Shown here piece by piece: positions 1 through 64,000 of a DNA stretch of 64,000 nucleotides. Under the pieces are notes generated by a model. That model saw nothing but the letters and a program-made list of their open reading frames with translations. It did not search any database and was not told the DNA's origin. The position numbers and the translations under genes are program-made. How positions within the stretch are numbered: position 1 is the first letter of the stretch; every line of letters begins with the position of its first letter. Source of the DNA: Pseudomonas asiatica (GTDB lineage: Bacteria; Pseudomonadota; Gammaproteobacteria; Pseudomonadales; Pseudomonadaceae); assembly GCF_040214835.1 (NCBI RefSeq), contig NZ_CP157874.1:3414001-3478000 (forward strand). Direction: 5' to 3'.

Positions 1-167
1 CACAGATAACTGAATTCGCAAGCGATCCTCGTACCCTGTGGGAGCGGCTTTAGCCGCGAAGAATCCAACGCGGTGCATGGCACCGGCTGCGCCGGTGTTC
101 GCGGCTAAAGCCGCTCCCACAGGGTCCCTGTTAATTCAATGAGTTATGTGCAGTTCTATGGGAGCGG
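1..167. repeat. Left copy of a 167-bp duplicated REP-containing element
   Basis: Positions 1-167 match 40300-40466 with only three mismatches (at 131, 144 and 161); the first 130 bases are identical. The core is an inverted pair of 27-bp arms (34-60 and 98-124) of the 'ccctgtgggagcggc' REP type around a smaller hairpin. The match starts at the first base of the window, so the element may extend further left. The non-REP flanks are also conserved, so this is more than two independent REPs. Confidence 0.9.
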
Positions 168-187
168 GTTTAGCCGCGAAGAAGCCC
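157..187. repeat. Single REP half-element
   Basis: A lone 'tatgggagcgggtttagccg' REP unit just downstream of the permease gene's 3' end. It replaces the different REP family found at the equivalent place in the right-hand copy of the element near 40460. Confidence 0.7.
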
Positions 188-197
188 CACTGGCCCC

Positions 198-953
198 TCA
201 GCCATGCACCCAACGCCGATGCAGCCCACGCGCCAGGGCATCCAGCACAAACCCCAGCACCCCGATCAGCAGCACCATCGCCATCAGCTCGGAATACGCC
301 AGCCGGTCGCGGGTATCGAGAATGAAGTACCCCAGCCCCGCACTCACCCCGAGCATTTCGCACGGCACCAGCACGATCCACAGGATGCCGATGGCCAGGC
401 GCACGCCGGTCAGCACATGGCCGATCACCCCGGGCACGATCACCTTGCACAAGGTCTCCCGGCGCGTGGCACTCAAACTGCGGCTCAACTGCAACCAGCG
501 TGGGTCCAGCTGCCTTACCCCGGCCGCCGTGTTCAGCAAGATCGGCCACAACGCGGCAAACGCCAGCAGGAAGTAGATAGGCTGGTCCCCCACGCCCATC
601 AGCATCACCACCACCGGCATCCACGACAGCGGCGAGATCATGCGCAGGAACTGGAACGCCGGTGTGGTCGCAGCCTCCAGGTGCCGGTAGCTGCCCACCA
701 GCAAGCCCAGCGGCACGCCGATCAGCAGCGCCAGCAGCAGCCCGACCAGGATACGCTTGAGGCTGACCCAGATATGCCCGTACACCTCGCCCTGCCCCAA
801 CAACTCGACCAGGCTGGCCAGGGTCGCTGCCGGCGAAAAGCGCGCCGACAGGCCATCGGCCTGGCCGAACAGCGCGACACCGGCCCACCACAACAGCAAC
901 AAACCCAGCAACCCGGCCAGCCCCAGGCCGGCATGAACGACATGCGTGCGCAT
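198..953 (-). CDS. ABC transporter permease (nitrate/sulfonate/taurine-type)
   Basis: This 251-residue inner-membrane protein has about six hydrophobic segments. A permease EAA-like loop lies at roughly residues 161-178 (SATRRETLCKVIVPGVIG), where the ATPase would dock. Its family imports small anions and organic compounds (SsuC/TauC/NrtB relatives). The ATG overlaps the stop of the upstream binding-protein gene (TGATG), so the two are translationally coupled. It is the last gene of a five-gene minus-strand operon. The substrate cannot be read from the sequence. Confidence 0.88.
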   Translation of the reverse strand: MRTHVVHAGLGLAGLLGLLLLWWAGVALFGQADGLSARFSPAATLASLVELLGQGEVYGHIWVSLKRILVGLLLALLIGVPLGLLVGSYRHLEAATTPAFQFLRMISPLSWMPVVVMLMGVGDQPIYFLLAFAALWPILLNTAAGVRQLDPRWLQLSRSLSATRRETLCKVIVPGVIGHVLTGVRLAIGILWIVLVPCEMLGVSAGLGYFILDTRDRLAYSELMAMVLLIGVLGFVLDALARGLHRRWVHG

Positions 954-2158
954 CAGACCGCGAACTCCTCGCTACGCTCGAAGTTATCGGCGATGCCGAA
1001 CACCGACGGCCCGCCAACGCTGGCGATGGCGTTGCGCACGAAGCGGTCGTCGACCAGGTCGCGGGCGGTCTGTGCCGGGTCCAGGCCGGCCAGGAACGCG
1101 CTGTCGCCCTCGATCAGGGTGGTTTTCAGGCGCTTGACCAGCTCTTCGGTGTAGCTGGGGAACGGGTAAGGCTGGAAATCGATGCGCTTTTCGTCCCAGT
1201 GCTGGTGGCGAATGGCGCCACTGGCAATGTAACCGGCACGGTCCTCGGCGGCCGGGGCCAGCACTTTGCCGAGCACTGCTGGTTCATGCGGGGTGTACTT
1301 GTTGGGGCCGGCCTTGGACAACAATGCGGCGGCCTCGGCGCGGTGATCACGGGTCCAGTGCTGGGCCTTGACGATGGCGTTGACCACCTTCTGCGACCAC
1401 TCCGGGCGGTTGTTCAGGTCGTGCTCGTGCATGAACACCACGCAGCAGGCGTGGTTGCGCCACACATCGCCGGTAAAGCGCTGCACGCGGCCAACCTTGA
1501 GGTTCTCGGCCAGGGCGTTGAATGGCTCGGCGACGATATAGCCAGCGATGCGTTTGCTGGCCAGCGCCGGCGGCATGTCGGACGGCGGCAATACCAGCAG
1601 GTTGACTTCGTTGCCGGCCAGTGGCGCATTGGCCGGCTTCGACACCGGGGTCAGGCCGTTGTCGTTGAGCATCTGTTGCAGCACCACGTTGTGGATCGAG
1701 TACCAGAACGGGATGGCCACGGTCTTGCCGCCCAGCTGTTTCATGTCGCTGATGTCCGGGGACACGGTCAGGCCTGAACCGCCCACGTGGTTCCAGGCCA
1801 CCACCTTGGCCGGCACCTTGCTGCCGTAGCGGGCCCATACGGTCATCGGCGACAGCAGGTGGATGACGTTGACCTGGCCAGAGATGAACGCCTCGATTAC
1901 CTGCGCCCAGCTGCGCAGCAGCACCGGGCGCTCGGCCTTGATGCCTTCGGCCTCGAACAGGCCGTTGTTGTGCGCCACCAGCAGTGGCGTGGCGTCAGTG
2001 ATCGGCAGGTAGCCGATACGCACTGGCGCGTCCGGCTCGGCGGCGGCACGGGCCTGCAGGCTCGACAGCAACGGCAGTGCTCCGGCGGCCGTGAGCATGG
2101 CGCCGAGCTTGAGGAAATCGCGACGCGAAGAAGAGGAACAGCAGTCATCCATGCACAT
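953..2158 (-). CDS. Tat-exported ABC transporter substrate-binding protein (NMT1/THI5-like)
   Basis: This 401-residue periplasmic binding protein has a twin-arginine signal (S-R-R-D-F-L-K at residues 11-17, then a hydrophobic stretch ending near ARAAAE). The body, beginning 'PVRIGYLPITDATPLLVAHN', is typical of NrtA/SsuA/TauA-type proteins. The start at 2158 has a GGAGG six bases upstream; an alternative start at 2152 is too far from it. The n-region is unusually cysteine-rich (Cys2, Cys6, Cys7). Its start lies inside the 3' end of the ATPase gene. Tat export suggests folding before secretion. The ligand is unknown. Confidence 0.87.
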   Translation of the reverse strand: MCMDDCCSSSSRRDFLKLGAMLTAAGALPLLSSLQARAAAEPDAPVRIGYLPITDATPLLVAHNNGLFEAEGIKAERPVLLRSWAQVIEAFISGQVNVIHLLSPMTVWARYGSKVPAKVVAWNHVGGSGLTVSPDISDMKQLGGKTVAIPFWYSIHNVVLQQMLNDNGLTPVSKPANAPLAGNEVNLLVLPPSDMPPALASKRIAGYIVAEPFNALAENLKVGRVQRFTGDVWRNHACCVVFMHEHDLNNRPEWSQKVVNAIVKAQHWTRDHRAEAAALLSKAGPNKYTPHEPAVLGKVLAPAAEDRAGYIASGAIRHQHWDEKRIDFQPYPFPSYTEELVKRLKTTLIEGDSAFLAGLDPAQTARDLVDDRFVRNAIASVGGPSVFGIADNFERSEEFAV

Positions 2159-2966
2159 GGACAGCCTCCGAGGGCAACGGGGTTGGGGTAGGTTCGACTG
2201 TGCGGCTTGCCCGCCGAAGGGTTTTGAGGATTTCGATGCGCAAGGCGCCCAGTTCCTCGACCCGCTGCGTCCGTGGTTGCGGCAGGTCGATGCGCCACTG
2301 GCCGAGGGTATGCGCTGGGTGGTTGCCCAGTAGCAGGACCCGGTCGGACAGCAGCAGGGCTTCGTCGATATCGTGGGTGATCAGCACCGCCGCCGTGTTG
2401 TGGGTGGCGATCAGTTGCAGCAGCAGTTGCTGCATGTCGGCCCGGGTCACTTCATCCAACGCGCCGAAAGGCTCGTCGAGCAACAGCACTTCGGGCTGGC
2501 GGGCCAGGCAACGGGCCAGCGCGGTGCGCTGGGCCATGCCGCCGGACAACTGCGCCGGGTACTGGCCGCGAGCATGGGCCAGGCCCACGGCGGCAATCGC
2601 ATGGTCGATGCGGGCGCGCCGTTCGGCGGCGGCAAGTTTTGGCTGGCGGGCGAAGTCCAGGCCGAAGGCGACGTTCTTCTCCAGGCTCAGCCAGGGCAAC
2701 AGGCTCGGGTCCTGGAAGGCCACTGCCAGGCGTGGGTGCGGACCCTGCAGCGGCTGGCCGTGCAGGGTCACGCTGCCACCGCGGGGCTGCTGCAGGCCGG
2801 CCAGTACCCGCAGCAGGCTGGACTTGCCGACCCCGCTGGGGCCGAGGATGGTCACCACTTCGCCGGGTGCCAGCTGCAGGTCGAACTGCGCCAGCACCGC
2901 CTGCCAGCCACCCTCGCGGGGGTAGCCCAGGCTGATGTCGCGGGCTTCGAGCAACACTTGGCTCAT
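2145..2966 (-). CDS. ABC transporter ATP-binding protein
   Basis: This 273-residue cytoplasmic ATPase energises the adjacent permease. It has a Walker A (GPSGVGKSS), an ABC signature (LSGGMAQRTALAR) and a Walker B (VLLLDEPFGALD). The start at 2966 is chosen because it gives a four-base ATGA overlap with the upstream gene and begins the family's usual N-terminus (MSQVLLEARD). The frame stays open further upstream, but that extension lies entirely within the neighbouring gene and has no ATPase-like sequence. It belongs to the SsuB/TauB/NrtD group. Confidence 0.9.
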   Translation of the reverse strand: MSQVLLEARDISLGYPREGGWQAVLAQFDLQLAPGEVVTILGPSGVGKSSLLRVLAGLQQPRGGSVTLHGQPLQGPHPRLAVAFQDPSLLPWLSLEKNVAFGLDFARQPKLAAAERRARIDHAIAAVGLAHARGQYPAQLSGGMAQRTALARCLARQPEVLLLDEPFGALDEVTRADMQQLLLQLIATHNTAAVLITHDIDEALLLSDRVLLLGNHPAHTLGQWRIDLPQPRTQRVEELGALRIEILKTLRRASRTVEPTPTPLPSEAVHVHG

Positions 2967-4027
2967 GCCGCGCCCGCCTGGCGTTGCAGTTCGGCGCGCA
3001 GTTGCACCAGGCTGGGCGTGACGATCGGCACGAAGGCCGACTCGCGCCAGCGGCGGGCAAAGCCTTCGCCATACTCGCTGAGGTAGGCCTTGCCACCACT
3101 GGCCTGCAACTCCAGTTGCACGGCGTCGGCAGCGCTTTCGGCCAGGGTGATACGCAGCTTGAACAAGGCTGCCGGCTGCTGCTGGAAGCGCCCATCGAGC
3201 AGGCCCTGCTTGAGCTCGCTCACGGTGTTTTCCAGGCGCTCGCCGAGCACCTGGCGTGCTTCGTCGAGGAACGAGGCACGGCCATGCAGGTGTGCCTGTA
3301 CTTCCGCCAGCGCCCGCCGCGCCAGGCCAATGGCCATGCCGCACTGCAGCGCCAGGAACGCCGGGCGTACCCGGGGCAGGAACTCACGGGCATTTTCGTG
3401 CAACAACCAGCCACGCTGCAATTGCACCTGGTGGAAGGCCAGTGCCGCGGTGTTGCTCGACTGCAGGCCCATCAGTTGCAGGTCGTCGGAGCGCTCCAGG
3501 CCCTGCGCGTCGGACGGAATGGCCAGCACGAACGGTGCACCACCGGCTTCGTCTTCAATAGCCGCAGCCACCACGAAGCCGCTTTTGCGCAGGTTGGTCA
3601 CCCAGTGCAGGCGCCCTTCCAGCTGCCAGCCATCGGCTTGCGGGCGCCCGCGCACCTGCAGCGCTTCGATGCCGGACAGGAACTTCATGGCATTGGACAG
3701 CCCGGTGGCGCCGGCCAGTTCGCCAGTCAGCAGGCGCGGCAACAGGCGCTCGCGCAGGGGCTGGTTGGGGCTGTGCAACAGGTATTCGATGAAGGCGCGC
3801 TGGCCCCAGCAGACGAACGCCGCTGCCAGCGAGCGGCTGGCGATCGCGGCAATGGCCTCGACCGCGTCGGTCACCTGCCCGCCCGTGCCGCCCAGGGCCG
3901 GGTCGACACCGACCCGCAGCAGCTGCGATTCGGCGATTTGCGCCAGCACCAGCTGCGGCTCGCACTGGCCGCGGTCAATGGCCTCGGCATTGGCATCCAG
4001 CCAGTGTCGAAATGCACAATCTTGCAT
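2963..4027 (-). CDS. Acyl-CoA dehydrogenase-fold oxidoreductase (SfnB/DszC-like)
   Basis: The 354-residue product resembles acyl-CoA dehydrogenases: helical N-terminus, central beta domain with 'VTNLRKSGFVVAAA', and a C-terminal helical domain with 'GGKAYL'. Members sited next to sulfonate-type ABC transporters (SfnB, DszC) are often flavin-dependent monooxygenases rather than true acyl-CoA dehydrogenases. The start at 4027 has AAAGGAG upstream; an in-frame extension to 4081 lacks a ribosome site. Its stop overlaps the ATPase start by four bases. A role in oxidising the imported compound is inferred. Confidence 0.75.
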   Translation of the reverse strand: MQDCAFRHWLDANAEAIDRGQCEPQLVLAQIAESQLLRVGVDPALGGTGGQVTDAVEAIAAIASRSLAAAFVCWGQRAFIEYLLHSPNQPLRERLLPRLLTGELAGATGLSNAMKFLSGIEALQVRGRPQADGWQLEGRLHWVTNLRKSGFVVAAAIEDEAGGAPFVLAIPSDAQGLERSDDLQLMGLQSSNTAALAFHQVQLQRGWLLHENAREFLPRVRPAFLALQCGMAIGLARRALAEVQAHLHGRASFLDEARQVLGERLENTVSELKQGLLDGRFQQQPAALFKLRITLAESAADAVQLELQASGGKAYLSEYGEGFARRWRESAFVPIVTPSLVQLRAELQRQAGAA

Positions 4028-4050
4028 GGTCTTGCTCCTTTGAAAACGCC

Positions 4051-4094
4051 GGGGCCGCTTGGCGGCCCATTCGCGGCACAAGGCCGCTCCTACA
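4051..4094. repeat. Single REP element inside the operon
   Basis: A 'ggggccgcttggcggccc...ttcgcggcacaaggccgct' REP unit sits in the 99-bp gap between the CMD-like gene and the oxidoreductase gene. It could form a hairpin in the operon mRNA. Confidence 0.75.
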
Positions 4095-4126
4095 ACGATC
4101 GCGGTACGACCGGTGTCACGCGCGGA

Positions 4127-4687
4127 TCATGCAGAAGGTTGCCAGCGGTACTTGCCGAGCTCGTCATTGAGCGGCGTCTGGGCGAACACATTAGCAAAGT
4201 TGCACAGGGTTGCGAGGCTCACGCCCAGAATCACCTCCAGGGCGTTGCCTTCGCTGAAACCGGCTGCGCGGAAGGCCTGGTAAGTGGCCTCGCTGACATT
4301 GCCACGGGTGGCGATGACTTCGCGGGCGAACGCGGCCAGGGTTTCATACCGGGCATCGGGCAGCTCGCCACGGGCACGCAGGGCATCGACCACCTCCTGC
4401 GGCAGCTTGGCCTTGTTCAGGGCCACGGCCGTGTGGCCGGCCACGCAGAAGTCACAGCCATGCTGGGTGGCGGCAATCAGCTGCACCACTTCACGCTCGG
4501 CCAGGCTCAGTTCGGCTTTGCCGTTGAGTGCCGAAACGGTCACGTAGGTTTCCAGCGCCGCCGGGGCATTGGCCAGCACGCCCAGCAGGTTGGGGATGAA
4601 GCCGGAATTCTTCTGGGCGTTCTCGAGGAACGGACGGGCCGCTTCCGGGGCGCTCTGCAGCGTGTGTAAAGTAATGCGCGAGGACAT
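4127..4687 (-). CDS. Carboxymuconolactone decarboxylase / AhpD-family protein
   Basis: This 186-residue protein has the AhpD core motif H-G-C-D-F-C-V-A-G-H (Cys78, Cys81, His85). That is the CxxC redox centre of alkylhydroperoxidase-like CMD proteins, rather than the single-Cys PcaC type. The start at 4687 follows AAAGGAG. It is the first gene of the ABC-transporter operon and diverges from an AraC regulator, so it is probably induced with the transporter. A peroxidase or detoxification role during metabolism of the imported substrate is a guess from the motif. Confidence 0.82.
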   Translation of the reverse strand: MSSRITLHTLQSAPEAARPFLENAQKNSGFIPNLLGVLANAPAALETYVTVSALNGKAELSLAEREVVQLIAATQHGCDFCVAGHTAVALNKAKLPQEVVDALRARGELPDARYETLAAFAREVIATRGNVSEATYQAFRAAGFSEGNALEVILGVSLATLCNFANVFAQTPLNDELGKYRWQPSA

Positions 4688-4789
4688 GGAGTGGTCTCCT
4701 TTGATGGGTGTCACTACAGTCTGTTGGTTATAAGAACTACCCTCCATATTCATCAGTCGCCTTTCCTTGCTCTTGAGTCTTTGCATTAG

Positions 4790-5701
4790 ATGATTTCGTC
4801 CAGCCACCTTGTCGATTGGTTATTAGAGGGCCTGGAGCTCGATGCCAGCCTGTTTCATGTGGGCCGCTACTGCGGCGGCTGGCACGCCAGCACCCAAGGC
4901 ATGGGCCGGGCCAGCTTCCACCTGGTGGTGCAAGGGCATTGCTGGCTGCACATCGACGGCCAGCCCGAGGCACTGCGCCTGGAGGCCGGCGATGCGGTGT
5001 TCCTGCTGCGCGACCTCGGCTATCGCCTGGCCAGCGACCAGGACCCGGCCAGTGCCTGCGCCCAGCCACGCCAGCACATGCAGCCCATGGACGCCGATGC
5101 GGTCGATGGCGTGGGGCTGGTATGTGGTTTCTTCCACTTCAGGCCGGGCTTGTCGGCGCTGATTGTCGACGGCCTGGCCGACTGGATATTGCTGCGCGCC
5201 GATGAACCGGCCGGGCATGCGGCGCGGGCGTTGTTCGAGCTGATCCTGGAGGAATGCCGGCGCGCCGCCGGGCCGTCACAGGCGTTGCTGGAGCGGCTGA
5301 CGCACTTGTTGTTCCTGTATGTGCTGCGCCAGCAGGTGCATGCCGGGCAATCGCTGGGCGGGCTGGTCGCCCTCGCCCGGCAACCGGCGTTTGCCGGGTT
5401 GCTGGAGCAGCTGATCGAGCAACCGGGGCAAGCGTGGACGCTGGAAAGCATGGCCGCCTGCACCGGGTTGTCGCGGTCGGCGTTTTTCAAGCGTTTCAAT
5501 GAACTGGCGGGACAGTCGCCGGGGCAAGTACTGCTGGCGTTGCGCATGCGCCATGCCAGCCAGTTGCTGCGGGCGGGGCATACCGTGGAGCAGGTGGGGG
5601 CGCAGGTGGGGTATCAGTCGGTGGCGGCATTTACCCGGGCGTTCGCCAAGGCGGTGGGGGTGCAGCCGGGGGCGTATCGGCGGCAGCATGAGGGGCGTTA
5701 G
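4790..5701 (+). CDS. AraC-family transcriptional regulator
   Basis: The 303-residue protein has an N-terminal cupin-type ligand-binding domain (from 'SLFHVGRYCGGWHAST' to about residue 180). A C-terminal pair of helix-turn-helix motifs follows (about 200-300), with 'SRSAFFKRFNELAGQSPGQV' and the second HTH 'VEQVGAQVGYQSVAAFTRAF'. It lies 102 bp from, and divergent to, the CMD/ABC operon, so it is the likely activator of that operon. The ribosome site before ATG 4790 is weak. Confidence 0.9.
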   Translation: MISSSHLVDWLLEGLELDASLFHVGRYCGGWHASTQGMGRASFHLVVQGHCWLHIDGQPEALRLEAGDAVFLLRDLGYRLASDQDPASACAQPRQHMQPMDADAVDGVGLVCGFFHFRPGLSALIVDGLADWILLRADEPAGHAARALFELILEECRRAAGPSQALLERLTHLLFLYVLRQQVHAGQSLGGLVALARQPAFAGLLEQLIEQPGQAWTLESMAACTGLSRSAFFKRFNELAGQSPGQVLLALRMRHASQLLRAGHTVEQVGAQVGYQSVAAFTRAFAKAVGVQPGAYRRQHEGR

Positions 5702-5705
5702 CCTG

Positions 5706-5812
5706 CACTGGCCTCTTCGCGGGTGAACCCGCTCCCACAGGGATATCAGAATCTCTGGAACTTGTGGGGTACCTGTGGGAGCGGGTTTACCCGCGAAGAG
5801 GCCGGCACTGGC
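5706..5812. repeat. Inverted REP pair
   Basis: Two inverted 'gggagcgggt(t/g)(t/a)acccgcgaagag' REPs lie about 50 bp apart between the convergent AraC and Rrf2 genes. They fill the whole intergenic space. Confidence 0.9.
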
Positions 5813-5819
5813 AGCAGAT

Positions 5820-6359
5820 TCAGACCTGACTGACCGGAATATCCCCTGCCCCTTTGCCCTCCCGCCGCTCACCCATCCAGGCATTGACCTTCTGCCCGAA
5901 CTCGGCCGGCGCCTTGCGCCCGAACCGCCGCGCCAGATCAAGGATGGTCTGCTGCGCCAAGGCCTCTTCCATGCGCTTCTGCGCACCCAGCATCACCGCA
6001 TGGATCGCGCAAGTGCCCTCGGTCGCCCAACCCGGCGGCGAACCCTCGAACAGGCTGCAACGTTCGCGAACTTCGCGGCAGTCGAAGATCTTCTTTGGCC
6101 CATCGATGGCATTGACGATATCCAGCACGGTGATTTCATCCGACGGCCGCGCCAGCCGGAAGCCGCCACGCACGCCCTCGGTGGCGGCCACCAGCCCAGC
6201 ACGGGCCAGCTTGGTAAAGACCTTGGCCAGGTACTCCTGGGGTACACCCTGCAACTCCGCCAGGTCGCGCACGCTGGACTCGCGCGAGTCGCCCCGCTCG
6301 TCCACCAGGAACAGCAGGCAATGGATACCGTATTCGACGCCAGCACTGTAGAGCGACAT
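5820..6359 (-). CDS. Rrf2-family transcriptional regulator
   Basis: This 179-residue protein has an Rrf2 winged helix (residues about 1-80, recognition region around 'VPQEYLAKVFTKLARAGLV'). Three cysteines (Cys94, Cys101, Cys117) are placed like the Fe-S ligands of NsrR/IscR-type members, but with a longer gap before the third. The start at 6359 has GGAG upstream; an in-frame extension to 6422 has none. It is divergent from an FAD-dependent NADH dehydrogenase-like gene whose promoter carries a palindrome. Redox or nitric-oxide sensing is an inference. Confidence 0.9.
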   Translation of the reverse strand: MSLYSAGVEYGIHCLLFLVDERGDSRESSVRDLAELQGVPQEYLAKVFTKLARAGLVAATEGVRGGFRLARPSDEITVLDIVNAIDGPKKIFDCREVRERCSLFEGSPPGWATEGTCAIHAVMLGAQKRMEEALAQQTILDLARRFGRKAPAEFGQKVNAWMGERREGKGAGDIPVSQV

Positions 6360-6523
6360 ATCTATCTCCGACCAATCTTGTCGCAAATAATACGCCGATA
6401 GCATCCGCACCGCAAAGCGCAAAGCTGCCGCCGGTCGGCCTTGTTTTTCCCTTAAGCCCAGTAAATACAGCTATTCGAGCCGCGAAATGGTGGTGCGGAG
6501 TGTCGGCATGCGGGAAAAAAGAC

Positions 6524-6559
6524 TTGCACGCACAAACTACGATCAATATAGTCGTAGTT
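6524..6559 (+). promoter_or_regulatory. Sigma-70-like promoter with overlapping palindrome (candidate Rrf2 operator)
   Basis: TTGCAC (6524-6529) and TATAGT (6547-6552) are separated by 17 bp. The perfect inverted repeat AACTACGA-N9-TCGTAGTT (6535-6559) covers the -10 box. The position fits repression of the downstream oxidoreductase gene by the divergent Rrf2 protein. Confidence 0.65.
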
Positions 6560-6617
6560 ATTCGAGAGGCACACAACCCGCCCTCGAAGCCCCTTTCGAA
6601 CCTTGCGGAGCACCTTC

Positions 6618-7820
6618 ATGAAATCGAACATCCTCATCATCGGTGCCGGCTTTGCCGGTGTATGGAGCGCCCTGAGCGCTGCGCGCCTGCTCGATCAGGC
6701 CCAGCGTGCCGACATCAACATCAGCGTCCTCGCTCCGCAGCCTGAACTGCGCATCCGCCCGCGCTTCTACGAGGCCGACGTGCACGGCATGAAAGCCCCG
6801 CTGGGCGAGCTGTTCGAAGCCGTGGGCATTCACTTCATTCCGGGCAACGCCGACAGCATCGATACCGAAGGGCGCAGCGTCAGCTACACCGACGCCCAGG
6901 GGCACCGGCAACAGATCGCCTACGACCGCCTGATCCTTGCCGCCGGCAGCCAGGTCGCACGCCCGGCAGTGCCTGGCCTGGCCGAACATGCATTCGATGT
7001 CGACCAGATGGAATCGGCCATGCGCCTGGAACAGCACCTGGTCGGCCTGGCCGCCCAGCCCGCTTCGCCTGCACGCAACACTGTGGTGGTCTGCGGTGGT
7101 GGCTTCACAGGTATTGAAACCGCCACGGAAATGCCTGCCCGCCTGCGTGCCATCCTCGGCGCCAGTGCAGCGGTGCGGGTGGTGGTGGTCGACCGCGGTG
7201 CGCAAGTTGGTGCGGCGCTGGGCGCCGGTATCACGCCGTCGATCATCGCCGCCTGCGAACAAGCCGGGGTCGAGTGGAAGGCCGGGGCCTCGGTGGTAGC
7301 GGTCGATGCCGGTGGCGTTACCCTGGACAACGGCGAGCATATCGCCAGCAACACCGTGATCTGGACCGTTGGCGTGAAGGCCAGCCCGTTGACCGCACAA
7401 GTTGCCGGCGAGCGCGACAACTTCGGCCGGCTGAAAGTGGACGGCCACCTGAAGGTGCTGGGCCAGGACCATGTGTACGCCACAGGCGATACTGCCTGGG
7501 CCGCTGTGGACGAGCTGGGCAACCACGCCCTGATGACCTGCCAGCACGCCATCCCCATGGGCCGCCACTCCGGCAACAACGCCGCGGCCGACCTGCTCGG
7601 CCTACAGCCGGTGGTGTACCGCCAGCCCAAGTACGTCACCTGCCTGGACCTGGGCGAATGGGGCGCGACGTTCAGCGAGGGTTGGGAGCGCGAACTGAAG
7701 CTGCACGGCCAGGAAGGCAAAGACCTCAAGCGCCAGATCAACTCGGTGTGGATCTACCCGCCAGCGGCTGATCGCGCCTTGGCACTGGCCGCTGCCGACC
7801 CGCTGATCGCGATCGTCTGA
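6618..7820 (+). CDS. NAD(P)/FAD-dependent oxidoreductase (NDH-2-like)
   Basis: The 400-residue flavoprotein has an N-terminal FAD-binding GxGxxG (G-A-G-F-A-G, residues 9-14). A second dinucleotide fold follows around 'VVVCGGGFTGIE', and a C-terminal FAD contact 'YATGDTAW'. This layout is that of type II NADH:quinone dehydrogenases and related pyridine nucleotide-disulphide oxidoreductases. The start at ATG 6618 has GGAG nine bases upstream; a TTG at 6603 is less likely. It is divergent from and probably repressed by the Rrf2 protein. The electron acceptor is not evident. Confidence 0.87.
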   Translation: MKSNILIIGAGFAGVWSALSAARLLDQAQRADINISVLAPQPELRIRPRFYEADVHGMKAPLGELFEAVGIHFIPGNADSIDTEGRSVSYTDAQGHRQQIAYDRLILAAGSQVARPAVPGLAEHAFDVDQMESAMRLEQHLVGLAAQPASPARNTVVVCGGGFTGIETATEMPARLRAILGASAAVRVVVVDRGAQVGAALGAGITPSIIAACEQAGVEWKAGASVVAVDAGGVTLDNGEHIASNTVIWTVGVKASPLTAQVAGERDNFGRLKVDGHLKVLGQDHVYATGDTAWAAVDELGNHALMTCQHAIPMGRHSGNNAAADLLGLQPVVYRQPKYVTCLDLGEWGATFSEGWERELKLHGQEGKDLKRQINSVWIYPPAADRALALAAADPLIAIV

Positions 7821-7847
7821 CCGCAGCGAGGTGCAAGCTGAAATAAC

Positions 7848-7966
7848 CGGGGCCGCATTGTGGCCCTTCGCGGGCATGCCCGCTCCCACAGGGATAGTGC
7901 AGCCTGCAAGGGCAACATGAAACCTGTGGGAGCGGGCGTGCCCGCGAAGGGGCGCAACGCGGCCCC
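7848..7966. repeat. Inverted REP pair
   Basis: Inverted REPs with outer 'ggggccgcattgtggccc' / 'ggggcgcaacgcggcccc' stems and inner 'gggagcgggcgtgcccgcga' cores lie between convergent genes. Confidence 0.9.
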
Positions 7967-7987
7967 AATACCTGCAACTACTCTCTA

Positions 7988-9394
7988 TCAGTCATTGACA
8001 CTCACAACCCGCCCCGCCTTCTCGGCAGCCTTGCCCCGGGTCGCCAGGCAGTAATACAGCGGCACCGTCACCAGCAGGCCGAACAGCCACGACAGGTCAG
8101 CCCCTTCGACGATATTGGAATACGGCCCCACATACAGCGACGTATTGGCAAACGGCAACTGCACCAGGATGCCGCAGGCATAGGCAATGATCGCGTGGTG
8201 GTTGAAGCGGCCATAGATGCCGCCGTCGGCACTGAAGATCGAGGCGATGTCGTACTGGCCCTTCTTGATCAGGTAGAAGTCGATCAGGTTGATCGATGCC
8301 CACGGTACCAGCACCAGCAGCAATGCCAGGATCAGGCCGATGAACTGGCCGATGAAGTCCGCCGAGGCATTCAGCGCGACCAGGCCGCAGCCCACCAGAA
8401 TCACCGCAGCCAGCACCACCCGCACCTTGATGCTCGGCGTCCACTCGGCGATGAAGGTCTGGATCGCGGTCACGATCGACAGCACCGCGCCATACAGGTT
8501 GAGGGCGTTGTGGCTGATGATGTTGAGCAGGAACAGCACCATCAGGATCGGGCCCAGCCAGCCGGTGGCCTGCTTGACCGCGTCCATCGCATCGGTACCT
8601 TCCGGCACGCACAGCACCGCCACCGCACCAAAGCTGAAGCACAGGATGGTGCCCAGGGTAGCGCCGAAGTAGGTGGCCCAGAACGGCTTGGCAATGCCCA
8701 CTTCACGCGGCAGGTAGCGCGAGTAGTCGGAGGTATACGGCGAGAAGCTGATCTGCCAGATGGTGCCCAGCGACACGGTGGCGATGAAGCCCGACAGGTT
8801 GAACGCGCCACGGCTGAAGAAGTCGGCCGGCAGTTCCTGGGCGAACATCATGATGAAACCGGCCAGCAACGCCGACCCCATCACCCAGGTACCGATGCGG
8901 TTGAGGATGTGGATGAAGCGGTAACCGATCACGCCAATGGCGGTGGCACTCAGCGCACCGATCACGATCGCGCCCGGCATCGGCACGCTCGGGGTGATGC
9001 CGTGGATGGTCTTGCCCGCCAGGACGATGTTGGAAATGAAGAAGCCGACATAGATCAGCGCGGTGAAGAACACGATCAGCAAGGCGCCGTAGCGGCCGAA
9101 CTGGCCACGGCTCTGCACCATTTGCGGAATGCCCAGCTGCGGTCCCTGCGCAGAAGCAAGGGCAATGACCACGCCCCCGACCAGATGGCCCAGCACGATG
9201 GCGACCAGGCCCCACAACAGGTTCAGGTGGAACACCTGGACCACCATGGCGCCGGTGACGATGGGCAGTGGCGCGATGTTGGTACTGAACCAGAGGGTGA
9301 ACAGGTCGCGCGCCTTCCCGTGGCGCTCGGCAGGTGGAACGTAATCGACCGTGTGATTCTCGACAAACTGGTGTTGCGACGACGGTTGGGACAT
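7988..9394 (-). CDS. NCS1-family nucleobase/hydantoin-type permease
   Basis: The 468-residue membrane protein has about twelve hydrophobic segments. It has the N-terminal hallmark 'GKARDLFTLWFSTNIAPLPI' seen in NCS1 transporters for cytosine, purines, allantoin, hydantoin and similar rings. It is divergent from the flavin reductase that begins the plus-strand gene group, and the intervening region holds two copies of ATTAYGGTATWCCA. It is therefore the probable uptake system for the substrate of that gene group. A close paralogue lies at 21512-22924. Confidence 0.9.
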   Translation of the reverse strand: MSQPSSQHQFVENHTVDYVPPAERHGKARDLFTLWFSTNIAPLPIVTGAMVVQVFHLNLLWGLVAIVLGHLVGGVVIALASAQGPQLGIPQMVQSRGQFGRYGALLIVFFTALIYVGFFISNIVLAGKTIHGITPSVPMPGAIVIGALSATAIGVIGYRFIHILNRIGTWVMGSALLAGFIMMFAQELPADFFSRGAFNLSGFIATVSLGTIWQISFSPYTSDYSRYLPREVGIAKPFWATYFGATLGTILCFSFGAVAVLCVPEGTDAMDAVKQATGWLGPILMVLFLLNIISHNALNLYGAVLSIVTAIQTFIAEWTPSIKVRVVLAAVILVGCGLVALNASADFIGQFIGLILALLLVLVPWASINLIDFYLIKKGQYDIASIFSADGGIYGRFNHHAIIAYACGILVQLPFANTSLYVGPYSNIVEGADLSWLFGLLVTVPLYYCLATRGKAAEKAGRVVSVND

Positions 9395-9468
9395 AGGATT
9401 CAGCTCGAAAGGTCGTTTTTATCTTTGTAAGGAAACCGCATCTAGGCGGCCTCTCAGCTGCGGACCAT

Positions 9469-9482
9469 ATTATGGTATTCCA
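9469..9482. promoter_or_regulatory. Operator copy a, ATTATGGTATTCCA (candidate GntR site)
   Basis: This copy is 75 bp upstream of the permease start. It matches the boxes at 9641 and 11594 except for one base that breaks the GGTATACC palindrome. The TGGT-N2-(A/T)CCA form agrees with the FadR-type GntR consensus T-N-G-T...A-C-N-A. Confidence 0.6.
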
Positions 9483-9640
9483 AACTTTTGACAACACTGA
9501 TGCGTAGGAAAAAACGCCCACTGATCCGCTCGCGCAACCCCTGCGGCAAACCGCCTCACCGCTCAAAGCCACGGTATACGCGGGCTTGAGCCGTTCATCG
9601 CGCAATACCCTAGCTTGAAAATTCCGCTTGCAAAATAGGT

Positions 9641-9654
9641 ATTACGGTATACCA
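9641..9654. promoter_or_regulatory. Operator copy b, ATTACGGTATACCA (candidate GntR site)
   Basis: A perfect GGTATACC palindrome lies 58 bp upstream of the first flavin reductase. It shares GGTATACCATCAGACA with copy c at 11594, so identity extends past the palindrome. Confidence 0.7.
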
Positions 9655-9711
9655 TCAGACACATCAACGATAAAAACCGCGGACCACCGCAGCCCTATAG
9701 AGGTACACCAG

Positions 9712-10197
9712 ATGATCGACGCAACCGTCTACAAGCATGTCCTGGGCTCCTTCCCGTCCGGCGTTACCGTCATCACCACCCTGGACGACGATGGCTCGGT
9801 CGTCGGCCTGACCGCCAGCGCCTTCTCCTCCCTGTCGATGGACCCGCCGCTGGTGCTGTTCTGCCCCAACTACACCTCCGACTCCTACCCCGTGCTGATC
9901 AGGCAGAAGCGCTTCGCCATTCATCTGTTGTCCGGTGAACAGCAGGCCGAAGCCTATGCGTTCGCCAAGAAGGGCAAGGACAAGGCCAGTGGTATCGAGT
10001 GGTCCCTGAGCGAACTGGGCAACCCGATCCTGGCCGGTGCCACCGCGGTCATCGAATGCGAACTGTGGCGCGAATACGAAGGTGGCGACCACGCCATCAT
10101 GGTCGGCAAGGTGCACAACCTGATCGTCCCTGAAGAGGCGCCACGGCCGATGGTGTACTGCCGCGGCAAGATGGCCAGCCTGCCGGCCTTTGCCTGA
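9712..10197 (+). CDS. Flavin reductase family protein (first paralogue)
   Basis: This 161-residue protein has the flavin reductase fold signature 'GSFPSGVTVITT' and 'TASAFSSLSMDPPLVLFC', which binds FMN/FAD. Such proteins supply reduced flavin to two-component monooxygenases; the LLM monooxygenase gene follows 75 bp downstream. ATG 9712 is used because AGAGG precedes it and it aligns exactly with the start of the second paralogue at 14638. By eye the two are about 70% identical without gaps. Confidence 0.9.
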   Translation: MIDATVYKHVLGSFPSGVTVITTLDDDGSVVGLTASAFSSLSMDPPLVLFCPNYTSDSYPVLIRQKRFAIHLLSGEQQAEAYAFAKKGKDKASGIEWSLSELGNPILAGATAVIECELWREYEGGDHAIMVGKVHNLIVPEEAPRPMVYCRGKMASLPAFA

Positions 10198-10272
10198 AGC
10201 CTATTCTGAATCGAGACCGCTGGTGCCAACCCTGCCAGGCGCCAGCCCCTTTCAAGCGTTGAGGAAAGCCCC

Positions 10273-11313
10273 ATGAAATTTTCGTTGTTCGTGCACATGG
10301 AACGTTGGGATGAACAGGTCAGCCACCGCCAGCTGTTCGAAGACCTGACCGAACTGACCCTGATGGCCGAGAACGGCGGTTTCAGCACCGTGTGGATCGG
10401 CGAACACCACGCCATGGAATACACCATTTCGCCAAGCCCGATGCCGCTGCTGGCCTACCTGGCTGCGCGCACCGACAAGATCCGCCTGGGCGCCGGCACC
10501 ATCATCGCGCCGTTCTGGAACCCGATCCGCGTGGCGGGCGAATGCGCCCTGCTCGACGTGATCAGCAATGGCCGCATGGAAGTGGGCCTGGCGCGTGGCG
10601 CCTACCAGTTCGAATTCGACCGCATGGCAGGCGGCATGCCGGCTACCGACGGCGGCAAGGCCCTGCGCGAAATGGTGCCGGTGGTGCGCAAGCTGTGGGA
10701 AGGCGACTACGCCCATGACGGCGAAGTCTACAAGTTCCCCACATCTACCAGCGTGCCGAAGCCGTTCAACGCCACCCCACCGATGTGGATCGCCGCTCGC
10801 GACCCGGACTCGCACAACTTCGCCGTGGCCAATGGCTGCAACGTCATGGTCACCCCGCTGATGAAGGGTGACGAGGAAGTGCTGGACCTGAAGAACAAGT
10901 TCCAGGCTGCCCTGGACAACAACCCAGGCGTGCCGCGCCCACAACTGATGGTGCTGCGCCACACCCACGTGCACAGCCCGGCCGAGCCGGAAGGCTGGAA
11001 AGTCGGCGCCCAGGCCATCTCGCGCTTCTACCGCACCTTCGATGCCTGGTTCGGCAACAAGACCACCCCGGTCAACGGCTTCCTCGAGCCGAGCCCGGAA
11101 TCGAAGTTCGCCGAAGTGCCGGCGTTCGAGCTGGAGAACATCCGCAAGAACACCATGATCGGCACGCCGGAAGAGGTCATCGCGCGTATCAAGTACTACC
11201 AGGAACTTGGCGTCGACGAGTTCAGCTTCTGGTGCGACAACAGCCTGCCCCACGCCGAGAAGAAGAAATCGCTGGAGCTGTTCATCAAGGAAGTGGTGCC
11301 GGCGTTCGCCTGA
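10273..11313 (+). CDS. LLM-class flavin-dependent monooxygenase
   Basis: The 346-residue protein is a bacterial-luciferase-like TIM-barrel monooxygenase. It begins 'MKFSLFVHMERWDEQVS' and has 'TVWIGEHH', 'LGAGTIIAPFWNPIRVAGE' and a C-terminal 'GTPEEVIARIKYYQELGVDE' segment. The family uses FMNH2 from a partner reductase to oxygenate substrates such as pyrimidines (RutA), pyridine or sulfonates. AGGAAAG precedes the start. With the flavin reductases it should form the oxygenating step of this gene group. The substrate is unknown. Confidence 0.88.
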   Translation: MKFSLFVHMERWDEQVSHRQLFEDLTELTLMAENGGFSTVWIGEHHAMEYTISPSPMPLLAYLAARTDKIRLGAGTIIAPFWNPIRVAGECALLDVISNGRMEVGLARGAYQFEFDRMAGGMPATDGGKALREMVPVVRKLWEGDYAHDGEVYKFPTSTSVPKPFNATPPMWIAARDPDSHNFAVANGCNVMVTPLMKGDEEVLDLKNKFQAALDNNPGVPRPQLMVLRHTHVHSPAEPEGWKVGAQAISRFYRTFDAWFGNKTTPVNGFLEPSPESKFAEVPAFELENIRKNTMIGTPEEVIARIKYYQELGVDEFSFWCDNSLPHAEKKKSLELFIKEVVPAFA

Positions 11314-11343
11314 TTTCCCATTACCTGAAACATTGCGGGACGC

Positions 11344-11389
11344 GCCCGCTCCCGTGGGCCCCGTGGCCCGCGTGAGCGGGCTTTTTTTT
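11344..11389 (+). terminator. Rho-independent terminator after the LLM monooxygenase
   Basis: The stem GCCCGCTC (11344-11351) / GAGCGGGC (11374-11381) encloses a GC-rich loop that can pair internally. It is followed by eight T residues (11382-11389). Confidence 0.85.
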
Positions 11390-11406
11390 GGGGATTGATC
11401 CGTTGC

Positions 11407-11514
11407 CTGTACCGGCCTCTTCGCGGGTAAACCCGCTCCCACAGGTATGGCGCAGACCATGAACCCTGTGGGGTACCTGTGGGAGCGGGTTCACCCGCGA
11501 AGAGGCCGGTACAG
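11407..11514. repeat. Inverted REP pair
   Basis: Inverted 'gtaccggcctcttcgcgggt' / 'acccgcgaagaggccggtac' REPs occupy most of the 334-bp gap between the LLM monooxygenase and DUF1185 genes. Confidence 0.92.
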
Positions 11515-11593
11515 AACGCCACAAAAACCCCGATACACAGCGCCTTTCGTCCCCTCGCAAGAGAAATTTCCAGCCACCTCTTGCACAACAAAT

Positions 11594-11607
11594 ATTATGG
11601 TATACCA
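11594..11607. promoter_or_regulatory. Operator copy c, ATTATGGTATACCA (candidate GntR site)
   Basis: The 12-bp perfect palindrome ATGGTATACCAT (11597-11608) lies 40 bp upstream of the DUF1185 gene. It indicates that this gene and those after it form a second transcript under the same control as the permease and first reductase. Confidence 0.7.
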
Positions 11608-11647
11608 TCAGACAACAAGAGCTGATAACCCTCACCAGGAGCCACCC

Positions 11648-12244
11648 ATGAGTTTCGAAATCCGCAAGATCGTCACCTACTCCGAAGAGACCCGCATCGA
11701 AGGCGGCAAGGCCACCGACAAGCCGGTGACCATGGTCGGCCTGGCCGTCGTGATCAAAAACCCATGGGCCGGTCGCGGTTTCGTTGAAGATCTGAAGCCG
11801 GAAATCCGTGCCAACTGCTCGGACCTGGGTGCCCTGATGGTCGAGCGCCTGACTGCAGCCATCGGCGGCGCCGACAAGATCGAAGCCTACGGCAAGGCCG
11901 CAGTCGTCGGTGCCGACGGCGAAATCGAACACGCCTCGGCGGTGATCCACACCCTGCGCTTCGGCAACCACTACCGCGAAGCGGTACAGGCCAAGAGCTA
12001 CCTGAGCTTCACCAACAAGCGCGGCGGCCCGGGCACCTCGATCCAGATCCCGATGATGCAGAAGGACGACGAAGGCCTGCGCTCGCACTACATCACCCTG
12101 GAAATGCAGATCGAAGATGCCCCGCGCGCCGATGAAATCGTCGTGGTCCTGGGCGCCTCCGACGGCGGCCGCCTGCACCCGCGCATCGGCAACCGCTACA
12201 TCGACCTGGAAGAACTGGCTGCCGAAAAAGCCAACGCTCAATAA
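11648..12244 (+). CDS. DUF1185 'amino acid synthesis' family protein
   Basis: The 198-residue protein begins 'MSFEIRKIVTYSEETRIEGG' and ends 'HPRIGNRYIDLEELAAEKA', which I recognise as the DUF1185 family (PF06684). Structural work on that family reported a chorismate-mutase-like fold; the biochemical role is, to my knowledge, unsettled. AGGAG precedes ATG 11648. It heads the transcript carrying the hydrolase and aldehyde dehydrogenase, so it may act between ring oxidation and aldehyde oxidation. That placement is inference. Confidence 0.8.
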   Translation: MSFEIRKIVTYSEETRIEGGKATDKPVTMVGLAVVIKNPWAGRGFVEDLKPEIRANCSDLGALMVERLTAAIGGADKIEAYGKAAVVGADGEIEHASAVIHTLRFGNHYREAVQAKSYLSFTNKRGGPGTSIQIPMMQKDDEGLRSHYITLEMQIEDAPRADEIVVVLGASDGGRLHPRIGNRYIDLEELAAEKANAQ

Positions 12245-12312
12245 CAACAACCAAGACGGGCCGGGGCGTGGCGTGCTTACCCGCCGCGCCCGACCTTCAA
12301 GGAGCGCCCTCC

Positions 12313-13146
12313 ATGATTCAGCCTGTCGCTGAACGCACACCCGCCGGCACCAGCTACCTGTCCGTCGGCCAGGGCCAACCCGTGGTACTGATTCACGGCG
12401 TGGGCCTGAACAAGGAAATGTGGGGCGGTCAGTTCGTTGGCCTGGCCAACGACTACCGCGTCATCGCCTACGACATGCTCGGCCACGGCCAGAGCGCACT
12501 GCCAGCCGCGGACATCGGCCTGGAAGGCTATGCCGCCCAGCTCGCCGAACTGCTCGACCACCTGCAGATCGCGCAAGCCACCGTGATCGGCTTCTCCATG
12601 GGCGGCCTGGTCGCCCGGGCGTTCGCCCTCGGCTACCCGCAGCGCCTGGCCGCACTGGTAGTGCTCAACAGTGTGTTCAACCGCACCCCCGAGCAGAGTG
12701 CCGGCGTTATCGCCCGCGCCGCCCAGGCTGCGCAGCTGGGCCCCGACGCCAACGTCGACGCCGCGCTCGACCGCTGGTTCAGCCGTGAATACAAGGCTGC
12801 CAACCCGGCGCAGGTCGCCGCCATTCGCCAGGTGCTGGCGAGCAACGACCCGCAGGGCTACCACACCACTTATTCGCTGTTCGCCACCCAGGACATGTAC
12901 CGCGCCGCCGACCTGGCCAGTATCCAGGTGCCGACGCTGATCGCCACCGGCGAACTCGACTCGGGCTCCACCCCGGCCATGACCCGCCAGCTTGCCGCCA
13001 GCATTCCTGGCGCGCACAGCGTGGTCCTCGCCGAGCAACGGCATATGATGCCGGTGGAAGCACCGCGTGAAGTCAACAAGATGCTGCTGGACTTCCTCGC
13101 GCAAGCCCGCACCCTCACCGAATCCGCCAAGGGGATTGTTGCATGA
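12313..13146 (+). CDS. Alpha/beta-fold hydrolase
   Basis: This 277-residue hydrolase has the oxyanion segment 'LIHGVGLNKEMW', the nucleophile elbow G-F-S-M-G-G (Ser95), a probable acid Asp216 ('ATGELDSGS') and His244 ('EQRHMMPVE'). RutD-type amide or carbamate hydrolases and 3-oxoadipate lactonases have this organisation. GGAG precedes ATG 12313. The stop overlaps the aldehyde dehydrogenase start by four bases, so the two are coupled. It probably hydrolyses a ring-opened intermediate. Confidence 0.88.
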   Translation: MIQPVAERTPAGTSYLSVGQGQPVVLIHGVGLNKEMWGGQFVGLANDYRVIAYDMLGHGQSALPAADIGLEGYAAQLAELLDHLQIAQATVIGFSMGGLVARAFALGYPQRLAALVVLNSVFNRTPEQSAGVIARAAQAAQLGPDANVDAALDRWFSREYKAANPAQVAAIRQVLASNDPQGYHTTYSLFATQDMYRAADLASIQVPTLIATGELDSGSTPAMTRQLAASIPGAHSVVLAEQRHMMPVEAPREVNKMLLDFLAQARTLTESAKGIVA

Positions 13147-14624
13147 CCCTCGTTCGTTTCCAGATGTGCATCGACGGCCAATGGCGCGATGCCCAGAGCG
13201 GCAAGACCTTCGACAGCCTCAACCCGGCCACCGCCCAGGCCTGGGCGCAACTGCCCGACGCCGACGAGGCCGATGTGGAGCTGGCCGTGCAGGCCGCCCA
13301 GCGTGCCTTCGACAGCAAGGAGTGGCGCAGCATCACCGCCACCGCGCGCGGCAAGCTGCTGCGTCGCCTGGGTGACCTGATTGCCGAAAACAAGGAACAC
13401 CTGGCCCAGCTGGAAAGCCGTGACAACGGCAAGCTGATCCGCGAAACCCGCGGCCAGGTCGGCTATCTGCCGGAGTTCTTCCACTACACCGCAGGCCTTG
13501 CCGACAAGCTTGAAGGCGGCACCCTGCCGCTGGACAAGCCCGACCTGTTCGCCTACACCGTGCACGAGCCGATCGGCGTGGTGGCCGGGATCATCCCGTG
13601 GAACAGCCCGCTGTACCTCACCGCAATCAAGCTGGCCCCGGCCCTGGCCGCCGGCAACACCATCGTGCTCAAGCCGTCCGAGCACGCCTCGGCGACCATC
13701 CTCGAGCTGGCCCGCCTGGCCCTCGAGGCCGGCTTCCCGGCCGGTGTGGTCAACGTGGTCACCGGCTACGGCCCCAGCACCGGCGCGGCGCTGACCCGCC
13801 ACCCGCTGGTGCGCAAGATAGCCTTCACCGGCGGCGCCGCCACCGCCCGCCACGTGGTGCGCAGCAGCGCCGAGAACTTCGCCAAGCTGTCGCTGGAGCT
13901 GGGCGGCAAGTCGCCGAACATCATCTTCGCCGATGCCGACCTGGACAGCGCCATCAACGGCGCCGTGGCCGGCATCTATGCCGCCTCCGGGCAAAGCTGC
14001 GTGGCCGGCTCGCGCCTGCTGGTGCAAGACGAGATCTTCGACGAGTTCGTCGAACGCCTGATCGCTCGCGCCAAGCGCATTCGCATCGGCAACCCGCAGG
14101 ACGATGCCAGCGAAATGGGCCCCATGGCCACCGCGCAACAGCTGGCCGTGGTCGAAGGCCTGGTGGCCGCTGCCAAGGCCGAAGGTGCCAAGCTGCACAT
14201 GGGCGGCAAGCGTGCCGAGGTCGAGGGTGACGGCTGGTTCTACGAGCCGACCCTGTTCGAGTGCGACAGCAACTCGATGACCATCATGCAGGAAGAGGTG
14301 TTCGGCCCGGTTGCCGCGGTAATCCGCTTCAAGACCGAGGAAGAGGCCCTGGCCATCGCCAACGACTCGCAGTTCGGCCTGGCCGCCGGCATCTGGACCC
14401 GCGACCTGGGCCGTGCCCACCGCCTGGCCCGCGACGTGCGTTCGGGGATCATATGGGTCAACACCTACCGTGCCGTGTCGGCCATGGCGCCGATCGGCGG
14501 GTTCAAGAACAGCGGCTACGGCCGTGAGAGCGGCATCGATTCGGTGCTGGCCTATACCGAGCTGAAGACGGTGTGGATCAACCTGTCCACCGCGCCGATG
14601 CCCGACCCGTTTGTGATGCGCTAA
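13143..14624 (+). CDS. NAD(P)-dependent aldehyde dehydrogenase
   Basis: The 493-residue enzyme carries the whole ALDH catalytic set: Asn154 in 'IPWNSPLYL', Lys177 in 'LKPSE', Glu252 in 'LELGGKSPN' and nucleophile Cys286 in 'ASGQSCVAGSR'. It oxidises an aldehyde to a carboxylic acid, presumably the semialdehyde formed by the upstream monooxygenase and hydrolase. It starts within the stop of the hydrolase gene (ATGA) and is followed after 13 bp by the second flavin reductase. Confidence 0.93.
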   Translation: MTLVRFQMCIDGQWRDAQSGKTFDSLNPATAQAWAQLPDADEADVELAVQAAQRAFDSKEWRSITATARGKLLRRLGDLIAENKEHLAQLESRDNGKLIRETRGQVGYLPEFFHYTAGLADKLEGGTLPLDKPDLFAYTVHEPIGVVAGIIPWNSPLYLTAIKLAPALAAGNTIVLKPSEHASATILELARLALEAGFPAGVVNVVTGYGPSTGAALTRHPLVRKIAFTGGAATARHVVRSSAENFAKLSLELGGKSPNIIFADADLDSAINGAVAGIYAASGQSCVAGSRLLVQDEIFDEFVERLIARAKRIRIGNPQDDASEMGPMATAQQLAVVEGLVAAAKAEGAKLHMGGKRAEVEGDGWFYEPTLFECDSNSMTIMQEEVFGPVAAVIRFKTEEEALAIANDSQFGLAAGIWTRDLGRAHRLARDVRSGIIWVNTYRAVSAMAPIGGFKNSGYGRESGIDSVLAYTELKTVWINLSTAPMPDPFVMR

Positions 14625-14637
14625 GAGGTAGCACAAG

Positions 14638-15123
14638 ATGATCGAACCAGGCATCTACAAAGACGTGATGGGCTCCTTCCCGTCCGGCGTCACGGTGGTC
14701 ACCACCCTCGACGCCGACGGTGGCATCGTCGGCATCACCGCCAGCGCGTTCAGCGCGCTGTCGATCGACCCGGCGCTGGTGCTGTTCTGCCCCAACTACG
14801 CATCCGACACCTACCCCATCCTGCGTGACAGCAAGCAGTTCGCGATTCACCTGCTGTCCGCCGACCAGACCGCCGAGGCCTATGCCTTCGCCGGCAAGGG
14901 CAAGGACAAGGCCAAAGGCATCGACTGGCACCTGAGCGAGCTGGGCAACCCGCTGCTGGCCAAGGCCACGGCGATCATCGAGTGCGAACTGTGGCGCGAG
15001 TACGACGGCGGTGACCACGCGATCATCGTCGGCGCGGTGAAGAACCTGGTGCTGCCGGCCGAGCCGGTGACCCCGATGGTCTACCACAAGGGCAAGCTGG
15101 GCGCCCTGCCGCCCTTGGGTTGA
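14638..15123 (+). CDS. Flavin reductase family protein (second paralogue)
   Basis: The 161-residue paralogue of the protein at 9712 has the same length and an ungapped match of about 70% by eye, with the same 'GSFPSGVTVVTT' and 'TASAFSALSIDPALVLFC' motifs. It sits 13 bp after the aldehyde dehydrogenase with an AAGAGG ribosome site. Two reductases for one visible monooxygenase is unusual. The second may serve another oxygenase or have diverged to a different flavin-binding role. Confidence 0.9.
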   Translation: MIEPGIYKDVMGSFPSGVTVVTTLDADGGIVGITASAFSALSIDPALVLFCPNYASDTYPILRDSKQFAIHLLSADQTAEAYAFAGKGKDKAKGIDWHLSELGNPLLAKATAIIECELWREYDGGDHAIIVGAVKNLVLPAEPVTPMVYHKGKLGALPPLG

Positions 15124-15132
15124 TAGACCGCG

Positions 15133-15231
15133 TTGGCTTCTTCGCGGGCTCGCCCGCTCCCACAGGTACAGCGCAGGTTTCAGCACCTGTGCAATCCCTG
15201 TGGGAGCGGGCAAGCCCGCGAAGAAGCCAAC
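15133..15231. repeat. Inverted REP pair
   Basis: Inverted 'ttggcttcttcgcgggc' / 'gcccgcgaagaagccaa' REPs separate the second flavin reductase from the PcaC-like gene. Confidence 0.92.
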
Positions 15232-15265
15232 ACCGATGACTCTGTTTTGATCCGGAGTACTGCAC

Positions 15266-15655
15266 ATGAGCAATGAAAAGTACGAAAAAGGCCTGCAGAT
15301 CCGCACCCAGGTGCTGGGCGAGGACTACGTCAACCGCTCGATCCAGAACGCCGACGACTTCACCAAGCCGTTGCAGGAGCTGGTCACCGAATACTGCTGG
15401 GGCCACGTCTGGGGCCGCGAAGGCTTGTCGCTCAAAGAGCGCAGCATGATAAACTTGGCCATGATTTCCGCGCTCAACCGGCCCCACGAGCTCAAGCTGC
15501 ACATTCGCGGCGCCTTGCGTAATGGCCTGAGCCGTGAACAGATTCGCGAGATCCTGCTCCAGGTCGGCATTTATTGCGGCGTGCCCGCGGCGGTGGACAG
15601 TTTCCGCCTGGCCCGCGAAGCGTTCGCTGAAGCCGATGCGGAGTCAACCCGTTAA
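15266..15655 (+). CDS. Carboxymuconolactone decarboxylase family protein (PcaC-like)
   Basis: The 129-residue protein is a compact all-helical CMD with the PcaC pattern: 'YCWGHVWGREGLSLKERSM', 'NRPHELKLHIRGALRNGLS' and the C-terminal single cysteine in 'QVGIYCGVPAAVDSF'. PcaC decarboxylates 4-carboxymuconolactone, but no other protocatechuate gene lies here. It is therefore more likely a lineage-specific decarboxylase or isomerase of this gene group. CCGGAG precedes the start. Confidence 0.85.
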   Translation: MSNEKYEKGLQIRTQVLGEDYVNRSIQNADDFTKPLQELVTEYCWGHVWGREGLSLKERSMINLAMISALNRPHELKLHIRGALRNGLSREQIREILLQVGIYCGVPAAVDSFRLAREAFAEADAESTR

Positions 15656-15745
15656 CACCGGGCTGTTCGAACCCACGCAAGGAGCACCCAAGGTTCGTGG
15701 TGCTGTTGCGGTTGCGGCCGGGCAGCCTCTTTAAGAGCGCACTTG

Positions 15746-16492
15746 ATGAAACGCCAGCCACTCGACGACAGCTTCAAGGTCAACCGCAACCCCGTTACCC
15801 TGCGCGAAATCGTGCTCGACAAGCTGCGCGCCGCGATCATGAACTTCCACCTGCTGCCAGGCGACCGCCTGGTCGAGCGCGACCTCTGCGACCGCCTCGG
15901 CGTCAGCCGCACCTCGGTGCGTGAAGCCCTGCGCCACCTGGAGTCCGAAGGCCTGGTGGAATTCGCCGACGCCAAGGGCCCGCGCGTGGCCATCATCACC
16001 CTGGAAGACGCCCGCGACATCTACGAGCTGCGCTGCGTGCTCGAAGGCCTGATCGTGCAGCTGTTCACCCTCAACGCCAAGGCCAAGGACATCCGCGCCC
16101 TGGAACGCGCGCTGGAGGTCAACCGCGAAGCCCTCGAGGAAGGCGAACTGCAACAGGTGCTGGACTCGGTACAAGGTTTCTACGATGTGCTGCTGGAAGG
16201 CTCCGGCAACCAGGTGGCGGCCCAGCAGCTGCGCCAGTTGCAGGCGCGCATCAGCTACCTGCGCGCCACCTCGGTGTCGCAGGAGAACCGCCGCGGCGCC
16301 AGCAACCGCGAAATGGAAAAGATCGTCGAGGCGATCAAGAGCGGCGACCCGCTGGTTGCCCACCAGGCCTCGGTCGACCACGTCCGCGCCGCCGCCAAGG
16401 TGGCCTTGGACTACCTGCGCCAAAAGCAGGATGACAACGTCAAGGTGCGCGAGATGGTCGAGCCCCTGGCCTTGAAGGACCCACGCATATAA
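15746..16492 (+). CDS. GntR-family regulator (FadR/FCD subfamily)
   Basis: The 248-residue protein has an N-terminal winged helix (about 15-80; 'LPGDRLVERDLCDRLGVSRT', 'SVREALRHLESEGLV') and a C-terminal helical FCD ligand domain. It closes the heterocycle-type gene group. FadR-type sites read T-N-G-T...A-C-N-A, which fits the TGGTATACCA boxes at three promoters of this group. The ATG at 15746 is preferred over an in-frame TTG at 15743. Repression relieved by a pathway intermediate is the simplest model. Confidence 0.9.
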   Translation: MKRQPLDDSFKVNRNPVTLREIVLDKLRAAIMNFHLLPGDRLVERDLCDRLGVSRTSVREALRHLESEGLVEFADAKGPRVAIITLEDARDIYELRCVLEGLIVQLFTLNAKAKDIRALERALEVNREALEEGELQQVLDSVQGFYDVLLEGSGNQVAAQQLRQLQARISYLRATSVSQENRRGASNREMEKIVEAIKSGDPLVAHQASVDHVRAAAKVALDYLRQKQDDNVKVREMVEPLALKDPRI

Positions 16493-16513
16493 GCCACCCA
16501 CAGGCCACCGATC

Positions 16514-17077
16514 ATGCCCAACGCCCCGCGCTACTGCCCGCACTGCACCACGGAACTGGCCCGGGGCGTTCCCACAGGCGACACCCACGAACGCCTGCAC
16601 TGCACCGGCTGCGGCTACATCCACTACATCAACCCGAAGATCATCGCCGGCTGCATCATCGAGCGTGATGGCAAGTACCTGCTGTGCCAGCGCGCCATCC
16701 CACCGCGCCCCGGCACCTGGACCTTGCCGGCCGGGTTCATGGAGGCCGGCGAAACCACCGAGCAGGCGGCCCTGCGCGAGGTCTGGGAAGAAAGCGGCGT
16801 ACGCGCCGAAATCGTCTCGCCGTACTCGATCTTCAGCGTCCCGAAGATCAGCGAGGTCTACATCATCTTCCGCGCCATCGCCACCGAGGAAACCGGGCAG
16901 TACGGGGCGGAAACGCTGGCGTACAGGTTCTTCGAACCGGACGAGATCCCGTGGGACGAAATCTACTACCCGGCAATCCGGCAGATTCTCGAGCGCTATA
17001 TCCTCGAGCGGCAGGCCGGGGTTTATGGCATCTACATGGGCAATGACGACACAGGCAAGGTGCACTTCATTCGCTAG
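16514..17077 (+). CDS. Nudix hydrolase with N-terminal zinc ribbon
   Basis: The 187-residue protein has a CxxC...CxxC ribbon (CPHC and CTGC) and then a full Nudix box: G-F-M-E-A-G-E followed by REVWEESGV. It should cleave a nucleoside diphosphate linked to another group, in the ADP-ribose/NADH pyrophosphatase range. It starts 21 bp after the GntR gene and could be co-transcribed with it. No direct link to that pathway is visible. Confidence 0.9.
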   Translation: MPNAPRYCPHCTTELARGVPTGDTHERLHCTGCGYIHYINPKIIAGCIIERDGKYLLCQRAIPPRPGTWTLPAGFMEAGETTEQAALREVWEESGVRAEIVSPYSIFSVPKISEVYIIFRAIATEETGQYGAETLAYRFFEPDEIPWDEIYYPAIRQILERYILERQAGVYGIYMGNDDTGKVHFIR

Positions 17078-17186
17078 CCTGTACCGGCCTCTTCGCGGGC
17101 CTGCCCGCTCCCACCTGTACGGCGCAAAGCTTGAGCAATGTGCTATCCCTGTGGGAGCGGGCAAGCCCGCGAAGAGGCCGGTACAG
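17078..17186. repeat. Inverted REP pair
   Basis: Inverted 'ctgtaccggcctcttcgcgg' / 'ccgcgaagaggccggtacag' REPs lie between the Nudix and histidine kinase genes. Confidence 0.92.
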
Positions 17187-17260
17187 CCACCAAAAATTCT
17201 CGCCAAACGTCTATTCTGGATGCACCCTTAAGGCCTTACGCAAAAGGACCAGCAGAGCAC

Positions 17261-19042
17261 ATGGCAAAATGGCTAGACGGCGGCGGGCTGATGGCCGAGC
17301 GCATCCGCAACCACGATTGGGCCGCCACCACACTGGGCCCGCTGCAGCACTGGCCCGACCCGCTGAAAACCAGCCTGGCCCTGTGCCTGGCCTCGCGCTT
17401 CCCGCAAGCCGTGCTCTGGGGCCCTGACCTGCTCACCCTGCACAACGACGCTTTCTCGCCGATACTCGGGCAAAAGCCCTCGGCCCTGGGCATCCCCTTC
17501 CGCGCCGTGTGGCAGGAAGCCTGGGCCGACATCGGCCACATGGCCAACCGCGCCCTGGCCGGCGAGGCGGTGTACATCGAAGACTTCCCGCTCGTCATCG
17601 ACCGCAACGGCGGCCCCGAACGGGCCTATTTCACCTTCTGCTACAGCCCCATCCGCGACCACGACGGCAAGGTGCTGGGCATGCTCGATACAGTCACCGA
17701 AACCACCGCCAGCGTGCTCGCCAACCAGCGCCTGAAATTCCTCGACGACCTTGGCCGCGCCGTGGCAGATGCCACCGACCCGGACCAGATCCTTGCCACT
17801 ACCACGCGCATGCTGGTCGAGCACCTGCAACTGTCGAGTTGCGCCTATGCGGTGATGGAGCCCGACGAAGACGGTTTCACCATCTGCGGTGACGCTGTGG
17901 CGCCCGGCTCGCCGCATCTGTTGGGCCGCTATCGGTTGCAGGATTTCGGCAAGCTGGCGCTCGGCCGCCTGCGCAGTGGCCTGCCGTTGGTCATCCAGGA
18001 CAACCTGAGCGAGCTGTCCCCCGAGGAAGCTGCCACCTTCCAGGCCATCGGCATTACCGCGACCATTTGCATGCCCCTGATCAAAGGCGGCCGGCTGACC
18101 GCGCTGATGGCCATCCACGACAAGGCGCCACGGGAATGGACCCACTATGAACAGGCGCTGATCAGCGAAGTCACCGAGCGCTCCTGGGCGCACGTCCAGC
18201 GGGTGCAGGCCCACATCGAAGTGCGCGAGGCCATGGCGGCACTGGAGGCGCTGAATGCCACCCTCGAACAGCGCGTGGATGAACGCACCAGCCAGTTGCT
18301 GCACACAGAAGCCGTGCTGCGCCAGGCCCAGAAGCTCGAAGCCATCGGCCAACTGACCGGCGGCGTGGCCCATGACTTCAACAACCTGCTGACCATCATT
18401 CGCTCGTCGCTGCATTTTCTGCAGCGCCCCAACCTCGATGCACAGCGCCGCGAGCGCTACCTCAAGACCATGTCCGACACTGTCGACCGCGGTACCAGGC
18501 TGACCGGCCAGTTGCTGGCCTTCGCCCGCCGCCAGGCCCTGAGCCCGCAAGTGTTCGAGGTTGGGCCACGGCTGGAGGCCATGGCCGACATGCTCGACAC
18601 GGCCACCGGTGCGCGGATCCAGGTCGAGCTGCAGTTGCCGCAGGCGCCTTGCCATATCCGCGCCGACCTCAACCAGCTGGAAACCGCGGTAATCAACCTG
18701 ATGCTCAACGGCCGCGATGCCATGGCCGGCGAAGGCACCTTGCAGCTGCGCCTGCAGGCCGACCAGCGCCTGCCCGCCCTGCGCGGCCAGGCGCCACAGC
18801 CGGGCCAGTTCGCGGCGATTTCGGTGAGCGACAGCGGTGTCGGCATTGCCGCCGAACTGCTGGAGCGCATCTTCGACCCGTTCTTCACCACCAAGGCACC
18901 GGGTGAAGGCACCGGGCTCGGGCTGTCGCAGGTGTTCGGTTTTGCCAAGCAGTCCGGGGGCGATGTGCAAGTGAACAGTGTCCCAGGCCAGGGCACCACC
19001 TTTACCTTGTACCTGCCCCAGGAGCCGCCGCCTGAGGCCTAG
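17261..19042 (+). CDS. Sensor histidine kinase (PAS-GAF-HisKA-HATPase)
   Basis: The 593-residue cytoplasmic kinase has a PAS-like region (about 40-160), a GAF-like region (about 175-320) and a coiled-coil linker ('[20 protein letters not shown]'). The H-box is [11 protein letters not shown], and the ATPase domain has the N-box '[10 protein letters not shown]', 'DSGVGI' and '[13 protein letters not shown]'. No membrane segment or receiver domain is visible, so its response regulator must be encoded elsewhere. The start at 17261 follows AAAGGA. Signal unknown. Confidence 0.88.
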
Positions 19043-19045
19043 CGG

Positions 19046-19678
19046 TCAGCGCCGCCCTTCGGCCAGCATGCGCACGGCCAGGCCCGCCAGCACCGTACCC
19101 ATCAGCCAGCGCTGAACCTGCTGCCACAACGGGCGACCGGCGAGGAATACGGCGATCGACCCTGCCATGATCGCGATCAGTGCATTGACCGAAACGCTGA
19201 TGGCGATCTGCGTCGACCCCAGCACCAGCGACTGCAGCAGCACGCTGCCATGCCCCGGCTCGATGAACTGCGGCATCAACGACAGGTACATGACGGCGAT
19301 CTTGGGGTTTAGCAGGCTGGTGGCAAAGCCCATGGTGAACAGCCGCCGCGGGCTGTCGGCAGGCAGGTCGCGAACCTGGAACGGCGAACGGCCACCAGGG
19401 CGCAGCGCCTGCCAGGCCAGGTACAACAGGTACAGCGCGCCACCGATGCGCAGCGCGTCGTAGGCAAAAGGCACGGCCATCACCAGGGCGGTGATGCCCA
19501 GCGCGGCGCAGAACATGTAGATGACGAAGCCCAGGGCCACACCACCCAGCGAAATCAGCCCGGCCTTGCGGCCCTGGCAGATCGAGCGGGAGATCAGGTA
19601 GATCATGTTCGGCCCTGGGGTCAGGACCATGCCGAGGCAGATCAGGGCGAAGGTGAACAGTTGCGTGGTTTCGGGCAT
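19046..19678 (-). CDS. LysE-family amino acid exporter
   Basis: The 210-residue, roughly six-segment membrane protein has the family's N-terminal motif 'GMVLTPGPNMIYLISRSI' and 'SLLNPKIAVMYLSLMPQF'. It probably exports an amino acid or homoserine-lactone-like compound (RhtB/LysE relatives). The start at 19678 has AGGA upstream. The gene ends three bases from the stop of the convergent histidine kinase gene. Confidence 0.9.
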   Translation of the reverse strand: MPETTQLFTFALICLGMVLTPGPNMIYLISRSICQGRKAGLISLGGVALGFVIYMFCAALGITALVMAVPFAYDALRIGGALYLLYLAWQALRPGGRSPFQVRDLPADSPRRLFTMGFATSLLNPKIAVMYLSLMPQFIEPGHGSVLLQSLVLGSTQIAISVSVNALIAIMAGSIAVFLAGRPLWQQVQRWLMGTVLAGLAVRMLAEGRR

Positions 19679-19776
19679 GGGGCACTTCCTGGTTGTGCGT
19701 TGAAGTGCTGCGAGTTTATCCGAGGCCATGCATGTCGTCTTTACCCTTGGCACTCGCCTGCCAGGTTAACGCGGCA

Positions 19777-19900
19777 ACCTGTAGGAGCGGCCTTGTGTCG
19801 CGATAGGGCTGCAAAGCAGCCCCAGGATTTCAGCGCAGGTGCACAAATCGTCGGGGCTGCTTTGCAGCCCTATCGCGACACAAGGCCGCTCCTACAAGGG
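19777..19900. repeat. Inverted REP pair, second family
   Basis: Inverted 'tgtaggagcggccttgtgtc' elements each carry an added 'gggctgcaaagcagcccc' hairpin. This is the second REP family of the window. Confidence 0.92.
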
Positions 19901-19918
19901 CCAGCGCAGGCCAGTGAG

Positions 19919-20533
19919 TCAGCTGATCTGGCCGGCTATCAAGCCCAGGGCCACCGTGATCATCGCCACCCCCGACACCCGGCCAACCAGCTTCGCCGCC
20001 CCCGGCCGGGTGCTCAGCACGGCTTTGGCGCCATAACCGACCAGCGAGTAGATCACCAGCGAGCTGCACAGGTGCACCAGGCCCAGCAGCAAGATCTGCA
20101 ACGGCACCGGCCAGCTCGACTGCGGGTCGGTGAACTGCGGCAACAACGCCAGGAACAGCAAAAACACTTTCGGGTTCAGGCCACTGACGCAAAACCCTTT
20201 CAATGCCCAGCGGGACCCCGACTCCCCCGCACCATCCTGCCCGGCCGCCGGCAATGCCGGGCTCAGCAGCAGGTTGCCACCCAGCCACAGCAGGTAGCTG
20301 CACCCCGCCAGGGTCAGCAAGGTCAGCGCCAGCGGGTGGCCGGCCAGCAGGCTGCCGACCCCGGCCGCCACCACCAGGGTCGCAAGGAAATGCCCCGACA
20401 ACATCCCCGCCACCGCGGGCATCACCCAGCGCCCGCGCATGCCGGCCGAAATGGCGTAGGCCCAGTCCGCGCCCGGGGTAATCACGAACAGCATCGACAC
20501 GGCCCAGAACGCCGTCAGAACACTGAGAGCCAC
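19919..20533 (-). CDS. LysE-family exporter (second)
   Basis: This 204-residue membrane protein has 'LFVITPGADWAYAISAGMRG' and 'GFCVSGLNPKVFLLFLALLP', typical of LysE/RhtB transporters. It differs clearly from the LysE protein encoded at 19046. It is divergent from an Lrp/AsnC regulator, a common arrangement in which the regulator senses the exported amino acid. Confidence 0.9.
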   Translation of the reverse strand: MALSVLTAFWAVSMLFVITPGADWAYAISAGMRGRWVMPAVAGMLSGHFLATLVVAAGVGSLLAGHPLALTLLTLAGCSYLLWLGGNLLLSPALPAAGQDGAGESGSRWALKGFCVSGLNPKVFLLFLALLPQFTDPQSSWPVPLQILLLGLVHLCSSLVIYSLVGYGAKAVLSTRPGAAKLVGRVSGVAMITVALGLIAGQIS

Positions 20534-20565
20534 TTGAATCTTCCTTTTTCCACTGCTTTGGGATG

Positions 20566-20604
20566 ACGAAAGATTACGGATTCCGCCGAGGGATTTTCTT
20601 TCGT
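20566..20604. promoter_or_regulatory. Inverted repeat between LysE and Lrp genes (candidate Lrp operator)
   Basis: Perfect arms ACGAAAGA (20566-20573) and TCTTTCGT (20597-20604) lie 31 bp apart start to start, about three helical turns. The site is in the 112-bp divergent promoter region, as expected for an Lrp-type octamer/dimer site. Confidence 0.55.
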
Positions 20605-20645
20605 ATATTCCCCAACAGCCCTCAATTACTGGAAGATCCTTCTCG

Positions 20646-21098
20646 ATGGACAGGACTGATCGAAAAATCCTTGCCGAACTGCAAAAAGACGGTCGGCTAT
20701 CGGTGACCGAGTTGGCAGACCGTGTGGGGCTCAGCCTGTCGCCCTGCCATCGGCGCTTGAAGGCACTGGAGGAATCAGGGGCGATTCTTGGCTATCACGC
20801 CCGCCTGGCGCCGAGCGCCCTGGGGCTGAACTTTGCCGCGCTGGTGTTCGTGACCCTGCGCGAAGTCACCCGCCAGCCGGTAGCGGACTTTGAAGCGGCG
20901 CTGGCCGAAATCCCGCAGATCGTCGAGGCGCAGCGGCTGTTTGGCGACCCGGATTACCTGCTGCATGTGGTGGCCAAGGATTTGCCGGCGTTCCAGAAGC
21001 TGTATGACGAGCAGCTGACCAGCATTCCCAATGTGAAGCGGTTGAGTTCGACCCTGGTGATGAAAGAGGTGATTCAGGATCGGTTGTTGCCGATGTAG
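20646..21098 (+). CDS. Lrp/AsnC-family transcriptional regulator
   Basis: The 150-residue protein has an N-terminal HTH ('MDRTDRKILAELQKDGRLSV', 'ELADRVGLSLSPCHRRLKAL'). A C-terminal RAM ligand-binding domain follows ('LFGDPDYLLHVVAKDLPAFQ'). It probably controls the divergent LysE exporter in response to an amino acid. Confidence 0.93.
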   Translation: MDRTDRKILAELQKDGRLSVTELADRVGLSLSPCHRRLKALEESGAILGYHARLAPSALGLNFAALVFVTLREVTRQPVADFEAALAEIPQIVEAQRLFGDPDYLLHVVAKDLPAFQKLYDEQLTSIPNVKRLSSTLVMKEVIQDRLLPM

Positions 21099-21105
21099 CG
21101 TTGTT

Positions 21106-21217
21106 GCCTGTGCCGGCCCTTTCGCGGGCTCGCCCGCTCCCACCTCGACCGCATTGATTTCAAGCCATGCGCAGTACCTGTGGGAGCGGGTTCACCCGCG
21201 AAAGGGCCGGCACAGGC
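21106..21217. repeat. Inverted REP pair
   Basis: Inverted 'cctgtgccggccctttcgcg' / 'cgcgaaagggccggcacagg' REPs lie downstream of the Lrp gene. Confidence 0.92.
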
Positions 21218-21320
21218 GATCTTTTATCTGCCCTGCAAACGCGCACGGCGCACCACCAAAGCACACCGCTTCTAGCCTCCACAAGGCCCAACCCCCTCTA
21301 GCCCAAGCCCTCCCGCCCCC

Positions 21321-21336
21321 TGGCACCCTCCTTGCT
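21321..21336 (+). promoter_or_regulatory. Sigma-54-type promoter upstream of the second NCS1 permease
   Basis: TGGCAC-N5-TTGCT gives the exact GG-N10-GC spacing (GG 21322-21323, GC 21334-21335). The predicted start near 21347 leaves a leader of about 165 nt before the gene. The rest of the 290-bp gap is pyrimidine-rich and shows no gene. Confidence 0.65.
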
Positions 21337-21511
21337 ACCGTCCCCCGCTTAACCTTTTGTCAGCCTTAGGTTTTTTAAGGTTTATGGGCACATATTTACT
21401 AATTTCTCGTTATCCCCGCGCCCCGCATCATCGCTCCAACAAGAACGCGTCGCCCTTCGCCGGCACGCCCCCGGGCAGCTCCCGATGCCCTACCTTGCCT
21501 TGGAGTCAGTC

Positions 21512-22924
21512 ATGACCAGTGCAGCCAATTCGGCACCCCTCATAGAAAAACACACGATCGGCTACGTGCCCCCGCAAGACCGCCATGGAAAGGTAAGGGA
21601 TCTGTTCACACTGTGGTTCGGCGGCAACATCGCGCCGCTGCCCATCGTCACCGGCGCCTTGGGCGTGCAACTGTTCCACCTGAACCTGGTCTGGGGCATC
21701 GTCGCCATCCTGGTCGGCCACCTGGTCGGTGGCGTACTGATGGCGCTGCACTCGGCCCAGGGCCCGCAGATGGGCATCCCGCAGATGATCCAGAGCCGCG
21801 CCCAGTTCGGCTCGCTCGGCGCGCTGCTGGTGGTGGTGATCGCCGGGGTCATGTACATCGGCTTCTTCGCCTCCAACATCGTCCTCGCCGGCAAGTCGCT
21901 GCACGGCGTGGTCGATGCCGTGCCGGTACCGGTGGGCATCGTCATCGGTGCGCTGGGCTCGGGCATCATCGGCATCATCGGCTACCGCTTCATCCACGTG
22001 CTCAACCGCATCGGCACCTGGGTGCTGGGTATCGGCATCGTGGTCGGCTTCGGCTACATCTTCAGCCACGTGCAAAGCGACGACTTCCTCACCCGCGGCG
22101 GCTTCAACCTGGCCGGCTGGCTGGCCACCGTGTCGCTGGCGGCACTGTGGCAGATCGCCTTTGCGCCCTACGTGTCGGACTACTCGCGCTACCTGCCGGC
22201 GGACGTGAAGGTCAGCTCGACGTTCTGGACTACCTACCTGGGCTCGGCCCTGGGTTCGAGCCTGTCGTTCATCTTCGGCGCCGTGGCGGTGCTGGCGATC
22301 CCGGCCGGCATGGACACCATGGACGCGGTCAAACTGGCCACCGGCACCCTCGGCCCGATCATGCTGGTGCTGTTCCTGCTCAGCGTGATCAGCCACAACG
22401 CCCTCAACCTGTATGGCGCAGTGCTGTCGATCATCACCCTGGTGCAAACCTTCGCCCACCGCTGGATCCCCACCGCCAAGAGCCGCGCCGTGCTGTCGCT
22501 GGTAGTGCTGACGGCCTGCTGCGTGGTGGCAGTGTTCGCCTCGGCGGACTTCATCGGCCACTTCGTCGACATGGTGCTGGTGCTGCTGGTGGTGCTGGTG
22601 CCCTGGACAGCGATCAACCTGATCGACTTCTATGCCATCCACAAAGGTGACTACGATATCCAGTCGATCTTCCAGGTCGATGGCGGCATCTACGGGCGCT
22701 ACAACCCGCAGGCGCTGATTGCCTATGCCGTGGGCATCGTGGTGCAGATCCCGTTCATGAACACGCCGCTGTATGTCGGGCCGATTTCCGAGCATATCAA
22801 CGGAGCGGACCTGTCGTGGCTGGTAGGGCTGGCGGTTACTTCGCCGCTGTACTGGTGGCTGGCCAGCCGTGACAGCGCCTACCGTCGCCGGCAGATGAAT
22901 GCCAAGGTGGCCATGGGGCACTGA
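21512..22924 (+). CDS. NCS1-family permease (second)
   Basis: The 470-residue paralogue of the permease at 7988 has 'GKVRDLFTLWFGGNIAPLPI' and the same segment order, with about twelve membrane helices. ATG 21512 is preferred over 21485 because TTGGAG lies just upstream and the N-terminus then matches the paralogue. No catabolic genes adjoin it. The sigma-54-type promoter suggests nitrogen-controlled scavenging of a nucleobase-like compound. Confidence 0.88.
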   Translation: MTSAANSAPLIEKHTIGYVPPQDRHGKVRDLFTLWFGGNIAPLPIVTGALGVQLFHLNLVWGIVAILVGHLVGGVLMALHSAQGPQMGIPQMIQSRAQFGSLGALLVVVIAGVMYIGFFASNIVLAGKSLHGVVDAVPVPVGIVIGALGSGIIGIIGYRFIHVLNRIGTWVLGIGIVVGFGYIFSHVQSDDFLTRGGFNLAGWLATVSLAALWQIAFAPYVSDYSRYLPADVKVSSTFWTTYLGSALGSSLSFIFGAVAVLAIPAGMDTMDAVKLATGTLGPIMLVLFLLSVISHNALNLYGAVLSIITLVQTFAHRWIPTAKSRAVLSLVVLTACCVVAVFASADFIGHFVDMVLVLLVVLVPWTAINLIDFYAIHKGDYDIQSIFQVDGGIYGRYNPQALIAYAVGIVVQIPFMNTPLYVGPISEHINGADLSWLVGLAVTSPLYWWLASRDSAYRRRQMNAKVAMGH

Positions 22925-22930
22925 TTCAAC

Positions 22931-23040
22931 CAGTGCCGGCCTCTTCGCGGGCTTGCCCGCTCCTACAGGGATATCGCATGTCTCAGGATCTGTGCTTTCC
23001 CTGTGGGAGCGGGTTTACCCGCGAATAGGCCGGTACAGGC
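22931..23040. repeat. Inverted REP pair
   Basis: Inverted 'gtgccggcctcttcgcggg' / 'cccgcgaataggccggtac' REPs lie between the convergent permease and ammonium transporter genes. Confidence 0.92.
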
Positions 23041-23050
23041 AACACATCAA

Positions 23051-24355
23051 TCAGAGGTTGTAGGCCCGCTCATTGTGCTCAGCCAGGTCCAGCCCCTGTT
23101 CTTCCTCTTCCCGGCTGGCCCGCAGCCCGATGGTCAGCTTGATCACCCCCAGAATCGCCCAACTCACCACAAAGCAATACACGAAGGTGAACGCCACCCC
23201 CTTCAACTGCACCAATGCCTGCCCGACCGGTGACGCACCCTCCACATAACCGCCCAACGAAGGCGCGGCAAAGACCCCGGTAAGGATCGCGCCGACCATT
23301 CCGCCCACGCCATGCAGGCCGAACACATCCAGGCTGTCGTCGTAGCCCAGCGCCTGCTTCAACCGGGTCACGGCAAAGAAACAGATGGCCCCGGTCAACA
23401 ACCCGATCACCAGCGCGCCCAGCGGCCCGACAAATGCACAGGCCGGGGTAATCCCGACCAACCCTGCCAAAGCCCCTGAAGCCGCACCCAAGGCCGTCGG
23501 CCGACCATGCGCCACCTTCTCGGTCAGCAACCAGCCGACAATCCCCGCACAGGCCGCCACCATGGTCGCCAGCATCACCACCCCCGCCGCCTGGTTGGCC
23601 GCCAGCCCCGAGCCGACGTTGAAGCCGAACCAGCCCACCCACAGCAACCCGGCGCCCACCAGGGTGAAACCGAGGTTGTGCGGCGGCATGGCCACCTGCG
23701 GATAGCCCTTGCGCTTGCCCAGCATCAACGCCGCAGCCAGCGCTGCCACACCGGAGTTGATATGCACGGCGGTACCACCGGCAAAGTCCAGCACGCCCCA
23801 GTTGACCATCAACGCCCCCGGCCCGCCCCAGACCATATGCGCGATCGGCGCGTACACCAGCACGAACCAGGCGGCCATGAACAGCAACGAAGCACTGAAC
23901 TTCATGCGCTCGGCAAAACCACCGGCAATCAGCGCCGGGGTGATGATGGCGAAGGTCAGCTGGAACACCGCGAACACGCCTTCGGGAATGCTACCGACCA
24001 GGCTGTCATGGCCGATGTCCAGCATCAGCGCCTTGTCCAGCCCGCCGATGAAGCTGTTGACGGTCAACTGCCCCTCCACCATGCCGGTGGTGTCTACCAC
24101 CAGGCTGTAGCCGAACAGCACCCAGAGAATGCCGATCACCCCGGCAACGGCGAACAGCTGGGTGAATACCGAGAGGAAGTTCTTGGCCCGGACCATGCCA
24201 CCGTAGAACAGTGCCAGGCCCGGGATGCACATCATCAGCACGAACATCGCGGCGCAGATCATCCAGGCGGTGTTGCCGGTGTCCAGGGTGGGGTCGGCGG
24301 CGTGGGCCCGGGTGGTCAGGGCTAACAACATTACAGCGAGGGTGAGGTGCTTCAT
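23051..24355 (-). CDS. amtB: Ammonium transporter (Amt/MEP/Rh family)
   Basis: The 434-residue channel has a cleavable signal peptide ending near TRAHA, the motif 'IPGLALFYGGMVRAKNFLSV' and the pore-histidine segment 'VFGLHGVGGMVGAIL'. About eleven helices follow the signal. The start at 24355 has ACAGGAG upstream. It follows glnT-glxBCD on the same strand after 164 bp holding a REP pair, so it is either the last operon gene or separately transcribed. No GlnK gene adjoins it. Confidence 0.93.
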   Translation of the reverse strand: MKHLTLAVMLLALTTRAHAADPTLDTGNTAWMICAAMFVLMMCIPGLALFYGGMVRAKNFLSVFTQLFAVAGVIGILWVLFGYSLVVDTTGMVEGQLTVNSFIGGLDKALMLDIGHDSLVGSIPEGVFAVFQLTFAIITPALIAGGFAERMKFSASLLFMAAWFVLVYAPIAHMVWGGPGALMVNWGVLDFAGGTAVHINSGVAALAAALMLGKRKGYPQVAMPPHNLGFTLVGAGLLWVGWFGFNVGSGLAANQAAGVVMLATMVAACAGIVGWLLTEKVAHGRPTALGAASGALAGLVGITPACAFVGPLGALVIGLLTGAICFFAVTRLKQALGYDDSLDVFGLHGVGGMVGAILTGVFAAPSLGGYVEGASPVGQALVQLKGVAFTFVYCFVVSWAILGVIKLTIGLRASREEEEQGLDLAEHNERAYNL

Positions 24356-24385
24356 GGTGTCACTCCTGTGTGAATGGCGGGGGTG

Positions 24386-24510
24386 CCCTGGGGCTGCCTT
24401 GCAGCCCATCGCGACACAAGGCCGCTCCTACAGGGGACCGCGCAAGGCTCAGATACGCGGTCCCTGTAGGAGCGGCCTTGTGTCGCGAAAGGGCCGCAAA
24501 GCGGCCCCCG
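24386..24510. repeat. Inverted REP pair, second family
   Basis: Inverted 'ctgtaggagcggccttgtgt' elements with 'gggccgcaaagcggcccc' type hairpins separate glxD from amtB. Confidence 0.92.
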
Positions 24511-24519
24511 GCGGTCAAC

Positions 24520-25845
24520 TCAATACTGCGCCTGCCCCGGCACCCAGGCGGTCCCCGCCAACGGCACTCGCGCCATCGCCGCAGCCTCCACGGTCAACGC
24601 CACCAGGTCCTCCGGGTCGAGGTTGTGCAAGTGCGACTTGCCACACGCCCGCGCCATGGTCTGCGCCTCCATCACCAGCACCCGCAGGTAGTTGGCCAGA
24701 CGGCGCCCGGCCTCCTCCGGGTTCAGGCGCCTGGCCAGTTCCGGGTCCTGGGTGGTAATGCCGGCCGGGTCGCGGCCGTTCTGCCAGTCGTCATAGAAAC
24801 CGGCCGCCGAGCCGATCTTCTTCAGTTCGGCATCCAGCCGCGGGTGGTTGTCACCCAGCGCGATCAGCGCCGCAGTGCCAATGGCCACCGCATCAGCCCC
24901 GAGGGCCATGGCCTTGGCAACGTCGGCACCATTGCGAATACCACCGGAGACGATCAGCTGCACCTTGCGGTGCATGCCCATTTCCTGCAGCGCCTGCACT
25001 GCCTGCGGAATGGCCGGCAGGATCGGAATGCCAACGTGTTCGATGAACACTTCCTGAGTCGCGGCAGTACCGCCCTGCATGCCGTCGAGCACGATCACAT
25101 CGGCACCGGCCTTCACCGCCAGCTTTACGTCGTAGTACGGGCGGCTGGCGCCGATCTTCACGTAGATGGGTTTTTCCCAGTCGGTGATCTCCCGGATCTC
25201 GGCAATCTTGATCGCAAGGTCATCCGGGCCGGTCCAGTCCGGGTGGCGGCAGGCGCTGCGCTGGTCGACGCCGATCGGCAAGGTGCGCATGCCGGCCACG
25301 CGCTCGGTCACCTTCATGCCCAGCAGCATGCCGCCACCGCCCGGCTTGGCACCCTGGCCGAGGACGATCTCGATGGCATCGGCCTTGCGCAGGTCGTCGG
25401 GGTTCATGCCATAGCGCGACGGCAGGTACTGGTACACCAGGTGTTGCGACTGGCCGCGTTCCTCCGGGGTCATGCCGCCGTCGCCCGTGGTAGTGCTGGT
25501 GCCGGCGATGGTCGCACCACGGCCCAGCGCCTCTTTGGCGTTGGCCGACAGCGCGCCGAAACTCATGCCGGCGATGGTCACCGGGATCTTCAGGTGGATC
25601 GGCTTCTTGGCGAAGCGGGTGCCCAGCAGCACATCGGTGCCGCATTTCTCGCGGTAGCCTTCCAGCGGGTAGCGCGACACGCTGGCGCCGAGCAGCAGCA
25701 GGTCGTCGAAGTGCGGTACGCGGCGCTTGGTGCCGCCGCCACGGATGTCGTAGATGCCGGTTTCGGCGGCACGCTGGATTTCCTGGATGGTCAGGCGGTC
25801 GAAGGTGGCCGACTCACGCAGTACCGGGGGGAATTGCTCGCTCAT
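24520..25845 (-). CDS. glxD: FMN-binding glutamate synthase-like protein (GlxD / N-methylglutamate synthase subunit C type)
   Basis: The 441-residue protein corresponds to the FMN/Fe-S synthase domain of glutamate synthase: 'IAGMSFGALSANAKEALGRG', 'GQGAKPGGGGMLLGMKVTE', 'VLDGMQGGTAATQEVFIEH' and 'SGGIRNGADVAKAMALGADA'. With the amidotransferase and GXGXG subunits it makes a split GltB, as in N-methylglutamate synthase or GlxBCD complexes. It lies 15 bp after glxC. Whether the acceptor product is glutamate or N-methylglutamate cannot be told from sequence alone. Confidence 0.87.
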   Translation of the reverse strand: MSEQFPPVLRESATFDRLTIQEIQRAAETGIYDIRGGGTKRRVPHFDDLLLLGASVSRYPLEGYREKCGTDVLLGTRFAKKPIHLKIPVTIAGMSFGALSANAKEALGRGATIAGTSTTTGDGGMTPEERGQSQHLVYQYLPSRYGMNPDDLRKADAIEIVLGQGAKPGGGGMLLGMKVTERVAGMRTLPIGVDQRSACRHPDWTGPDDLAIKIAEIREITDWEKPIYVKIGASRPYYDVKLAVKAGADVIVLDGMQGGTAATQEVFIEHVGIPILPAIPQAVQALQEMGMHRKVQLIVSGGIRNGADVAKAMALGADAVAIGTAALIALGDNHPRLDAELKKIGSAAGFYDDWQNGRDPAGITTQDPELARRLNPEEAGRRLANYLRVLVMEAQTMARACGKSHLHNLDPEDLVALTVEAAAMARVPLAGTAWVPGQAQY

Positions 25846-25860
25846 GGGAATGCTCCTGGA

Positions 25861-26535
25861 TCAGTACGCGCTGGCGTTGTCGACTTTGAAGTTGTACAGC
25901 TGGCGAGCCGAGCCGTAGCGTTTGAAATCGGCAGCCTTGTGGTGCAGGCCGGCCTTGTTCAGCAGTTCCTGCAGCTCTTGCAGGTGCTCGGCGCGCATCT
26001 CTTTCTCGATGCAGTCCGAGCCCAGCGACTGCACCGCACCCTTGACGTAGATGCGCACCTCGTACAGCGAATCGCCCAGCGCATCGCCGGCATCGCCACA
26101 CACCACCAAACGCCCGGCCTGGCCCATGAAGCAGCTCATGTGGCCGATGCTGCCGCCGACGACGATATCCACGCCCTTCATGGAAATACCGCAACGCGCG
26201 CCGGCGTCGCCCTCGATCACCAGCAGCCCGCCATGGGCGGTGGCGCCGGCGGCCTGGGAGGCACTGCCCTTGACCCGCACCGAGCCGGACATCATGTTTT
26301 CGGCCACGCCGACACCGACGTTGCCATGCACGGTGACGCTGGCCTGCTGGTTCATGCCGGCGCAGTAGTAGCCGGCGTGGCCTTCGATATCCACGGCCAC
26401 GGCGGCGTTGATGCCCACGGCCAGGTTGTGCTTGCCGTCGGGGTGGGTCACCCGCCATTCGTGGTCCTGCACCTCACCGTGCAAGGACTGGTTGAGGACA
26501 CGCACCGAGGTGCTGGAAAGGTCGATCGTCTTCAT
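25861..26535 (-). CDS. glxC: GXGXG-motif glutamate synthase subunit (GlxC type)
   Basis: The 224-residue beta-helix protein has repeated glycine turns such as 'GHAGYYCAGMNQQASVTVHG' and 'GGLLVIEGDAGARCGISMKG'. These match the C-terminal structural domain of GltB as a separate polypeptide. It is the structural/linking subunit between GlxB and GlxD. It lies 27 bp after glxB. Confidence 0.87.
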   Translation of the reverse strand: MKTIDLSSTSVRVLNQSLHGEVQDHEWRVTHPDGKHNLAVGINAAVAVDIEGHAGYYCAGMNQQASVTVHGNVGVGVAENMMSGSVRVKGSASQAAGATAHGGLLVIEGDAGARCGISMKGVDIVVGGSIGHMSCFMGQAGRLVVCGDAGDALGDSLYEVRIYVKGAVQSLGSDCIEKEMRAEHLQELQELLNKAGLHHKAADFKRYGSARQLYNFKVDNASAY

Positions 26536-26562
26536 GTGGTTCTCCAGTGGTTCGGTGGCAGG

Positions 26563-27468
26563 TCAGGCGCTTTCGCGTTCCCAGACGTACAGGGTGGCCG
26601 GGGCCGGTTCCCAGACCTTGGCGTTCTCGATGCCCGGCAGGCTGGCCAGCGCCTGGTACTCCGAGGCCATGGCCACGTAGTCGTCGGTCTCGGCCAGCAC
26701 GGCGGGCTTGCAGGCGATCGGGTCGCGGATCACGGCAAAGCCGTTGCGGGTGCCGATGGCGAAGGTGAAGAAGCCGTCCAGGTCTTCCAGGGCGCCATCC
26801 AGGGCCTGGGCCAGGCTGTCGCCCTGCTGCAGGCGCCAGGTCAGGTAGCCGGCGGCCACTTCGGTGTCGTTGTCGGTCTCGAAGCTGATGCCTTCGCGCT
26901 TGAGCTCCTGGCGCAGGCGGAAGTGGTTGGACAGCGAACCGTTGTGCACCAGGCACAGGTCGGCGCCGGTGGAGAACGGGTGGCTGCCTTCCATGGTCAC
27001 GGCGCTTTCGGTGGCCATGCGGGTATGGCCGATGATGTGGCTGCCTTTCATGCCGGCCAGGCCGAAGCGGCTGGAGATTTCCGCCGGCAGGCCCATGCCC
27101 TTGAGGATCTCGATGCTCTGCCCGGCGCTCATGATGCGCACTTCAGGGGCCAGTTCGCTCAAAGCCTGACGGGCCGATGCCTCGCGGGTGTGCACCTTGA
27201 GCACGGCGGCGCTGGCGTTCTGGAACCAGTCCAGCGAGCAGCCCAGGCGCCCTTCCAGCTGGCCCATCAGCGCCGCCCAGGGGTAGTTGATGTCAGTGGC
27301 CTGCAGGGTCAGCTTGACCCAGCCATCGGCCACTTCGTCGCCGTAGATGGCAAAGCCGGCGCTGTCCGGGCCACGGTCGGTCATGGCTTCGAGCATGGGT
27401 TCGAAGAGCTTGCCGAGCTGGGCTTCCAGCTCGGTTTTTTTCAGGTACAGACCTACGATTCCACACAT
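26563..27468 (-). CDS. glxB: Class II glutamine amidotransferase subunit (GlxB type)
   Basis: The 301-residue protein begins M-C-G-I-V-G-L-Y, so Cys2 is the N-terminal nucleophile after Met removal. 'GHTRMATESAVTMEGSHPF' and 'CLVHNGSLSNHFRLRQEL' complete the Ntn glutaminase site. It would release ammonia from glutamine (or handle gamma-glutamylmethylamide, in the methylamine version) for the GlxD centre. It is the second gene of the operon, 67 bp after glnT. Confidence 0.88.
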   Translation of the reverse strand: MCGIVGLYLKKTELEAQLGKLFEPMLEAMTDRGPDSAGFAIYGDEVADGWVKLTLQATDINYPWAALMGQLEGRLGCSLDWFQNASAAVLKVHTREASARQALSELAPEVRIMSAGQSIEILKGMGLPAEISSRFGLAGMKGSHIIGHTRMATESAVTMEGSHPFSTGADLCLVHNGSLSNHFRLRQELKREGISFETDNDTEVAAGYLTWRLQQGDSLAQALDGALEDLDGFFTFAIGTRNGFAVIRDPIACKPAVLAETDDYVAMASEYQALASLPGIENAKVWEPAPATLYVWERESA

Positions 27469-27535
27469 GGTGATGCTCCTTACTAGGCAGTGGGCGACCG
27501 CTTTCGTGCTGGCCGCCCAAGGGATTGGGGGGCGG

Positions 27536-28870
27536 TCAGAAGAATTCGGTGTAACGCTGGATTTCCCAGTCGGAGACGTGGCGGCAGTACTCCACCCACT
27601 CCATGCGCTTGAGCTTGATGAACTCGTCGACGATCTCGGCGCCCAGCACTTCGCGGAACAGCGGGTCGGCCTCCAGGGCGTCGGCGGCTTCCTTCAACGA
27701 CTGCGGCAAGGTCTTGATGCCGCGTGCGGCGATCTCTTCCAGGCTCAGGTTGTAGAGGTTCTCGTTACACATCTCGCCCGGCTCCAGCTGACGGTCGATG
27801 CCATCGAGGCCGGCAGCGATGATCGCGGCGGTGACCAGGTACGGGTTGCAGCCAGCGTCCGGCAGGCGGAACTCCAGGCGGCCATAGGGGATGCGCACCA
27901 TCGCCGAGCGGTTGTTGGCGCCGTAGGCGACAAACGCCGGGGCCCAGGTGGCGCCGGATAGCGAGCGGCCGACCACCAGGCGCTTGTACGAGTTGACCGT
28001 GGGCGCGGCGAAGGCGCACAGCGCCGGGCCATGGGCCAACAGGCCTGCGGCAAAGTGGTAGGCCAGCTTCGACAGGCCCATGCCGCTGCTGTCGGACGGG
28101 TCATGGAACAGGTTCTTGTTGGTGCTGCTGGCCAGCGACAGGTGGAAGTGCATGCCATTGCCGGCGCGCTTGGGGTCGGGCTTGGGCATGAACGAGCAGA
28201 TCATCCCCAGGTCGTTGGCGATCTCGCCGGCGGCCATGCGGAAGAAGGTGAAGCGGTCGGCCGACTCCATGGCGTCGCTGTAGGTGTAGTTGATCTCGAA
28301 CTGGCCGTTGGCGTCCTCGTGGTCGATCTGGTAGATATCGAAGCCCACCGGCTGCAACGCCTCGGTCAGGCGCTCGAGGAACAGCCGCGAGCGCGACAGG
28401 CCCTTGTAGTCGTAGCACGGCTTGTCGAGGTTATCGGAAGCGTCCACCAGTTGCAGCTTGCCATCCTCGTCGCGGCGGAACAGGCTGAACTCGGGCTCAA
28501 GGCCGGTGTTCAGGGTCCAGCCTTTGTCGGCCAGGCGCTGCACCTGCTGCTGCAACACGTAGCGGCTGTCGTAGGGCCAGGGTTGGCCGTTTACGTGGCC
28601 TACACACACCAGCCGGCCGTAACCCGGCTGCCACGGTACCGGGATCAAGGTGGAAAGGTCGCCGCGGGCCATGAAGTCGGGGCCGTGCGGTTCCATGCCC
28701 ATGCCGCAGATGGCGAACCCGGCAAAGCCGGCGCCCTCCTCGGCCACCATCTTCAGGCCCGAGACCGGCACCGATTTGGTCTTCGCCGAGCCATGGATAT
28801 CGACGAACTGCGCCAGCACGTACTTGATGCCGTGCTGATCGAGGGTGCGCTGGGTTTCTGCTGGCAACAT
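27536..28870 (-). CDS. glnT: Glutamine synthetase, type III / GlnT (possible gamma-glutamylmethylamide synthetase)
   Basis: The 444-residue enzyme has the glutamine-synthetase catalytic domain: '[13 protein letters not shown]', '[13 protein letters not shown]', '[20 protein letters not shown]' and '[20 protein letters not shown]'. It joins ammonia, or in GMAS enzymes methylamine, to glutamate using ATP. The start at 28870 has AGGAG upstream. It is the first gene of the operon, behind a sigma-54-type promoter. A GMAS role is suggested by the GlxBCD partners, but the dehydrogenase half of the methylamine route is absent from the window. Confidence 0.88.
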
Positions 28871-28907
28871 GGGTTGAACACTCCTGGGTAAGGGGCAATG
28901 ATTCCAC

Positions 28908-28925
28908 ATGGGAAACTTACTTTCC
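28908..28925. promoter_or_regulatory. Operator box 1 upstream of glnT, ATGGGAAACTTACTTTCC
   Basis: GGAAA-N5-TTTCC is an inverted repeat that lies at the predicted transcription start of glnT. Fifteen of the 18 positions recur at 29077. It is a candidate site for the adjacent XRE-cupin regulator. Confidence 0.65.
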
Positions 28926-28934
28926 TAACAGGAA

Positions 28935-28950
28935 TGCAATGTGCTTGCCA
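28935..28950 (-). promoter_or_regulatory. Sigma-54-type promoter of the glnT-glx operon
   Basis: Read on the minus strand, the sequence is TGGCAAGCACATTGCA, with exact GG-N10-GC spacing. Transcription would begin near 28925, about 55 nt before glnT and within operator box 1. Confidence 0.75.
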
Positions 28951-28983
28951 ACTCTGTTCAGGGTGCAACTTTGTGTTGCCTGT

Positions 28984-29040
28984 TCGGGCCTCTTCGCGGG
29001 CCTGTGGGAGCGGGTTCACCCGCGAAGAGGCCCGCACCGG
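28984..29040. repeat. Closely spaced inverted REP pair
   Basis: Inverted 'gcctcttcgcggg' / 'cccgcgaagaggc' REPs lie between the two operator boxes. This pair is much more compact than the others. Confidence 0.85.
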
Positions 29041-29076
29041 CAACCCAAAACCCAAGCAGATTTCCATGCTCCATTT

Positions 29077-29094
29077 ATGGGAAACTTGTTTTCA
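29077..29094. promoter_or_regulatory. Operator box 2, ATGGGAAACTTGTTTTCA
   Basis: A second copy of the glnT operator lies 91 bp upstream of the XRE-cupin gene. It is consistent with autoregulation or with looping between the two boxes. Confidence 0.6.
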
Positions 29095-29126
29095 CCCGAG
29101 GAAAGATGCAGCCACCGCAGCTGCAC

Positions 29127-29147
29127 TTCGCACTTTCCCAGTGCGAA
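29127..29147. promoter_or_regulatory. Inverted repeat TTCGCACT-N5-AGTGCGAA
   Basis: Perfect 8-bp arms lie 38 bp before the XRE-cupin start, at its probable promoter or leader. It could be an operator or a short leader hairpin. Confidence 0.5.
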
Positions 29148-29184
29148 AACTTTATTCTTGAACTGAAACCGTGCAGGATATTCG

Positions 29185-29778
29185 ATGCCAACCGAAACCG
29201 AACCGCGCCTTCGCCTGGAGCAGTACCTGGGCCTGCAGATCAAGCGCCAGCGCCAGGCCCAGTCCCTCAAGCTCGCCGACGTGGCGCGCATCGCCGGCAT
29301 CAGCCAAGGCATGCTGAGCAAGATCGAGAACGCCCAGGTATCAACCAGCCTCGACACCCTCAGCCGCCTGTGCGATGTGCTGGGCATGCCGATGGCCAAG
29401 CTGTTCAGCCAATATGACCAGCCCGACGGCAATGCCTTGTTGGTGAAAGCCGGTGAAGGGCTGGAGGTGGTGCGCCGCGGTACCGAGAAAGGCCACACCT
29501 ACCATTTGCTCAATCACGCCAGGGGGCCGAAGAAGAACTTCGAGGCGTACATGGTGACCATGGACGACGCCAGCGAAGAGTTCCCGACCTTCGCCCACCC
29601 CGGCACCGAGTTCCTCCACTTGCTGGAGGGTGAACTGGTGTACCGCCACGGCAACCAGCTCTATCACATGCAGGCCGGCGACAGCCTGACCTTCGACGGC
29701 GAGACCCCGCACGGCCCCGAGCAGCTGGTGCAGGTACCCATCCGCCTGTTGTCGATAATGAACTACGGCGACGAGTGA
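29185..29778 (+). CDS. XRE-cupin transcriptional regulator
   Basis: The 197-residue protein has an N-terminal helix-turn-helix (about 10-65; 'KLADVARIAGISQGMLSKIE') and a C-terminal cupin (about 115-185; 'HPGTEFLHLLEGELVYRHG', 'GDSLTFDGETPHGPEQLV'). It is divergent from glnT, and two matching boxes lie in the shared 314-bp region. It is the likely controller of glnT-glxBCD, comparable to PuuR-type regulators of amine pathways. Confidence 0.9.
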   Translation: MPTETEPRLRLEQYLGLQIKRQRQAQSLKLADVARIAGISQGMLSKIENAQVSTSLDTLSRLCDVLGMPMAKLFSQYDQPDGNALLVKAGEGLEVVRRGTEKGHTYHLLNHARGPKKNFEAYMVTMDDASEEFPTFAHPGTEFLHLLEGELVYRHGNQLYHMQAGDSLTFDGETPHGPEQLVQVPIRLLSIMNYGDE

Positions 29779-30073
29779 CGCGGCGCAGCAAGGCAACAAC
29801 CGATGTCGTGATCAGACAAGCACACGTCGCCCGCGATCGGCTTCAGAACTGTGTCTACAAAAATAATACACACATCGACCAGCCCCGCGCCGTGGGCTGA
29901 TCGGTGCGGTATTCGCGAGTAAAACAGCCTCGCTTCACAATTCCAACGCTGTGGCGCCTTTTTGCACCGGGCAGTTCGTCCGGGCTCATAACGATAAAAC
30001 TCCCAGTATCAGAAACCCGCGCCGCGCCAGCCGGGAGTGTTTGCGCGCGCCACATTGTGAAGACTTGACTGCC

Positions 30074-31003
30074 ATGATCGCGACTTCAATCCCCGTAGCC
30101 GGTGCTGCCACCGGCCACCGTAACGCCCTGTGCGTTGCCCATATCGCCGCTGTGCTGTTCGGCCTGACCGGTATCCTCGGTCACCTGATCGAGGCCGACG
30201 CCAGCATCATCACCTTCGGCCGCGCCACCTTCGCCTTCATCGCCCTGGGCTTCGTCGCCGGGCTCAAGGGCACGCGCCTGCTCGACGCCCTCACCCTGCG
30301 CAACCTGCCGGTGCTGGGCCTGACCGGCGCCCTGCTGGCTGCCCACTGGGTAACCTTCTTCATCGCCGTGAAGGTTGGCGGCGTGGCCGTGGCCACCCTG
30401 GGCTTCGCCAGCTTCCCGGCGTTCATCGCCATGATCGAGCGCGGCGTGTTCGGCCAGCGTATCGGTGCCGTGCAAGGTTTGCTGCTGCTGATGGTCACGG
30501 CCGGTCTGGTGTTGGTGGTACCGACCTTCGACCTGCTCGACAAAGGCACCGTCGGCCTGCTCTGGGGCCTGGGCTCGGGCCTGGCGTTCGCCCTGCTGAC
30601 GGTGGCCAACCGCCGCAACGGCTCGAGCATGAACGCGATGCAGGTGGCGTTCTGGCAGAACGTGGTGGTGGCTGTGCTGGTGGCGCCGTTTGCCTTCACT
30701 CACCTGGGCAACACCAGCCTGGCTGGCAGTGACTGGGTCAACCTGGCGCTGTTGGGCGTGTTCTGCACCGGGCTGTCGCAGTTCCTGTTCGTCAAGAGCC
30801 TGGAAGGCCTGGAAGCGCGCACGGCCGGCATGATCATCGCGCTGGAGCCGGTGTACGCGATCATCGGCGCCTGGTGGCTGTTCGGTGAGCAACCAAGCCT
30901 GCGCATGGCCGCTGGCGCTGCGCTGATCGTGCTGGCGACCATCCTGGCGGCGGCGCGCAAGGCACCAGCGGAACAAGGCGATACCAGCCGCTGCGCGCAT
31001 TGA
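30074..31003 (+). CDS. DMT/EamA-family transporter
   Basis: The 309-residue protein has about ten membrane helices and two EamA repeats ('LFGLTGILGHLIEADASIIT' in the first, 'ALEPVYAIIGAWWLFGEQPS' in the second). The start at 30074 gives the usual length; the frame is open to 29951 but that part looks non-coding. The 295-bp gap upstream has a GACCAGCCC/GGGCTGATC hairpin near 29880-29900 and no gene. Probably a metabolite exporter, substrate unknown. Confidence 0.88.
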   Translation: MIATSIPVAGAATGHRNALCVAHIAAVLFGLTGILGHLIEADASIITFGRATFAFIALGFVAGLKGTRLLDALTLRNLPVLGLTGALLAAHWVTFFIAVKVGGVAVATLGFASFPAFIAMIERGVFGQRIGAVQGLLLLMVTAGLVLVVPTFDLLDKGTVGLLWGLGSGLAFALLTVANRRNGSSMNAMQVAFWQNVVVAVLVAPFAFTHLGNTSLAGSDWVNLALLGVFCTGLSQFLFVKSLEGLEARTAGMIIALEPVYAIIGAWWLFGEQPSLRMAAGAALIVLATILAAARKAPAEQGDTSRCAH

Positions 31004-31019
31004 TGAATGTGCTTGCCTG

Positions 31020-31252
31020 AACGGGCCTCATCGCCGGCAAGCCGGCTCCCACAGGGTAATCACAGGGCTCGAGCCTGATGCTTTACCTGGGAGCAACTGT
31101 CTTGCTCAAATTCTGAAAGTTGGCGCAATCCCTGTGGGAGCGGCCTTGTGTCGCGAAAGGGCTGCAAAGCAGCCCCAGCAATTTCAACTGTTGCGCATCA
31201 ATCCTGGGGCCGCGTTGCGGCCCTTTCGCGACACAAGGCCGCTCCCACAGGT
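31020..31252. repeat. REP elements filling a 320-bp gap
   Basis: A single 'catcgccggcaagccggctc' REP at 31027-31056 is followed by an inverted second-family pair at 31130-31252 ('tgtgggagcggccttgtgtc'). No gene is seen in this interval. Confidence 0.88.
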
Positions 31253-31323
31253 ACAGCGACAACCTCGAGATCAACGCTGCACCTGTTTGTGTGGCTGGCC
31301 GGCGATGAGGTCGGTACAGGCGA

Positions 31324-32028
31324 CTAAGCGCCCTCAGGCAGCAGGCTGCGGTCAAACATGAACGCCCGCTCCCCCTGTGGTGTGTACTGATACAACAGCT
31401 GCGGCCGGCCCAGCCTGGGCTGGTTCTTCTCCCCGGTGTCCCTCACCCACCCCAGCTCGCGCAAGCGCTCCAGGCGTTTGCGCAGCGAGGTGTTATTCAC
31501 CGCCTGCCCCAGGCACGCCTGCACCGCACCTAGCGCATCCAGCACAGTGAACTTCTCCGCCAGCAGGTACAGCGGCAGGCTGCTGTACACCGTCTTCGCC
31601 GCCAGCCGCTCACGGGCCCGCTCCACCAACAGGTTGTGATCAAAGGGCAACAGCACCTTGCGCGCCAATACGCTGTCCAAGTCGAAAAACGCCAGTTGCT
31701 CGCCCTCGACGACCTGCCCGGGTTCGAGCAATGCCAGGTAATAGGTGCTGAGTGACCATCCACGCGGGTCGCGGAAAGCATTGCCCTCGGTGCCCACCTG
31801 TTCCATGTAGCACGGTACGACCTGGGTTTTCTCGCGCAGCGCGCGTTCGGCAGCAGCTTCCAGGCTGGTGTCGGGGGTGCGGCCATTGACGATCACCCCG
31901 GGCAAGGCCCACTGGCCGGCATGCGGTTCACGCTCACGACGGTGCAACAGCACCTGCAGATGCTGAGCTTCGGGGGCCATGCGCAGGGCGACGATATCGA
32001 CGCTGGCCAGGACTTCGACTGCATTCAC
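31324..32028 (-). CDS. nrtR: NrtR-type Nudix-related transcriptional regulator
   Basis: The 234-residue protein has an N-terminal Nudix fold with a degenerate Nudix box ('GVIVNGRTPDTSLEAAAERA'). A C-terminal winged helix follows ('NTSLRKRLERLRELGWV'). This is the NrtR architecture, which represses NAD-biosynthesis genes and responds to ADP-ribose. It is divergent from nicotinamidase and nicotinate phosphoribosyltransferase genes, matching its known regulon. Confidence 0.88.
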   Translation of the reverse strand: MNAVEVLASVDIVALRMAPEAQHLQVLLHRREREPHAGQWALPGVIVNGRTPDTSLEAAAERALREKTQVVPCYMEQVGTEGNAFRDPRGWSLSTYYLALLEPGQVVEGEQLAFFDLDSVLARKVLLPFDHNLLVERARERLAAKTVYSSLPLYLLAEKFTVLDALGAVQACLGQAVNNTSLRKRLERLRELGWVRDTGEKNQPRLGRPQLLYQYTPQGERAFMFDRSLLPEGA

Positions 32029-32109
32029 CGGGCGACTCCTTGTTCAATCTCACCATAATCCACCAGAGCATCTAAGTAAGGCAAGCAGAAAGCCCGTTTC
32101 AAAAGTTGC

Positions 32110-32139
32110 TTGACACACTTATTACACCAAGTGAATTAT
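32110..32139 (+). promoter_or_regulatory. Promoter of the pncA-pncB unit with internal inverted repeat
   Basis: TTGACA (32110-32115) is followed 17-18 bp later by GAATTA/AATTAT. The spacer contains CACTT-N8-AAGTG (32116-32133), a candidate NrtR site by position. Confidence 0.5.
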
Positions 32140-32166
32140 GTATCTATTCCAGCGAGGAGAACCGCC

Positions 32167-32817
32167 ATGAAGATCGCCAGTTTCGATGTCGACGCCCAGA
32201 ACGGCTTCACCAACAACGTGCCGCAAGAGCTGCCGGTTCCCGAAGGCAATGAAATCGCGGTAGATCTCAATACCATGGCCTTGCGCGCCGACCTGCGCCT
32301 GGGCAGCAAGGACGCCCACCCGGCCAACGCCGCCTGGGTAGTCGCCGACCCCGCGCACATGCTGCAGCCCCTGCAACTGACCAACGCCGACCTGACCTGG
32401 GTCAGCCACTGCGTCCCCGGCACACCCGGCTTCGAGTTGCTGCCCGGCCTGCCGGCCCCCATCGACTACGACTATTTCGTGTGGAAAGGCGTCGAGCCCG
32501 ACCTGCATCCCTACGGTGCCTGCTACCACGACCTGGCAGAACGCCGCTCCACCGGGGTGATCGAGTACCTCAAGGTGCAGCAGGTGGGCGCGGTGATCGT
32601 CGGTGGCCTGGCCCTGGACTATTGCGTCAGGACCACCGCGCGCCAATTGCGCCAGGCCGGCTTCCAGGTGCTGTTGTACCTGCCGGCCTGCCGCGCGCTC
32701 ACCCAGGCAGGCGCGATCGAGGCGTGTGGCGCCCTGGCCGCCGACGGCGTGATCCTCTGCGGCGACGAAGCCGCGCTCGACCACCAGCTCTCTCTGATCA
32801 AGGAGGACCGCCCATGA
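32167..32817 (+). CDS. pncA: Nicotinamidase (isochorismatase-like cysteine hydrolase)
   Basis: The 216-residue enzyme converts nicotinamide to nicotinate. Visible site residues are Asp9 in 'FDVDAQNGF', the metal-binding D-x-H of 'SKDAHP', 'HCVPGTPG', the Lys of 'VWKGVEPD' and nucleophile Cys153 in '[11 protein letters not shown]'. ATG 32167 follows GCGAGGAG. Its stop overlaps the pncB start by four bases, so both enzymes are co-translated for NAD salvage. Confidence 0.88.
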
Positions 32818-34013
32818 GCGAAAGCGTTTTCGGCCCACGCATCATCCAGAACCTGCTGGACACCGACTTCTACAAGATCACCATGATGCAGGCGGTGCTG
32901 CACAACTACCCCAACGCCGAGGTGGAGTGGGAGTTCCGCTGCCGTAACGGCGAGAACCTCGCACCTTACCTGGCGGAAATCCGTTACCAGGTCGAGCAAC
33001 TGGCCGATGTCAGCATCACGCATGACCAGCTCGCCTACCTGGAGAAGATCCCGTTCATCAAACCGGACTTCATCCGCTTTCTCAGCCTGTTCCGCTTCAA
33101 CCTGCGCTATGTACAGGTAGGCCTGGATGATGCCGGGCAACTGGCGATTCGCGTGCGAGGGCCGTGGTTGCACGTGATTCTCTACGAGATCCCGCTGCTG
33201 GCGATCATCAGCGAGGTGCGCAACCGCTACCGCTATCGCGAGGTGGTGATCGAGCAGGTCCGCGAGCGCCTGTATCAGAACCTCGACTGGCTGAAGGCCG
33301 AGGCCAGCGCCGAAGAACTTGCCGGTTTCCAACTGGCCGACTTCGGCACCCGGCGGCGCTTCTCCTACCGGGTGCAGGAAGAGGTGGTGCACATTCTGAA
33401 GCGTGACTTCCCGGGCCGCTTTGTCGGTACCAGCAACGTGCACCTGGCCCGCGAATACCAGCTCAAGCCGATCGGCACCATGGCGCACGAGTGGTTCATG
33501 GCCCACCAGCAACTCGGCCCGCGCCTGGTCGACAGCCAGGCTGCCGCGCTGGAATGCTGGGTGCGGGAATACCGGGGGCTGCTGGGCATCGCCCTGACCG
33601 ACTGCATCACCATGGACGCGTTCCTGGGCGACTTCGACCTGTACTTCGCCAAGCTGTTCGATGGCCTGCGGCACGATTCGGGCGATCCGCTGGCCTGGGC
33701 GGAAAAGGCCATCACCCACTATGAGCGGCTGGGGATCGACCCGAAGAGCAAGACCCTGATCTTTTCCGACGGGCTGGACCTTGCCAAGGCGCTGGGGCTG
33801 TACCGGGCGCTGCATGAGCGGATCAATGTGAGCTTTGGCATTGGTACCAGGCTGACCTGCGATATCCCGGGGGTGGAGCCGATGAACATAGTGATAAAGA
33901 TGACGGCCTGCAATGGGGCACCGGTGGCCAAGATTTCCGACAGCCCGGGCAAGACACAGTGCCGGGATGAGAACTTCGTGGCCTATCTGAAGCATGTCTT
34001 TCGGGTGGATTGA
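32814..34013 (+). CDS. pncB: Nicotinate phosphoribosyltransferase
   Basis: The 399-residue enzyme forms nicotinate mononucleotide from nicotinate and PRPP, the Preiss-Handler entry step. Family marks are '[20 protein letters not shown]', '[16 protein letters not shown]', '[10 protein letters not shown]' and '[13 protein letters not shown]'. The start at 32814 has AAGGAGG upstream and overlaps the nicotinamidase stop (ATGA). Confidence 0.95.
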
Positions 34014-34018
34014 GGTTG

Positions 34019-34127
34019 CCTGTGCAGGCCTCTTCGCGGGCTCGCCCGCTCCCACAGGTACTGCACCGCATTCAAGAACCGTGAGAAACCTGTGGCAGCG
34101 GGCAAGCCCGCGAAGAGGCCAGCACAG
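34019..34127. repeat. Inverted REP pair
   Basis: Inverted 'caggcctcttcgcgggc' / 'gcccgcgaagaggcc' REPs lie between the convergent pncB and LysR genes. One arm has 'tgtggcagcggg' in place of the usual 'tgtgggagcggg'. Confidence 0.9.
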
Positions 34128-35015
34128 TCACCCCACCTCTTGCAGGCCAACACACAACTCCAGAAACCGCGCCGCAGCCCGCGACGGGGTGGCTGCATGC
34201 GGCACCAGAATGGAAAACCGCCGCACCAACGCCTGCGGCACAACCTGCAACCGCTGCAACGCCCCATCCTCATGCCGGATCGACATCGCCGACACAAAAC
34301 CAATCCCCATCCCGGCCCGCACTGCCTCCTTCACCCCCTCCACCCCGGCAATCTCCAGCGCCACGCGCATCGCCACGCCACTGCGGGCAAATGCCCGCTC
34401 GACGATCTGCCGCACACCCGAGCCGCTCTCGCGTAATACCAACGGGTAAGCGCCCAGCGACGCCAGCGTCTGTCGGTCACTGCCAGCCAGCGGATGACCA
34501 CGCGGCACGATGGCCACGATCTCGTCCTCCCGCCACGCCGTCACCGCCGTGCCCAATGGCAGTTCCTGCCCAGGCGGCCCTTCGATCAGGGCGATATCGA
34601 CGCTGTCCAGCGCAGCGACGATTTCTGCCGTATTGCCGTTGGAAGTGCTCACCAGCACCTCCGGGTAGCGGGCATGGAAATCGGCAATCAGGTAAGGCAG
34701 CAGGTAGCTGGCCGGCGTGGTACTGGCGCCGATGCGCAAGGTACCGCGCTCCAACCCGCGCATGGCCTCGCGCAATGCCTGGGCCTGACGGAAGGTTTCG
34801 CGCAGGCGCTCGGCATGGGCCAGCAATTGCTCGCCGGCTGCTGTCAGCCGCACACCACGGCCGGCGCGCTGATAAAGCGGCTCGCCAAAGGCCTCCTGCA
34901 GCAGCTTGAGCTGGCCAGACACCGCCGGCTGCGACAAATGCAGGGCCTGGGCCGCATGGCTGATGTTGCCGTGCTCGGCGACGGTGGCGAACGTTATCAG
35001 TTGTTCTGGTGTCAT
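34128..35015 (-). CDS. LysR-family regulator (YeiE/CysB-like)
   Basis: The 295-residue LysR protein has an N-terminal HTH ('MTPEQLITFATVAEHGNISH', 'ALHLSQPAVSGQLKLLQEAF') and a periplasmic-binding-like effector domain. It is divergent from a YeiH-type transporter gene, the usual pairing of this LysR subgroup. It probably controls that gene. Confidence 0.92.
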   Translation of the reverse strand: MTPEQLITFATVAEHGNISHAAQALHLSQPAVSGQLKLLQEAFGEPLYQRAGRGVRLTAAGEQLLAHAERLRETFRQAQALREAMRGLERGTLRIGASTTPASYLLPYLIADFHARYPEVLVSTSNGNTAEIVAALDSVDIALIEGPPGQELPLGTAVTAWREDEIVAIVPRGHPLAGSDRQTLASLGAYPLVLRESGSGVRQIVERAFARSGVAMRVALEIAGVEGVKEAVRAGMGIGFVSAMSIRHEDGALQRLQVVPQALVRRFSILVPHAATPSRAAARFLELCVGLQEVG

Positions 35016-35066
35016 GAATGAAAAGTATCAGCTAAACGGATATTTGCCATCCTAAATTACGATTTT

Positions 35067-35080
35067 TTATAAGCTTATAA
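35067..35080. promoter_or_regulatory. Perfect palindrome TTATAAGCTTATAA in the LysR-YeiH divergent region
   Basis: A 14-bp perfect palindrome lies between the divergent genes, 47 bp before the YeiH start. By position it is a candidate LysR operator. Confidence 0.5.
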
Positions 35081-35126
35081 CCAGATTAACGTAAGCCATA
35101 TCGAAACACCTTTCCGGAGGACTCAC

Positions 35127-36188
35127 ATGGCCACGGCTCCGTCCAACCCCGCCTTTGCACCTACCCTCTCTACCCGAGGGCGGCTCAATGGCATTCTGTT
35201 CGTCGCGCTGTTCGCGCTTGCGGTCACCCAGCTGGCCGCCCTGCCCGCCATCGCCAATCTGGGTATCAGCCCGCTGATCGTCGGTATCGTCGCCGGTGCG
35301 CTTTACGGCAATGCACTGCGTGACGGTGTACCAGCAAGCTGGGCGGCGGGTATCAACTTTTCCGCCCGCGGCCTGCTGCGCATTGCTGTGGCCTTCTTCG
35401 GCCTGCGGGTAAGCCTGCAGGAAATTGCCGAAGTCGGCTGGTCCGGGCTCATCGTGTCGTTGCTGGTGGTGTCCAGCACCCTGCTGATCGGCCTGTGGTG
35501 CGGCATGAAGCTGTTCAAGCTGGACCGCGATACCGCCTTGCTGACCGCGGCCGGCAGCGCCATCTGCGGCGCCGCCGCGGTTCTGGCCTTCGAGTCGGCG
35601 CTGCGCAGTGCACCGCACAAAAGCGCCATGGCGGTTGGTAGCGTGGTGCTGTTCGGCACCCTGTCGATGTTCCTCTACCCATTGGCGATCAATGCCGGCT
35701 GGCTGCACCTGGACACCATGGGCGCCGGGTTGTTCCTGGGTGGCACCATTCACGAGGTGGCCCAGGTGGTCGGTGCGGCCAGCAACATCAGCCCCGAGGC
35801 CACGCATATCGCCACCATCGTCAAGATGACCCGGGTGATGCTGCTGGTACCGGTGCTGCTGGTGGTGGGCCTTTGGATCAGCCGCGCGCGCCAGCCGGGC
35901 CAGGCACAGGGCAACGGGCGCATCGCCATGCCCTGGTTCGCCTTCGGCTTCCTCGCGCTGGTGCTGGTGAATTCGCTGCAGGTGTTGCCGGGCAGCGTGA
36001 CGCAGGCGGTCAACAGCCTGGATACCTTCGCCCTGACCATGGCCATGACCGCGCTGGGGATGGAGACGCGCCTCAGCCAGATTCGCCAGGCCGGGCCGCG
36101 GGCGCTGGCCACCGGGGCGCTTCTCAACCTCTGGCTGGTGTTTGGTGGCGTGGCGATTACCCTGGGTGTGCAGAAGCTGTTGGGATGA
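35127..36188 (+). CDS. YeiH-family putative sulfate exporter
   Basis: The 353-residue protein has about ten membrane helices. Conserved YeiH/UPF0324 segments are 'RGLLRIAVAFFGLRVSLQEI', 'AAGSAICGAAAVLAFESAL' and 'GGTIHEVAQVVGAASNISPE'. The family is annotated as sulfate/sulfonate exporters, but direct evidence is thin. TCCGGAGG precedes the start. Divergent LysR control is likely. Confidence 0.88.
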   Translation: MATAPSNPAFAPTLSTRGRLNGILFVALFALAVTQLAALPAIANLGISPLIVGIVAGALYGNALRDGVPASWAAGINFSARGLLRIAVAFFGLRVSLQEIAEVGWSGLIVSLLVVSSTLLIGLWCGMKLFKLDRDTALLTAAGSAICGAAAVLAFESALRSAPHKSAMAVGSVVLFGTLSMFLYPLAINAGWLHLDTMGAGLFLGGTIHEVAQVVGAASNISPEATHIATIVKMTRVMLLVPVLLVVGLWISRARQPGQAQGNGRIAMPWFAFGFLALVLVNSLQVLPGSVTQAVNSLDTFALTMAMTALGMETRLSQIRQAGPRALATGALLNLWLVFGGVAITLGVQKLLG

Positions 36189-36192
36189 CTTG

Positions 36193-36305
36193 AGACCGAG
36201 TCGCCTGCTTCGCGGGTAAACCCGCTCCCACAGGTATCGCGCTGCTTTCGGAACCTGCGCCGTACCTGTGGGAGCGGGTTTACCCGCGAAGCAGGCGGCT
36301 CGGTC
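36193..36305. repeat. Inverted REP pair with extended arms
   Basis: The REP cores are extended by a 'gaccgagtcgcctgcttcgc' / 'gcgaagcaggcggctcggtc' outer stem, so the two arms pair over more than 40 bp with few mismatches. Confidence 0.92.
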
Positions 36306-36400
36306 TGATGAGGTTTTTGTTGCCCCCCCTCGTTGCCGTCCACATTTCTCGGTATGGTGTTGTCAAAGAAGGATGTTTTACCCGCACAGGAAAGACTTAG

Positions 36401-37774
36401 ATGCCTCAACGCAATGTCATCAATGCATCCGTCAGCCCCAAAGGCAGCCTGGAGACGCTGTCACAACGTGAAGTGCAGCAACTGAGTGAAGTCGGTACCG
36501 GTAGCCTTTACACCCTGTTCCGCCAGTGCGCCCTGGCCATCCTCAACACCGGCGCCCATGTCGACAATGCCAAGACCATCCTCGAGGCCTATCAGGACTT
36601 CGAGGTGCGTATTCATCAACAGGACCGCGGCGTGCGCCTGGAGCTGCTGAATGCCCCGGCAGACGCCTTCGTCGATGGCGAAATGATCGCCAGCACCCGT
36701 GAAATGCTGTTCAGCGCCCTGCGCGACATCGTCTACACCGAAAGCGAGCTGGCCAGCCAGCGCATCGACCTGGAAAGCTCCCAGGGCATCACCGACTATG
36801 TCTTCCACCTGCTGCGCAACGCTCGCACCCTGCGCCCGGGCGTGGAGCCGAAGATGGTAGTGTGCTGGGGTGGCCATTCGATCAGCAGCGAGGAATACCA
36901 ATACACCAAGAAGGTCGGCCACGAGCTGGGCCTGCGCAAGCTGGATGTGTGCACCGGCTGCGGCCCGGGTGTGATGAAGGGCCCGATGAAGGGCGCCACC
37001 ATTGCCCACGCCAAACAACGAATGCACGGCAGCCGCTACCTGGGCCTGACCGAGCCGGGCATCATCGCCGCCGAAGCGCCCAACCCGATCGTCAACGAAC
37101 TGGTGATCCTGCCGGACATCGAGAAGCGCCTGGAAGCCTTCGTCCGTGTCGGCCACGGCATCATCATCTTCCCGGGTGGTGCCGGCACGGCCGAGGAGTT
37201 CCTCTACCTGCTGGGCATCCTCATGCACCCGGACAACCAGAACCTGCCGTTCCCGGTGGTACTCACCGGCCCGCGCAGTGCCGAGCCGTACCTGCAACAG
37301 TTGCACGCGTTCGTCGGCGCCACCCTGGGTGAAGCGGCGCATCGCTTGTACGAGATCATCATCGATGACCCGGCGGAAGTTGCCCGGCACATGGTCGAAG
37401 GGCTCAAGGCGGTGAAGCAGTTCCGCCGCGAGCGCAACGATGCCTTCCACTTCAACTGGCTGCTGAAGATCGAGGAGAGCTTCCAGCGCCCGTTCGACCC
37501 AACCCACCAGGCCATGGCCGACCTCGACCTGCGCCGCGAGCTGCCGGCGCACGAACTGGCCGCCAACCTGCGCCGGGCGTTTTCCGGCATCGTCGCCGGC
37601 AACGTGAAGGACAAGGGCATCCGCCTGATCGAGGAACACGGGCCGTATCAGATCCGTGGCGACAGCGCCGTGCTGGACCCACTGGGCCGGCTGTTGCAGG
37701 CGTTCGTCGACCAGCATCGGATGAAGTTGCCTGGCGGCGCGGCGTATGTACCGTGCTACCAGGTGGTGACCTGA
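36401..37774 (+). CDS. ppnN: Nucleotide 5'-monophosphate nucleosidase PpnN (LOG family)
   Basis: The 457-residue protein matches the length of E. coli PpnN/YgdH. It has the LOG motifs 'VCWGGHSISSEEY', 'CTGCGPGVMKGPMKGA' and P-G-G-A-G-T-A-E-E-F, plus the extra N- and C-terminal domains that distinguish PpnN from short LOG proteins. It cleaves nucleoside monophosphates to base and ribose-5-phosphate and, in E. coli, is controlled by (p)ppGpp. Confidence 0.93.
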   Translation: MPQRNVINASVSPKGSLETLSQREVQQLSEVGTGSLYTLFRQCALAILNTGAHVDNAKTILEAYQDFEVRIHQQDRGVRLELLNAPADAFVDGEMIASTREMLFSALRDIVYTESELASQRIDLESSQGITDYVFHLLRNARTLRPGVEPKMVVCWGGHSISSEEYQYTKKVGHELGLRKLDVCTGCGPGVMKGPMKGATIAHAKQRMHGSRYLGLTEPGIIAAEAPNPIVNELVILPDIEKRLEAFVRVGHGIIIFPGGAGTAEEFLYLLGILMHPDNQNLPFPVVLTGPRSAEPYLQQLHAFVGATLGEAAHRLYEIIIDDPAEVARHMVEGLKAVKQFRRERNDAFHFNWLLKIEESFQRPFDPTHQAMADLDLRRELPAHELAANLRRAFSGIVAGNVKDKGIRLIEEHGPYQIRGDSAVLDPLGRLLQAFVDQHRMKLPGGAAYVPCYQVVT

Positions 37775-37801
37775 TTCGCCATTCTTGTTGTTGCTTCGGC
37801 A

Positions 37802-37843
37802 TTTGCTTCTAAGCGCGCGATAGTTCAGGCGCTTAGAAGCAAA
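37802..37843. terminator. Long hairpin between convergent genes
   Basis: TTTGCTTCTAAGCGC (37802-37816) and GCGCTTAGAAGCAAA (37829-37843) form a perfect 15-bp stem with a 12-nt loop. The terminal A/U pairs give a short T tract on each strand only within the stem. It probably serves as a two-way transcript end for ppnN and the diguanylate cyclase gene. Confidence 0.6.
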
Positions 37844-37862
37844 AGCAAAGGCAAAACTGCTA

Positions 37863-39026
37863 CTAACTGAGGTCGGCCATCGGCCGTTCGACGAAGCGGA
37901 TGCTGTCGCGCCCACCGCGCTTGGACTGGTACAAGGCGACATCCCCCTGCTCGATCAAGGCCGCAAGGCTCGTCGGCGGTTGGTCGAACAAGTTGGCGCC
38001 GATGCTCAAGGTGACCGGCTGCGGCGTAGGTACCGTCTTGCTGGCATACTGCTGGAACTGCTCGCGCAGCAGTCCACCCAGCTCCATGACCCGCTCGCTG
38101 CTCGCACCACACAGCAGAATGACGAACTCATCACCGCCCAGCCGCGCCGCCAGCGAGCGCTCGGGCAACACCGTGCGAATCATCTCGCTCAGGGCAATCA
38201 GCAAGCGGTCCCCTGCAACATGCCCGTGCAGGTCGTTGACCAGCTTGAAGTTGTCGATGTCGATCAGTAGCAAGGCCCCGGGCTGCGCCGAATGCACTGC
38301 CTTGAAGAAAGGCCCCGCCCGCACCTCCAGTGCACGCCGGTTGTACAGCGCCGTCAACGGGTCACGGGCCGCCAGGCGGGCGATCCGCTCCTCGCGCCGG
38401 TAGCGCACGGTGCCGGTCATCGACAAGGCAATCAGCATGATCGCCATCGCACCTTCGACTAACGAAACCTGAATGATCAGCCCGCCGAAGGTGGCCAGGT
38501 CAATCAGCGTACCCGGTGTGATCGCAATGATCGCCTTGGCCACATAGAACAACCCATGCGCCAGCAACACATAGCGCAACTGCACCGCGCCAACACTCAA
38601 CGACTTGCCATGCGGCCGCAACAGCCAGCTGGCCTTGAGCGTCAACAGCGCCACCAGCAACGAGTTGACCATCAGCATCACCTTCGACCACTGCGGCCCA
38701 ACAGGCATCAGCAGCAAGGCAAACCACACCAGCACGACCGATAACCAGATACGCGACAGCCGCACCTGGGTGAAGCGCAACACCCCCATCAGGAAGAACC
38801 AGTGCGCCACCACCAGCAAGCCGTTGGCGAACCAGATACCGATCAGCAACAAACCGATGCCGCGCAGCAAGGCCAGGGTGGAACCAATCGTGATGGTGGC
38901 AAAGCCTGCGCTCCAGAACAGCAGCGACGGCTCGCGTACGCTGCGCCACTCGATCGCCAGGTACAACGCAGCCGCGGCAGCCAGGGCGATCGAGATAGTG
39001 AGCATCGTGGGTGGATCAAGCGCCAT
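37863..39026 (-). CDS. Membrane-bound diguanylate cyclase
   Basis: The 387-residue protein has about six or seven N-terminal membrane helices (residues 1-205) and a C-terminal GGDEF domain with the intact site A-R-L-G-G-D-E-F. The RxxD inhibitory site usually five residues earlier is missing (PERS there), so product inhibition may be weak. It should make cyclic di-GMP; the input signal is unknown. The start at 39026 is the longest supported by the membrane helices. Confidence 0.9.
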   Translation of the reverse strand: MALDPPTMLTISIALAAAAALYLAIEWRSVREPSLLFWSAGFATITIGSTLALLRGIGLLLIGIWFANGLLVVAHWFFLMGVLRFTQVRLSRIWLSVVLVWFALLLMPVGPQWSKVMLMVNSLLVALLTLKASWLLRPHGKSLSVGAVQLRYVLLAHGLFYVAKAIIAITPGTLIDLATFGGLIIQVSLVEGAMAIMLIALSMTGTVRYRREERIARLAARDPLTALYNRRALEVRAGPFFKAVHSAQPGALLLIDIDNFKLVNDLHGHVAGDRLLIALSEMIRTVLPERSLAARLGGDEFVILLCGASSERVMELGGLLREQFQQYASKTVPTPQPVTLSIGANLFDQPPTSLAALIEQGDVALYQSKRGGRDSIRFVERPMADLS

Positions 39027-39156
39027 GAACGGTTTGGCCTATCTGGTTGACGAGGAAAAGGCCCGATTGTATGCGCTCGTGATGACTTTTCAGAGGAGCC
39101 TCACACCACCAGCCTGCAAATGATAGCCCAGCCCTGGCCAATACCCGTGCGAGTGA

Positions 39157-39171
39157 ATGTCATATTGACAT
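39157..39171. other. Palindrome ATGTCA-TAT-TGACAT in a 286-bp intergenic region
   Basis: A perfect 6-3-6 inverted repeat lies about 140 bp upstream of the glycine-zipper gene. It could be an operator; no regulator can be named. The rest of the gap between 39027 and 39312 shows nothing clear. Confidence 0.35.
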
Positions 39172-39312
39172 CAGCCTGTCATTTGCACCACAAAAACCGC
39201 TGTCGTTATGACAACACACCAGCGCAACACGCCCATCTGCAAGGGCTGCCCAGCTGGCACGAAAGCTGAACCATTCTCTTTCGCCACTACCTGCCTTGCG
39301 GAAATAACCATC

Positions 39313-39660
39313 ATGAAAAATATCCTCCTCCCTCTGGCGATGTCCCTGTCCATCGCCCTGCCCGCCTGCGCCGACGAGGTGCTCTCGGAAAGCCCCGACA
39401 ACACGGTGGGCTATGGCGCCGGCGGCGTCAGCGGCCTGATGGTTGGCGCCGCGCTCGGTGGCCCGTTCGGCGCCATCGCCGGTGCAGCCCTGGGTGCATT
39501 TGGCGGCGCCGCCGTGCAACAAGGCAGCGGGCACAGCGACGCGGCCTACGTGGTACGCCATGACGACGGCAATACCCAGCGTTATCGCTCGCCCAATGCC
39601 CGCTTCAAGCCCGGTGATCAGGTGCAGGTGAGTGGTATTCGCCTGGCCCCGGCGCAGTAA
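39313..39660 (+). CDS. Small exported glycine-zipper protein
   Basis: The 115-residue protein has a signal peptide ending near ALPACADE. A glycine-rich hydrophobic stretch follows ('GYGAGGVSGLMVGAALGGPF', 'GAIAGAALGAFGGAAVQQG'), as in glycine-zipper outer-membrane or periplasmic proteins. A hydrophilic tail ends 'FKPGDQVQVSGIRLAPAQ'. The Cys in 'PACADE' is not a clear lipobox. Function unknown; related proteins are often envelope-stress linked. Confidence 0.75.
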   Translation: MKNILLPLAMSLSIALPACADEVLSESPDNTVGYGAGGVSGLMVGAALGGPFGAIAGAALGAFGGAAVQQGSGHSDAAYVVRHDDGNTQRYRSPNARFKPGDQVQVSGIRLAPAQ

Positions 39661-40252
39661 GCCGTTGCCCGGACAAAAAGCTCACCAGTTGCCGCCCATG
39701 TTGTCGGCCATGGGCCTGTGCTACCTGGGGCTGGGCATTGCCTTTGTCCACGATGTCAGTGTGGCCGGGGCTGGCCAGCAGGTGGTGCTGGGCTCGCTGT
39801 GGGTGTTCGCCAGTGCGGTGACCTACGCGCTGTATTACTCCGGCACCGGAATGATGCTCAAGCGCATGGGCTCGATGCGCCTGGCCGGGCTGTGCGGTAC
39901 TGCGTACTCGCTGATGGTGCTGGCGCATTACCTGGTGGTGGCACCGGTCGGGCAGTTGTGGGAGTTGCCAGGCGCAGTGTGGGCCAATGCCGGGTTGATG
40001 GCGGTGTTTTCCACGGTGTTGCCGATCTACTGGGTGGCGCTGGCGATACAGCGCCTGGGGCCGACCCATACTGCCGCGGTGGGCAACCTGGGGCCGGTGC
40101 TGACGGTGCTGGCATCGTGGGCGATCCTGAGCGAGGAGATTTCGCTGTATCAGGTCGTCGGGTTGGCGGTGGTGCTGTTTGCGGTGTCGCGGCTCAAGCC
40201 GCGGGGCAAACAGGAAACAAAGGTGGCTGAGGCCAAAGGTGCAGCAGCCTGA
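39632..40252 (+). pseudogene. EamA-family transporter remnant, N-terminal half missing
   Basis: The 206-codon frame matches only the second half of a ten-helix EamA/DMT transporter, from 'LPPMLSAMGLCYLGLGIAFV' (about 39686) to 'YQVVGLAVVLFAVSRLKPRG'. The first EamA repeat is absent. What lies upstream in frame is the end of the glycine-zipper gene. An internal ATG at 39698 has no clear ribosome site. The join between the two genes and the adjacent duplicated element at 40300 suggest deletion or recombination here. Confidence 0.75.
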
Positions 40253-40299
40253 CTGCGGTCACTGTGGGAGATTGCCCAGCCCTTTGGGCTGCGCTGTCG

Positions 40300-40466
40300 C
40301 ACAGATAACTGAATTCGCAAGCGATCCTCGTACCCTGTGGGAGCGGCTTTAGCCGCGAAGAATCCAACGCGGTGCATGGCACCGGCTGCGCCGGTGTTCG
40401 CGGCTAAAGCCGCTCCCACAGGGTCCCTGCTAATTCAATGAGTCATGTGCAGTTCTATGAGAGCGG
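40300..40466. repeat. Right copy of the 167-bp duplicated REP-containing element
   Basis: This stretch matches 1-167 with three mismatches. Similarity stops at 40466, where a second-family REP begins; in the left copy a first-family REP begins at the same point. Confidence 0.9.
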
Positions 40467-40571
40467 CCTTGCGTCGCGAAAGGGCTGCAGAGCAGCCCCG
40501 GCAATTTTGGTAGCAACACCAACGTCTGGGGCCGCTTTGCGGCCCTTTCGCGACACAAGGCCGCTCCCACA
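40459..40571. repeat. Inverted REP pair, second family
   Basis: Inverted 'gagcggccttgcgtcgcgaa' / 'ttcgcgacacaaggccgctc' REPs with 'gggctgcagagcagcccc' and 'ggggccgctttgcggccc' hairpins lie between the truncated transporter and pssA. Confidence 0.9.
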
Positions 40572-40588
40572 AAAACGCTTGAATTCCC

Positions 40589-41917
40589 TCAGAGCACCCG
40601 CTTGATCAGCGGCTCCAGCCGGCTATAGCGCAGCCGCCGCAGGAACTTGCGCACTTCCTTGGGGTGCTCGGCCTTGACCCCCAACTCCTCTGCCGAGCCG
40701 ATCTTCGGCGCATGCCGGCGCAACTCGGTCAACTCTGCCTCCCGTGGCCCCAGCCATTGCCCTTGCGGGTCATCGATCAGCAGGCCGTTCTCCAGATCCA
40801 GGTTGAAGCCGCGCGGGTTCAGGTTGTTACCGGTCAGCAACGAATAGCGCTGGTCTACCCACACGCCCTTGGCATGAAAGGTATGCCCGGGGTCATTCCA
40901 GATCCGCACCTGCAGCTGGCCGCTGGCAATCGCAGCGTGGCGACGTCGGGTGAAGGCGCGCAGGTTGTCTTCGTACAGGTAGGGCAACGCACCGCTGGCA
41001 CTGAACGGCTCGCCGGGGGCGATATAGAAGTCGTTGGCCGTGCGGTCACCAACGATCAGCTCCACCCGCACGCCACGCGCCAGGGCATGGTCTAGCTCGC
41101 GCATCAGCACCCGGGGCGGGTTGAAATACGGCGTGCTGATGATGACCTGCGTGCGCGCCGCCGCCAGCAAGGCGCACAGTGCCCGGTTCAGCGGGTTGCC
41201 ACGGCCCACACCCAACAGCGGAATAACCCGCAGGCCCTGCCCCGCTGCGCTGGCCGGTGCCTCATAGGCCATGCGCCGCAGCCGCGCGCGCAAGCGCCGG
41301 ATGTCGCCGCGCAGGCTGCGGGTGGAGGGTGGCTCTGGCAGGTCGAGGCGCGGCGTGGCGGTGTGGTGCAGCAGGCGCCGCACCAGCCCGACCATCGCGT
41401 CGGCCAGCTCTGGTGACTGGAACAGGTGGTAGCGGTCCAGGCGGTAACGGTCGAAACGGTGCAGGTACACGTTGTTAAGGCTGGCGCCGGTGTAGATCAC
41501 GCAGTCGTCGATGATGCTGCCCTTCAGGTGCAACACGCCAAACAGCTCGCGGGTCTGCACCGGTACGCCATGGATGACGATGTCCAGCCCATGGTGCTGG
41601 CGCTGGGCCTGGTACCAGGCGGCATTACCCGGCTGGCGCCCGGCGCCCAGCAAGCCGCGGCGGGCACGGAACCAGTCGACCACGATGGTGATTTCCAGCC
41701 CCGGCCGCGCGGCCTTGGCCTGGTACAAGGCATCCAGCACTTCCTGGCCGGCCTCGTCTTCCTGCAGGTACAGCGCAACGATGACGATACGCCGGGTTGC
41801 GGCGCGGATGCGCTCGAGCAGGCAGGCGCGGTAGGCCTTGGCATCGGGCAGCACCTGTATCGACTCGGCCGACATGGCGTAGCCTGGCAATGCCGCCAGC
41901 ATGGTTTCGGGGTTCAC
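40589..41917 (-). CDS. pssA: CDP-diacylglycerol-serine O-phosphatidyltransferase (PLD superfamily)
   Basis: The 442-residue protein has two HxKx4D motifs: His130-Lys132-Asp137 ('HLKGSIIDD') and His348-Lys350-Asp355 ('HAKGVWVDQ'). Its length and the 'LLTGNNLNPRGFNLDLENGL' segment fit the gammaproteobacterial PssA type. It makes phosphatidylserine, the precursor of phosphatidylethanolamine. A Pseudomonas genome may also carry the unrelated membrane-type PssA, so a second phospholipase-D-like role is possible. Confidence 0.87.
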   Translation of the reverse strand: MNPETMLAALPGYAMSAESIQVLPDAKAYRACLLERIRAATRRIVIVALYLQEDEAGQEVLDALYQAKAARPGLEITIVVDWFRARRGLLGAGRQPGNAAWYQAQRQHHGLDIVIHGVPVQTRELFGVLHLKGSIIDDCVIYTGASLNNVYLHRFDRYRLDRYHLFQSPELADAMVGLVRRLLHHTATPRLDLPEPPSTRSLRGDIRRLRARLRRMAYEAPASAAGQGLRVIPLLGVGRGNPLNRALCALLAAARTQVIISTPYFNPPRVLMRELDHALARGVRVELIVGDRTANDFYIAPGEPFSASGALPYLYEDNLRAFTRRRHAAIASGQLQVRIWNDPGHTFHAKGVWVDQRYSLLTGNNLNPRGFNLDLENGLLIDDPQGQWLGPREAELTELRRHAPKIGSAEELGVKAEHPKEVRKFLRRLRYSRLEPLIKRVL

Positions 41918-41999
41918 GAACGATCACCTTCTGTGTGCAATCACTGTCGTGCATCAGCTTGCACAGGAAGATTGAAATGGTCCAGCCCCCGGAGAGCAT

Positions 42000-42121
42000 G
42001 GGGCTGCTTTGCAGCCCTGTCGCGACACAAGGCCGCTCCTACAGGTTCGGCGCCGCATGTGGATTCGGCGATGGCTTGTAGGAGCGGCCTTGTGTCGCGA
42101 TAGGGGCGCAAAGCGCCCCCA
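42000..42121. repeat. Inverted REP pair, second family
   Basis: Inverted 'ggccttgtgtcgcgataggg' type REPs lie between katG and pssA. Confidence 0.92.
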
Positions 42122-42133
42122 TTTCTGACGAAG

Positions 42134-44413
<2,280 letters not shown>

Positions 44414-44613
44414 TTATCCAGATTTCCGGTCTTTGCCAGGTGTTCTTTCAGCCGAGCGCGTGGGCTCGTGCTACCCCTCATCAGGTCTACACGGGGCTTG
44501 CGAAGCTGTCACGACGGGGTTGGTGCGGTCTTGCACGCAAGTGCTGACACGCCGCCCGCTCGCGGAATTCGCGGGGCCAGGGGAAAGACTAGCCGAGCTT
44601 GGACAGAGTTCTA

Positions 44614-44648
44614 ATAGAGTGGCTATTGAGGGGTGATAGGTTGGCTCT
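44614..44648. promoter_or_regulatory. Weak OxyR-like repeat upstream of katG
   Basis: ATAG-N5-CTAT and ATAG-N5-CTCT begin 22 bp apart, as OxyR contacts do. The inner spacing is N5 rather than the usual N7 and the site is over 220 bp from katG, so this is tentative. The rest of the 44393-44792 gap holds a REP pair and no gene. Confidence 0.25.
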
Positions 44649-44658
44649 GTCAGCCTTC

Positions 44659-44764
44659 CTGTGCCGGCCTCTTCGCGGGTAAACCCGCTCCCACAGGTAC
44701 GGTACAGCCCTCAAGACCTGTGGTGATCCTGTGGGAGCGGGTTTACCCGCGAAGAGGCCGGCAC
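44659..44764. repeat. Inverted REP pair
   Basis: Inverted 'gtgccggcctcttcgcgggt' / 'acccgcgaagaggccggcac' REPs lie just before the LysR gene. Confidence 0.93.
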
Positions 44765-44792
44765 ATCCATACAAGGCAACCAGGCTGGCCAC

Positions 44793-45746
44793 ATGCTTCA
44801 ATACACCGCCACCCCCTCTACTCCGGAACCCGCCCCCCTCATGAACCGCAACGACCTGCGCCGCGTCGACATGAACCTGCTGGTACTGTTCGAAGCCCTG
44901 ATGATCGAACGCAACCTGACCCGGGTCGGCGAAAAGCTGTTCATCACCCAGCCCACCGTCAGCGCCGCCCTTGCCCGCCTGCGCGAGCTGTTCGACGACC
45001 CGCTGCTGATCCGCAACGGCCGGGCCATGGAGCCCACGCCACGGGCCATGCAGATCTTCGCCGAGCTGGGGCCGGCCATGGATGTGATTTCCGCCGCCAT
45101 CAGCCGCGCCCGCGAGTTCGACCCGGTCAACAGCTGCAACGTGTTCCGCCTGGGCCTGTCGGACGATGCCGAGTTCGGCCTGTTCCCGGCCCTGCTGCAG
45201 GCCCTGCGCGAAGAGGCCCCGAACATCAGCGTGGTAGTGCGCCGGGCCAACTTCCTGCTGATGCCGGGGCTGCTGGCAAGCGGCGAGATCTCGGTGGGCG
45301 TGAGTTACACCACGGACCTGCCGGCCACCGCCAAGCGCCGCAAGCTGCGCAACATCGGCGTGCGGGTGCTTCGCGCCGATGACCGCCCGGGCCCGCTGAC
45401 CCTCGACGAATACTGCGCCCGCCCGCATGTGATGGTGTCGTTCTCGGGCGACATGAGCGGCAATATCGACCTCGACCTGGCGCGCATCGGCCGCTGCCGC
45501 AAGGTTGTGCTGGCGGTGCCGCAGTTCGGCAGCCTGCGCGCCCTGCTGCGCAACACCGAGCTGATCGCCACGGTGCCGGACTATGCCGCCTGCGCCCTGG
45601 CCGACGACGGCAGCCTGCGCGCCGACCCGGCGCCGTTCGACATCACCGAGGCCGAACTGTCGATGGTCTGGAGCGGCGCCCAGGACAATGACCCGGCCGA
45701 GCGCTGGCTGCGCGAGCGCATCCTGCAGTTCATGGCCACGCAGTGA
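44793..45746 (+). CDS. LysR-family regulator (NodD/NahR-like subgroup)
   Basis: The protein has 317 residues from ATG 44793, or 301 from ATG 44841; neither has a strong ribosome site. The HTH region is 'DMNLLVLFEALMIERNLTRV' and 'FITQPTVSAALARLRELFDD', typical of the NodD-like subgroup. It is divergent from katG across 400 bp including a REP pair, so a link with katG is uncertain. Target unknown. Confidence 0.87.
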   Translation: MLQYTATPSTPEPAPLMNRNDLRRVDMNLLVLFEALMIERNLTRVGEKLFITQPTVSAALARLRELFDDPLLIRNGRAMEPTPRAMQIFAELGPAMDVISAAISRAREFDPVNSCNVFRLGLSDDAEFGLFPALLQALREEAPNISVVVRRANFLLMPGLLASGEISVGVSYTTDLPATAKRRKLRNIGVRVLRADDRPGPLTLDEYCARPHVMVSFSGDMSGNIDLDLARIGRCRKVVLAVPQFGSLRALLRNTELIATVPDYAACALADDGSLRADPAPFDITEAELSMVWSGAQDNDPAERWLRERILQFMATQ

Positions 45747-45845
45747 TGCATCGACCTCATCGATAGCCACCATGAATGCCATCAAGTTCCGCTGCGGCCA
45801 GCCCGGGCGGAAGATGGCGGCATTCGCTGATTGATGAGGCCTCCC

Positions 45846-46442
45846 ATGAAAACCGGCATGATCGCTGCCCTGCTCGCCTTGCTGGCCGCCCTTGGCGGTT
45901 GTGCCAGCCCTGCCGCTACCGACGCGCAGCCCTACGGGCACTTCTATTCGGCCACGGCCATTTCCAGTGTCGCCCTGGCCCCCGGCCAACGGGTGGCCGT
46001 GCTGCTGGGGCGTGACGCCGAAGCAACCCTCGAATACCTCGGCAGCCATCGCACCCAGGCAGCCGCGCCGACCCAGGGCCAGCGTGCCCCTGTTGCGACC
46101 CTTGGCAGCGAGAGCCAGGCGTATGACTGGCTGGCGCGGTCACTGGCGCAGCAGTTTGCCGAAGTGACCTTCTATGACGACCTGGACACGCTGCTGGGCG
46201 ACCACCCGGATGTGATCGTGCTGCTGGACACCGAAAGCCGTTTGGCCAGCGCGGATATCGAAAGCCGGGTGGTAGCGCGCTTTTTCGATGACCAGCTGAC
46301 CTATATCGGCCGTGCTGAAGGGCGGGCCAGCAAGCGCCTGGGCGATGTGGCGCGGGTGGCCGAGGATGAACGGGCGGTGCAGGCGGATGCCTTGCGCGAC
46401 TTTGACGATTCGTTACAGGCGTTGTTGAAGGGTCGCGTTTGA
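45846..46442 (+). CDS. Putative lipoprotein of unknown function
   Basis: The 198-residue protein has a lipoprotein signal with lipobox L-A-A-L-G-G-C. The mature part has alternating beta/alpha-like stretches ('GQRVAVLLGRDAEATLEYLG', 'FYDDLDTLLGDHPDVIVLLD'), reminiscent of periplasmic lipoproteins that gather at the envelope, but I do not recognise the family. The start at 45846 has GAGG six bases upstream. It is probably anchored to the inner or outer membrane. Confidence 0.75.
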   Translation: MKTGMIAALLALLAALGGCASPAATDAQPYGHFYSATAISSVALAPGQRVAVLLGRDAEATLEYLGSHRTQAAAPTQGQRAPVATLGSESQAYDWLARSLAQQFAEVTFYDDLDTLLGDHPDVIVLLDTESRLASADIESRVVARFFDDQLTYIGRAEGRASKRLGDVARVAEDERAVQADALRDFDDSLQALLKGRV

Positions 46443-46444
46443 GG

Positions 46445-46542
46445 GCCCTTTCGCGGGTGAACCCGCTCCCACAGGTACAGCGCCCTGTCCACGGACTGCG
46501 CTGTACCTGTGGGAGCGGGTTTACCCGCGAAGAGGCCACTAC
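46445..46542. repeat. Inverted REP pair
   Basis: Inverted 'cgcgggtgaacccgctccca' / 'tgggagcgggtttacccgcg' REPs lie between convergent genes. Confidence 0.92.
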
Positions 46543-46548
46543 AGGTTG

Positions 46549-47427
46549 TCACTTACCCCGCTGCATCCACGCCGCCCCCAGCCCACTGAGGCAGATCACC
46601 GAGATGCCCACCAGGCTCAGGGTATCCGGCACCTGGCTATAGACAACCAACCCAAGCAACCCGGCAAACACGATCTGGCAATAACTGAACGGCGCCAGCA
46701 AGGCCGGTGCCGCATGGCGAAAGGCCTGGGTCAGCAGCAGGTGCGCAGTCACGCCAAAGCCACCCAGCGCCAGCATCAGCAGCGCATGGTCCCAACGCGG
46801 CATCTCCCAGAAGAACGGCACCAGCGCACTCATCGCCAGGGTGTTGCACAACCCCGCATAGAAGTTGCTGGTGGTCGGGCTGTCATGCGCGGCCAGGATG
46901 CGCGTCAGCAACTGATAGAAGCAGAAGCCCAGCGCCGAACCGAACGGATACAGGATGGCCGGGGTGAACATCGCCCCGCCCGGGTGCACCACCACCAGCA
47001 CACCGATGAAGCCCATCACCACCGCCACCCACTGCCCCACCGTCACCCGCTCCTTCAGCAACGGCGCCGACAGCGCGGTGACCAGCACCGGGGCCAGGAA
47101 GTTGACCGCCGTGGCCTCGGCCAGCGGCAGGTACTGCAGGCCGGTGGTGAACAGCAGGCTGGTACTCAACAGGCTCAGGGCACGTAACGTCTGCAACAGC
47201 GGGCGGCGGGTGCGCAGCACGTTGAGGCCGGCCTTGGGCAGGAAGATGCCGGCCATCAACAGCGTGTGCACCACATACCGCGCCCAAACCACCATGATGA
47301 TCGGGTACAGGCCGCCGAGGAACTTGGACAGGGCATCGTGACTGGCGAACAGGAACGTCGCCACCACCACCAGGGCGATGCCGCGCAGGGGTTGGTTGAC
47401 TCCGGACAGCGGTGTGCTGGAACTCAT
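46549..47427 (-). CDS. DMT/EamA-family transporter
   Basis: The 292-residue protein has ten predicted helices and two EamA repeats ('LFASHDALSKFLGGLYPIIM' and 'APFSYCQIVFAGLLGLVVYS'), with 'LAEATAVNFLAPVLVTALS' at the centre. It is probably a metabolite exporter. Unlike the frame at 39632, both repeats are intact. Divergent from the aldo/keto reductase gene across about 246 bp in which no other feature is clear. Confidence 0.88.
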   Translation of the reverse strand: MSSSTPLSGVNQPLRGIALVVVATFLFASHDALSKFLGGLYPIIMVVWARYVVHTLLMAGIFLPKAGLNVLRTRRPLLQTLRALSLLSTSLLFTTGLQYLPLAEATAVNFLAPVLVTALSAPLLKERVTVGQWVAVVMGFIGVLVVVHPGGAMFTPAILYPFGSALGFCFYQLLTRILAAHDSPTTSNFYAGLCNTLAMSALVPFFWEMPRWDHALLMLALGGFGVTAHLLLTQAFRHAAPALLAPFSYCQIVFAGLLGLVVYSQVPDTLSLVGISVICLSGLGAAWMQRGK

Positions 47428-47673
47428 GGCACTCTCGATGACGGCGCGGCTGGATGCGGCGCCCAGGGAAGGCCGCGCAGGCGTTGCCTGGCGGATGCAA
47501 CAGCTCGGATTCTAGAAGAGATGCCGAAGAATAAGGAAGTTCAATTGCCGCCAGCCAAGGCCGACTGCAATTTCTGTTCGCTGATCGACCACTTTCCGCC
47601 CCGCGCGCATGGCCCGTGCCGTGCTGATCGCCGACCATCGAATGCGAACCCTGCCACCCTACAAGGAATTTAC

Positions 47674-48498
47674 ATGCAAAGGCTCACCACCCGAAACGGC
47701 CTGGACCTGCCCGCGATCGGCCTGGGCACCTGGCCAATGACCGGCAGCGAGTGCACCCAGGCCGTGCGCCAGGCGCTTGAAGTGGGTTACCGGCACATCG
47801 ACACCGCCACTGCCTATGACAACGAAGCCGCCGTCGGCCAGGCCCTGCGCGACAGCGATGTACCGCGCGAGCAGATTCACCTGACCACCAAGGTATGGTG
47901 GGATCGCCTGGCGCCCAAGGCCATGCGCCAGTCGCTGGAGGACAGCCTGCGCGCGCTGGGTACCGAGCAGGTCGACCTGTTCCACATCCACTGGCCCGGC
48001 CAGGACTGGGACCTGGCCCGCAGCATCGAAACCCTGGTGGCCCTGCGTGACGAGGGCAAGGCGCGCAGCATCGGCGTGGCCAACTTCCCGCTGGGGCTGC
48101 TGCGCCAGGTGGTGGAAACCCTGGGCGCGCCATTGTCGGCGATCCAGGTGGAATACCACGTGCTGCTCGGCCAGCAACCGCTGCTGGACTATGCCCGTCG
48201 CCACGACCTGCTGCTCACCGCCTACACCCCGCTGGCCCGTGGGCAGGCGGCGGCGCAGCCGGTGATCCAGGCGATCGCCCGCAAGCATGGCGTACTGCCC
48301 AGCCAGGTGGCGCTGAAGTGGTTGCTGGACCAGGACGGCGTGGCGGTGATCCCCAAGGCCGGCAGCCGCGAGAACCAGCTGGCCAACCTGGCGGCGTCGA
48401 ACGTGCAACTGGATGACGAGGACCGCGCGGCGATCGCCGGGTTGCCGAAGGACCAGCGGGTGGTGAGCCCGGCGTTTGCGCCGGACTGGAACAGCTGA
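47674..48498 (+). CDS. Aldo/keto reductase
   Basis: The 274-residue NADPH-dependent reductase has the AKR tetrad: Asp and Tyr in 'GYRHIDTATAYDNEAAVGQA', Lys in 'LTTKVWWDRL' and His in 'DLFHIHWPG'. The C-terminal 'VAVIPKAGSRENQLANL' binds the cofactor. It resembles 2,5-diketo-gluconate or methylglyoxal-type reductases. ATG 47674 follows AAGGAA. The frame continues upstream without AKR similarity and is not included. Confidence 0.9.
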   Translation: MQRLTTRNGLDLPAIGLGTWPMTGSECTQAVRQALEVGYRHIDTATAYDNEAAVGQALRDSDVPREQIHLTTKVWWDRLAPKAMRQSLEDSLRALGTEQVDLFHIHWPGQDWDLARSIETLVALRDEGKARSIGVANFPLGLLRQVVETLGAPLSAIQVEYHVLLGQQPLLDYARRHDLLLTAYTPLARGQAAAQPVIQAIARKHGVLPSQVALKWLLDQDGVAVIPKAGSRENQLANLAASNVQLDDEDRAAIAGLPKDQRVVSPAFAPDWNS

Positions 48499-48530
48499 TT
48501 GCGGCTCAATATCTGAAAGCTGACACGATC

Positions 48531-48650
48531 TCTGTGGGAGCGGCCTTGTGTCGCGAAAGGGCCGCAAAGCGGCCCCGGCAATTTTTGCGGCGAAGCTGAA
48601 AATGATGGGGGCGCTGCGCGCCCCAATCGCGACACAAGGCCGCTCCCACA
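48531..48650. repeat. Inverted REP pair, second family
   Basis: Inverted 'tgtgggagcggccttgtgtc' REPs with GC-rich hairpins lie between convergent genes. Confidence 0.92.
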
Positions 48651-48667
48651 ATGGGCCGCGTAGGCCG

Positions 48668-50764
48668 TTATATTGGCGTCACGACCTGCTTCAACCGCTC
48701 GTTCGCCGGTGCCGGTCGCCCGTACAGGTAACCCTGGAAGTGCGAGCACCCCTCCGCCGCCAACCGGCGCATCTGCTCTTCCGACTCAACCCCCTCGGCC
48801 GTGGTCTTGATCATCAGGCTGTTGGACAGGTCGGTAATGGCGCGGATGATCGACATCGCCTCGCGACTGTCGCACATGTCATGCACGAACGACTTGTCGA
48901 TCTTGATCCGGTCGAACGGGAACGAACGCAGGTAGCCCAGCGAGGAATACCCGGTGCCGAAATCGTCCAGCGAAATGGACACGCCCAGGTCCTTCAGTGC
49001 ACGCAGGGTACGCACGTTCTCCTCGCTGTTGCCCAACAGCACCGACTCGGTGACCTCCAGCTCCAGCCGCTGTGGCGGCAGGCCTGAGTCGGCCAGCGCC
49101 AGGGCCACGGTGTGCACCAGGTTGGCATTCTTGAACTGCACCGCCGACAGGTTGACCGACACCGTCTGCTCACTGTCCCAGCTGGCCGCCTCCTGGCAGG
49201 CCAGGTTCAGCGCCCGGTTGCCCAGTTCGTGGATCAGCCCGGTTTCCTCGGCGATGGGGATGAAGTCCATGGGCATGACCATGCCACGGGTCGGGTGCTC
49301 CCAGCGCAGCAACGCCTCATAGCCGGTAACGCTGCTGGTCTGCTGGTCGACCACCGGCTGGTAGTGCAGCTGCAACTGGCCCAGGTGCAGCGCGGTGCGC
49401 AGGTCGGTTTCCACCAGGCGGCGCTGGCGGGCGGCGACGTCCAGTTCGACGTTGAAGCACTCGTAGCGGTTGCGGCCATTGCGCTTGGCCTCGTACAGCG
49501 CCATGTCGGCGTAGCCCAGCAGTTGCTCGGCCTGGTCGCTGTCATCAGGCGCAATGGCAATACCGATGCTCACCCCCACCGTGAACTGGTGCCCCTCGAT
49601 CTGGAACGGTGGGCAGATCGCGTTGATCAGGCGCTGCGCAGTGTTGCATGCGGCCTCCCGGCCCTCCAGGCCGGTCAGCACCACGGCAAACTCGTCGCCG
49701 CCCAGGCGGGCCAGGGTGTCGTGTTCGCGCAGTTCGCGCCGCAGGCGCTTGCCCAGCGCGCGCAGCAGCTTGTCGCCAAAGGCGTGGCCCAGCGAATCGT
49801 TGATGTTCTTGAAGTTGTCCAGGTCCAGGCACAGGGCGGCGGTCAGCTTGGCGTGCTCGCTGTCACGCACCAGCGCCTGGCGCAGGCGTTCGTTGAACAG
49901 GGTGCGGTTGGGCAGCCCGGTCAGCGCATCGTGGTGCGCCATGTGGTGGATCTGCGCGTGGGCGGCCAGCTCTTCGGTGGCGTCTTCGGCAACGAACAGC
50001 ACGTAGTCGGCCTGGCCTTCACGGTTCTGGCTGAGCAAGGTGCGGCTGCGCAGGGTGCGTGGGCCGCAGGCCGTGTCGACCCGGGTTTCGGCGGCATGCC
50101 CCTTGGTGCTGCGGGCGCCACGGGCCAGTTGCTGTTCCAGGTAACCGGCAGCACCCGGTGCCAGGCATTCGCCGGGCAACTGCCCGGTCATGCTGCGCTG
50201 CGGCCCGCCGAACAGGCGCTCGGCCTGCTGGTTGGCCAGCAGGATGCGCTGGCTTTCCAGGTCCTGGACAATGACGCTGGCGGGGATGTTGGCAATCACC
50301 GAATCAAGGAACTGCGACAGTTTGGCCATTTCCTGGCTGTACTGCTCGGCCAGTTCCTTGGCCTGCAGCAGTTCCAGCTCTTGCCGGTGGTGCTCGGAAA
50401 TGTCGCGGGTGACCTTGGCGAAGCCCACCAGTTGCCCGGCATCGTCGTACACCGCGTCGATCACCACATGGGCATGGAAGGTCGTGCCGTCCTTGCGCAG
50501 GCGCGAACCGGTCTCTTCAAAGCGCCCGGTGCTGCGCGCCTGCTCAAGGTTGAGCGCGGGCAGCCCGGCGGCGCGCTCGGCATCGGTGTAGAACAACGAG
50601 TAGTGCTGGCCGACGATTTCCTCGGCCAGGTAGCCTTTGGCGCGCTGGGCGCCAGGGTTCCAGTTGGCGACGATACCTTCGGGGGTGAGCAGGTAGAAGG
50701 CATAGTCCACCACACTCTGGATCAACAGCCGGTACATGATGTCGGGGCTTGCGACTAGCGACAT
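48668..50764 (-). CDS. PAS-GGDEF-EAL cyclic-di-GMP protein
   Basis: The 698-residue cytoplasmic protein has a PAS domain (about 10-125; 'GYLAEEIVGQHYSLFYTDAE'), a second PAS (about 150-265) and a GGDEF domain (about 275-430). The RLGGDEF site is intact and preceded by an R-E-H-D inhibitory site. An EAL domain follows (about 445-690; 'GYEALLRWEHP', 'DDFGTGYSSLGYL'). Both catalytic motifs are intact, so it may make and degrade cyclic di-GMP, with balance set by the PAS signal. Confidence 0.93.
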   Translation of the reverse strand: MSLVASPDIMYRLLIQSVVDYAFYLLTPEGIVANWNPGAQRAKGYLAEEIVGQHYSLFYTDAERAAGLPALNLEQARSTGRFEETGSRLRKDGTTFHAHVVIDAVYDDAGQLVGFAKVTRDISEHHRQELELLQAKELAEQYSQEMAKLSQFLDSVIANIPASVIVQDLESQRILLANQQAERLFGGPQRSMTGQLPGECLAPGAAGYLEQQLARGARSTKGHAAETRVDTACGPRTLRSRTLLSQNREGQADYVLFVAEDATEELAAHAQIHHMAHHDALTGLPNRTLFNERLRQALVRDSEHAKLTAALCLDLDNFKNINDSLGHAFGDKLLRALGKRLRRELREHDTLARLGGDEFAVVLTGLEGREAACNTAQRLINAICPPFQIEGHQFTVGVSIGIAIAPDDSDQAEQLLGYADMALYEAKRNGRNRYECFNVELDVAARQRRLVETDLRTALHLGQLQLHYQPVVDQQTSSVTGYEALLRWEHPTRGMVMPMDFIPIAEETGLIHELGNRALNLACQEAASWDSEQTVSVNLSAVQFKNANLVHTVALALADSGLPPQRLELEVTESVLLGNSEENVRTLRALKDLGVSISLDDFGTGYSSLGYLRSFPFDRIKIDKSFVHDMCDSREAMSIIRAITDLSNSLMIKTTAEGVESEEQMRRLAAEGCSHFQGYLYGRPAPANERLKQVVTPI

Positions 50765-50891
50765 GAACTTTACCTGGGCCTTCGAAAGGCGTGAAAAGGA
50801 TTGGTGGCATTATGCCTCCGATGACGATTTTGTGAAGTAGCTCACAAAAAGCCACGATCCCTTCAATTTGCGAACGAAGGCTGGCAACCCC

Positions 50892-51386
50892 TCAATGGCG
50901 GGCGCCCGTCACCAGGAAATTGAGCAAGCCCGGTTCGTCATCCAGGGCTATGGGCTGCGCCGGGCGCGACAGCTCGGCCAGCACGGCATCGCAGAAGGCC
51001 ACGGCAGGCATGTCCTGGGCGTAGCAGCGCATCAGCCAGTCGCCCTCGCCGCCCAGCAGTTGCAATGCCACCGCCCGGCCGATGCCCTGTCGGCGGTACT
51101 TTTTCAGGATGAACAGGTCGGCCAGTTCGAACGCGTCGATGCCCGGCAGCTCGCTGCGTTCGACCAGCACGAAACCGGCGATGAAACCATCTGCCAGCAC
51201 CAGGTACGCGCCCCAACCATCGGCCTGCCAGTAACGTTGCAGGTGCTCGTCATGGATATAGAAGCGGCCGTCCACTTCGACGTCTTCCTGCTCCCAGTCC
51301 GAGGACTCGTAGGCGTAGAACTGGTAGAGGTTGCGAATCAGCGGGGCCTGGTCGGCAGTGGTTGCCAGCAGTTCGATGGGCAGCAT
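50892..51386 (-). CDS. GNAT-family N-acetyltransferase
   Basis: The 164-residue protein has a GNAT fold. The acetyl-CoA pyrophosphate loop lies in 'LFILKKYRRQGIGRAVALQL' (R-x-x-G-I-G-R). N-terminal strands 'IELLATTADQAPLIRNLYQF' begin the fold. The acceptor is unknown. It stands alone between the cyclic-di-GMP gene and the cat region. Confidence 0.87.
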   Translation of the reverse strand: MLPIELLATTADQAPLIRNLYQFYAYESSDWEQEDVEVDGRFYIHDEHLQRYWQADGWGAYLVLADGFIAGFVLVERSELPGIDAFELADLFILKKYRRQGIGRAVALQLLGGEGDWLMRCYAQDMPAVAFCDAVLAELSRPAQPIALDDEPGLLNFLVTGARH

Positions 51387-51439
51387 GGTGCGGGGGCTCG
51401 GGTAAAAAGGCGGATTCTAGATCAACAGCCCCTGGCAGC

Positions 51440-51477
51440 AAAAAGCCCAGGCCCTCCCCGCACGGAAAGGCCCAGGC
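51440..51477 (-). terminator. Possible terminator downstream of the cat operon
   Basis: On the minus strand a GC-rich imperfect stem (51445-51453 / 51469-51477, seven pairs with a 2x2 internal loop) is followed by five T residues. It lies about 160 bp beyond the catA stop. Confidence 0.4.
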
Positions 51478-51516
51478 AAAACCATCACAAGCACATCACT
51501 CATTGATTTAGCAGGC

Positions 51517-51604
51517 CCCTGTGGGAGCGGGTTCACCCGCGAACACCGGCACAGCCGGTGCCATACACCGTGTCGCATTCTTCGCGGGTAAACCCGCTCC
51601 CACA
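51517..51604. repeat. Inverted REP pair
   Basis: Inverted 'gtgggagcgggttcacccgc' / 'gcgggtaaacccgctcccac' REPs enclose an 'accggcacagccggt' hairpin. The arrangement resembles the core of the 167-bp element but with different flanks. Confidence 0.9.
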
Positions 51605-51635
51605 ACGACCTCTACAACCGGAGCAATAACACCAC

Positions 51636-52571
51636 TCAGGCCCCCTGCAACGCACGCGGGCGGTGGCTGCGCGCCTCGGCGTCCGGCGCCTTGGCCGCCT
51701 GCAGGTGGAAGTCGAACGCCAGTTCGGCAAAGCGTTCGCCCTCTACGCCGCGATCACGCGCTGCCGCCGCATCCTCGACAAAGCGCAGCTCGCCGACCAG
51801 CCCGTCACGGGTGGCATAGGCAAAGTCATCCCACAGGTACTTGTCGCCGGCCAGGTTTATCTGCGTGGTCAGATGGCGGTGCCCCGGCGCCGAGATGAAG
51901 AAGTGCACATGCGCCGGGCGCTGGCCGTGGCGGCCGAGCAGGTCCAGGCATTCCTGGGTTGGCCCCTGCGGGTCGCAGCCGTACCCCGACGGCACGATGG
52001 AGCGCGCGCGGTAACGCCCTTCGGCATCGGTGATGATGCGCCGGCGCAGGTTGTACTCGGACTGGGTCGAGTCGAAGTACGAATAGGTGCCCTGGGTGTT
52101 GGCATGCCACAGGTCAACAGTGGCGCCGGCCAACGGCTTGCCTTCGGCGTCGAACACCTGGCCCTGGAGGAACATCACCACGCCCGGGTCGCTGCCGTCG
52201 TCCATGCGCGCTTCACCCTGCGCCAGCGGCGCCCCCGCCACATACAGCGGGCCTTCGATGGTGCGCGGGGTGCCGCCAGTCAGGCCGGCCTCGGCGTCCT
52301 TGGCATCCTGCAGCAGGTCGAGGAAGTGCTCGATGCCCAGCCCCGCCGCCAGCAGGCCGGCTTCGTTACGGCCACCCAGGCGGTTGAGGTAGTCGACGGC
52401 ATGCCAGAACTCGTCTTCGGTGATTTCCAGGTCTTCGACCAGGCGTGCAGTGTCCTGCAGCACACGCAGGATGATCTGCTTGAAGCGTGGGTTGCCTTCG
52501 GCATGGCCCAGGCCGGCCACTTCCTTGAAGAACGCCTGAACATCGGCAGTATGGGAAATTTTCACGGTCAT
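51636..52571 (-). CDS. catA: Catechol 1,2-dioxygenase
   Basis: The 311-residue intradiol dioxygenase opens catechol to cis,cis-muconate. The N-terminal helical dimerisation domain is followed by the Fe(III) site: tyrosines in 'NTQGTYSYFD' and 'PSGYGCDPQG', histidines in 'RPAHVHFFISAPGHRHLTTQ'. It is the last gene of catBCA, 43 bp after catC, the usual Pseudomonas order. It feeds the beta-ketoadipate pathway. Confidence 0.96.
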   Translation of the reverse strand: MTVKISHTADVQAFFKEVAGLGHAEGNPRFKQIILRVLQDTARLVEDLEITEDEFWHAVDYLNRLGGRNEAGLLAAGLGIEHFLDLLQDAKDAEAGLTGGTPRTIEGPLYVAGAPLAQGEARMDDGSDPGVVMFLQGQVFDAEGKPLAGATVDLWHANTQGTYSYFDSTQSEYNLRRRIITDAEGRYRARSIVPSGYGCDPQGPTQECLDLLGRHGQRPAHVHFFISAPGHRHLTTQINLAGDKYLWDDFAYATRDGLVGELRFVEDAAAARDRGVEGERFAELAFDFHLQAAKAPDAEARSHRPRALQGA

Positions 52572-52614
52572 CGTGCTTGCCTCATCTTGTTCTTGTCAGG
52601 TAGACAGGTGCGAC

Positions 52615-52905
52615 TCAGCGGTCGTCGCTGTGAATCGACGAGGGGTGCCGGCACAGGCAGTCGACCTCGATGTCCATGTACGGGAACAGCGGCAGCTGCA
52701 TCAGGGTGTCGTGCAGCGCCTCGACGCTGGGCACGTCGAACACGCTGTAGTTGGCGTAGTGCCCGGCAATGCGCCACAAGTGGCGCCAAATGCCTTCGCG
52801 CTGCAGGCGCTGGGCCAGTTCCTTTTCGTCGGCCTTGAGCCGGGCGGCCTTGGCCGGGTCCATGTCGACCGGCAGTTTCACGGTCATCTTCACGTGGAAC
52901 AGCAT
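52615..52905 (-). CDS. catC: Muconolactone delta-isomerase
   Basis: The 96-residue protein begins 'MLFHVKMTVKLPVDMDPAKA' and includes 'IWRHLWRIAGHYANYSVFDV', standard for CatC, which converts muconolactone to 3-oxoadipate enol-lactone as a decamer. The start at 52905 has AAAGGAGA upstream; the frame continues to 52962 but that extension is not conserved-looking. Confidence 0.96.
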   Translation of the reverse strand: MLFHVKMTVKLPVDMDPAKAARLKADEKELAQRLQREGIWRHLWRIAGHYANYSVFDVPSVEALHDTLMQLPLFPYMDIEVDCLCRHPSSIHSDDR

Positions 52906-52966
52906 GCTGGTATCTCCTTTCTCTGATTTGGCGCGAACACGGGCGAAGCCCGTGCCATCCACCGCG

Positions 52967-53001
52967 TCGCCTGCTTCGCGGCTAAAGCCGCTCCCACAGG
53001 G
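52967..53001. repeat. Single REP element between catB and catC
   Basis: One 'gcttcgcggctaaagccgct' REP lies inside the cat operon, in the 123-bp gap between catB and catC. Its core sequence is the same as that of the 167-bp element. Confidence 0.8.
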
Positions 53002-53028
53002 GTTGTGTGTTCTTTCAGCCAGCGTGAC

Positions 53029-54150
53029 TCAGCAGCGGGCGAAGCGCGCCAGGCGCTGTTCGTCCAGGGTCAGGCCCAGGCCTGGGGTACGTGGAATGTG
53101 CAGCTGGAAGTCGCGGTACTGCGGCGGCTCGTTGACGATTTCTTCGGTCAGCAGCAGCGGCCCGAACAGCTCGGTGCCCCAGGTGAGCTGGCGCAGGGTC
53201 AGGAAGGCGTGAGCCGAAGCCAGGGTGCCGATCGAGCCTTCGAGCATGGTCCCGCCATACAGGGCGATGCCGGCAGCCTCGGCGATTTGCGCGGTGCGCA
53301 GCACGGCGCGCGGGCCACCGTTCTTGGCTATTTTCAGGGCGAAGATGCTGGCCGCGCCAATGGCGGCCAGGCTGAAGGCGTCCTCGACGCTTTCGATCGA
53401 CTCGTCGGCCATGATCGGCGCCGGGCTGCGCTGGTTCAGGCGCACCTGGCCGCTGCGGTTGATGCGCGAAATCGGTTGCTCGATCAGGTCGATGCCGTTG
53501 TCGCCAAGCACCTGGCAGGCACGGATGGCCTGGGATTCGTCCCAGTACTGGTTGACGTCGACCCGCACGCTGGCACTGTCGCCCAGCTCGCGCTTGATCG
53601 CCATCACGTGCTTGAGATCCTGGGCCAACGGGTTGGCGCCGATCTTCAGCTTGAACACCCGATGCCGGCGAATCTCCAGCATGTGCAGGGCTTCGGCGAT
53701 GTCACGGGCGGTGTCGCCGCTGGCCAGGGTCCAGGCCACTTCCAGGCTGTCGCGCACGCGGCCACCCAGCAGTTCGCTGACCGGCAGGCCCAGGCGCTTG
53801 CCCTGGGCATCGAGCAAGGCGCTCTCGATACCCGACTTGGCAAAGGTGTTGCCCTTGGCCAGCTTGTCCAGCTTGAGCATGGCGGCGTTGATGTTGTCTG
53901 CCGCCAGGCCGATCAGCGCCGGCGCCAGGTGCGCATCGATGTTGGCCTTGATGCCTTCGGGGCTTTCGTAGCCATAGGCCAGGCCGCCGATGGTGGTGGC
54001 CTCGCCGATGCCTTCCACGCCATCACTGCAGCGAACACGCAATACCACCAGGGTCTGCTGCTGCATGGTGTGCATCGCCAGCTTGTGCGGGCGAATGGTC
54101 GGCAGGTCGACGATAATTGCCTCTATACGTTCAATCAGCGCGCTTGTCAT
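53029..54150 (-). CDS. catB: Muconate cycloisomerase
   Basis: The 373-residue enolase-superfamily enzyme converts cis,cis-muconate to muconolactone with Mn2+. Motifs are the K-x-K base in 'VFKLKIGANP', the metal carboxylates in 'VRVDVNQYW', 'LIEQPI' and 'IMADESIES', and the C-terminal 'GTMLEGSIGTLASAH'. The start at 54150 gives the known CatB length; the frame remains open far upstream through catR, which is a GC-driven artefact. First gene of catBCA. Confidence 0.96.
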   Translation of the reverse strand: MTSALIERIEAIIVDLPTIRPHKLAMHTMQQQTLVVLRVRCSDGVEGIGEATTIGGLAYGYESPEGIKANIDAHLAPALIGLAADNINAAMLKLDKLAKGNTFAKSGIESALLDAQGKRLGLPVSELLGGRVRDSLEVAWTLASGDTARDIAEALHMLEIRRHRVFKLKIGANPLAQDLKHVMAIKRELGDSASVRVDVNQYWDESQAIRACQVLGDNGIDLIEQPISRINRSGQVRLNQRSPAPIMADESIESVEDAFSLAAIGAASIFALKIAKNGGPRAVLRTAQIAEAAGIALYGGTMLEGSIGTLASAHAFLTLRQLTWGTELFGPLLLTEEIVNEPPQYRDFQLHIPRTPGLGLTLDEQRLARFARC

Positions 54151-54261
54151 TGTTGCCAGGTCCCGTTGTTTCGGGCTGCCAGCCGCAGGCCCGAGTGGTG
54201 CATTTACTTGCTTGTTCAAGGATTGCGCGAGACCCTGATAGCCGTCCAATATCGAATGAAT

Positions 54262-54280
54262 CTCCCACCATACCCTGGAG
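54262..54280. promoter_or_regulatory. CatR-type operator, CTCC-N11-GGAG
   Basis: An interrupted dyad of the LysR N11 type lies in the 135-bp catB-catR region. It overlaps the catR ribosome site (54277-54280), as in the described P. putida catR-catBC repressor/activator site. Muconate is the known co-inducer. Confidence 0.7.
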
Positions 54281-54285
54281 GTCTG

Positions 54286-55158
54286 ATGGAGCTGCGCCAC
54301 CTGCGTTACTTCAAGGTCCTGGCCGAAACCCTGAACTTCACTCGCGCCGCCGAGCTGCTGCACATTGCCCAGCCACCGCTGAGCCGGCAGATCAGCCAAC
54401 TCGAGGACCAGCTCGGTACCTTGCTGGTGGCGCGCGAGCGCCCGCTGCGGCTGACCGAGGCGGGCCGCTTCTTCTACGAGCAGAGCTGCACCGTGCTGCA
54501 GCAGCTGGAGAACATCAGCGACAACACCCGTCGCATCGGCCAGGGCCAGCGCCAGTGGCTGGGGATCGGCTTTGCCCCCTCGACCCTGTACAAGGTGCTG
54601 CCGGAGCTGATCCGCGAGCTGCGCCAGGACAGCGAGCTGGAACTGGGCCTGAACGAGATGACCACGCTGCAGCAGGTGGAGGCGCTGAAAAGCGGGCGCA
54701 TCGACATCGCCTTCGGGCGCATTCGCATCGATGACCCGGCCATTCACCAGCAAGTGCTGTGCGAGGACCCGCTGGTGGCTGTACTGCCCAAGGGCCACCC
54801 GCTGGCGAGCAGCCCGCTTACCCTTGCCCAGCTGGCTGGCGAGGCGTTCATCCTCTACCCGGCCAACCCGCGGCCCAGCTATGCCGACCATGTGCTGGCA
54901 CTGTTCGCCCACCACGGCATGAGCATCCGCGTCAGCCAGTGGGCCAACGAACTGCAGACCGCCATCGGCCTGGTGGCCGTCGGCGTAGGCGTCACCCTGG
55001 TGCCGGCGTCGGTGCAGCAGCAGCACCGCACCGATATCGAATATGTAAGCCTGCTCGACAGCGGCGCCGTCAGCCCGATCATCCTCAGCCGACGCAAGGG
55101 CGATGTGAGCCCGATCGTGCAGCGCTGCCTGGCATTGATTGCACAACAGGCCGAATGA
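54286..55158 (+). CDS. catR: LysR-family activator CatR
   Basis: The 290-residue LysR protein begins 'MELRHLRYFKVLAETLNFTR' with HTH 'LLHIAQPPLSRQISQLEDQL'. It is close to CatR/BenM in the effector domain ('GFAPSTLYKVLPELIRELRQ'). It is divergent from catB and activates catBCA with cis,cis-muconate. The GGAG of the ribosome site is part of its own operator, so binding should also limit its expression. Confidence 0.94.
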   Translation: MELRHLRYFKVLAETLNFTRAAELLHIAQPPLSRQISQLEDQLGTLLVARERPLRLTEAGRFFYEQSCTVLQQLENISDNTRRIGQGQRQWLGIGFAPSTLYKVLPELIRELRQDSELELGLNEMTTLQQVEALKSGRIDIAFGRIRIDDPAIHQQVLCEDPLVAVLPKGHPLASSPLTLAQLAGEAFILYPANPRPSYADHVLALFAHHGMSIRVSQWANELQTAIGLVAVGVGVTLVPASVQQQHRTDIEYVSLLDSGAVSPIILSRRKGDVSPIVQRCLALIAQQAE

Positions 55159-55186
55159 GCGCGCTCCCTGACCTCACGCGGTCGGT

Positions 55187-55209
55187 TGTAGGAGCGGCCT
55201 GCGCAGGCC
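55187..55209. repeat. REP half-element before dsdA
   Basis: A short 'tgtaggagcggcctgcgcag' unit resembles the start of the second REP family, without a partner. Confidence 0.55.
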
Positions 55210-55257
55210 AGAAGAATGCGCCCCCCGGGTCATCATCAACCAACAGGAAAAACCAGC

Positions 55258-56592
55258 ATGATTCACGGCAAGACACTGCAAGCATGGTGCAGCTCCCACC
55301 CCCTGATCGAAGACCTGGTGGCCCTGCGCGAAACCCGTTGGTTCAACCCGCACATTGCCCCTGCCGCCCAGGCCCTGGCCGATGTCGGCCTGAACGCCGC
55401 CGATGTCAGTGCCGCCAGTGCCCGCCTGGCACGCTTTGCCCCGTACCTGGCCAAGGTGTTCCCGGACACCGCCACCAGCAGCGGCATCATCGAGTCGCCA
55501 CTGCGCCCGCTGCCCACCTTGCACGCCACCTTGCTGCAGGAAGCGGGCCTGCCAGCCAGCGGTTCGCTCTGGCTCAAGGCCGACAGCGAGCTGCCGATCT
55601 CCGGTTCGATCAAGGCCCGCGGCGGTATTCATGAAGTGCTCAAGCATGCCGAAGACCTTGCCCTGGCAGCCGGCCTGATCAACCTCGACAGCGATTACCG
55701 GGAACTGGCCAGCGACCAGGCCCGGCAATTCTTCAGCCAGTACAAGGTTGCGGTCGGCTCGACCGGCAACCTCGGCCTGTCGATCGGCATCATGAGCGCC
55801 AGGCTGGGCTTTCAGGCGACCGTGCACATGTCGGCCGATGCCCGCCAGTGGAAGAAGGACAAGCTGCGCGCCCATGGCGTGAAGGTGGTCGAGTACGAAA
55901 GCGACTACAGCGTGGCAGTGGAGCAAGGGCGCCAGCAGGCGGCGGCGGACCCGAGCTGCTACTTCGTCGACGACGAGAACTCGCCACACCTGTTCCTCGG
56001 CTATGCCGTGGCGGCCGAGCGGCTGGCCGTCCAGTTCGAGGCCGCGGGTATCAAGGTGGATGCCGAGCACCCGCTGTTCGTCTACCTGCCCTGCGGGGTC
56101 GGCGGCGGCCCGGGTGGCGTGGCGTTCGGCCTGAAGCTGATCTGGGGCGACCATGTGCACTGTATCTTCGCCGAGCCCACCCACTCGCCCTGCATGTTCC
56201 TGGGGGTGTATAGCGGTTTGCATGACGCCACCAGCGTGCAGGATTTCGGCATCGACAACCTGACCGCCGCCGACGGCCTGGCGGTGGGCCGCCCTTCCGG
56301 CTTTGTCGGCAAGGCGATGCAGCGTTTGCTCGATGGTTATTACACGGTCAGCGACGAGGCGCTGTACCGGCTGTTGGTACTGGCCCATGACCAGGAGAAC
56401 GCGCGGCTGGAGCCTTCGGCGCTGGCGGGGATGCCGGGCATGGTCAAGGTGCTTGAATCGCCTGAATACCTGGCGCGCATGGGCCTGTCGGCTGGGCGCA
56501 TGGAGCGGGCCACGCACCTGGTGTGGGGAACCGGTGGCAGCATGGTGCCGGAGGCAGAGTTCGCAGCCTATCTGGCCAAAGGAAGGGGCTGA
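55258..56592 (+). CDS. dsdA: D-serine ammonia-lyase (dehydratase)
   Basis: The 444-residue PLP enzyme deaminates D-serine to pyruvate and ammonia. The PLP lysine is Lys119 in '[11 protein letters not shown]', close to Lys118 of E. coli DsdA. '[20 protein letters not shown]' and '[19 protein letters not shown]' bind the phosphate and ring. ACAGGAAA precedes ATG 55258. It follows catR by 99 bp on the same strand; no DsdC regulator adjoins it, so control may be through read-through or an unlinked factor. Confidence 0.94.
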
Positions 56593-56614
56593 GGAATCGT
56601 CTCTGCTTTTGATG

Positions 56615-56733
56615 TCTGTAGGAGCGGCCTTGTGTCGCGATGGGGCGCGCAGCGGCCCCACATTTTCAGCTTTGCCGCTAATTTCGCCGGGGCTGCTTTG
56701 CAGCCCTTTCGCGACACAAGGCCGCTCCTACAC
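56615..56733. repeat. Inverted REP pair, second family
   Basis: Inverted 'tgtaggagcggccttgtgtc' REPs lie between the convergent dsdA and LysR genes. Confidence 0.92.
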
Positions 56734-56756
56734 AAAGCGGGTGTTGCAGGTAGGCT

Positions 56757-57668
56757 CTACCCCGGCAGGCTATAACGCTCGGCAAAGTACTGCCGGAAAA
56801 AGTCCACTGCCACTCGCACCTTGGCCGAACTGGCCAGCGGAGTGGTGTACACCGCCCAGATATCCGCCGGCTGGTGATAGTCCTCCAGCACCTGCACCAG
56901 GCGCCCGTCCTGCAGGCTGTCGTGCACATCCCACCAGGAACGCAGCAATATCCCGCGCCCGTCCAGGCACCACTGGTGCGCCACTTCGCCATGGTTGCTC
57001 GACAAACCGCCGGTCACCCGCACCCCCTCCTCACCCTCCGGGCCCATCAGCTGCCACACGCCAAACGGGTGGTCGCGCTCCTTGATCACCAGGCAGTCAT
57101 GGCTGGCCAGATCGCCCAGCACCTTGGGCGTGCCGCGCCGGGCCAGGTACGCCGGCGCGGCGCACAGCACCCGGCGGTTGCGCGCCAGCGGCTTGGCAAT
57201 CAGGTTGGGGGCGATGGCGTTGCCCACGCGGATATCCAGGTCGACGCCTTCGGCGATCAGGTCCACCAGGCGGTCATGCACGTCCAGGCGAATGTCCAGC
57301 CGCGGGTAGCGCTCGGCCAGCTCCGACAAGGCTGGCGCCACGAAGCGCCGGCCCAGGCCCAGGCTGCTGGCGATGCGCAGTTGCCCGGCCGGCTCGCGGT
57401 GCTGGGCGCTTATGTCATCACCCATGCGCTGCACCGCATCGAAAATCTGCAACGCCCACTGGTACACCCGCTCGCCCTCCTCGCTCACCGTCACCCGCCG
57501 GGTGGTGCGGTGCAACAGGCGCACTTCCAGGGTTTGCTCGAGCATGCGAATGCGCTTGCTGATGTACGCCGCCGACATGCCCAGCTCATCGGCCACGGCC
57601 GCGAAGCTGGCGCGCCTGGCCACTTGCAGGAAGATGTTGAGGTCGTCGAGGTTGGGCAGATTATTCAC
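56757..57668 (-). CDS. LysR-family regulator of the carnitine gene group
   Basis: The 303-residue LysR protein has HTH 'FLQVARRASFAAVADELGMS' and 'AAYISKRIRMLEQTLEVRLL', of the DmlR-like subgroup. It is divergent from the D-malate/tartrate dehydrogenase gene (97-bp gap), the typical DmlR-DmlA arrangement. In Acinetobacter carnitine clusters a LysR gene has the same position. Its effector could be D-malate or carnitine. Confidence 0.88.
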   Translation of the reverse strand: MNNLPNLDDLNIFLQVARRASFAAVADELGMSAAYISKRIRMLEQTLEVRLLHRTTRRVTVSEEGERVYQWALQIFDAVQRMGDDISAQHREPAGQLRIASSLGLGRRFVAPALSELAERYPRLDIRLDVHDRLVDLIAEGVDLDIRVGNAIAPNLIAKPLARNRRVLCAAPAYLARRGTPKVLGDLASHDCLVIKERDHPFGVWQLMGPEGEEGVRVTGGLSSNHGEVAHQWCLDGRGILLRSWWDVHDSLQDGRLVQVLEDYHQPADIWAVYTTPLASSAKVRVAVDFFRQYFAERYSLPG

Positions 57669-57765
57669 GTAGCGTGTTCCAAGAATCCATGAATGGCTAG
57701 ATTATCTCCGGATCAAGCCCTTATAGCATGGCCAGCACCTGTTCCCTAGACAACGAGTGCACCCC

Positions 57766-58857
57766 ATGAGCAAGACTTTCAGAATCGCGGCAATCCCCGG
57801 CGATGGCATCGGCAACGAAGTACTGCCTGAAGGCATTCGCGTGGTCGAGGCCGCTGCGCGCAAGCACGGCCTGGACATCAGCTTCGAGTTCTTCGAATGG
57901 GCCAGCTGCGATTACTACCTGGCCCACGGCAAGATGATGCCGGACGACTGGTTCGAACAGCTCAAGGGTTTCGACGCCCTGTACTTCGGCGCAGTGGGCT
58001 GGCCTGACAAGGTACCGGACCACATCTCCCTGTGGGGTTCACTGCTCAAGTTCCGCCGCGACTTCGACCAGTACGTGAACATCCGCCCGGTGCGCCTGTT
58101 CCCCGGCGTACCTTGCCCACTGGCTGGCCGTGAGCCAGGTGACATCGACTTCGTGGTCATTCGCGAGAACACCGAGGGCGAGTACTCGTCGCTGGGCGGG
58201 CGCATGTTCGAAGGCACCGAGAACGAGTTCGTGCTGCAGGAGTCGGTGTTCACCCGCCGCGGCGTCGACCGCATCCTCAAGTACGCCTTCGATGTGGCCC
58301 AGACCCGCCAGCGCAAGCATGTCACCTCGGCCACCAAGTCCAACGGCATGGCCGTGAGCATGCCGTACTGGGACGAGCGCACGGCGGCGATGGCTGCCAA
58401 TTATCCGGAAATCAGCTGGGACAAGCAGCACATCGATATCCTCTGCGCGCGCTTCGTGCTGCAACCGGACCGCTTCGACGTGGTGGTGGCCTCGAACCTG
58501 TTCGGCGACATCCTCTCCGACCTCGGCCCAGCCTGCGCCGGCACCATCGGCATCGCGCCATCGGCCAACCTCAACCCCGAGCGCAAGTTCCCGTCGCTGT
58601 TCGAACCGGTGCACGGTTCGGCGCCGGACATCTATGGCAAGAACATCGCCAACCCGATCGCGATGATCTGGTCCGGTGCGCTGATGCTCGACTTCCTCGG
58701 CAACGACGGCGCCGACCCGCGCTATCGCGCCGCCCACGACGACATCCTCAAGGCCATCGAGCAGGTCATCGCCGCCGGTGAAGTGACCCGCGACATGGGC
58801 GGGCAGCAGTCCACCCAGCAAGTGGGCCAGGCCATCACCGCGCTGGTCGAGGCCTGA
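57766..58857 (+). CDS. Tartrate/D-malate dehydrogenase (decarboxylating)
   Basis: The 363-residue isocitrate/isopropylmalate-dehydrogenase-family enzyme has 'IAAIPGDGIGNEVLPEGIRV', 'VVIRENTEGEYSSLGGRMFE', 'VVASNLFGDILSDLGPA' and 'FEPVHGSAPDIYGKNIANP'. TtuC/DmlA members oxidise tartrate or D-malate with NAD+ and Mn2+, giving pyruvate from D-malate. ATG 57766 begins the usual MSKTFRIAAIPG; a GTG at 57757 is less likely. Beside cntA/cntB it most likely handles D-malate derived from carnitine. Confidence 0.92.
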   Translation: MSKTFRIAAIPGDGIGNEVLPEGIRVVEAAARKHGLDISFEFFEWASCDYYLAHGKMMPDDWFEQLKGFDALYFGAVGWPDKVPDHISLWGSLLKFRRDFDQYVNIRPVRLFPGVPCPLAGREPGDIDFVVIRENTEGEYSSLGGRMFEGTENEFVLQESVFTRRGVDRILKYAFDVAQTRQRKHVTSATKSNGMAVSMPYWDERTAAMAANYPEISWDKQHIDILCARFVLQPDRFDVVVASNLFGDILSDLGPACAGTIGIAPSANLNPERKFPSLFEPVHGSAPDIYGKNIANPIAMIWSGALMLDFLGNDGADPRYRAAHDDILKAIEQVIAAGEVTRDMGGQQSTQQVGQAITALVEA

Positions 58858-58863
58858 TCCACC

Positions 58864-58900
58864 AGGGCCGATTGTCAGAAGTGTCTGACAATCGGCCCTT
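58864..58900 (+). terminator. Strong hairpin terminator after the D-malate dehydrogenase gene
   Basis: AGGGCCGATTGTCAGA (58864-58879) pairs perfectly with 58884-58899 around a 4-nt loop and is followed by TT. The T tract is short, so it may be a partial terminator. Confidence 0.7.
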
Positions 58901-58937
58901 TGGCTCTTGCGAGCGGCGTGGATTGTATGCAAAATCT

Positions 58938-58972
58938 GTTAACCATTAGATATTCGTAAACCATAGGTTAAC
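58938..58972. promoter_or_regulatory. Direct-repeat operator upstream of the BCCT gene
   Basis: GTTAACCA (58938-58945) and GTAAACCA (58956-58963) are 18 bp apart with AGATA between them, and a GTTAAC lies at 58967-58972. The same architecture occurs upstream of cntA at 60731. Confidence 0.7.
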
Positions 58973-59051
58973 GACCAAGGAAGGAGTGGTACTGCAACAC
59001 CCCGGATGCCTGCCGGGTAAAACAAGTACGCCAACGTCCCAGGAGACGATG

Positions 59052-60650
59052 ATGTCGCACAAGAATAAAAAGATTGATGTGTTCCTGATTACCGTGAGCC
59101 TGATTGCCGTGCTGCTCACCGTGATCGGCCTTGCAGCCTTCCCCGCCCAGGCGGAAAGCGCCGCCAACCAGTTGTTCGAACTGTCCACCCGCACCTTCGG
59201 TACCAGCGTGCAGGTGCTGGTGTTCGGCAGTACCCTGGCCGTGCTGTACCTGGCCTTCAGCAAGTACGGCAACATCCGCCTGGGCAGCGGCAAGCCTGAA
59301 TACGCCACCGCCACCTGGGTGTTCATGTTCATCTGCGCCGGCATGGGCTCGTCGACCCTGTACTGGGGCGTGATGGAATGGGCCTACTACTACCAGACCC
59401 CAGGCCTGAACATCGCCGCGGCCAGCCCCAAGGCGCTCGAGTACAGCGTTGGCTACTCGTTCTTCCACTGGGGCATCAGCGCCTGGTCGATCTATGCCCT
59501 GGCCTCGCTGGCCATGGCCTACCACTTCCATGTGCGCAAGAAGAGCGGCCTGAACCTGGCCTCGATCGTCGAAGCGGTGACCGGCTTCAAGGCTACCGGG
59601 CCGGTAGGCCGTAGCGTCGACCTGATCTTCCTGCTGACCATGATGGGCGCGCTGACCGTGTCGCTGGCCCTCACCGCCTCCACCCTCACCCGCGGCCTGC
59701 ACGACCTGGCCGGCACCCCGGACACCTTCACCGTGCAGCTGCTGGTGATCGGTGGCGTGGCAGTGATGTTCTCGCTCAGTTCCTACATCGGCATCGATGG
59801 CGGCCTGCAGCGCCTGAGCAAGATGGTGTGCATCGGCGCGCTGGTGTTCGCCGCGGTGGTCCTGCTGGTCGGCCCGACCCAGTTCACCATCAACAACACC
59901 GCCAACTCGATTGGCCTGATGATCCAGAACTACGTGCACATGAGCCTGTTCACCGACCCAGCCGGCGACGGTGCCTTCACCCGCAACTGGACGGTGTTCT
60001 ACTGGCTGTGGTGGGTGTCGTACGCACCAGGCGTGGCCATGTTCGTAACCCGCGTTTCGCGCGGCCGGCAGATCAAGGAAGTGGTGCTGGCCCTGCTGCT
60101 GGGTGGCAGCTTCGGTTGCTGGTTCTTCTTCGGCGCGCTGGAAAGCTACAGCATGCACCAGTTCATCACCGGTGCGGTGGATGTACCGAAGATGCTCGCC
60201 GAACAAGGCGGCGAATCGGCCGTGACCCACCTGCTGCTGGCGTTGCCATGGGGCCAGGTGTTCCTCGGTGTGTACCTGTTCATCATGGCCATCTTCTGTG
60301 CCTCGCACATGGATGCCGCAGCCTATGCGGTAGCCGCCACCAGCACCCGCAACCTGCGTGAAGGCGACGACCCGACACCGACCCACCGCCTGTTCTGGTG
60401 CGTGGTACTGACTCTGGTGCCACTGGCCATGCTGTTCGCCAAGGCCTCGCTGTCGACCATGAAGACCGCCGTGGTGCTGACCGCCATCCCGTTCATGGTG
60501 ATCCTGCTGGTGAAGATCTACGGCTTCTTCAAGTGGATGATCGCCGACTACGGCCAGGTATCGGCCCACCTGATCGACGAAGAAGCGGCCCGCATGGCTG
60601 GCGAAGAGCCAACCGAGCAGGCCCCGCGCAGCGCCGCTGCGGTGCACTGA
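59052..60650 (+). CDS. BCCT-family transporter (probable carnitine importer)
   Basis: The 532-residue protein has about twelve helices and the BCCT signature '[20 protein letters not shown]' followed by '[12 protein letters not shown]'. BCCT proteins import betaine, choline or carnitine; the next genes encode carnitine monooxygenase. ATG 59052 has AGGAG six bases upstream and is favoured over the adjacent ATG at 59049; the frame is open to 58986. It has its own operator and lies beyond a terminator, so it is a separate transcript from the dehydrogenase. Confidence 0.9.
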
Positions 60651-60656
60651 CCGATG

Positions 60657-60701
60657 CTGTAGAAGCGAGCTTGCTCGCGATGGGGCTGCCAGGCAGCCCC
60701 A
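60657..60701. repeat. Single variant REP element
   Basis: 'tgtagaagcgagcttgctcg' with a 'ggggctgccaggcagcccc' hairpin is a diverged second-family REP between the BCCT gene and cntA. Confidence 0.75.
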
Positions 60702-60730
60702 GGATAGCTGCAAATTTTTTTGCCTGATCT

Positions 60731-60756
60731 GTTAACCAACAGATACGCGTTAACCA
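60731..60756. promoter_or_regulatory. Direct-repeat operator upstream of cntA
   Basis: Two perfect GTTAACCA octamers (60731-60738, 60749-60756) are 18 bp apart with AGATA between them, 33 bp before the cntA start. The layout is the same as at 58938. Confidence 0.75.
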
Positions 60757-60789
60757 ATAAATACAAACCGAGCTTGTGAGAAACCTGTC

Positions 60790-61911
60790 ATGAACGACTT
60801 CAAACGCCTGCCCGCCGATTTCTGCGCGAACGCCGACGAGGCCTTCACCATCCCCGCCAATTTCTACACCCAGGCCGCGGTGTTCGAGCACGAGAAGGAA
60901 GCGATCTTCGCTCGCAGCTGGATCTGCGTGGGCCACCGGAGTGAAGTGGCGGAGAACAACGCCTACATCACCCGCGAAGTGATAGGCGAAAGCATCATCG
61001 TCGTACGTGGCCGTGACAGCGTACTGCGCGCGTTCTACAACGTCTGCCCGCACCGCGGTCACCAGTTGCTCAGCGGCAGCGGCAAGGCCAAGAACGTCAT
61101 CACCTGCCCGTACCACGCCTGGACCTTCAAGCTCGACGGCGAACTGGCCCACGCCCGCAACTGCGACAACGTGGTCAACTTCGACAAGGAAAACTCCACC
61201 CTGGTGCAGCTGCGCGTAGAGGAATACGCCGGTTTCATCTTCATCAACATGGACATGGACGCAGGCTCGGTAGAAGACCAGTTGCCAGGCATGCAGGCAC
61301 GCATGCGTGAAGCCTGCGCGGTGATCGACGACCTGCACCTGGCCGCGCGCTTCGTCAGCGACACCCCGGCCAACTGGAAGTCGATCGTCGACAACTACCT
61401 GGAGTGCTACCACTGCGCCCCTGCCCACCCGGGCTTCTCCGACTCGGTGGACGTTGGCCAGTACAGCCACAGCCTGCACGGCAACTGGACCCTGCAATAC
61501 GGCCTGGCCAAGCCTTCGGAGCAGTCGTTCAAGTTCGACGAGAATGTGAAAGACCCATCGTTCGCCGGTTTCTGGGCCTGGCCTTGCACCATGTTCAACG
61601 TGCCGCCAGGAGCCAACTTCATGACCGTGATCTACGAGTTCCCGGTCGATGCCGAAACCACCCTGCAGCACTACGACATCTACTTCCTCAACAAGGACAT
61701 CAGCGAGGAGCAGCAGAAGCTGATCGACTGGTACCGCGAAGTGTTCCGCCCGGAAGACCTGCGCCTGGTCGAAAGCGTGCAGAAGGGCCTGAAGTCCCGT
61801 GGCTACCGAGGCCAGGGCCGGATCATGGCCGACCGCGAGCGCAGCGGCATGAGCGAACACGGCATTGCCCACTTCCACAACCTGATCGCCGTGGCCCACC
61901 TCGACGATTGA
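60790..61911 (+). CDS. cntA: Carnitine monooxygenase, oxygenase subunit CntA
   Basis: The 373-residue Rieske oxygenase cleaves carnitine to trimethylamine and malic semialdehyde. Rieske ligands Cys86, His88, Cys106 and His109 ('VCPHRGHQ', 'TCPYHAWTF') are present. The mononuclear iron site is His208, His213 and Asp323. The bridging residue is Glu205 ('NYLECYHCAPAHPG') in place of the usual Asp, which is the hallmark described for CntA. Near-identical motifs to Acinetobacter CntA separate it from GbcA-type glycine betaine enzymes. Confidence 0.94.
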   Translation: MNDFKRLPADFCANADEAFTIPANFYTQAAVFEHEKEAIFARSWICVGHRSEVAENNAYITREVIGESIIVVRGRDSVLRAFYNVCPHRGHQLLSGSGKAKNVITCPYHAWTFKLDGELAHARNCDNVVNFDKENSTLVQLRVEEYAGFIFINMDMDAGSVEDQLPGMQARMREACAVIDDLHLAARFVSDTPANWKSIVDNYLECYHCAPAHPGFSDSVDVGQYSHSLHGNWTLQYGLAKPSEQSFKFDENVKDPSFAGFWAWPCTMFNVPPGANFMTVIYEFPVDAETTLQHYDIYFLNKDISEEQQKLIDWYREVFRPEDLRLVESVQKGLKSRGYRGQGRIMADRERSGMSEHGIAHFHNLIAVAHLDD

Positions 61912-61988
61912 TGGCAACCGCTCCACGTTTTTTGCACGTAAAGGTGCGCGGCAGGGCCTGCCGCGCACCCAGGCAGTCGAGGTGAACC

Positions 61989-62960
61989 ATGGCCAACACA
62001 TATGAAATGTTCAGCGTGCACGTTACCGCAGTGGAACAAGCCACGCCGCTGATCAAGCGCTTTACCCTGGCCCGCGAAGACGGCGCGGCGATGCCCGCCT
62101 TCACCGGTGGCAGCCACGTCATCGTGCAGATGCACGGCACCGACGGCAGCCAGTTCAGCAACGCCTACTCGTTGATGAGCGACCCGCGCGACACCCGCAG
62201 CTACCAGATTGGCGTGCGCCTGGAGGAGCAGTCCAAGGGCGGCTCGGCGTTCATGCACCAGCAGGTGGAAGTGGGCACCCGCCTGACCATTTCCTCGCCC
62301 AACAACCTGTTCGCGCTGGACCCGACCGCCGGCCGCCATGTGCTGATTGCCGGCGGCATCGGCATTACCCCGTTCCTGGCGCAACTGCATGAACTGGAAG
62401 GCGCCAGTGCCGACTACGAACTGCACTATGCCTTCCGCGCGCCGGAGCACGGGGCGTTCCAGGACCAGCTGGCCAACGGGCCGCACGCCGCCAACACCCG
62501 TTTCTACATCGACAGCCTCGATCGCAAGCTCGACCTGGCCACCCTGTGCGCGGGGCTGGACGAGCAGGCGCACCTGTACGTGTGCGGCCCCAAACCACTG
62601 ATCGACGCGGTCATCGCCTGCGCCGCCCAGGCCGGCATTGCCGAGCACCGCGTGCATTGGGAACAGTTTGCCGCCACTCCGGTCACCGGCAGTGCCTTTA
62701 CCGTGGTGCTGGCGCAGTCGGGTGTGGAGTTGCAGGTTGAAGAAGGCATGACCATCCTGCAGGCCATCGAGAAGTCCAAAGCCGCCAAGGTCGAGTGCCT
62801 GTGCCGCGAAGGCGTGTGCGGCACCTGCGAGACGGCCATCCTCGAGGGTGAAGCCGAGCATTACGACCAGTACCTGAGCGACGAAGAAAAGGCTGCCCAG
62901 CAGAGCATCATGCTGTGCGTCTCGCGTGCTCGCTCGGCGCGGTTGGTGCTGGACCTGTAA
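61989..62960 (+). CDS. cntB: Carnitine monooxygenase, reductase subunit CntB
   Basis: The 323-residue reductase has an N-terminal flavin domain ('FSNAYSLMSDPRDTRSYQIG'), an NAD domain ('LIAGGIGITPFLAQLHELEG', 'LYVCGPKPLIDAVI') and a C-terminal plant-type 2Fe-2S ferredoxin (Cys272, Cys277, Cys280, Cys310). It passes electrons from NAD(P)H to CntA. The gene begins 77 bp after cntA with GAGGTG upstream. Start and domain order match phthalate-reductase-type partners. Confidence 0.93.
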   Translation: MANTYEMFSVHVTAVEQATPLIKRFTLAREDGAAMPAFTGGSHVIVQMHGTDGSQFSNAYSLMSDPRDTRSYQIGVRLEEQSKGGSAFMHQQVEVGTRLTISSPNNLFALDPTAGRHVLIAGGIGITPFLAQLHELEGASADYELHYAFRAPEHGAFQDQLANGPHAANTRFYIDSLDRKLDLATLCAGLDEQAHLYVCGPKPLIDAVIACAAQAGIAEHRVHWEQFAATPVTGSAFTVVLAQSGVELQVEEGMTILQAIEKSKAAKVECLCREGVCGTCETAILEGEAEHYDQYLSDEEKAAQQSIMLCVSRARSARLVLDL

Positions 62961-62986
62961 CTGGTATTTCCAGCTTGTCGCGACCC

Positions 62987-63103
62987 CCTGTGGGAGCGGC
63001 CTTGTGTCGCGAAAGGGCTGCATGGCAGCCCCGGCAATTTCGCGTCGGGTCGAGATATGGGGGGCGCTTCGCACCCCTTTCGCGACACAAGGCCGCTCCC
63101 ACA
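62987..63103. repeat. Inverted REP pair, second family
   Basis: Inverted 'tgtgggagcggccttgtgtc' REPs follow cntB. Confidence 0.92.
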
Positions 63104-63128
63104 TTGACTGGGTAAGGCTTCCAAAACC

Positions 63129-63159
63129 GTCAACCAAAAGTTGACAAGTTACGTATACT
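63129..63159 (+). promoter_or_regulatory. Inverted repeat GTCAAC-N5-GTTGAC and -10-like TATACT
   Basis: The perfect 6-5-6 palindrome (63129-63145) precedes TATACT (63154-63159), so it covers the -35 region of the probable promoter of the XRE-PAS gene. Autoregulation by the encoded HTH is plausible. Confidence 0.55.
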
Positions 63160-63194
63160 GGCAGGCTCTTGGCCCAGATCAGGACACCCTGCCG

Positions 63195-64000
63195 ATGTTG
63201 GAAAACAGCTTCGCCTTCCGCCTCAAGGAACTGCTCGAGCATCACAAGCTGACCCTGCAAGCCGTGGGCACGGCCTTGGGCATTTCGCGCACTGCGGTGC
63301 ACAAGTGGACCCGTGGCGGCGAGATCGACTACGACAACCTGCGCAAGCTGGCCGACTTTCTCAAGGTCAACTGGATCTGGCTGCGCTATGGCGACGAGGC
63401 GCTGCAGAACATCCAGCAACCACAGGTGGTCGAGCTGCCGATGACCGATCTGCGCCGGCGCCTGACGGCCGAGATCATGGAAAGCGAAACGCGCATGAAA
63501 CTGGCCCAGGAAGGCGCACGCATCGTCACCTGGGAATGGAACCTGATCAGCGACGAGGTCACCTACTCGCCCAATGTCGAGCAGGTATATGGCTGGCCGG
63601 TGCACCATAACGAAGACTTCTGGAAACACCTGCCGGGCGAAGACGTGCAGCACATGCAGGCGATGTATGCCGAGGCAGTGGCCAAGGGCAGCGGCTGCGA
63701 GTGCGACTTCCGCATCACCCGCCCCGACGGTGAAGTACGCTGGATCTCCTCCCGCGCCACGGTGGTACGCGACAGCGCCGGGCGATCGGTGAAGATGGTC
63801 GGCATCAGCATGGACAACACCGAGCGCCAGATGGCCCAGCAGGCCTTGAGCCAAAGCGAGGAACGCTTCCGCACGATCTTCGAGCTGGCCTGGGGCGCCC
63901 TCGCCTACATCGACCCCGACGGCACCTGGCAACGGGTCAACAACAGCCTGTGCGAGCTGCTGGGCTACCGTGCCGAGGAGCTGTACGGCATGACCTTCCA
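63195..64000 (+). CDS. XRE-type HTH fused to PAS domains, partial (runs off the window)
   Basis: The frame is open from ATG 63195 to the window end (268 codons visible). Residues 1-65 resemble a phage-repressor-like HTH ('LTLQAVGTALGISRTAVHKW', 'LADFLKVNWIWLRYGDEA'). A coiled linker (about 85-110) leads to a PAS/PAC domain (about 110-220; 'FRITRPDGEVRWISSRATVV'). A second PAS begins near 'SEERFRTIFELAWGALAYID'. The output domain lies outside the window; a GGDEF/EAL or kinase module is common after tandem PAS. A DNA-binding HTH at the front of such a protein is unusual. Confidence 0.85.
   Translation, partial: MLENSFAFRLKELLEHHKLTLQAVGTALGISRTAVHKWTRGGEIDYDNLRKLADFLKVNWIWLRYGDEALQNIQQPQVVELPMTDLRRRLTAEIMESETRMKLAQEGARIVTWEWNLISDEVTYSPNVEQVYGWPVHHNEDFWKHLPGEDVQHMQAMYAEAVAKGSGCECDFRITRPDGEVRWISSRATVVRDSAGRSVKMVGISMDNTERQMAQQALSQSEERFRTIFELAWGALAYIDPDGTWQRVNNSLCELLGYRAEELYGMTF

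Follow-up and report, generated by a model that had tools for sequence, protein, structure and literature searches.

The described system closest to the locus considered here is the trigonelline (tgn) pathway of Acinetobacter, reportedly set out by Perchat et al. in 2018, who are also said to be the source of the TgnD step and its products. In the pyridine catabolism of Arthrobacter (pyrABCDE), an LLM-family monooxygenase and a flavin reductase carry out ring opening alongside a hydrolase and a semialdehyde dehydrogenase; the likeness of our locus to that system would lie in this set of functions. The Rut pyrimidine pathway shares the logic of oxygenase, flavin reductase, hydrolase, and transporter.

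The gene block in the 64,000-nucleotide stretch of Pseudomonas asiatica DNA analysed here (the window; Table 1) is related to the trigonelline ring-opening pathway already known from bacteria. It quite probably encodes a tgn-type pathway for trigonelline (N-methylnicotinate) or a very close N-substituted pyridine-3-carboxylate, with a GntR regulon that extends over a distant locus. An earlier note on this DNA had grouped nine genes at 7988..16492; all are open reading frames that match the families it had named (Pfam), and the catalytic residues of the hydrolase were found where it had placed them. The extent that it gave holds for these nine genes but not at the 3' end, where the NUDIX gene is also part of the unit.

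Table 1. Features of the block in window coordinates; percentages are identities, those to the Acinetobacter tgn cluster being to the copy on the PK01 plasmid.
Feature	Position	Strand	Basis and remarks
NCS1-family permease	7988..9394	(-), divergent	Pfam PF02133; 55% to Acinetobacter tgn-cluster 'cytosine permease'
Operator-like site ACGGTATACCAT, 1 mismatch	9644..9655	.	between NCS1 and FR1
Flavin reductase 1 (FR1)	9712..10197	+	PF01613; ATG at 9712; resembles N-terminal half of TgnA
LLM-family monooxygenase, TgnB homologue	10273..11313	+	PF00296; tree; candidate ring-opening oxygenase
Terminator-like GC-rich hairpin then T-run, 3' of LLM gene	11366..11389	+	palindrome list and sequence, judged by eye
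Operator-like perfect palindrome ATGGTATACCAT	11597..11608	.	39 bp before DUF1185
DUF1185/AA_synth protein, family of TgnF	11648..12244	+	PF06684; 55.7% to Acinetobacter tgn-cluster copy
Alpha/beta hydrolase, candidate TgnD	12313..13146	+	Ser95, Asp216, His244; 34.5% to Acinetobacter tgn-cluster counterpart
Aldehyde dehydrogenase (ALDH), TgnC homologue	13143..14624	+	GQSC = residues 283-286; 52.4% to annotated tgnC
Flavin reductase 2 (FR2), FR1 paralogue	14638..15123	+	Pfam family match; 71% to FR1
CMD-family protein	15266..15655	+	PF02627; 79% to CMD of Acinetobacter tgn cluster
FCD-type GntR regulator	15746..16492	+	PF07729, PF00392; 36% to tgn-cluster GntR
Zn-ribbon NUDIX protein, Nudix box intact	16514..17077	+	homologous to C-terminal half of TgnA

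A cluster annotated tgnA/tgnB/tgnC on a plasmid of Acinetobacter sp. PK01 (NZ_CP094644.1), from whose annotation the reaction names of TgnA, TgnB, and TgnC are taken, holds a counterpart for each of the nine genes. The window LLM enzyme is 48.7% identical to annotated tgnB over its full length and falls in the same tree, and the window ALDH, which also matches annotated tgnC in full length, tops the 29 matches in the whole genome. Common to both systems are a reductase like the N-terminal half of TgnA, the TgnB LLM enzyme, the TgnC ALDH, an alpha/beta hydrolase, and DUF1185, CMD, NCS1, and GntR genes, along with a DUF1330 gene (at a second locus in the window's genome) and the palindrome ATGGTATACCAT. 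The window differs in that its reductase is duplicated, its reductase and NUDIX proteins are separate genes, its block is without a dedicated succinate-semialdehyde dehydrogenase, and a distant RibBA-ABC operon in its genome bears the same site. Its LLM enzyme is also 49% identical to TgnB, a distance that is enough to leave room for a shifted substrate. Authentic TgnB is listed under accession Q6F9F6 (PMC11354265).

The architecture of TgnA bears directly on the 3' end of the block. FR1 is 37% identical to TgnA residues 14-143, and the two window reductases, which are paralogues, match the reductase half of TgnA at 37-38%, while the C-terminal half, left blank by Pfam, is matched by the separate NUDIX gene. 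The NUDIX gene belongs to the block because TgnA-type reductases have a degenerate NUDIX relative as their C-terminal half, and this reading accounts for both the odd NUDIX neighbour and the Pfam-blank half of TgnA.

The same core occurs on plasmids of Mesorhizobium, Gemmobacter, Sinorhizobium meliloti, Leisingera, and Arthrobacter, and also in an unannotated Paraburkholderia record and in Psychrobacter-like and Acinetobacter genomes. In a listing of 60 out of 1292 plasmid records, LLM identity over the full length drops from 44% to 29% with the gap between them empty, and the partner LLMs of the window fall above it. The S. meliloti cluster lies on pSymA (strain ABS7) and shares the core of DUF1185, hydrolase, reductase, LLM, and ALDH genes, and its ABC binding protein and the one of other Pseudomonas clusters share 61% identity; unlike the window, it has a fused reductase and carries its ABC genes inside the cluster, and no NCS1 match was present in the 17-kb stretch. 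We take this cluster to be, probably, the trc region, in keeping with the title of Goldmann 1991. When trigonelline is the only carbon source, wild-type S. meliloti grows, whereas growth fails in a strain that lacks pSymA (PMC4207669).

A homologous cluster annotated tgn, together with the need for a replicon bearing one during growth on trigonelline (PMC4207669), argues against calling the group 'uncharacterised', as the earlier note had done. The note had also assigned DUF1185 to neither known pathway, but DUF1185 is the protein family of TgnF (PMC7913881). By itself DUF1185 is not diagnostic of a tgn cluster, because a copy occurs in a coumarin cluster, where a TgnF-like effect could not be demonstrated (PMC7913881), and because branched-chain amino-acid transport neighbours are indicated in PMC2954203. 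Publication has largely assigned the cluster type to a known substrate through the trigonelline pathway but has not so assigned the Pseudomonas copy, for which no growth, expression, or enzyme data were found among the literature matches listed.

The grouping of the nine genes is more than chance proximity, because all nine are present in 51 of the 80 loci retained by a genome scan (each gene above identity limits chosen for that scan) and because LLM and DUF1185 are concordant in 245 of 249 Pseudomonas genomes. Both genes were found in 140 genomes and neither in 105, with LLM alone in one and DUF1185 alone in three, and the co-conservation across Pseudomonas that the note had proposed as a check is borne out. 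Of the sampled 249 genomes, 141 have an LLM gene, which in two of them is of lineage C alone; the trigonelline reading gives a testable function to genes present in over half of the Pseudomonas genomes sampled and ties them to a plant-made compound.

The block and the distant RibBA/ABC set appear to be co-switched through one shared DNA control site. Exact copies of ATGGTATACCAT number only two in the 5.85-Mb genome, and the second lies 169 kb from the first, before a RibBA/ABC-transporter operon whose relatives are found inside tgn-type clusters. The ABC binding protein that other Pseudomonas clusters contain shares 60-63% identity with the cluster copies of S. meliloti, Mesorhizobium, and Gemmobacter; an 84% relative of it is encoded in the window's genome, which thus has two transporters, NCS1 and ABC, in common with clusters of the tgnB lineage. 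The site is also present in Acinetobacter and alphaproteobacterial clusters, and in 9/9 chosen LLM-positive against 0/7 LLM-negative Pseudomonas checked. It is missing from 6/6 lineage C loci and from three of 21 other loci (L086, L110, and L113), and one genome (G538) has two exact sites without a recognised tgn gene adjoining. We propose that the FCD-type GntR protein binds this putative operator. The palindrome, the NUDIX membership of the block, and the existence of at least three cluster lineages are new here; the site allows cluster genes to be recognised in new genomes, and it adds to the system a far-off operon for flavin synthesis and transport that gene-by-gene annotation would leave unconnected.

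For Pseudomonas we infer a scheme of substrate, chemistry, GntR binding, and roles for the CMD, NUDIX, and RibBA proteins that stands beside the observed homology, gene content, co-occurrence, and site distribution. The NCS1 permease would import the substrate, as would the ABC transporter from the second locus; FR1 and FR2 would reduce flavin, the LLM enzyme (TgnB) would open the ring oxidatively, and the ALDH (TgnC) would oxidise the ring-opened lactone. The alpha/beta hydrolase (TgnD) would then yield succinate semialdehyde, formate, CO2, and methylamine. The semialdehyde may be oxidised by a dehydrogenase encoded elsewhere, aided by DUF1185 (TgnF). GntR would control three promoters via ATGGTATACCAT, namely those of NCS1/FR1-LLM, of DUF1185-to-NUDIX, and of the distant DUF1330/RibBA-ABC locus, and RibBA and the NUDIX protein would increase the flavin supply.

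Uptake, flavin-dependent ring opening, hydrolysis, and semialdehyde oxidation had all been anticipated for an N-heterocycle, and that outline fits, without its labels of 'uncharacterised' and 'Rut-like'. Hydrolysis had been placed before oxidation; the annotated reaction of TgnC instead has the ALDH act before the hydrolase, and the last-step succinate-semialdehyde dehydrogenase is not in the block, where the sole ALDH has TgnC as its nearer match. Elsewhere in the genome lies a gene for a dehydrogenase that shares 65% identity with the one carried by the cluster of another locus (L114).

There are at least three cluster lineages, and that of the window differs from the annotated-tgnB lineage, which groups apart from the Pseudomonas sequences in the trees built for LLM, ALDH, and DUF1185. 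This separation is one reason to consider that the Pseudomonas lineage applies the same chemistry to some other N-substituted or carboxylated pyridine and shares the later steps; the short reductases and separate NUDIX gene in place of a fused TgnA point the same way, and the coexistence of window-type LLM and a third type (lineage C) in four Pseudomonas genomes hints at different substrates. However, NCS1, CMD, the operator-like site, and the second-locus ABC transporter are common to the tgnB lineage, so that inducer and uptake look alike, and we regard another substrate as unlikely. A fuller form of this idea, which we hold to be doubtful, is a separate Pseudomonas tgn branch with its own N-substituted pyridine other than trigonelline and a widespread regulon in which RibBA, the NUDIX protein, and the two reductases form a flavin supply of its own, coupled to ring opening by one GntR operator; the TgnA C-terminal half would be a burnt-out NUDIX enzyme turned flavin or substrate sensor. 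Should the lineage indeed use another ring, pyridine chemistry would gain a family of enzymes that open rings.

The co-occurrence of LLM, flavin reductase, hydrolase, and NCS1-type transporter had invited the comparison with Rut, but the NCBIfam models miss their cut-offs by a wide margin (RutF 60.7 and 63.0 bits against 254.75; RutD 91.3 against 238.5), no RutA is among the 25 of 31 models listed for the LLM enzyme, and the recurring partners are DUF1185, ALDH, and CMD instead; we rejected this pathway on the NCBIfam scores as hardly credible. A protocatechuate-like pathway for aromatic compounds, in which the CMD protein would be PcaC and the hydrolase PcaD, is scarcely more credible and highly improbable. 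The best PDB match of the hydrolase is a 3-oxoadipate enol-lactonase, yet CMD falls narrowly short of the PcaC cut-off (154.4 against 155.7 bits) and the hydrolase well short of that of PcaD (177.7 against 255.85), no further pca gene was recognised there, and the cluster annotated tgn holds the same CMD; this pathway too was rejected. A riboflavin kinase adjoins the Arthrobacter cluster, and riboflavin catabolism was considered and set aside, since the core genes of the cluster do not fit that process as generally described.

Around the block preferred here as tgn-type, GS-III and glutamate-synthase-like genes lie at 24520-28909. Similar genes were near the block in only three of 10 other genomes examined, and methylamine assimilation was dropped as support for an N-methyl substrate. 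A chemoreceptor adjoins DUF1185 in two relatives (G251 and G290); its nearest relative in the window's genome, at 63% identity, is encoded at a far-off position, and it was not retained as part of the system.

The nine genes that the earlier note had placed in the block, from 7988 onwards, are all present in the source genome (5.85 Mb, one contig), of which the window covers 3,414,001-3,478,000; each matches the family named for it, and the hydrolase triad (Ser95/Asp216/His244) has the positions reported there. The block very probably encodes a pyridine ring-opening pathway of the tgn type. This kind of pathway is already known, and what a specialist may not expect are its split regulon and its split of reductase and NUDIX protein. 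TgnA/TgnB ring opening is the first step of bacterial trigonelline degradation (PMC8269262, in part).

A plasmid search recovered the same core (DUF1185, hydrolase, reductase, LLM, ALDH and GntR, annotated or matched) in Mesorhizobium, Gemmobacter, Leisingera and Sinorhizobium meliloti pSymA and, rearranged, on an Arthrobacter dokdonellae plasmid; an unannotated Paraburkholderia record also carries it. Locus L153 matches Acinetobacter records (14/15). One of these is plasmid NZ_CP094644.1 of Acinetobacter sp. PK01, on which tgnC, tgnB and tgnA are annotated by name; the cluster there additionally holds hydrolase, DUF1185, GntR, 'cytosine permease', SSADH, CMD and DUF1330. By identity to the PK01 proteins, all nine genes thus find a counterpart within a single annotated trigonelline cluster. 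Since no full-length LLM identities fall between 44% and 29% (a spread of 60 of 1292 plasmid records), this drop is taken as the probable edge of the TgnB family.

Features of the window, with amino acid identities to the PK01 cluster
Feature	Position in window	Remark	Identity to PK01
NCS1 permease			55.3%
One-mismatch palindrome	9644
FR1	ATG at 9712		37-38% (first half of TgnA)
LLM			48.7%
Terminator-like hairpin with T-run	11366-11389	3' of LLM gene
Exact palindrome	11597-11608	39 bp upstream of DUF1185
DUF1185			55.7%
Hydrolase			34.5%
ALDH			52.4% (TgnC); 36.8% (SSADH)
FR2			37-38% (first half of TgnA)
CMD			78.7%
GntR	ATG at 15746		35.6%
NUDIX	16514-17077
Second NCS1 permease	21485-22924
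Nitrogen-related genes	23051-28909	ammonium transporter, three glutamate-synthase-like subunits, type III glutamine synthetase

The DUF1185 protein matches structures 2qtp and 3byq, and its relative TgnF of A. baylyi stimulates TgnE-dependent succinate-semialdehyde oxidation (PMC7913881, in part). Membership of this family has no diagnostic value by itself, since the homologous HcdD comes from a coumarin cluster; the authors who studied HcdD could not show a TgnF-like effect for it (PMC7913881, in part). In Mesorhizobium (L087:6205-8004) hydrolase and reductase, the C-terminal half included, form one 599-aa open frame, a natural TgnD/TgnA-type fusion. The TgnD step and the pathway products were reportedly described by Perchat et al. 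in 2018. On the A. dokdonellae plasmid (L086:881-10068) the LLM is 77% identical to that of the window and the DUF1185 (two copies), hydrolase and ALDH only 41-53%, and the reductase carries a fused SnoaL domain; the pattern suggests that only the oxygenase was transferred.

The conservation across Pseudomonas that the earlier note proposed as a check was found. Scanning with the LLM as query confirmed 540 relatives, the best matches being 98-100% identical and in species that we take to belong to the Pseudomonas putida group; among the best 80 loci, which were kept, 51 have all nine genes at limits of 65-80% identity set gene by gene. The remaining 29 hold subsets, some cut by contig ends, and in two genomes (G251, G290) ~10 to 15 kb separate the LLM from the other genes, a distance that includes an ABC transporter and RibBA. 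Across 249 Pseudomonas genomes an LLM match occurs in 141 and a DUF1185 match in 143, both together in 140 and neither in 105 (lists compared by eye); LLM stands without DUF1185 in one (G887, 73% complete, 880 contigs) and DUF1185 without LLM in three (G728, G746 and G876, 100 to 650 contigs). Of 390 genomes from the wider order, 11 (source genome included) have an LLM match at E 1e-60. One of them, L114, looks Psychrobacter-like on a single 1.1-kb match, and in its family matches occur in 35 of 299 genomes, L153 among these.

The LLM gene is followed by a terminator-like hairpin with T-run and then by REP-like inverted repeats, which suggests two transcription units, FR1-LLM and DUF1185-to-NUDIX, beside a divergent NCS1 gene. 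The NCS1-FR1 and LLM-DUF1185 intergenic regions have a motif in common: GGTATACCAT is present in 66/66 of the former and TGGTATACCA in 52/52 of the latter that could be cut out of Pseudomonas loci, window included. The full palindrome, ATGGTATACCAT, occurs at exactly two places in the whole genome, before DUF1185 and at G000:C1:3594269; one-mismatch sites occur at one window position and two other places, and the reversed pattern has no match in the whole genome. With up to two mismatches the window holds 4 matches against 0.45 expected. We infer that the GntR protein of the block would bind the palindrome.

The second exact site is flanked by a DUF1330 gene, whose product is 50% identical to DUF1330 of the Acinetobacter tgn cluster, and by an operon RibBA-binding protein-permease-permease-ATPase. 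The Pseudomonas syringae GR12-2 locus L083 contains relatives of the genes of this operon at 81-88% identity, and its ABC binding protein is 61-63% identical to those of the S. meliloti, Mesorhizobium and Gemmobacter clusters. Among 25 chosen genomes, exact sites were found in 9/9 LLM-positive Pseudomonas, each with one site 33-40 bp before DUF1185, in 0/7 LLM-negative Pseudomonas, and in seven of nine others (no exact one in G325 and G363). The second site, found in 7/9 of the LLM-positive genomes, adjoins RibBA in the six that were fetched; the same holds for G290, where the stretch ends within RibBA. Genome G538 has three exact sites, one inside its cluster and two (L181, L182) with no recognised tgn gene beside them. 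The exact site is present in 57 of the 80 loci (best 80 of 540) in the genome collection. Outside that collection, and leaving lineage C aside, 18 of 21 loci carry the site when one mismatch is allowed, the exceptions being L086, L110 and L113; first-order Markov controls gave 0, 0 and 0 sites in three sets.

FR1 and FR2 are 71% identical. In the window, L083, L104, L106, L110 and L111 the gene after GntR encodes a NUDIX protein; in L109 a 55% match is placed beyond NCS1 instead, and none was found in L112 and L113. The NUDIX protein of the window is 25% identical to the C-terminal half of PK01 TgnA (residues 172-305), and a profile of four NUDIX proteins matches a profile built from six TgnA C-terminal halves (probability 99.4, E 5.5e-22). 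Its Nudix box is intact; the box is kept in none of seven TgnA-type reductases tested, nor in the fused Mesorhizobium protein, nor, by strict pattern, in the separate Arthrobacter NUDIX, and Pfam reports no NUDIX domain in five TgnA-type reductases scanned. On these profile, box and Pfam results, the tgnB lineage carries a reductase fused to a degenerate NUDIX half; in the window there are two short reductases, and the NUDIX gene is intact and stands by itself. Genes for flavin supply are repeatedly found close to such clusters (RibBA in the source genome, riboflavin kinase in Arthrobacter). Our guess is that the NUDIX enzyme may convert FAD to FMN.

In each of the LLM, ALDH and DUF1185 trees the same 12 rows form a group A that stands separate from Pseudomonas (support 94/100, 100/99 and 98/97), made up of Acinetobacter, Psychrobacter-like, rhizobial, Gemmobacter, Leisingera, Paraburkholderia and two more members. 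Loci L110-L112 fall nearer A in the LLM tree and nearer Pseudomonas in the DUF1185 tree, and because of this disagreement, an LLM bootstrap that had not settled and flagged long branches, we are unsure of their placement. A third kind of cluster, lineage C (L164-L169), occurs in six of the 249 genomes, has a full-length TgnA-type reductase and an LLM 41-44% identical to the window, PK01, S. meliloti and Psychrobacter-like copies, and carries a ATGGTATACCAT site in 0/6 loci; the one annotated (L166) has an OpuAC-type ABC transporter (glycine-betaine family) and a PucR-type regulator alongside.

Two genomes (G714, G787) carry lineage C only, and four (G718, G797, G872, G896) carry it together with the window's kind; this co-occurrence is the main reason to consider that the Pseudomonas lineage may act on a different substrate. 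However, NCS1, the ABC transporter, CMD and the palindrome site are shared with the tgnB lineage, so the same substrate is preferred, which is likely trigonelline or a very close relative. S. meliloti grew on trigonelline as sole carbon source only as wild type and not without pSymA (PMC4207669, in part), a title cited in PMC12489286 (in part; Goldmann 1991) assigns the genes for trigonelline to the symbiotic region of pSym, and the cluster of locus L089 is ~5 kb from noeB. For Ruegeria pomeroyi, trigonelline supported better growth than homarine did (PMC8269262, in part). None of the matches listed from openly licensed literature reported experiments on a Pseudomonas copy.

The second NCS1 permease of the window shares 63% identity with the block's own permease and 52% with that of the Acinetobacter tgn cluster, and adjoins the block in 5/10 other genomes fetched. 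The ammonium transporter beyond it is 61% identical to the one flanking the Acinetobacter cluster, and the synthase-like and type III glutamine synthetase genes lie near the block in 3/10 other genomes; the arrangement of transporter, synthase-like and glutamine synthetase genes resembles that of the N-methylglutamate synthase genes that serve methylamine use. In two Pseudomonas relatives a dCache chemoreceptor gene neighbours DUF1185: in G251 it is directly upstream (L104:8042-9985), and the one in G290 is 99% identical to it.
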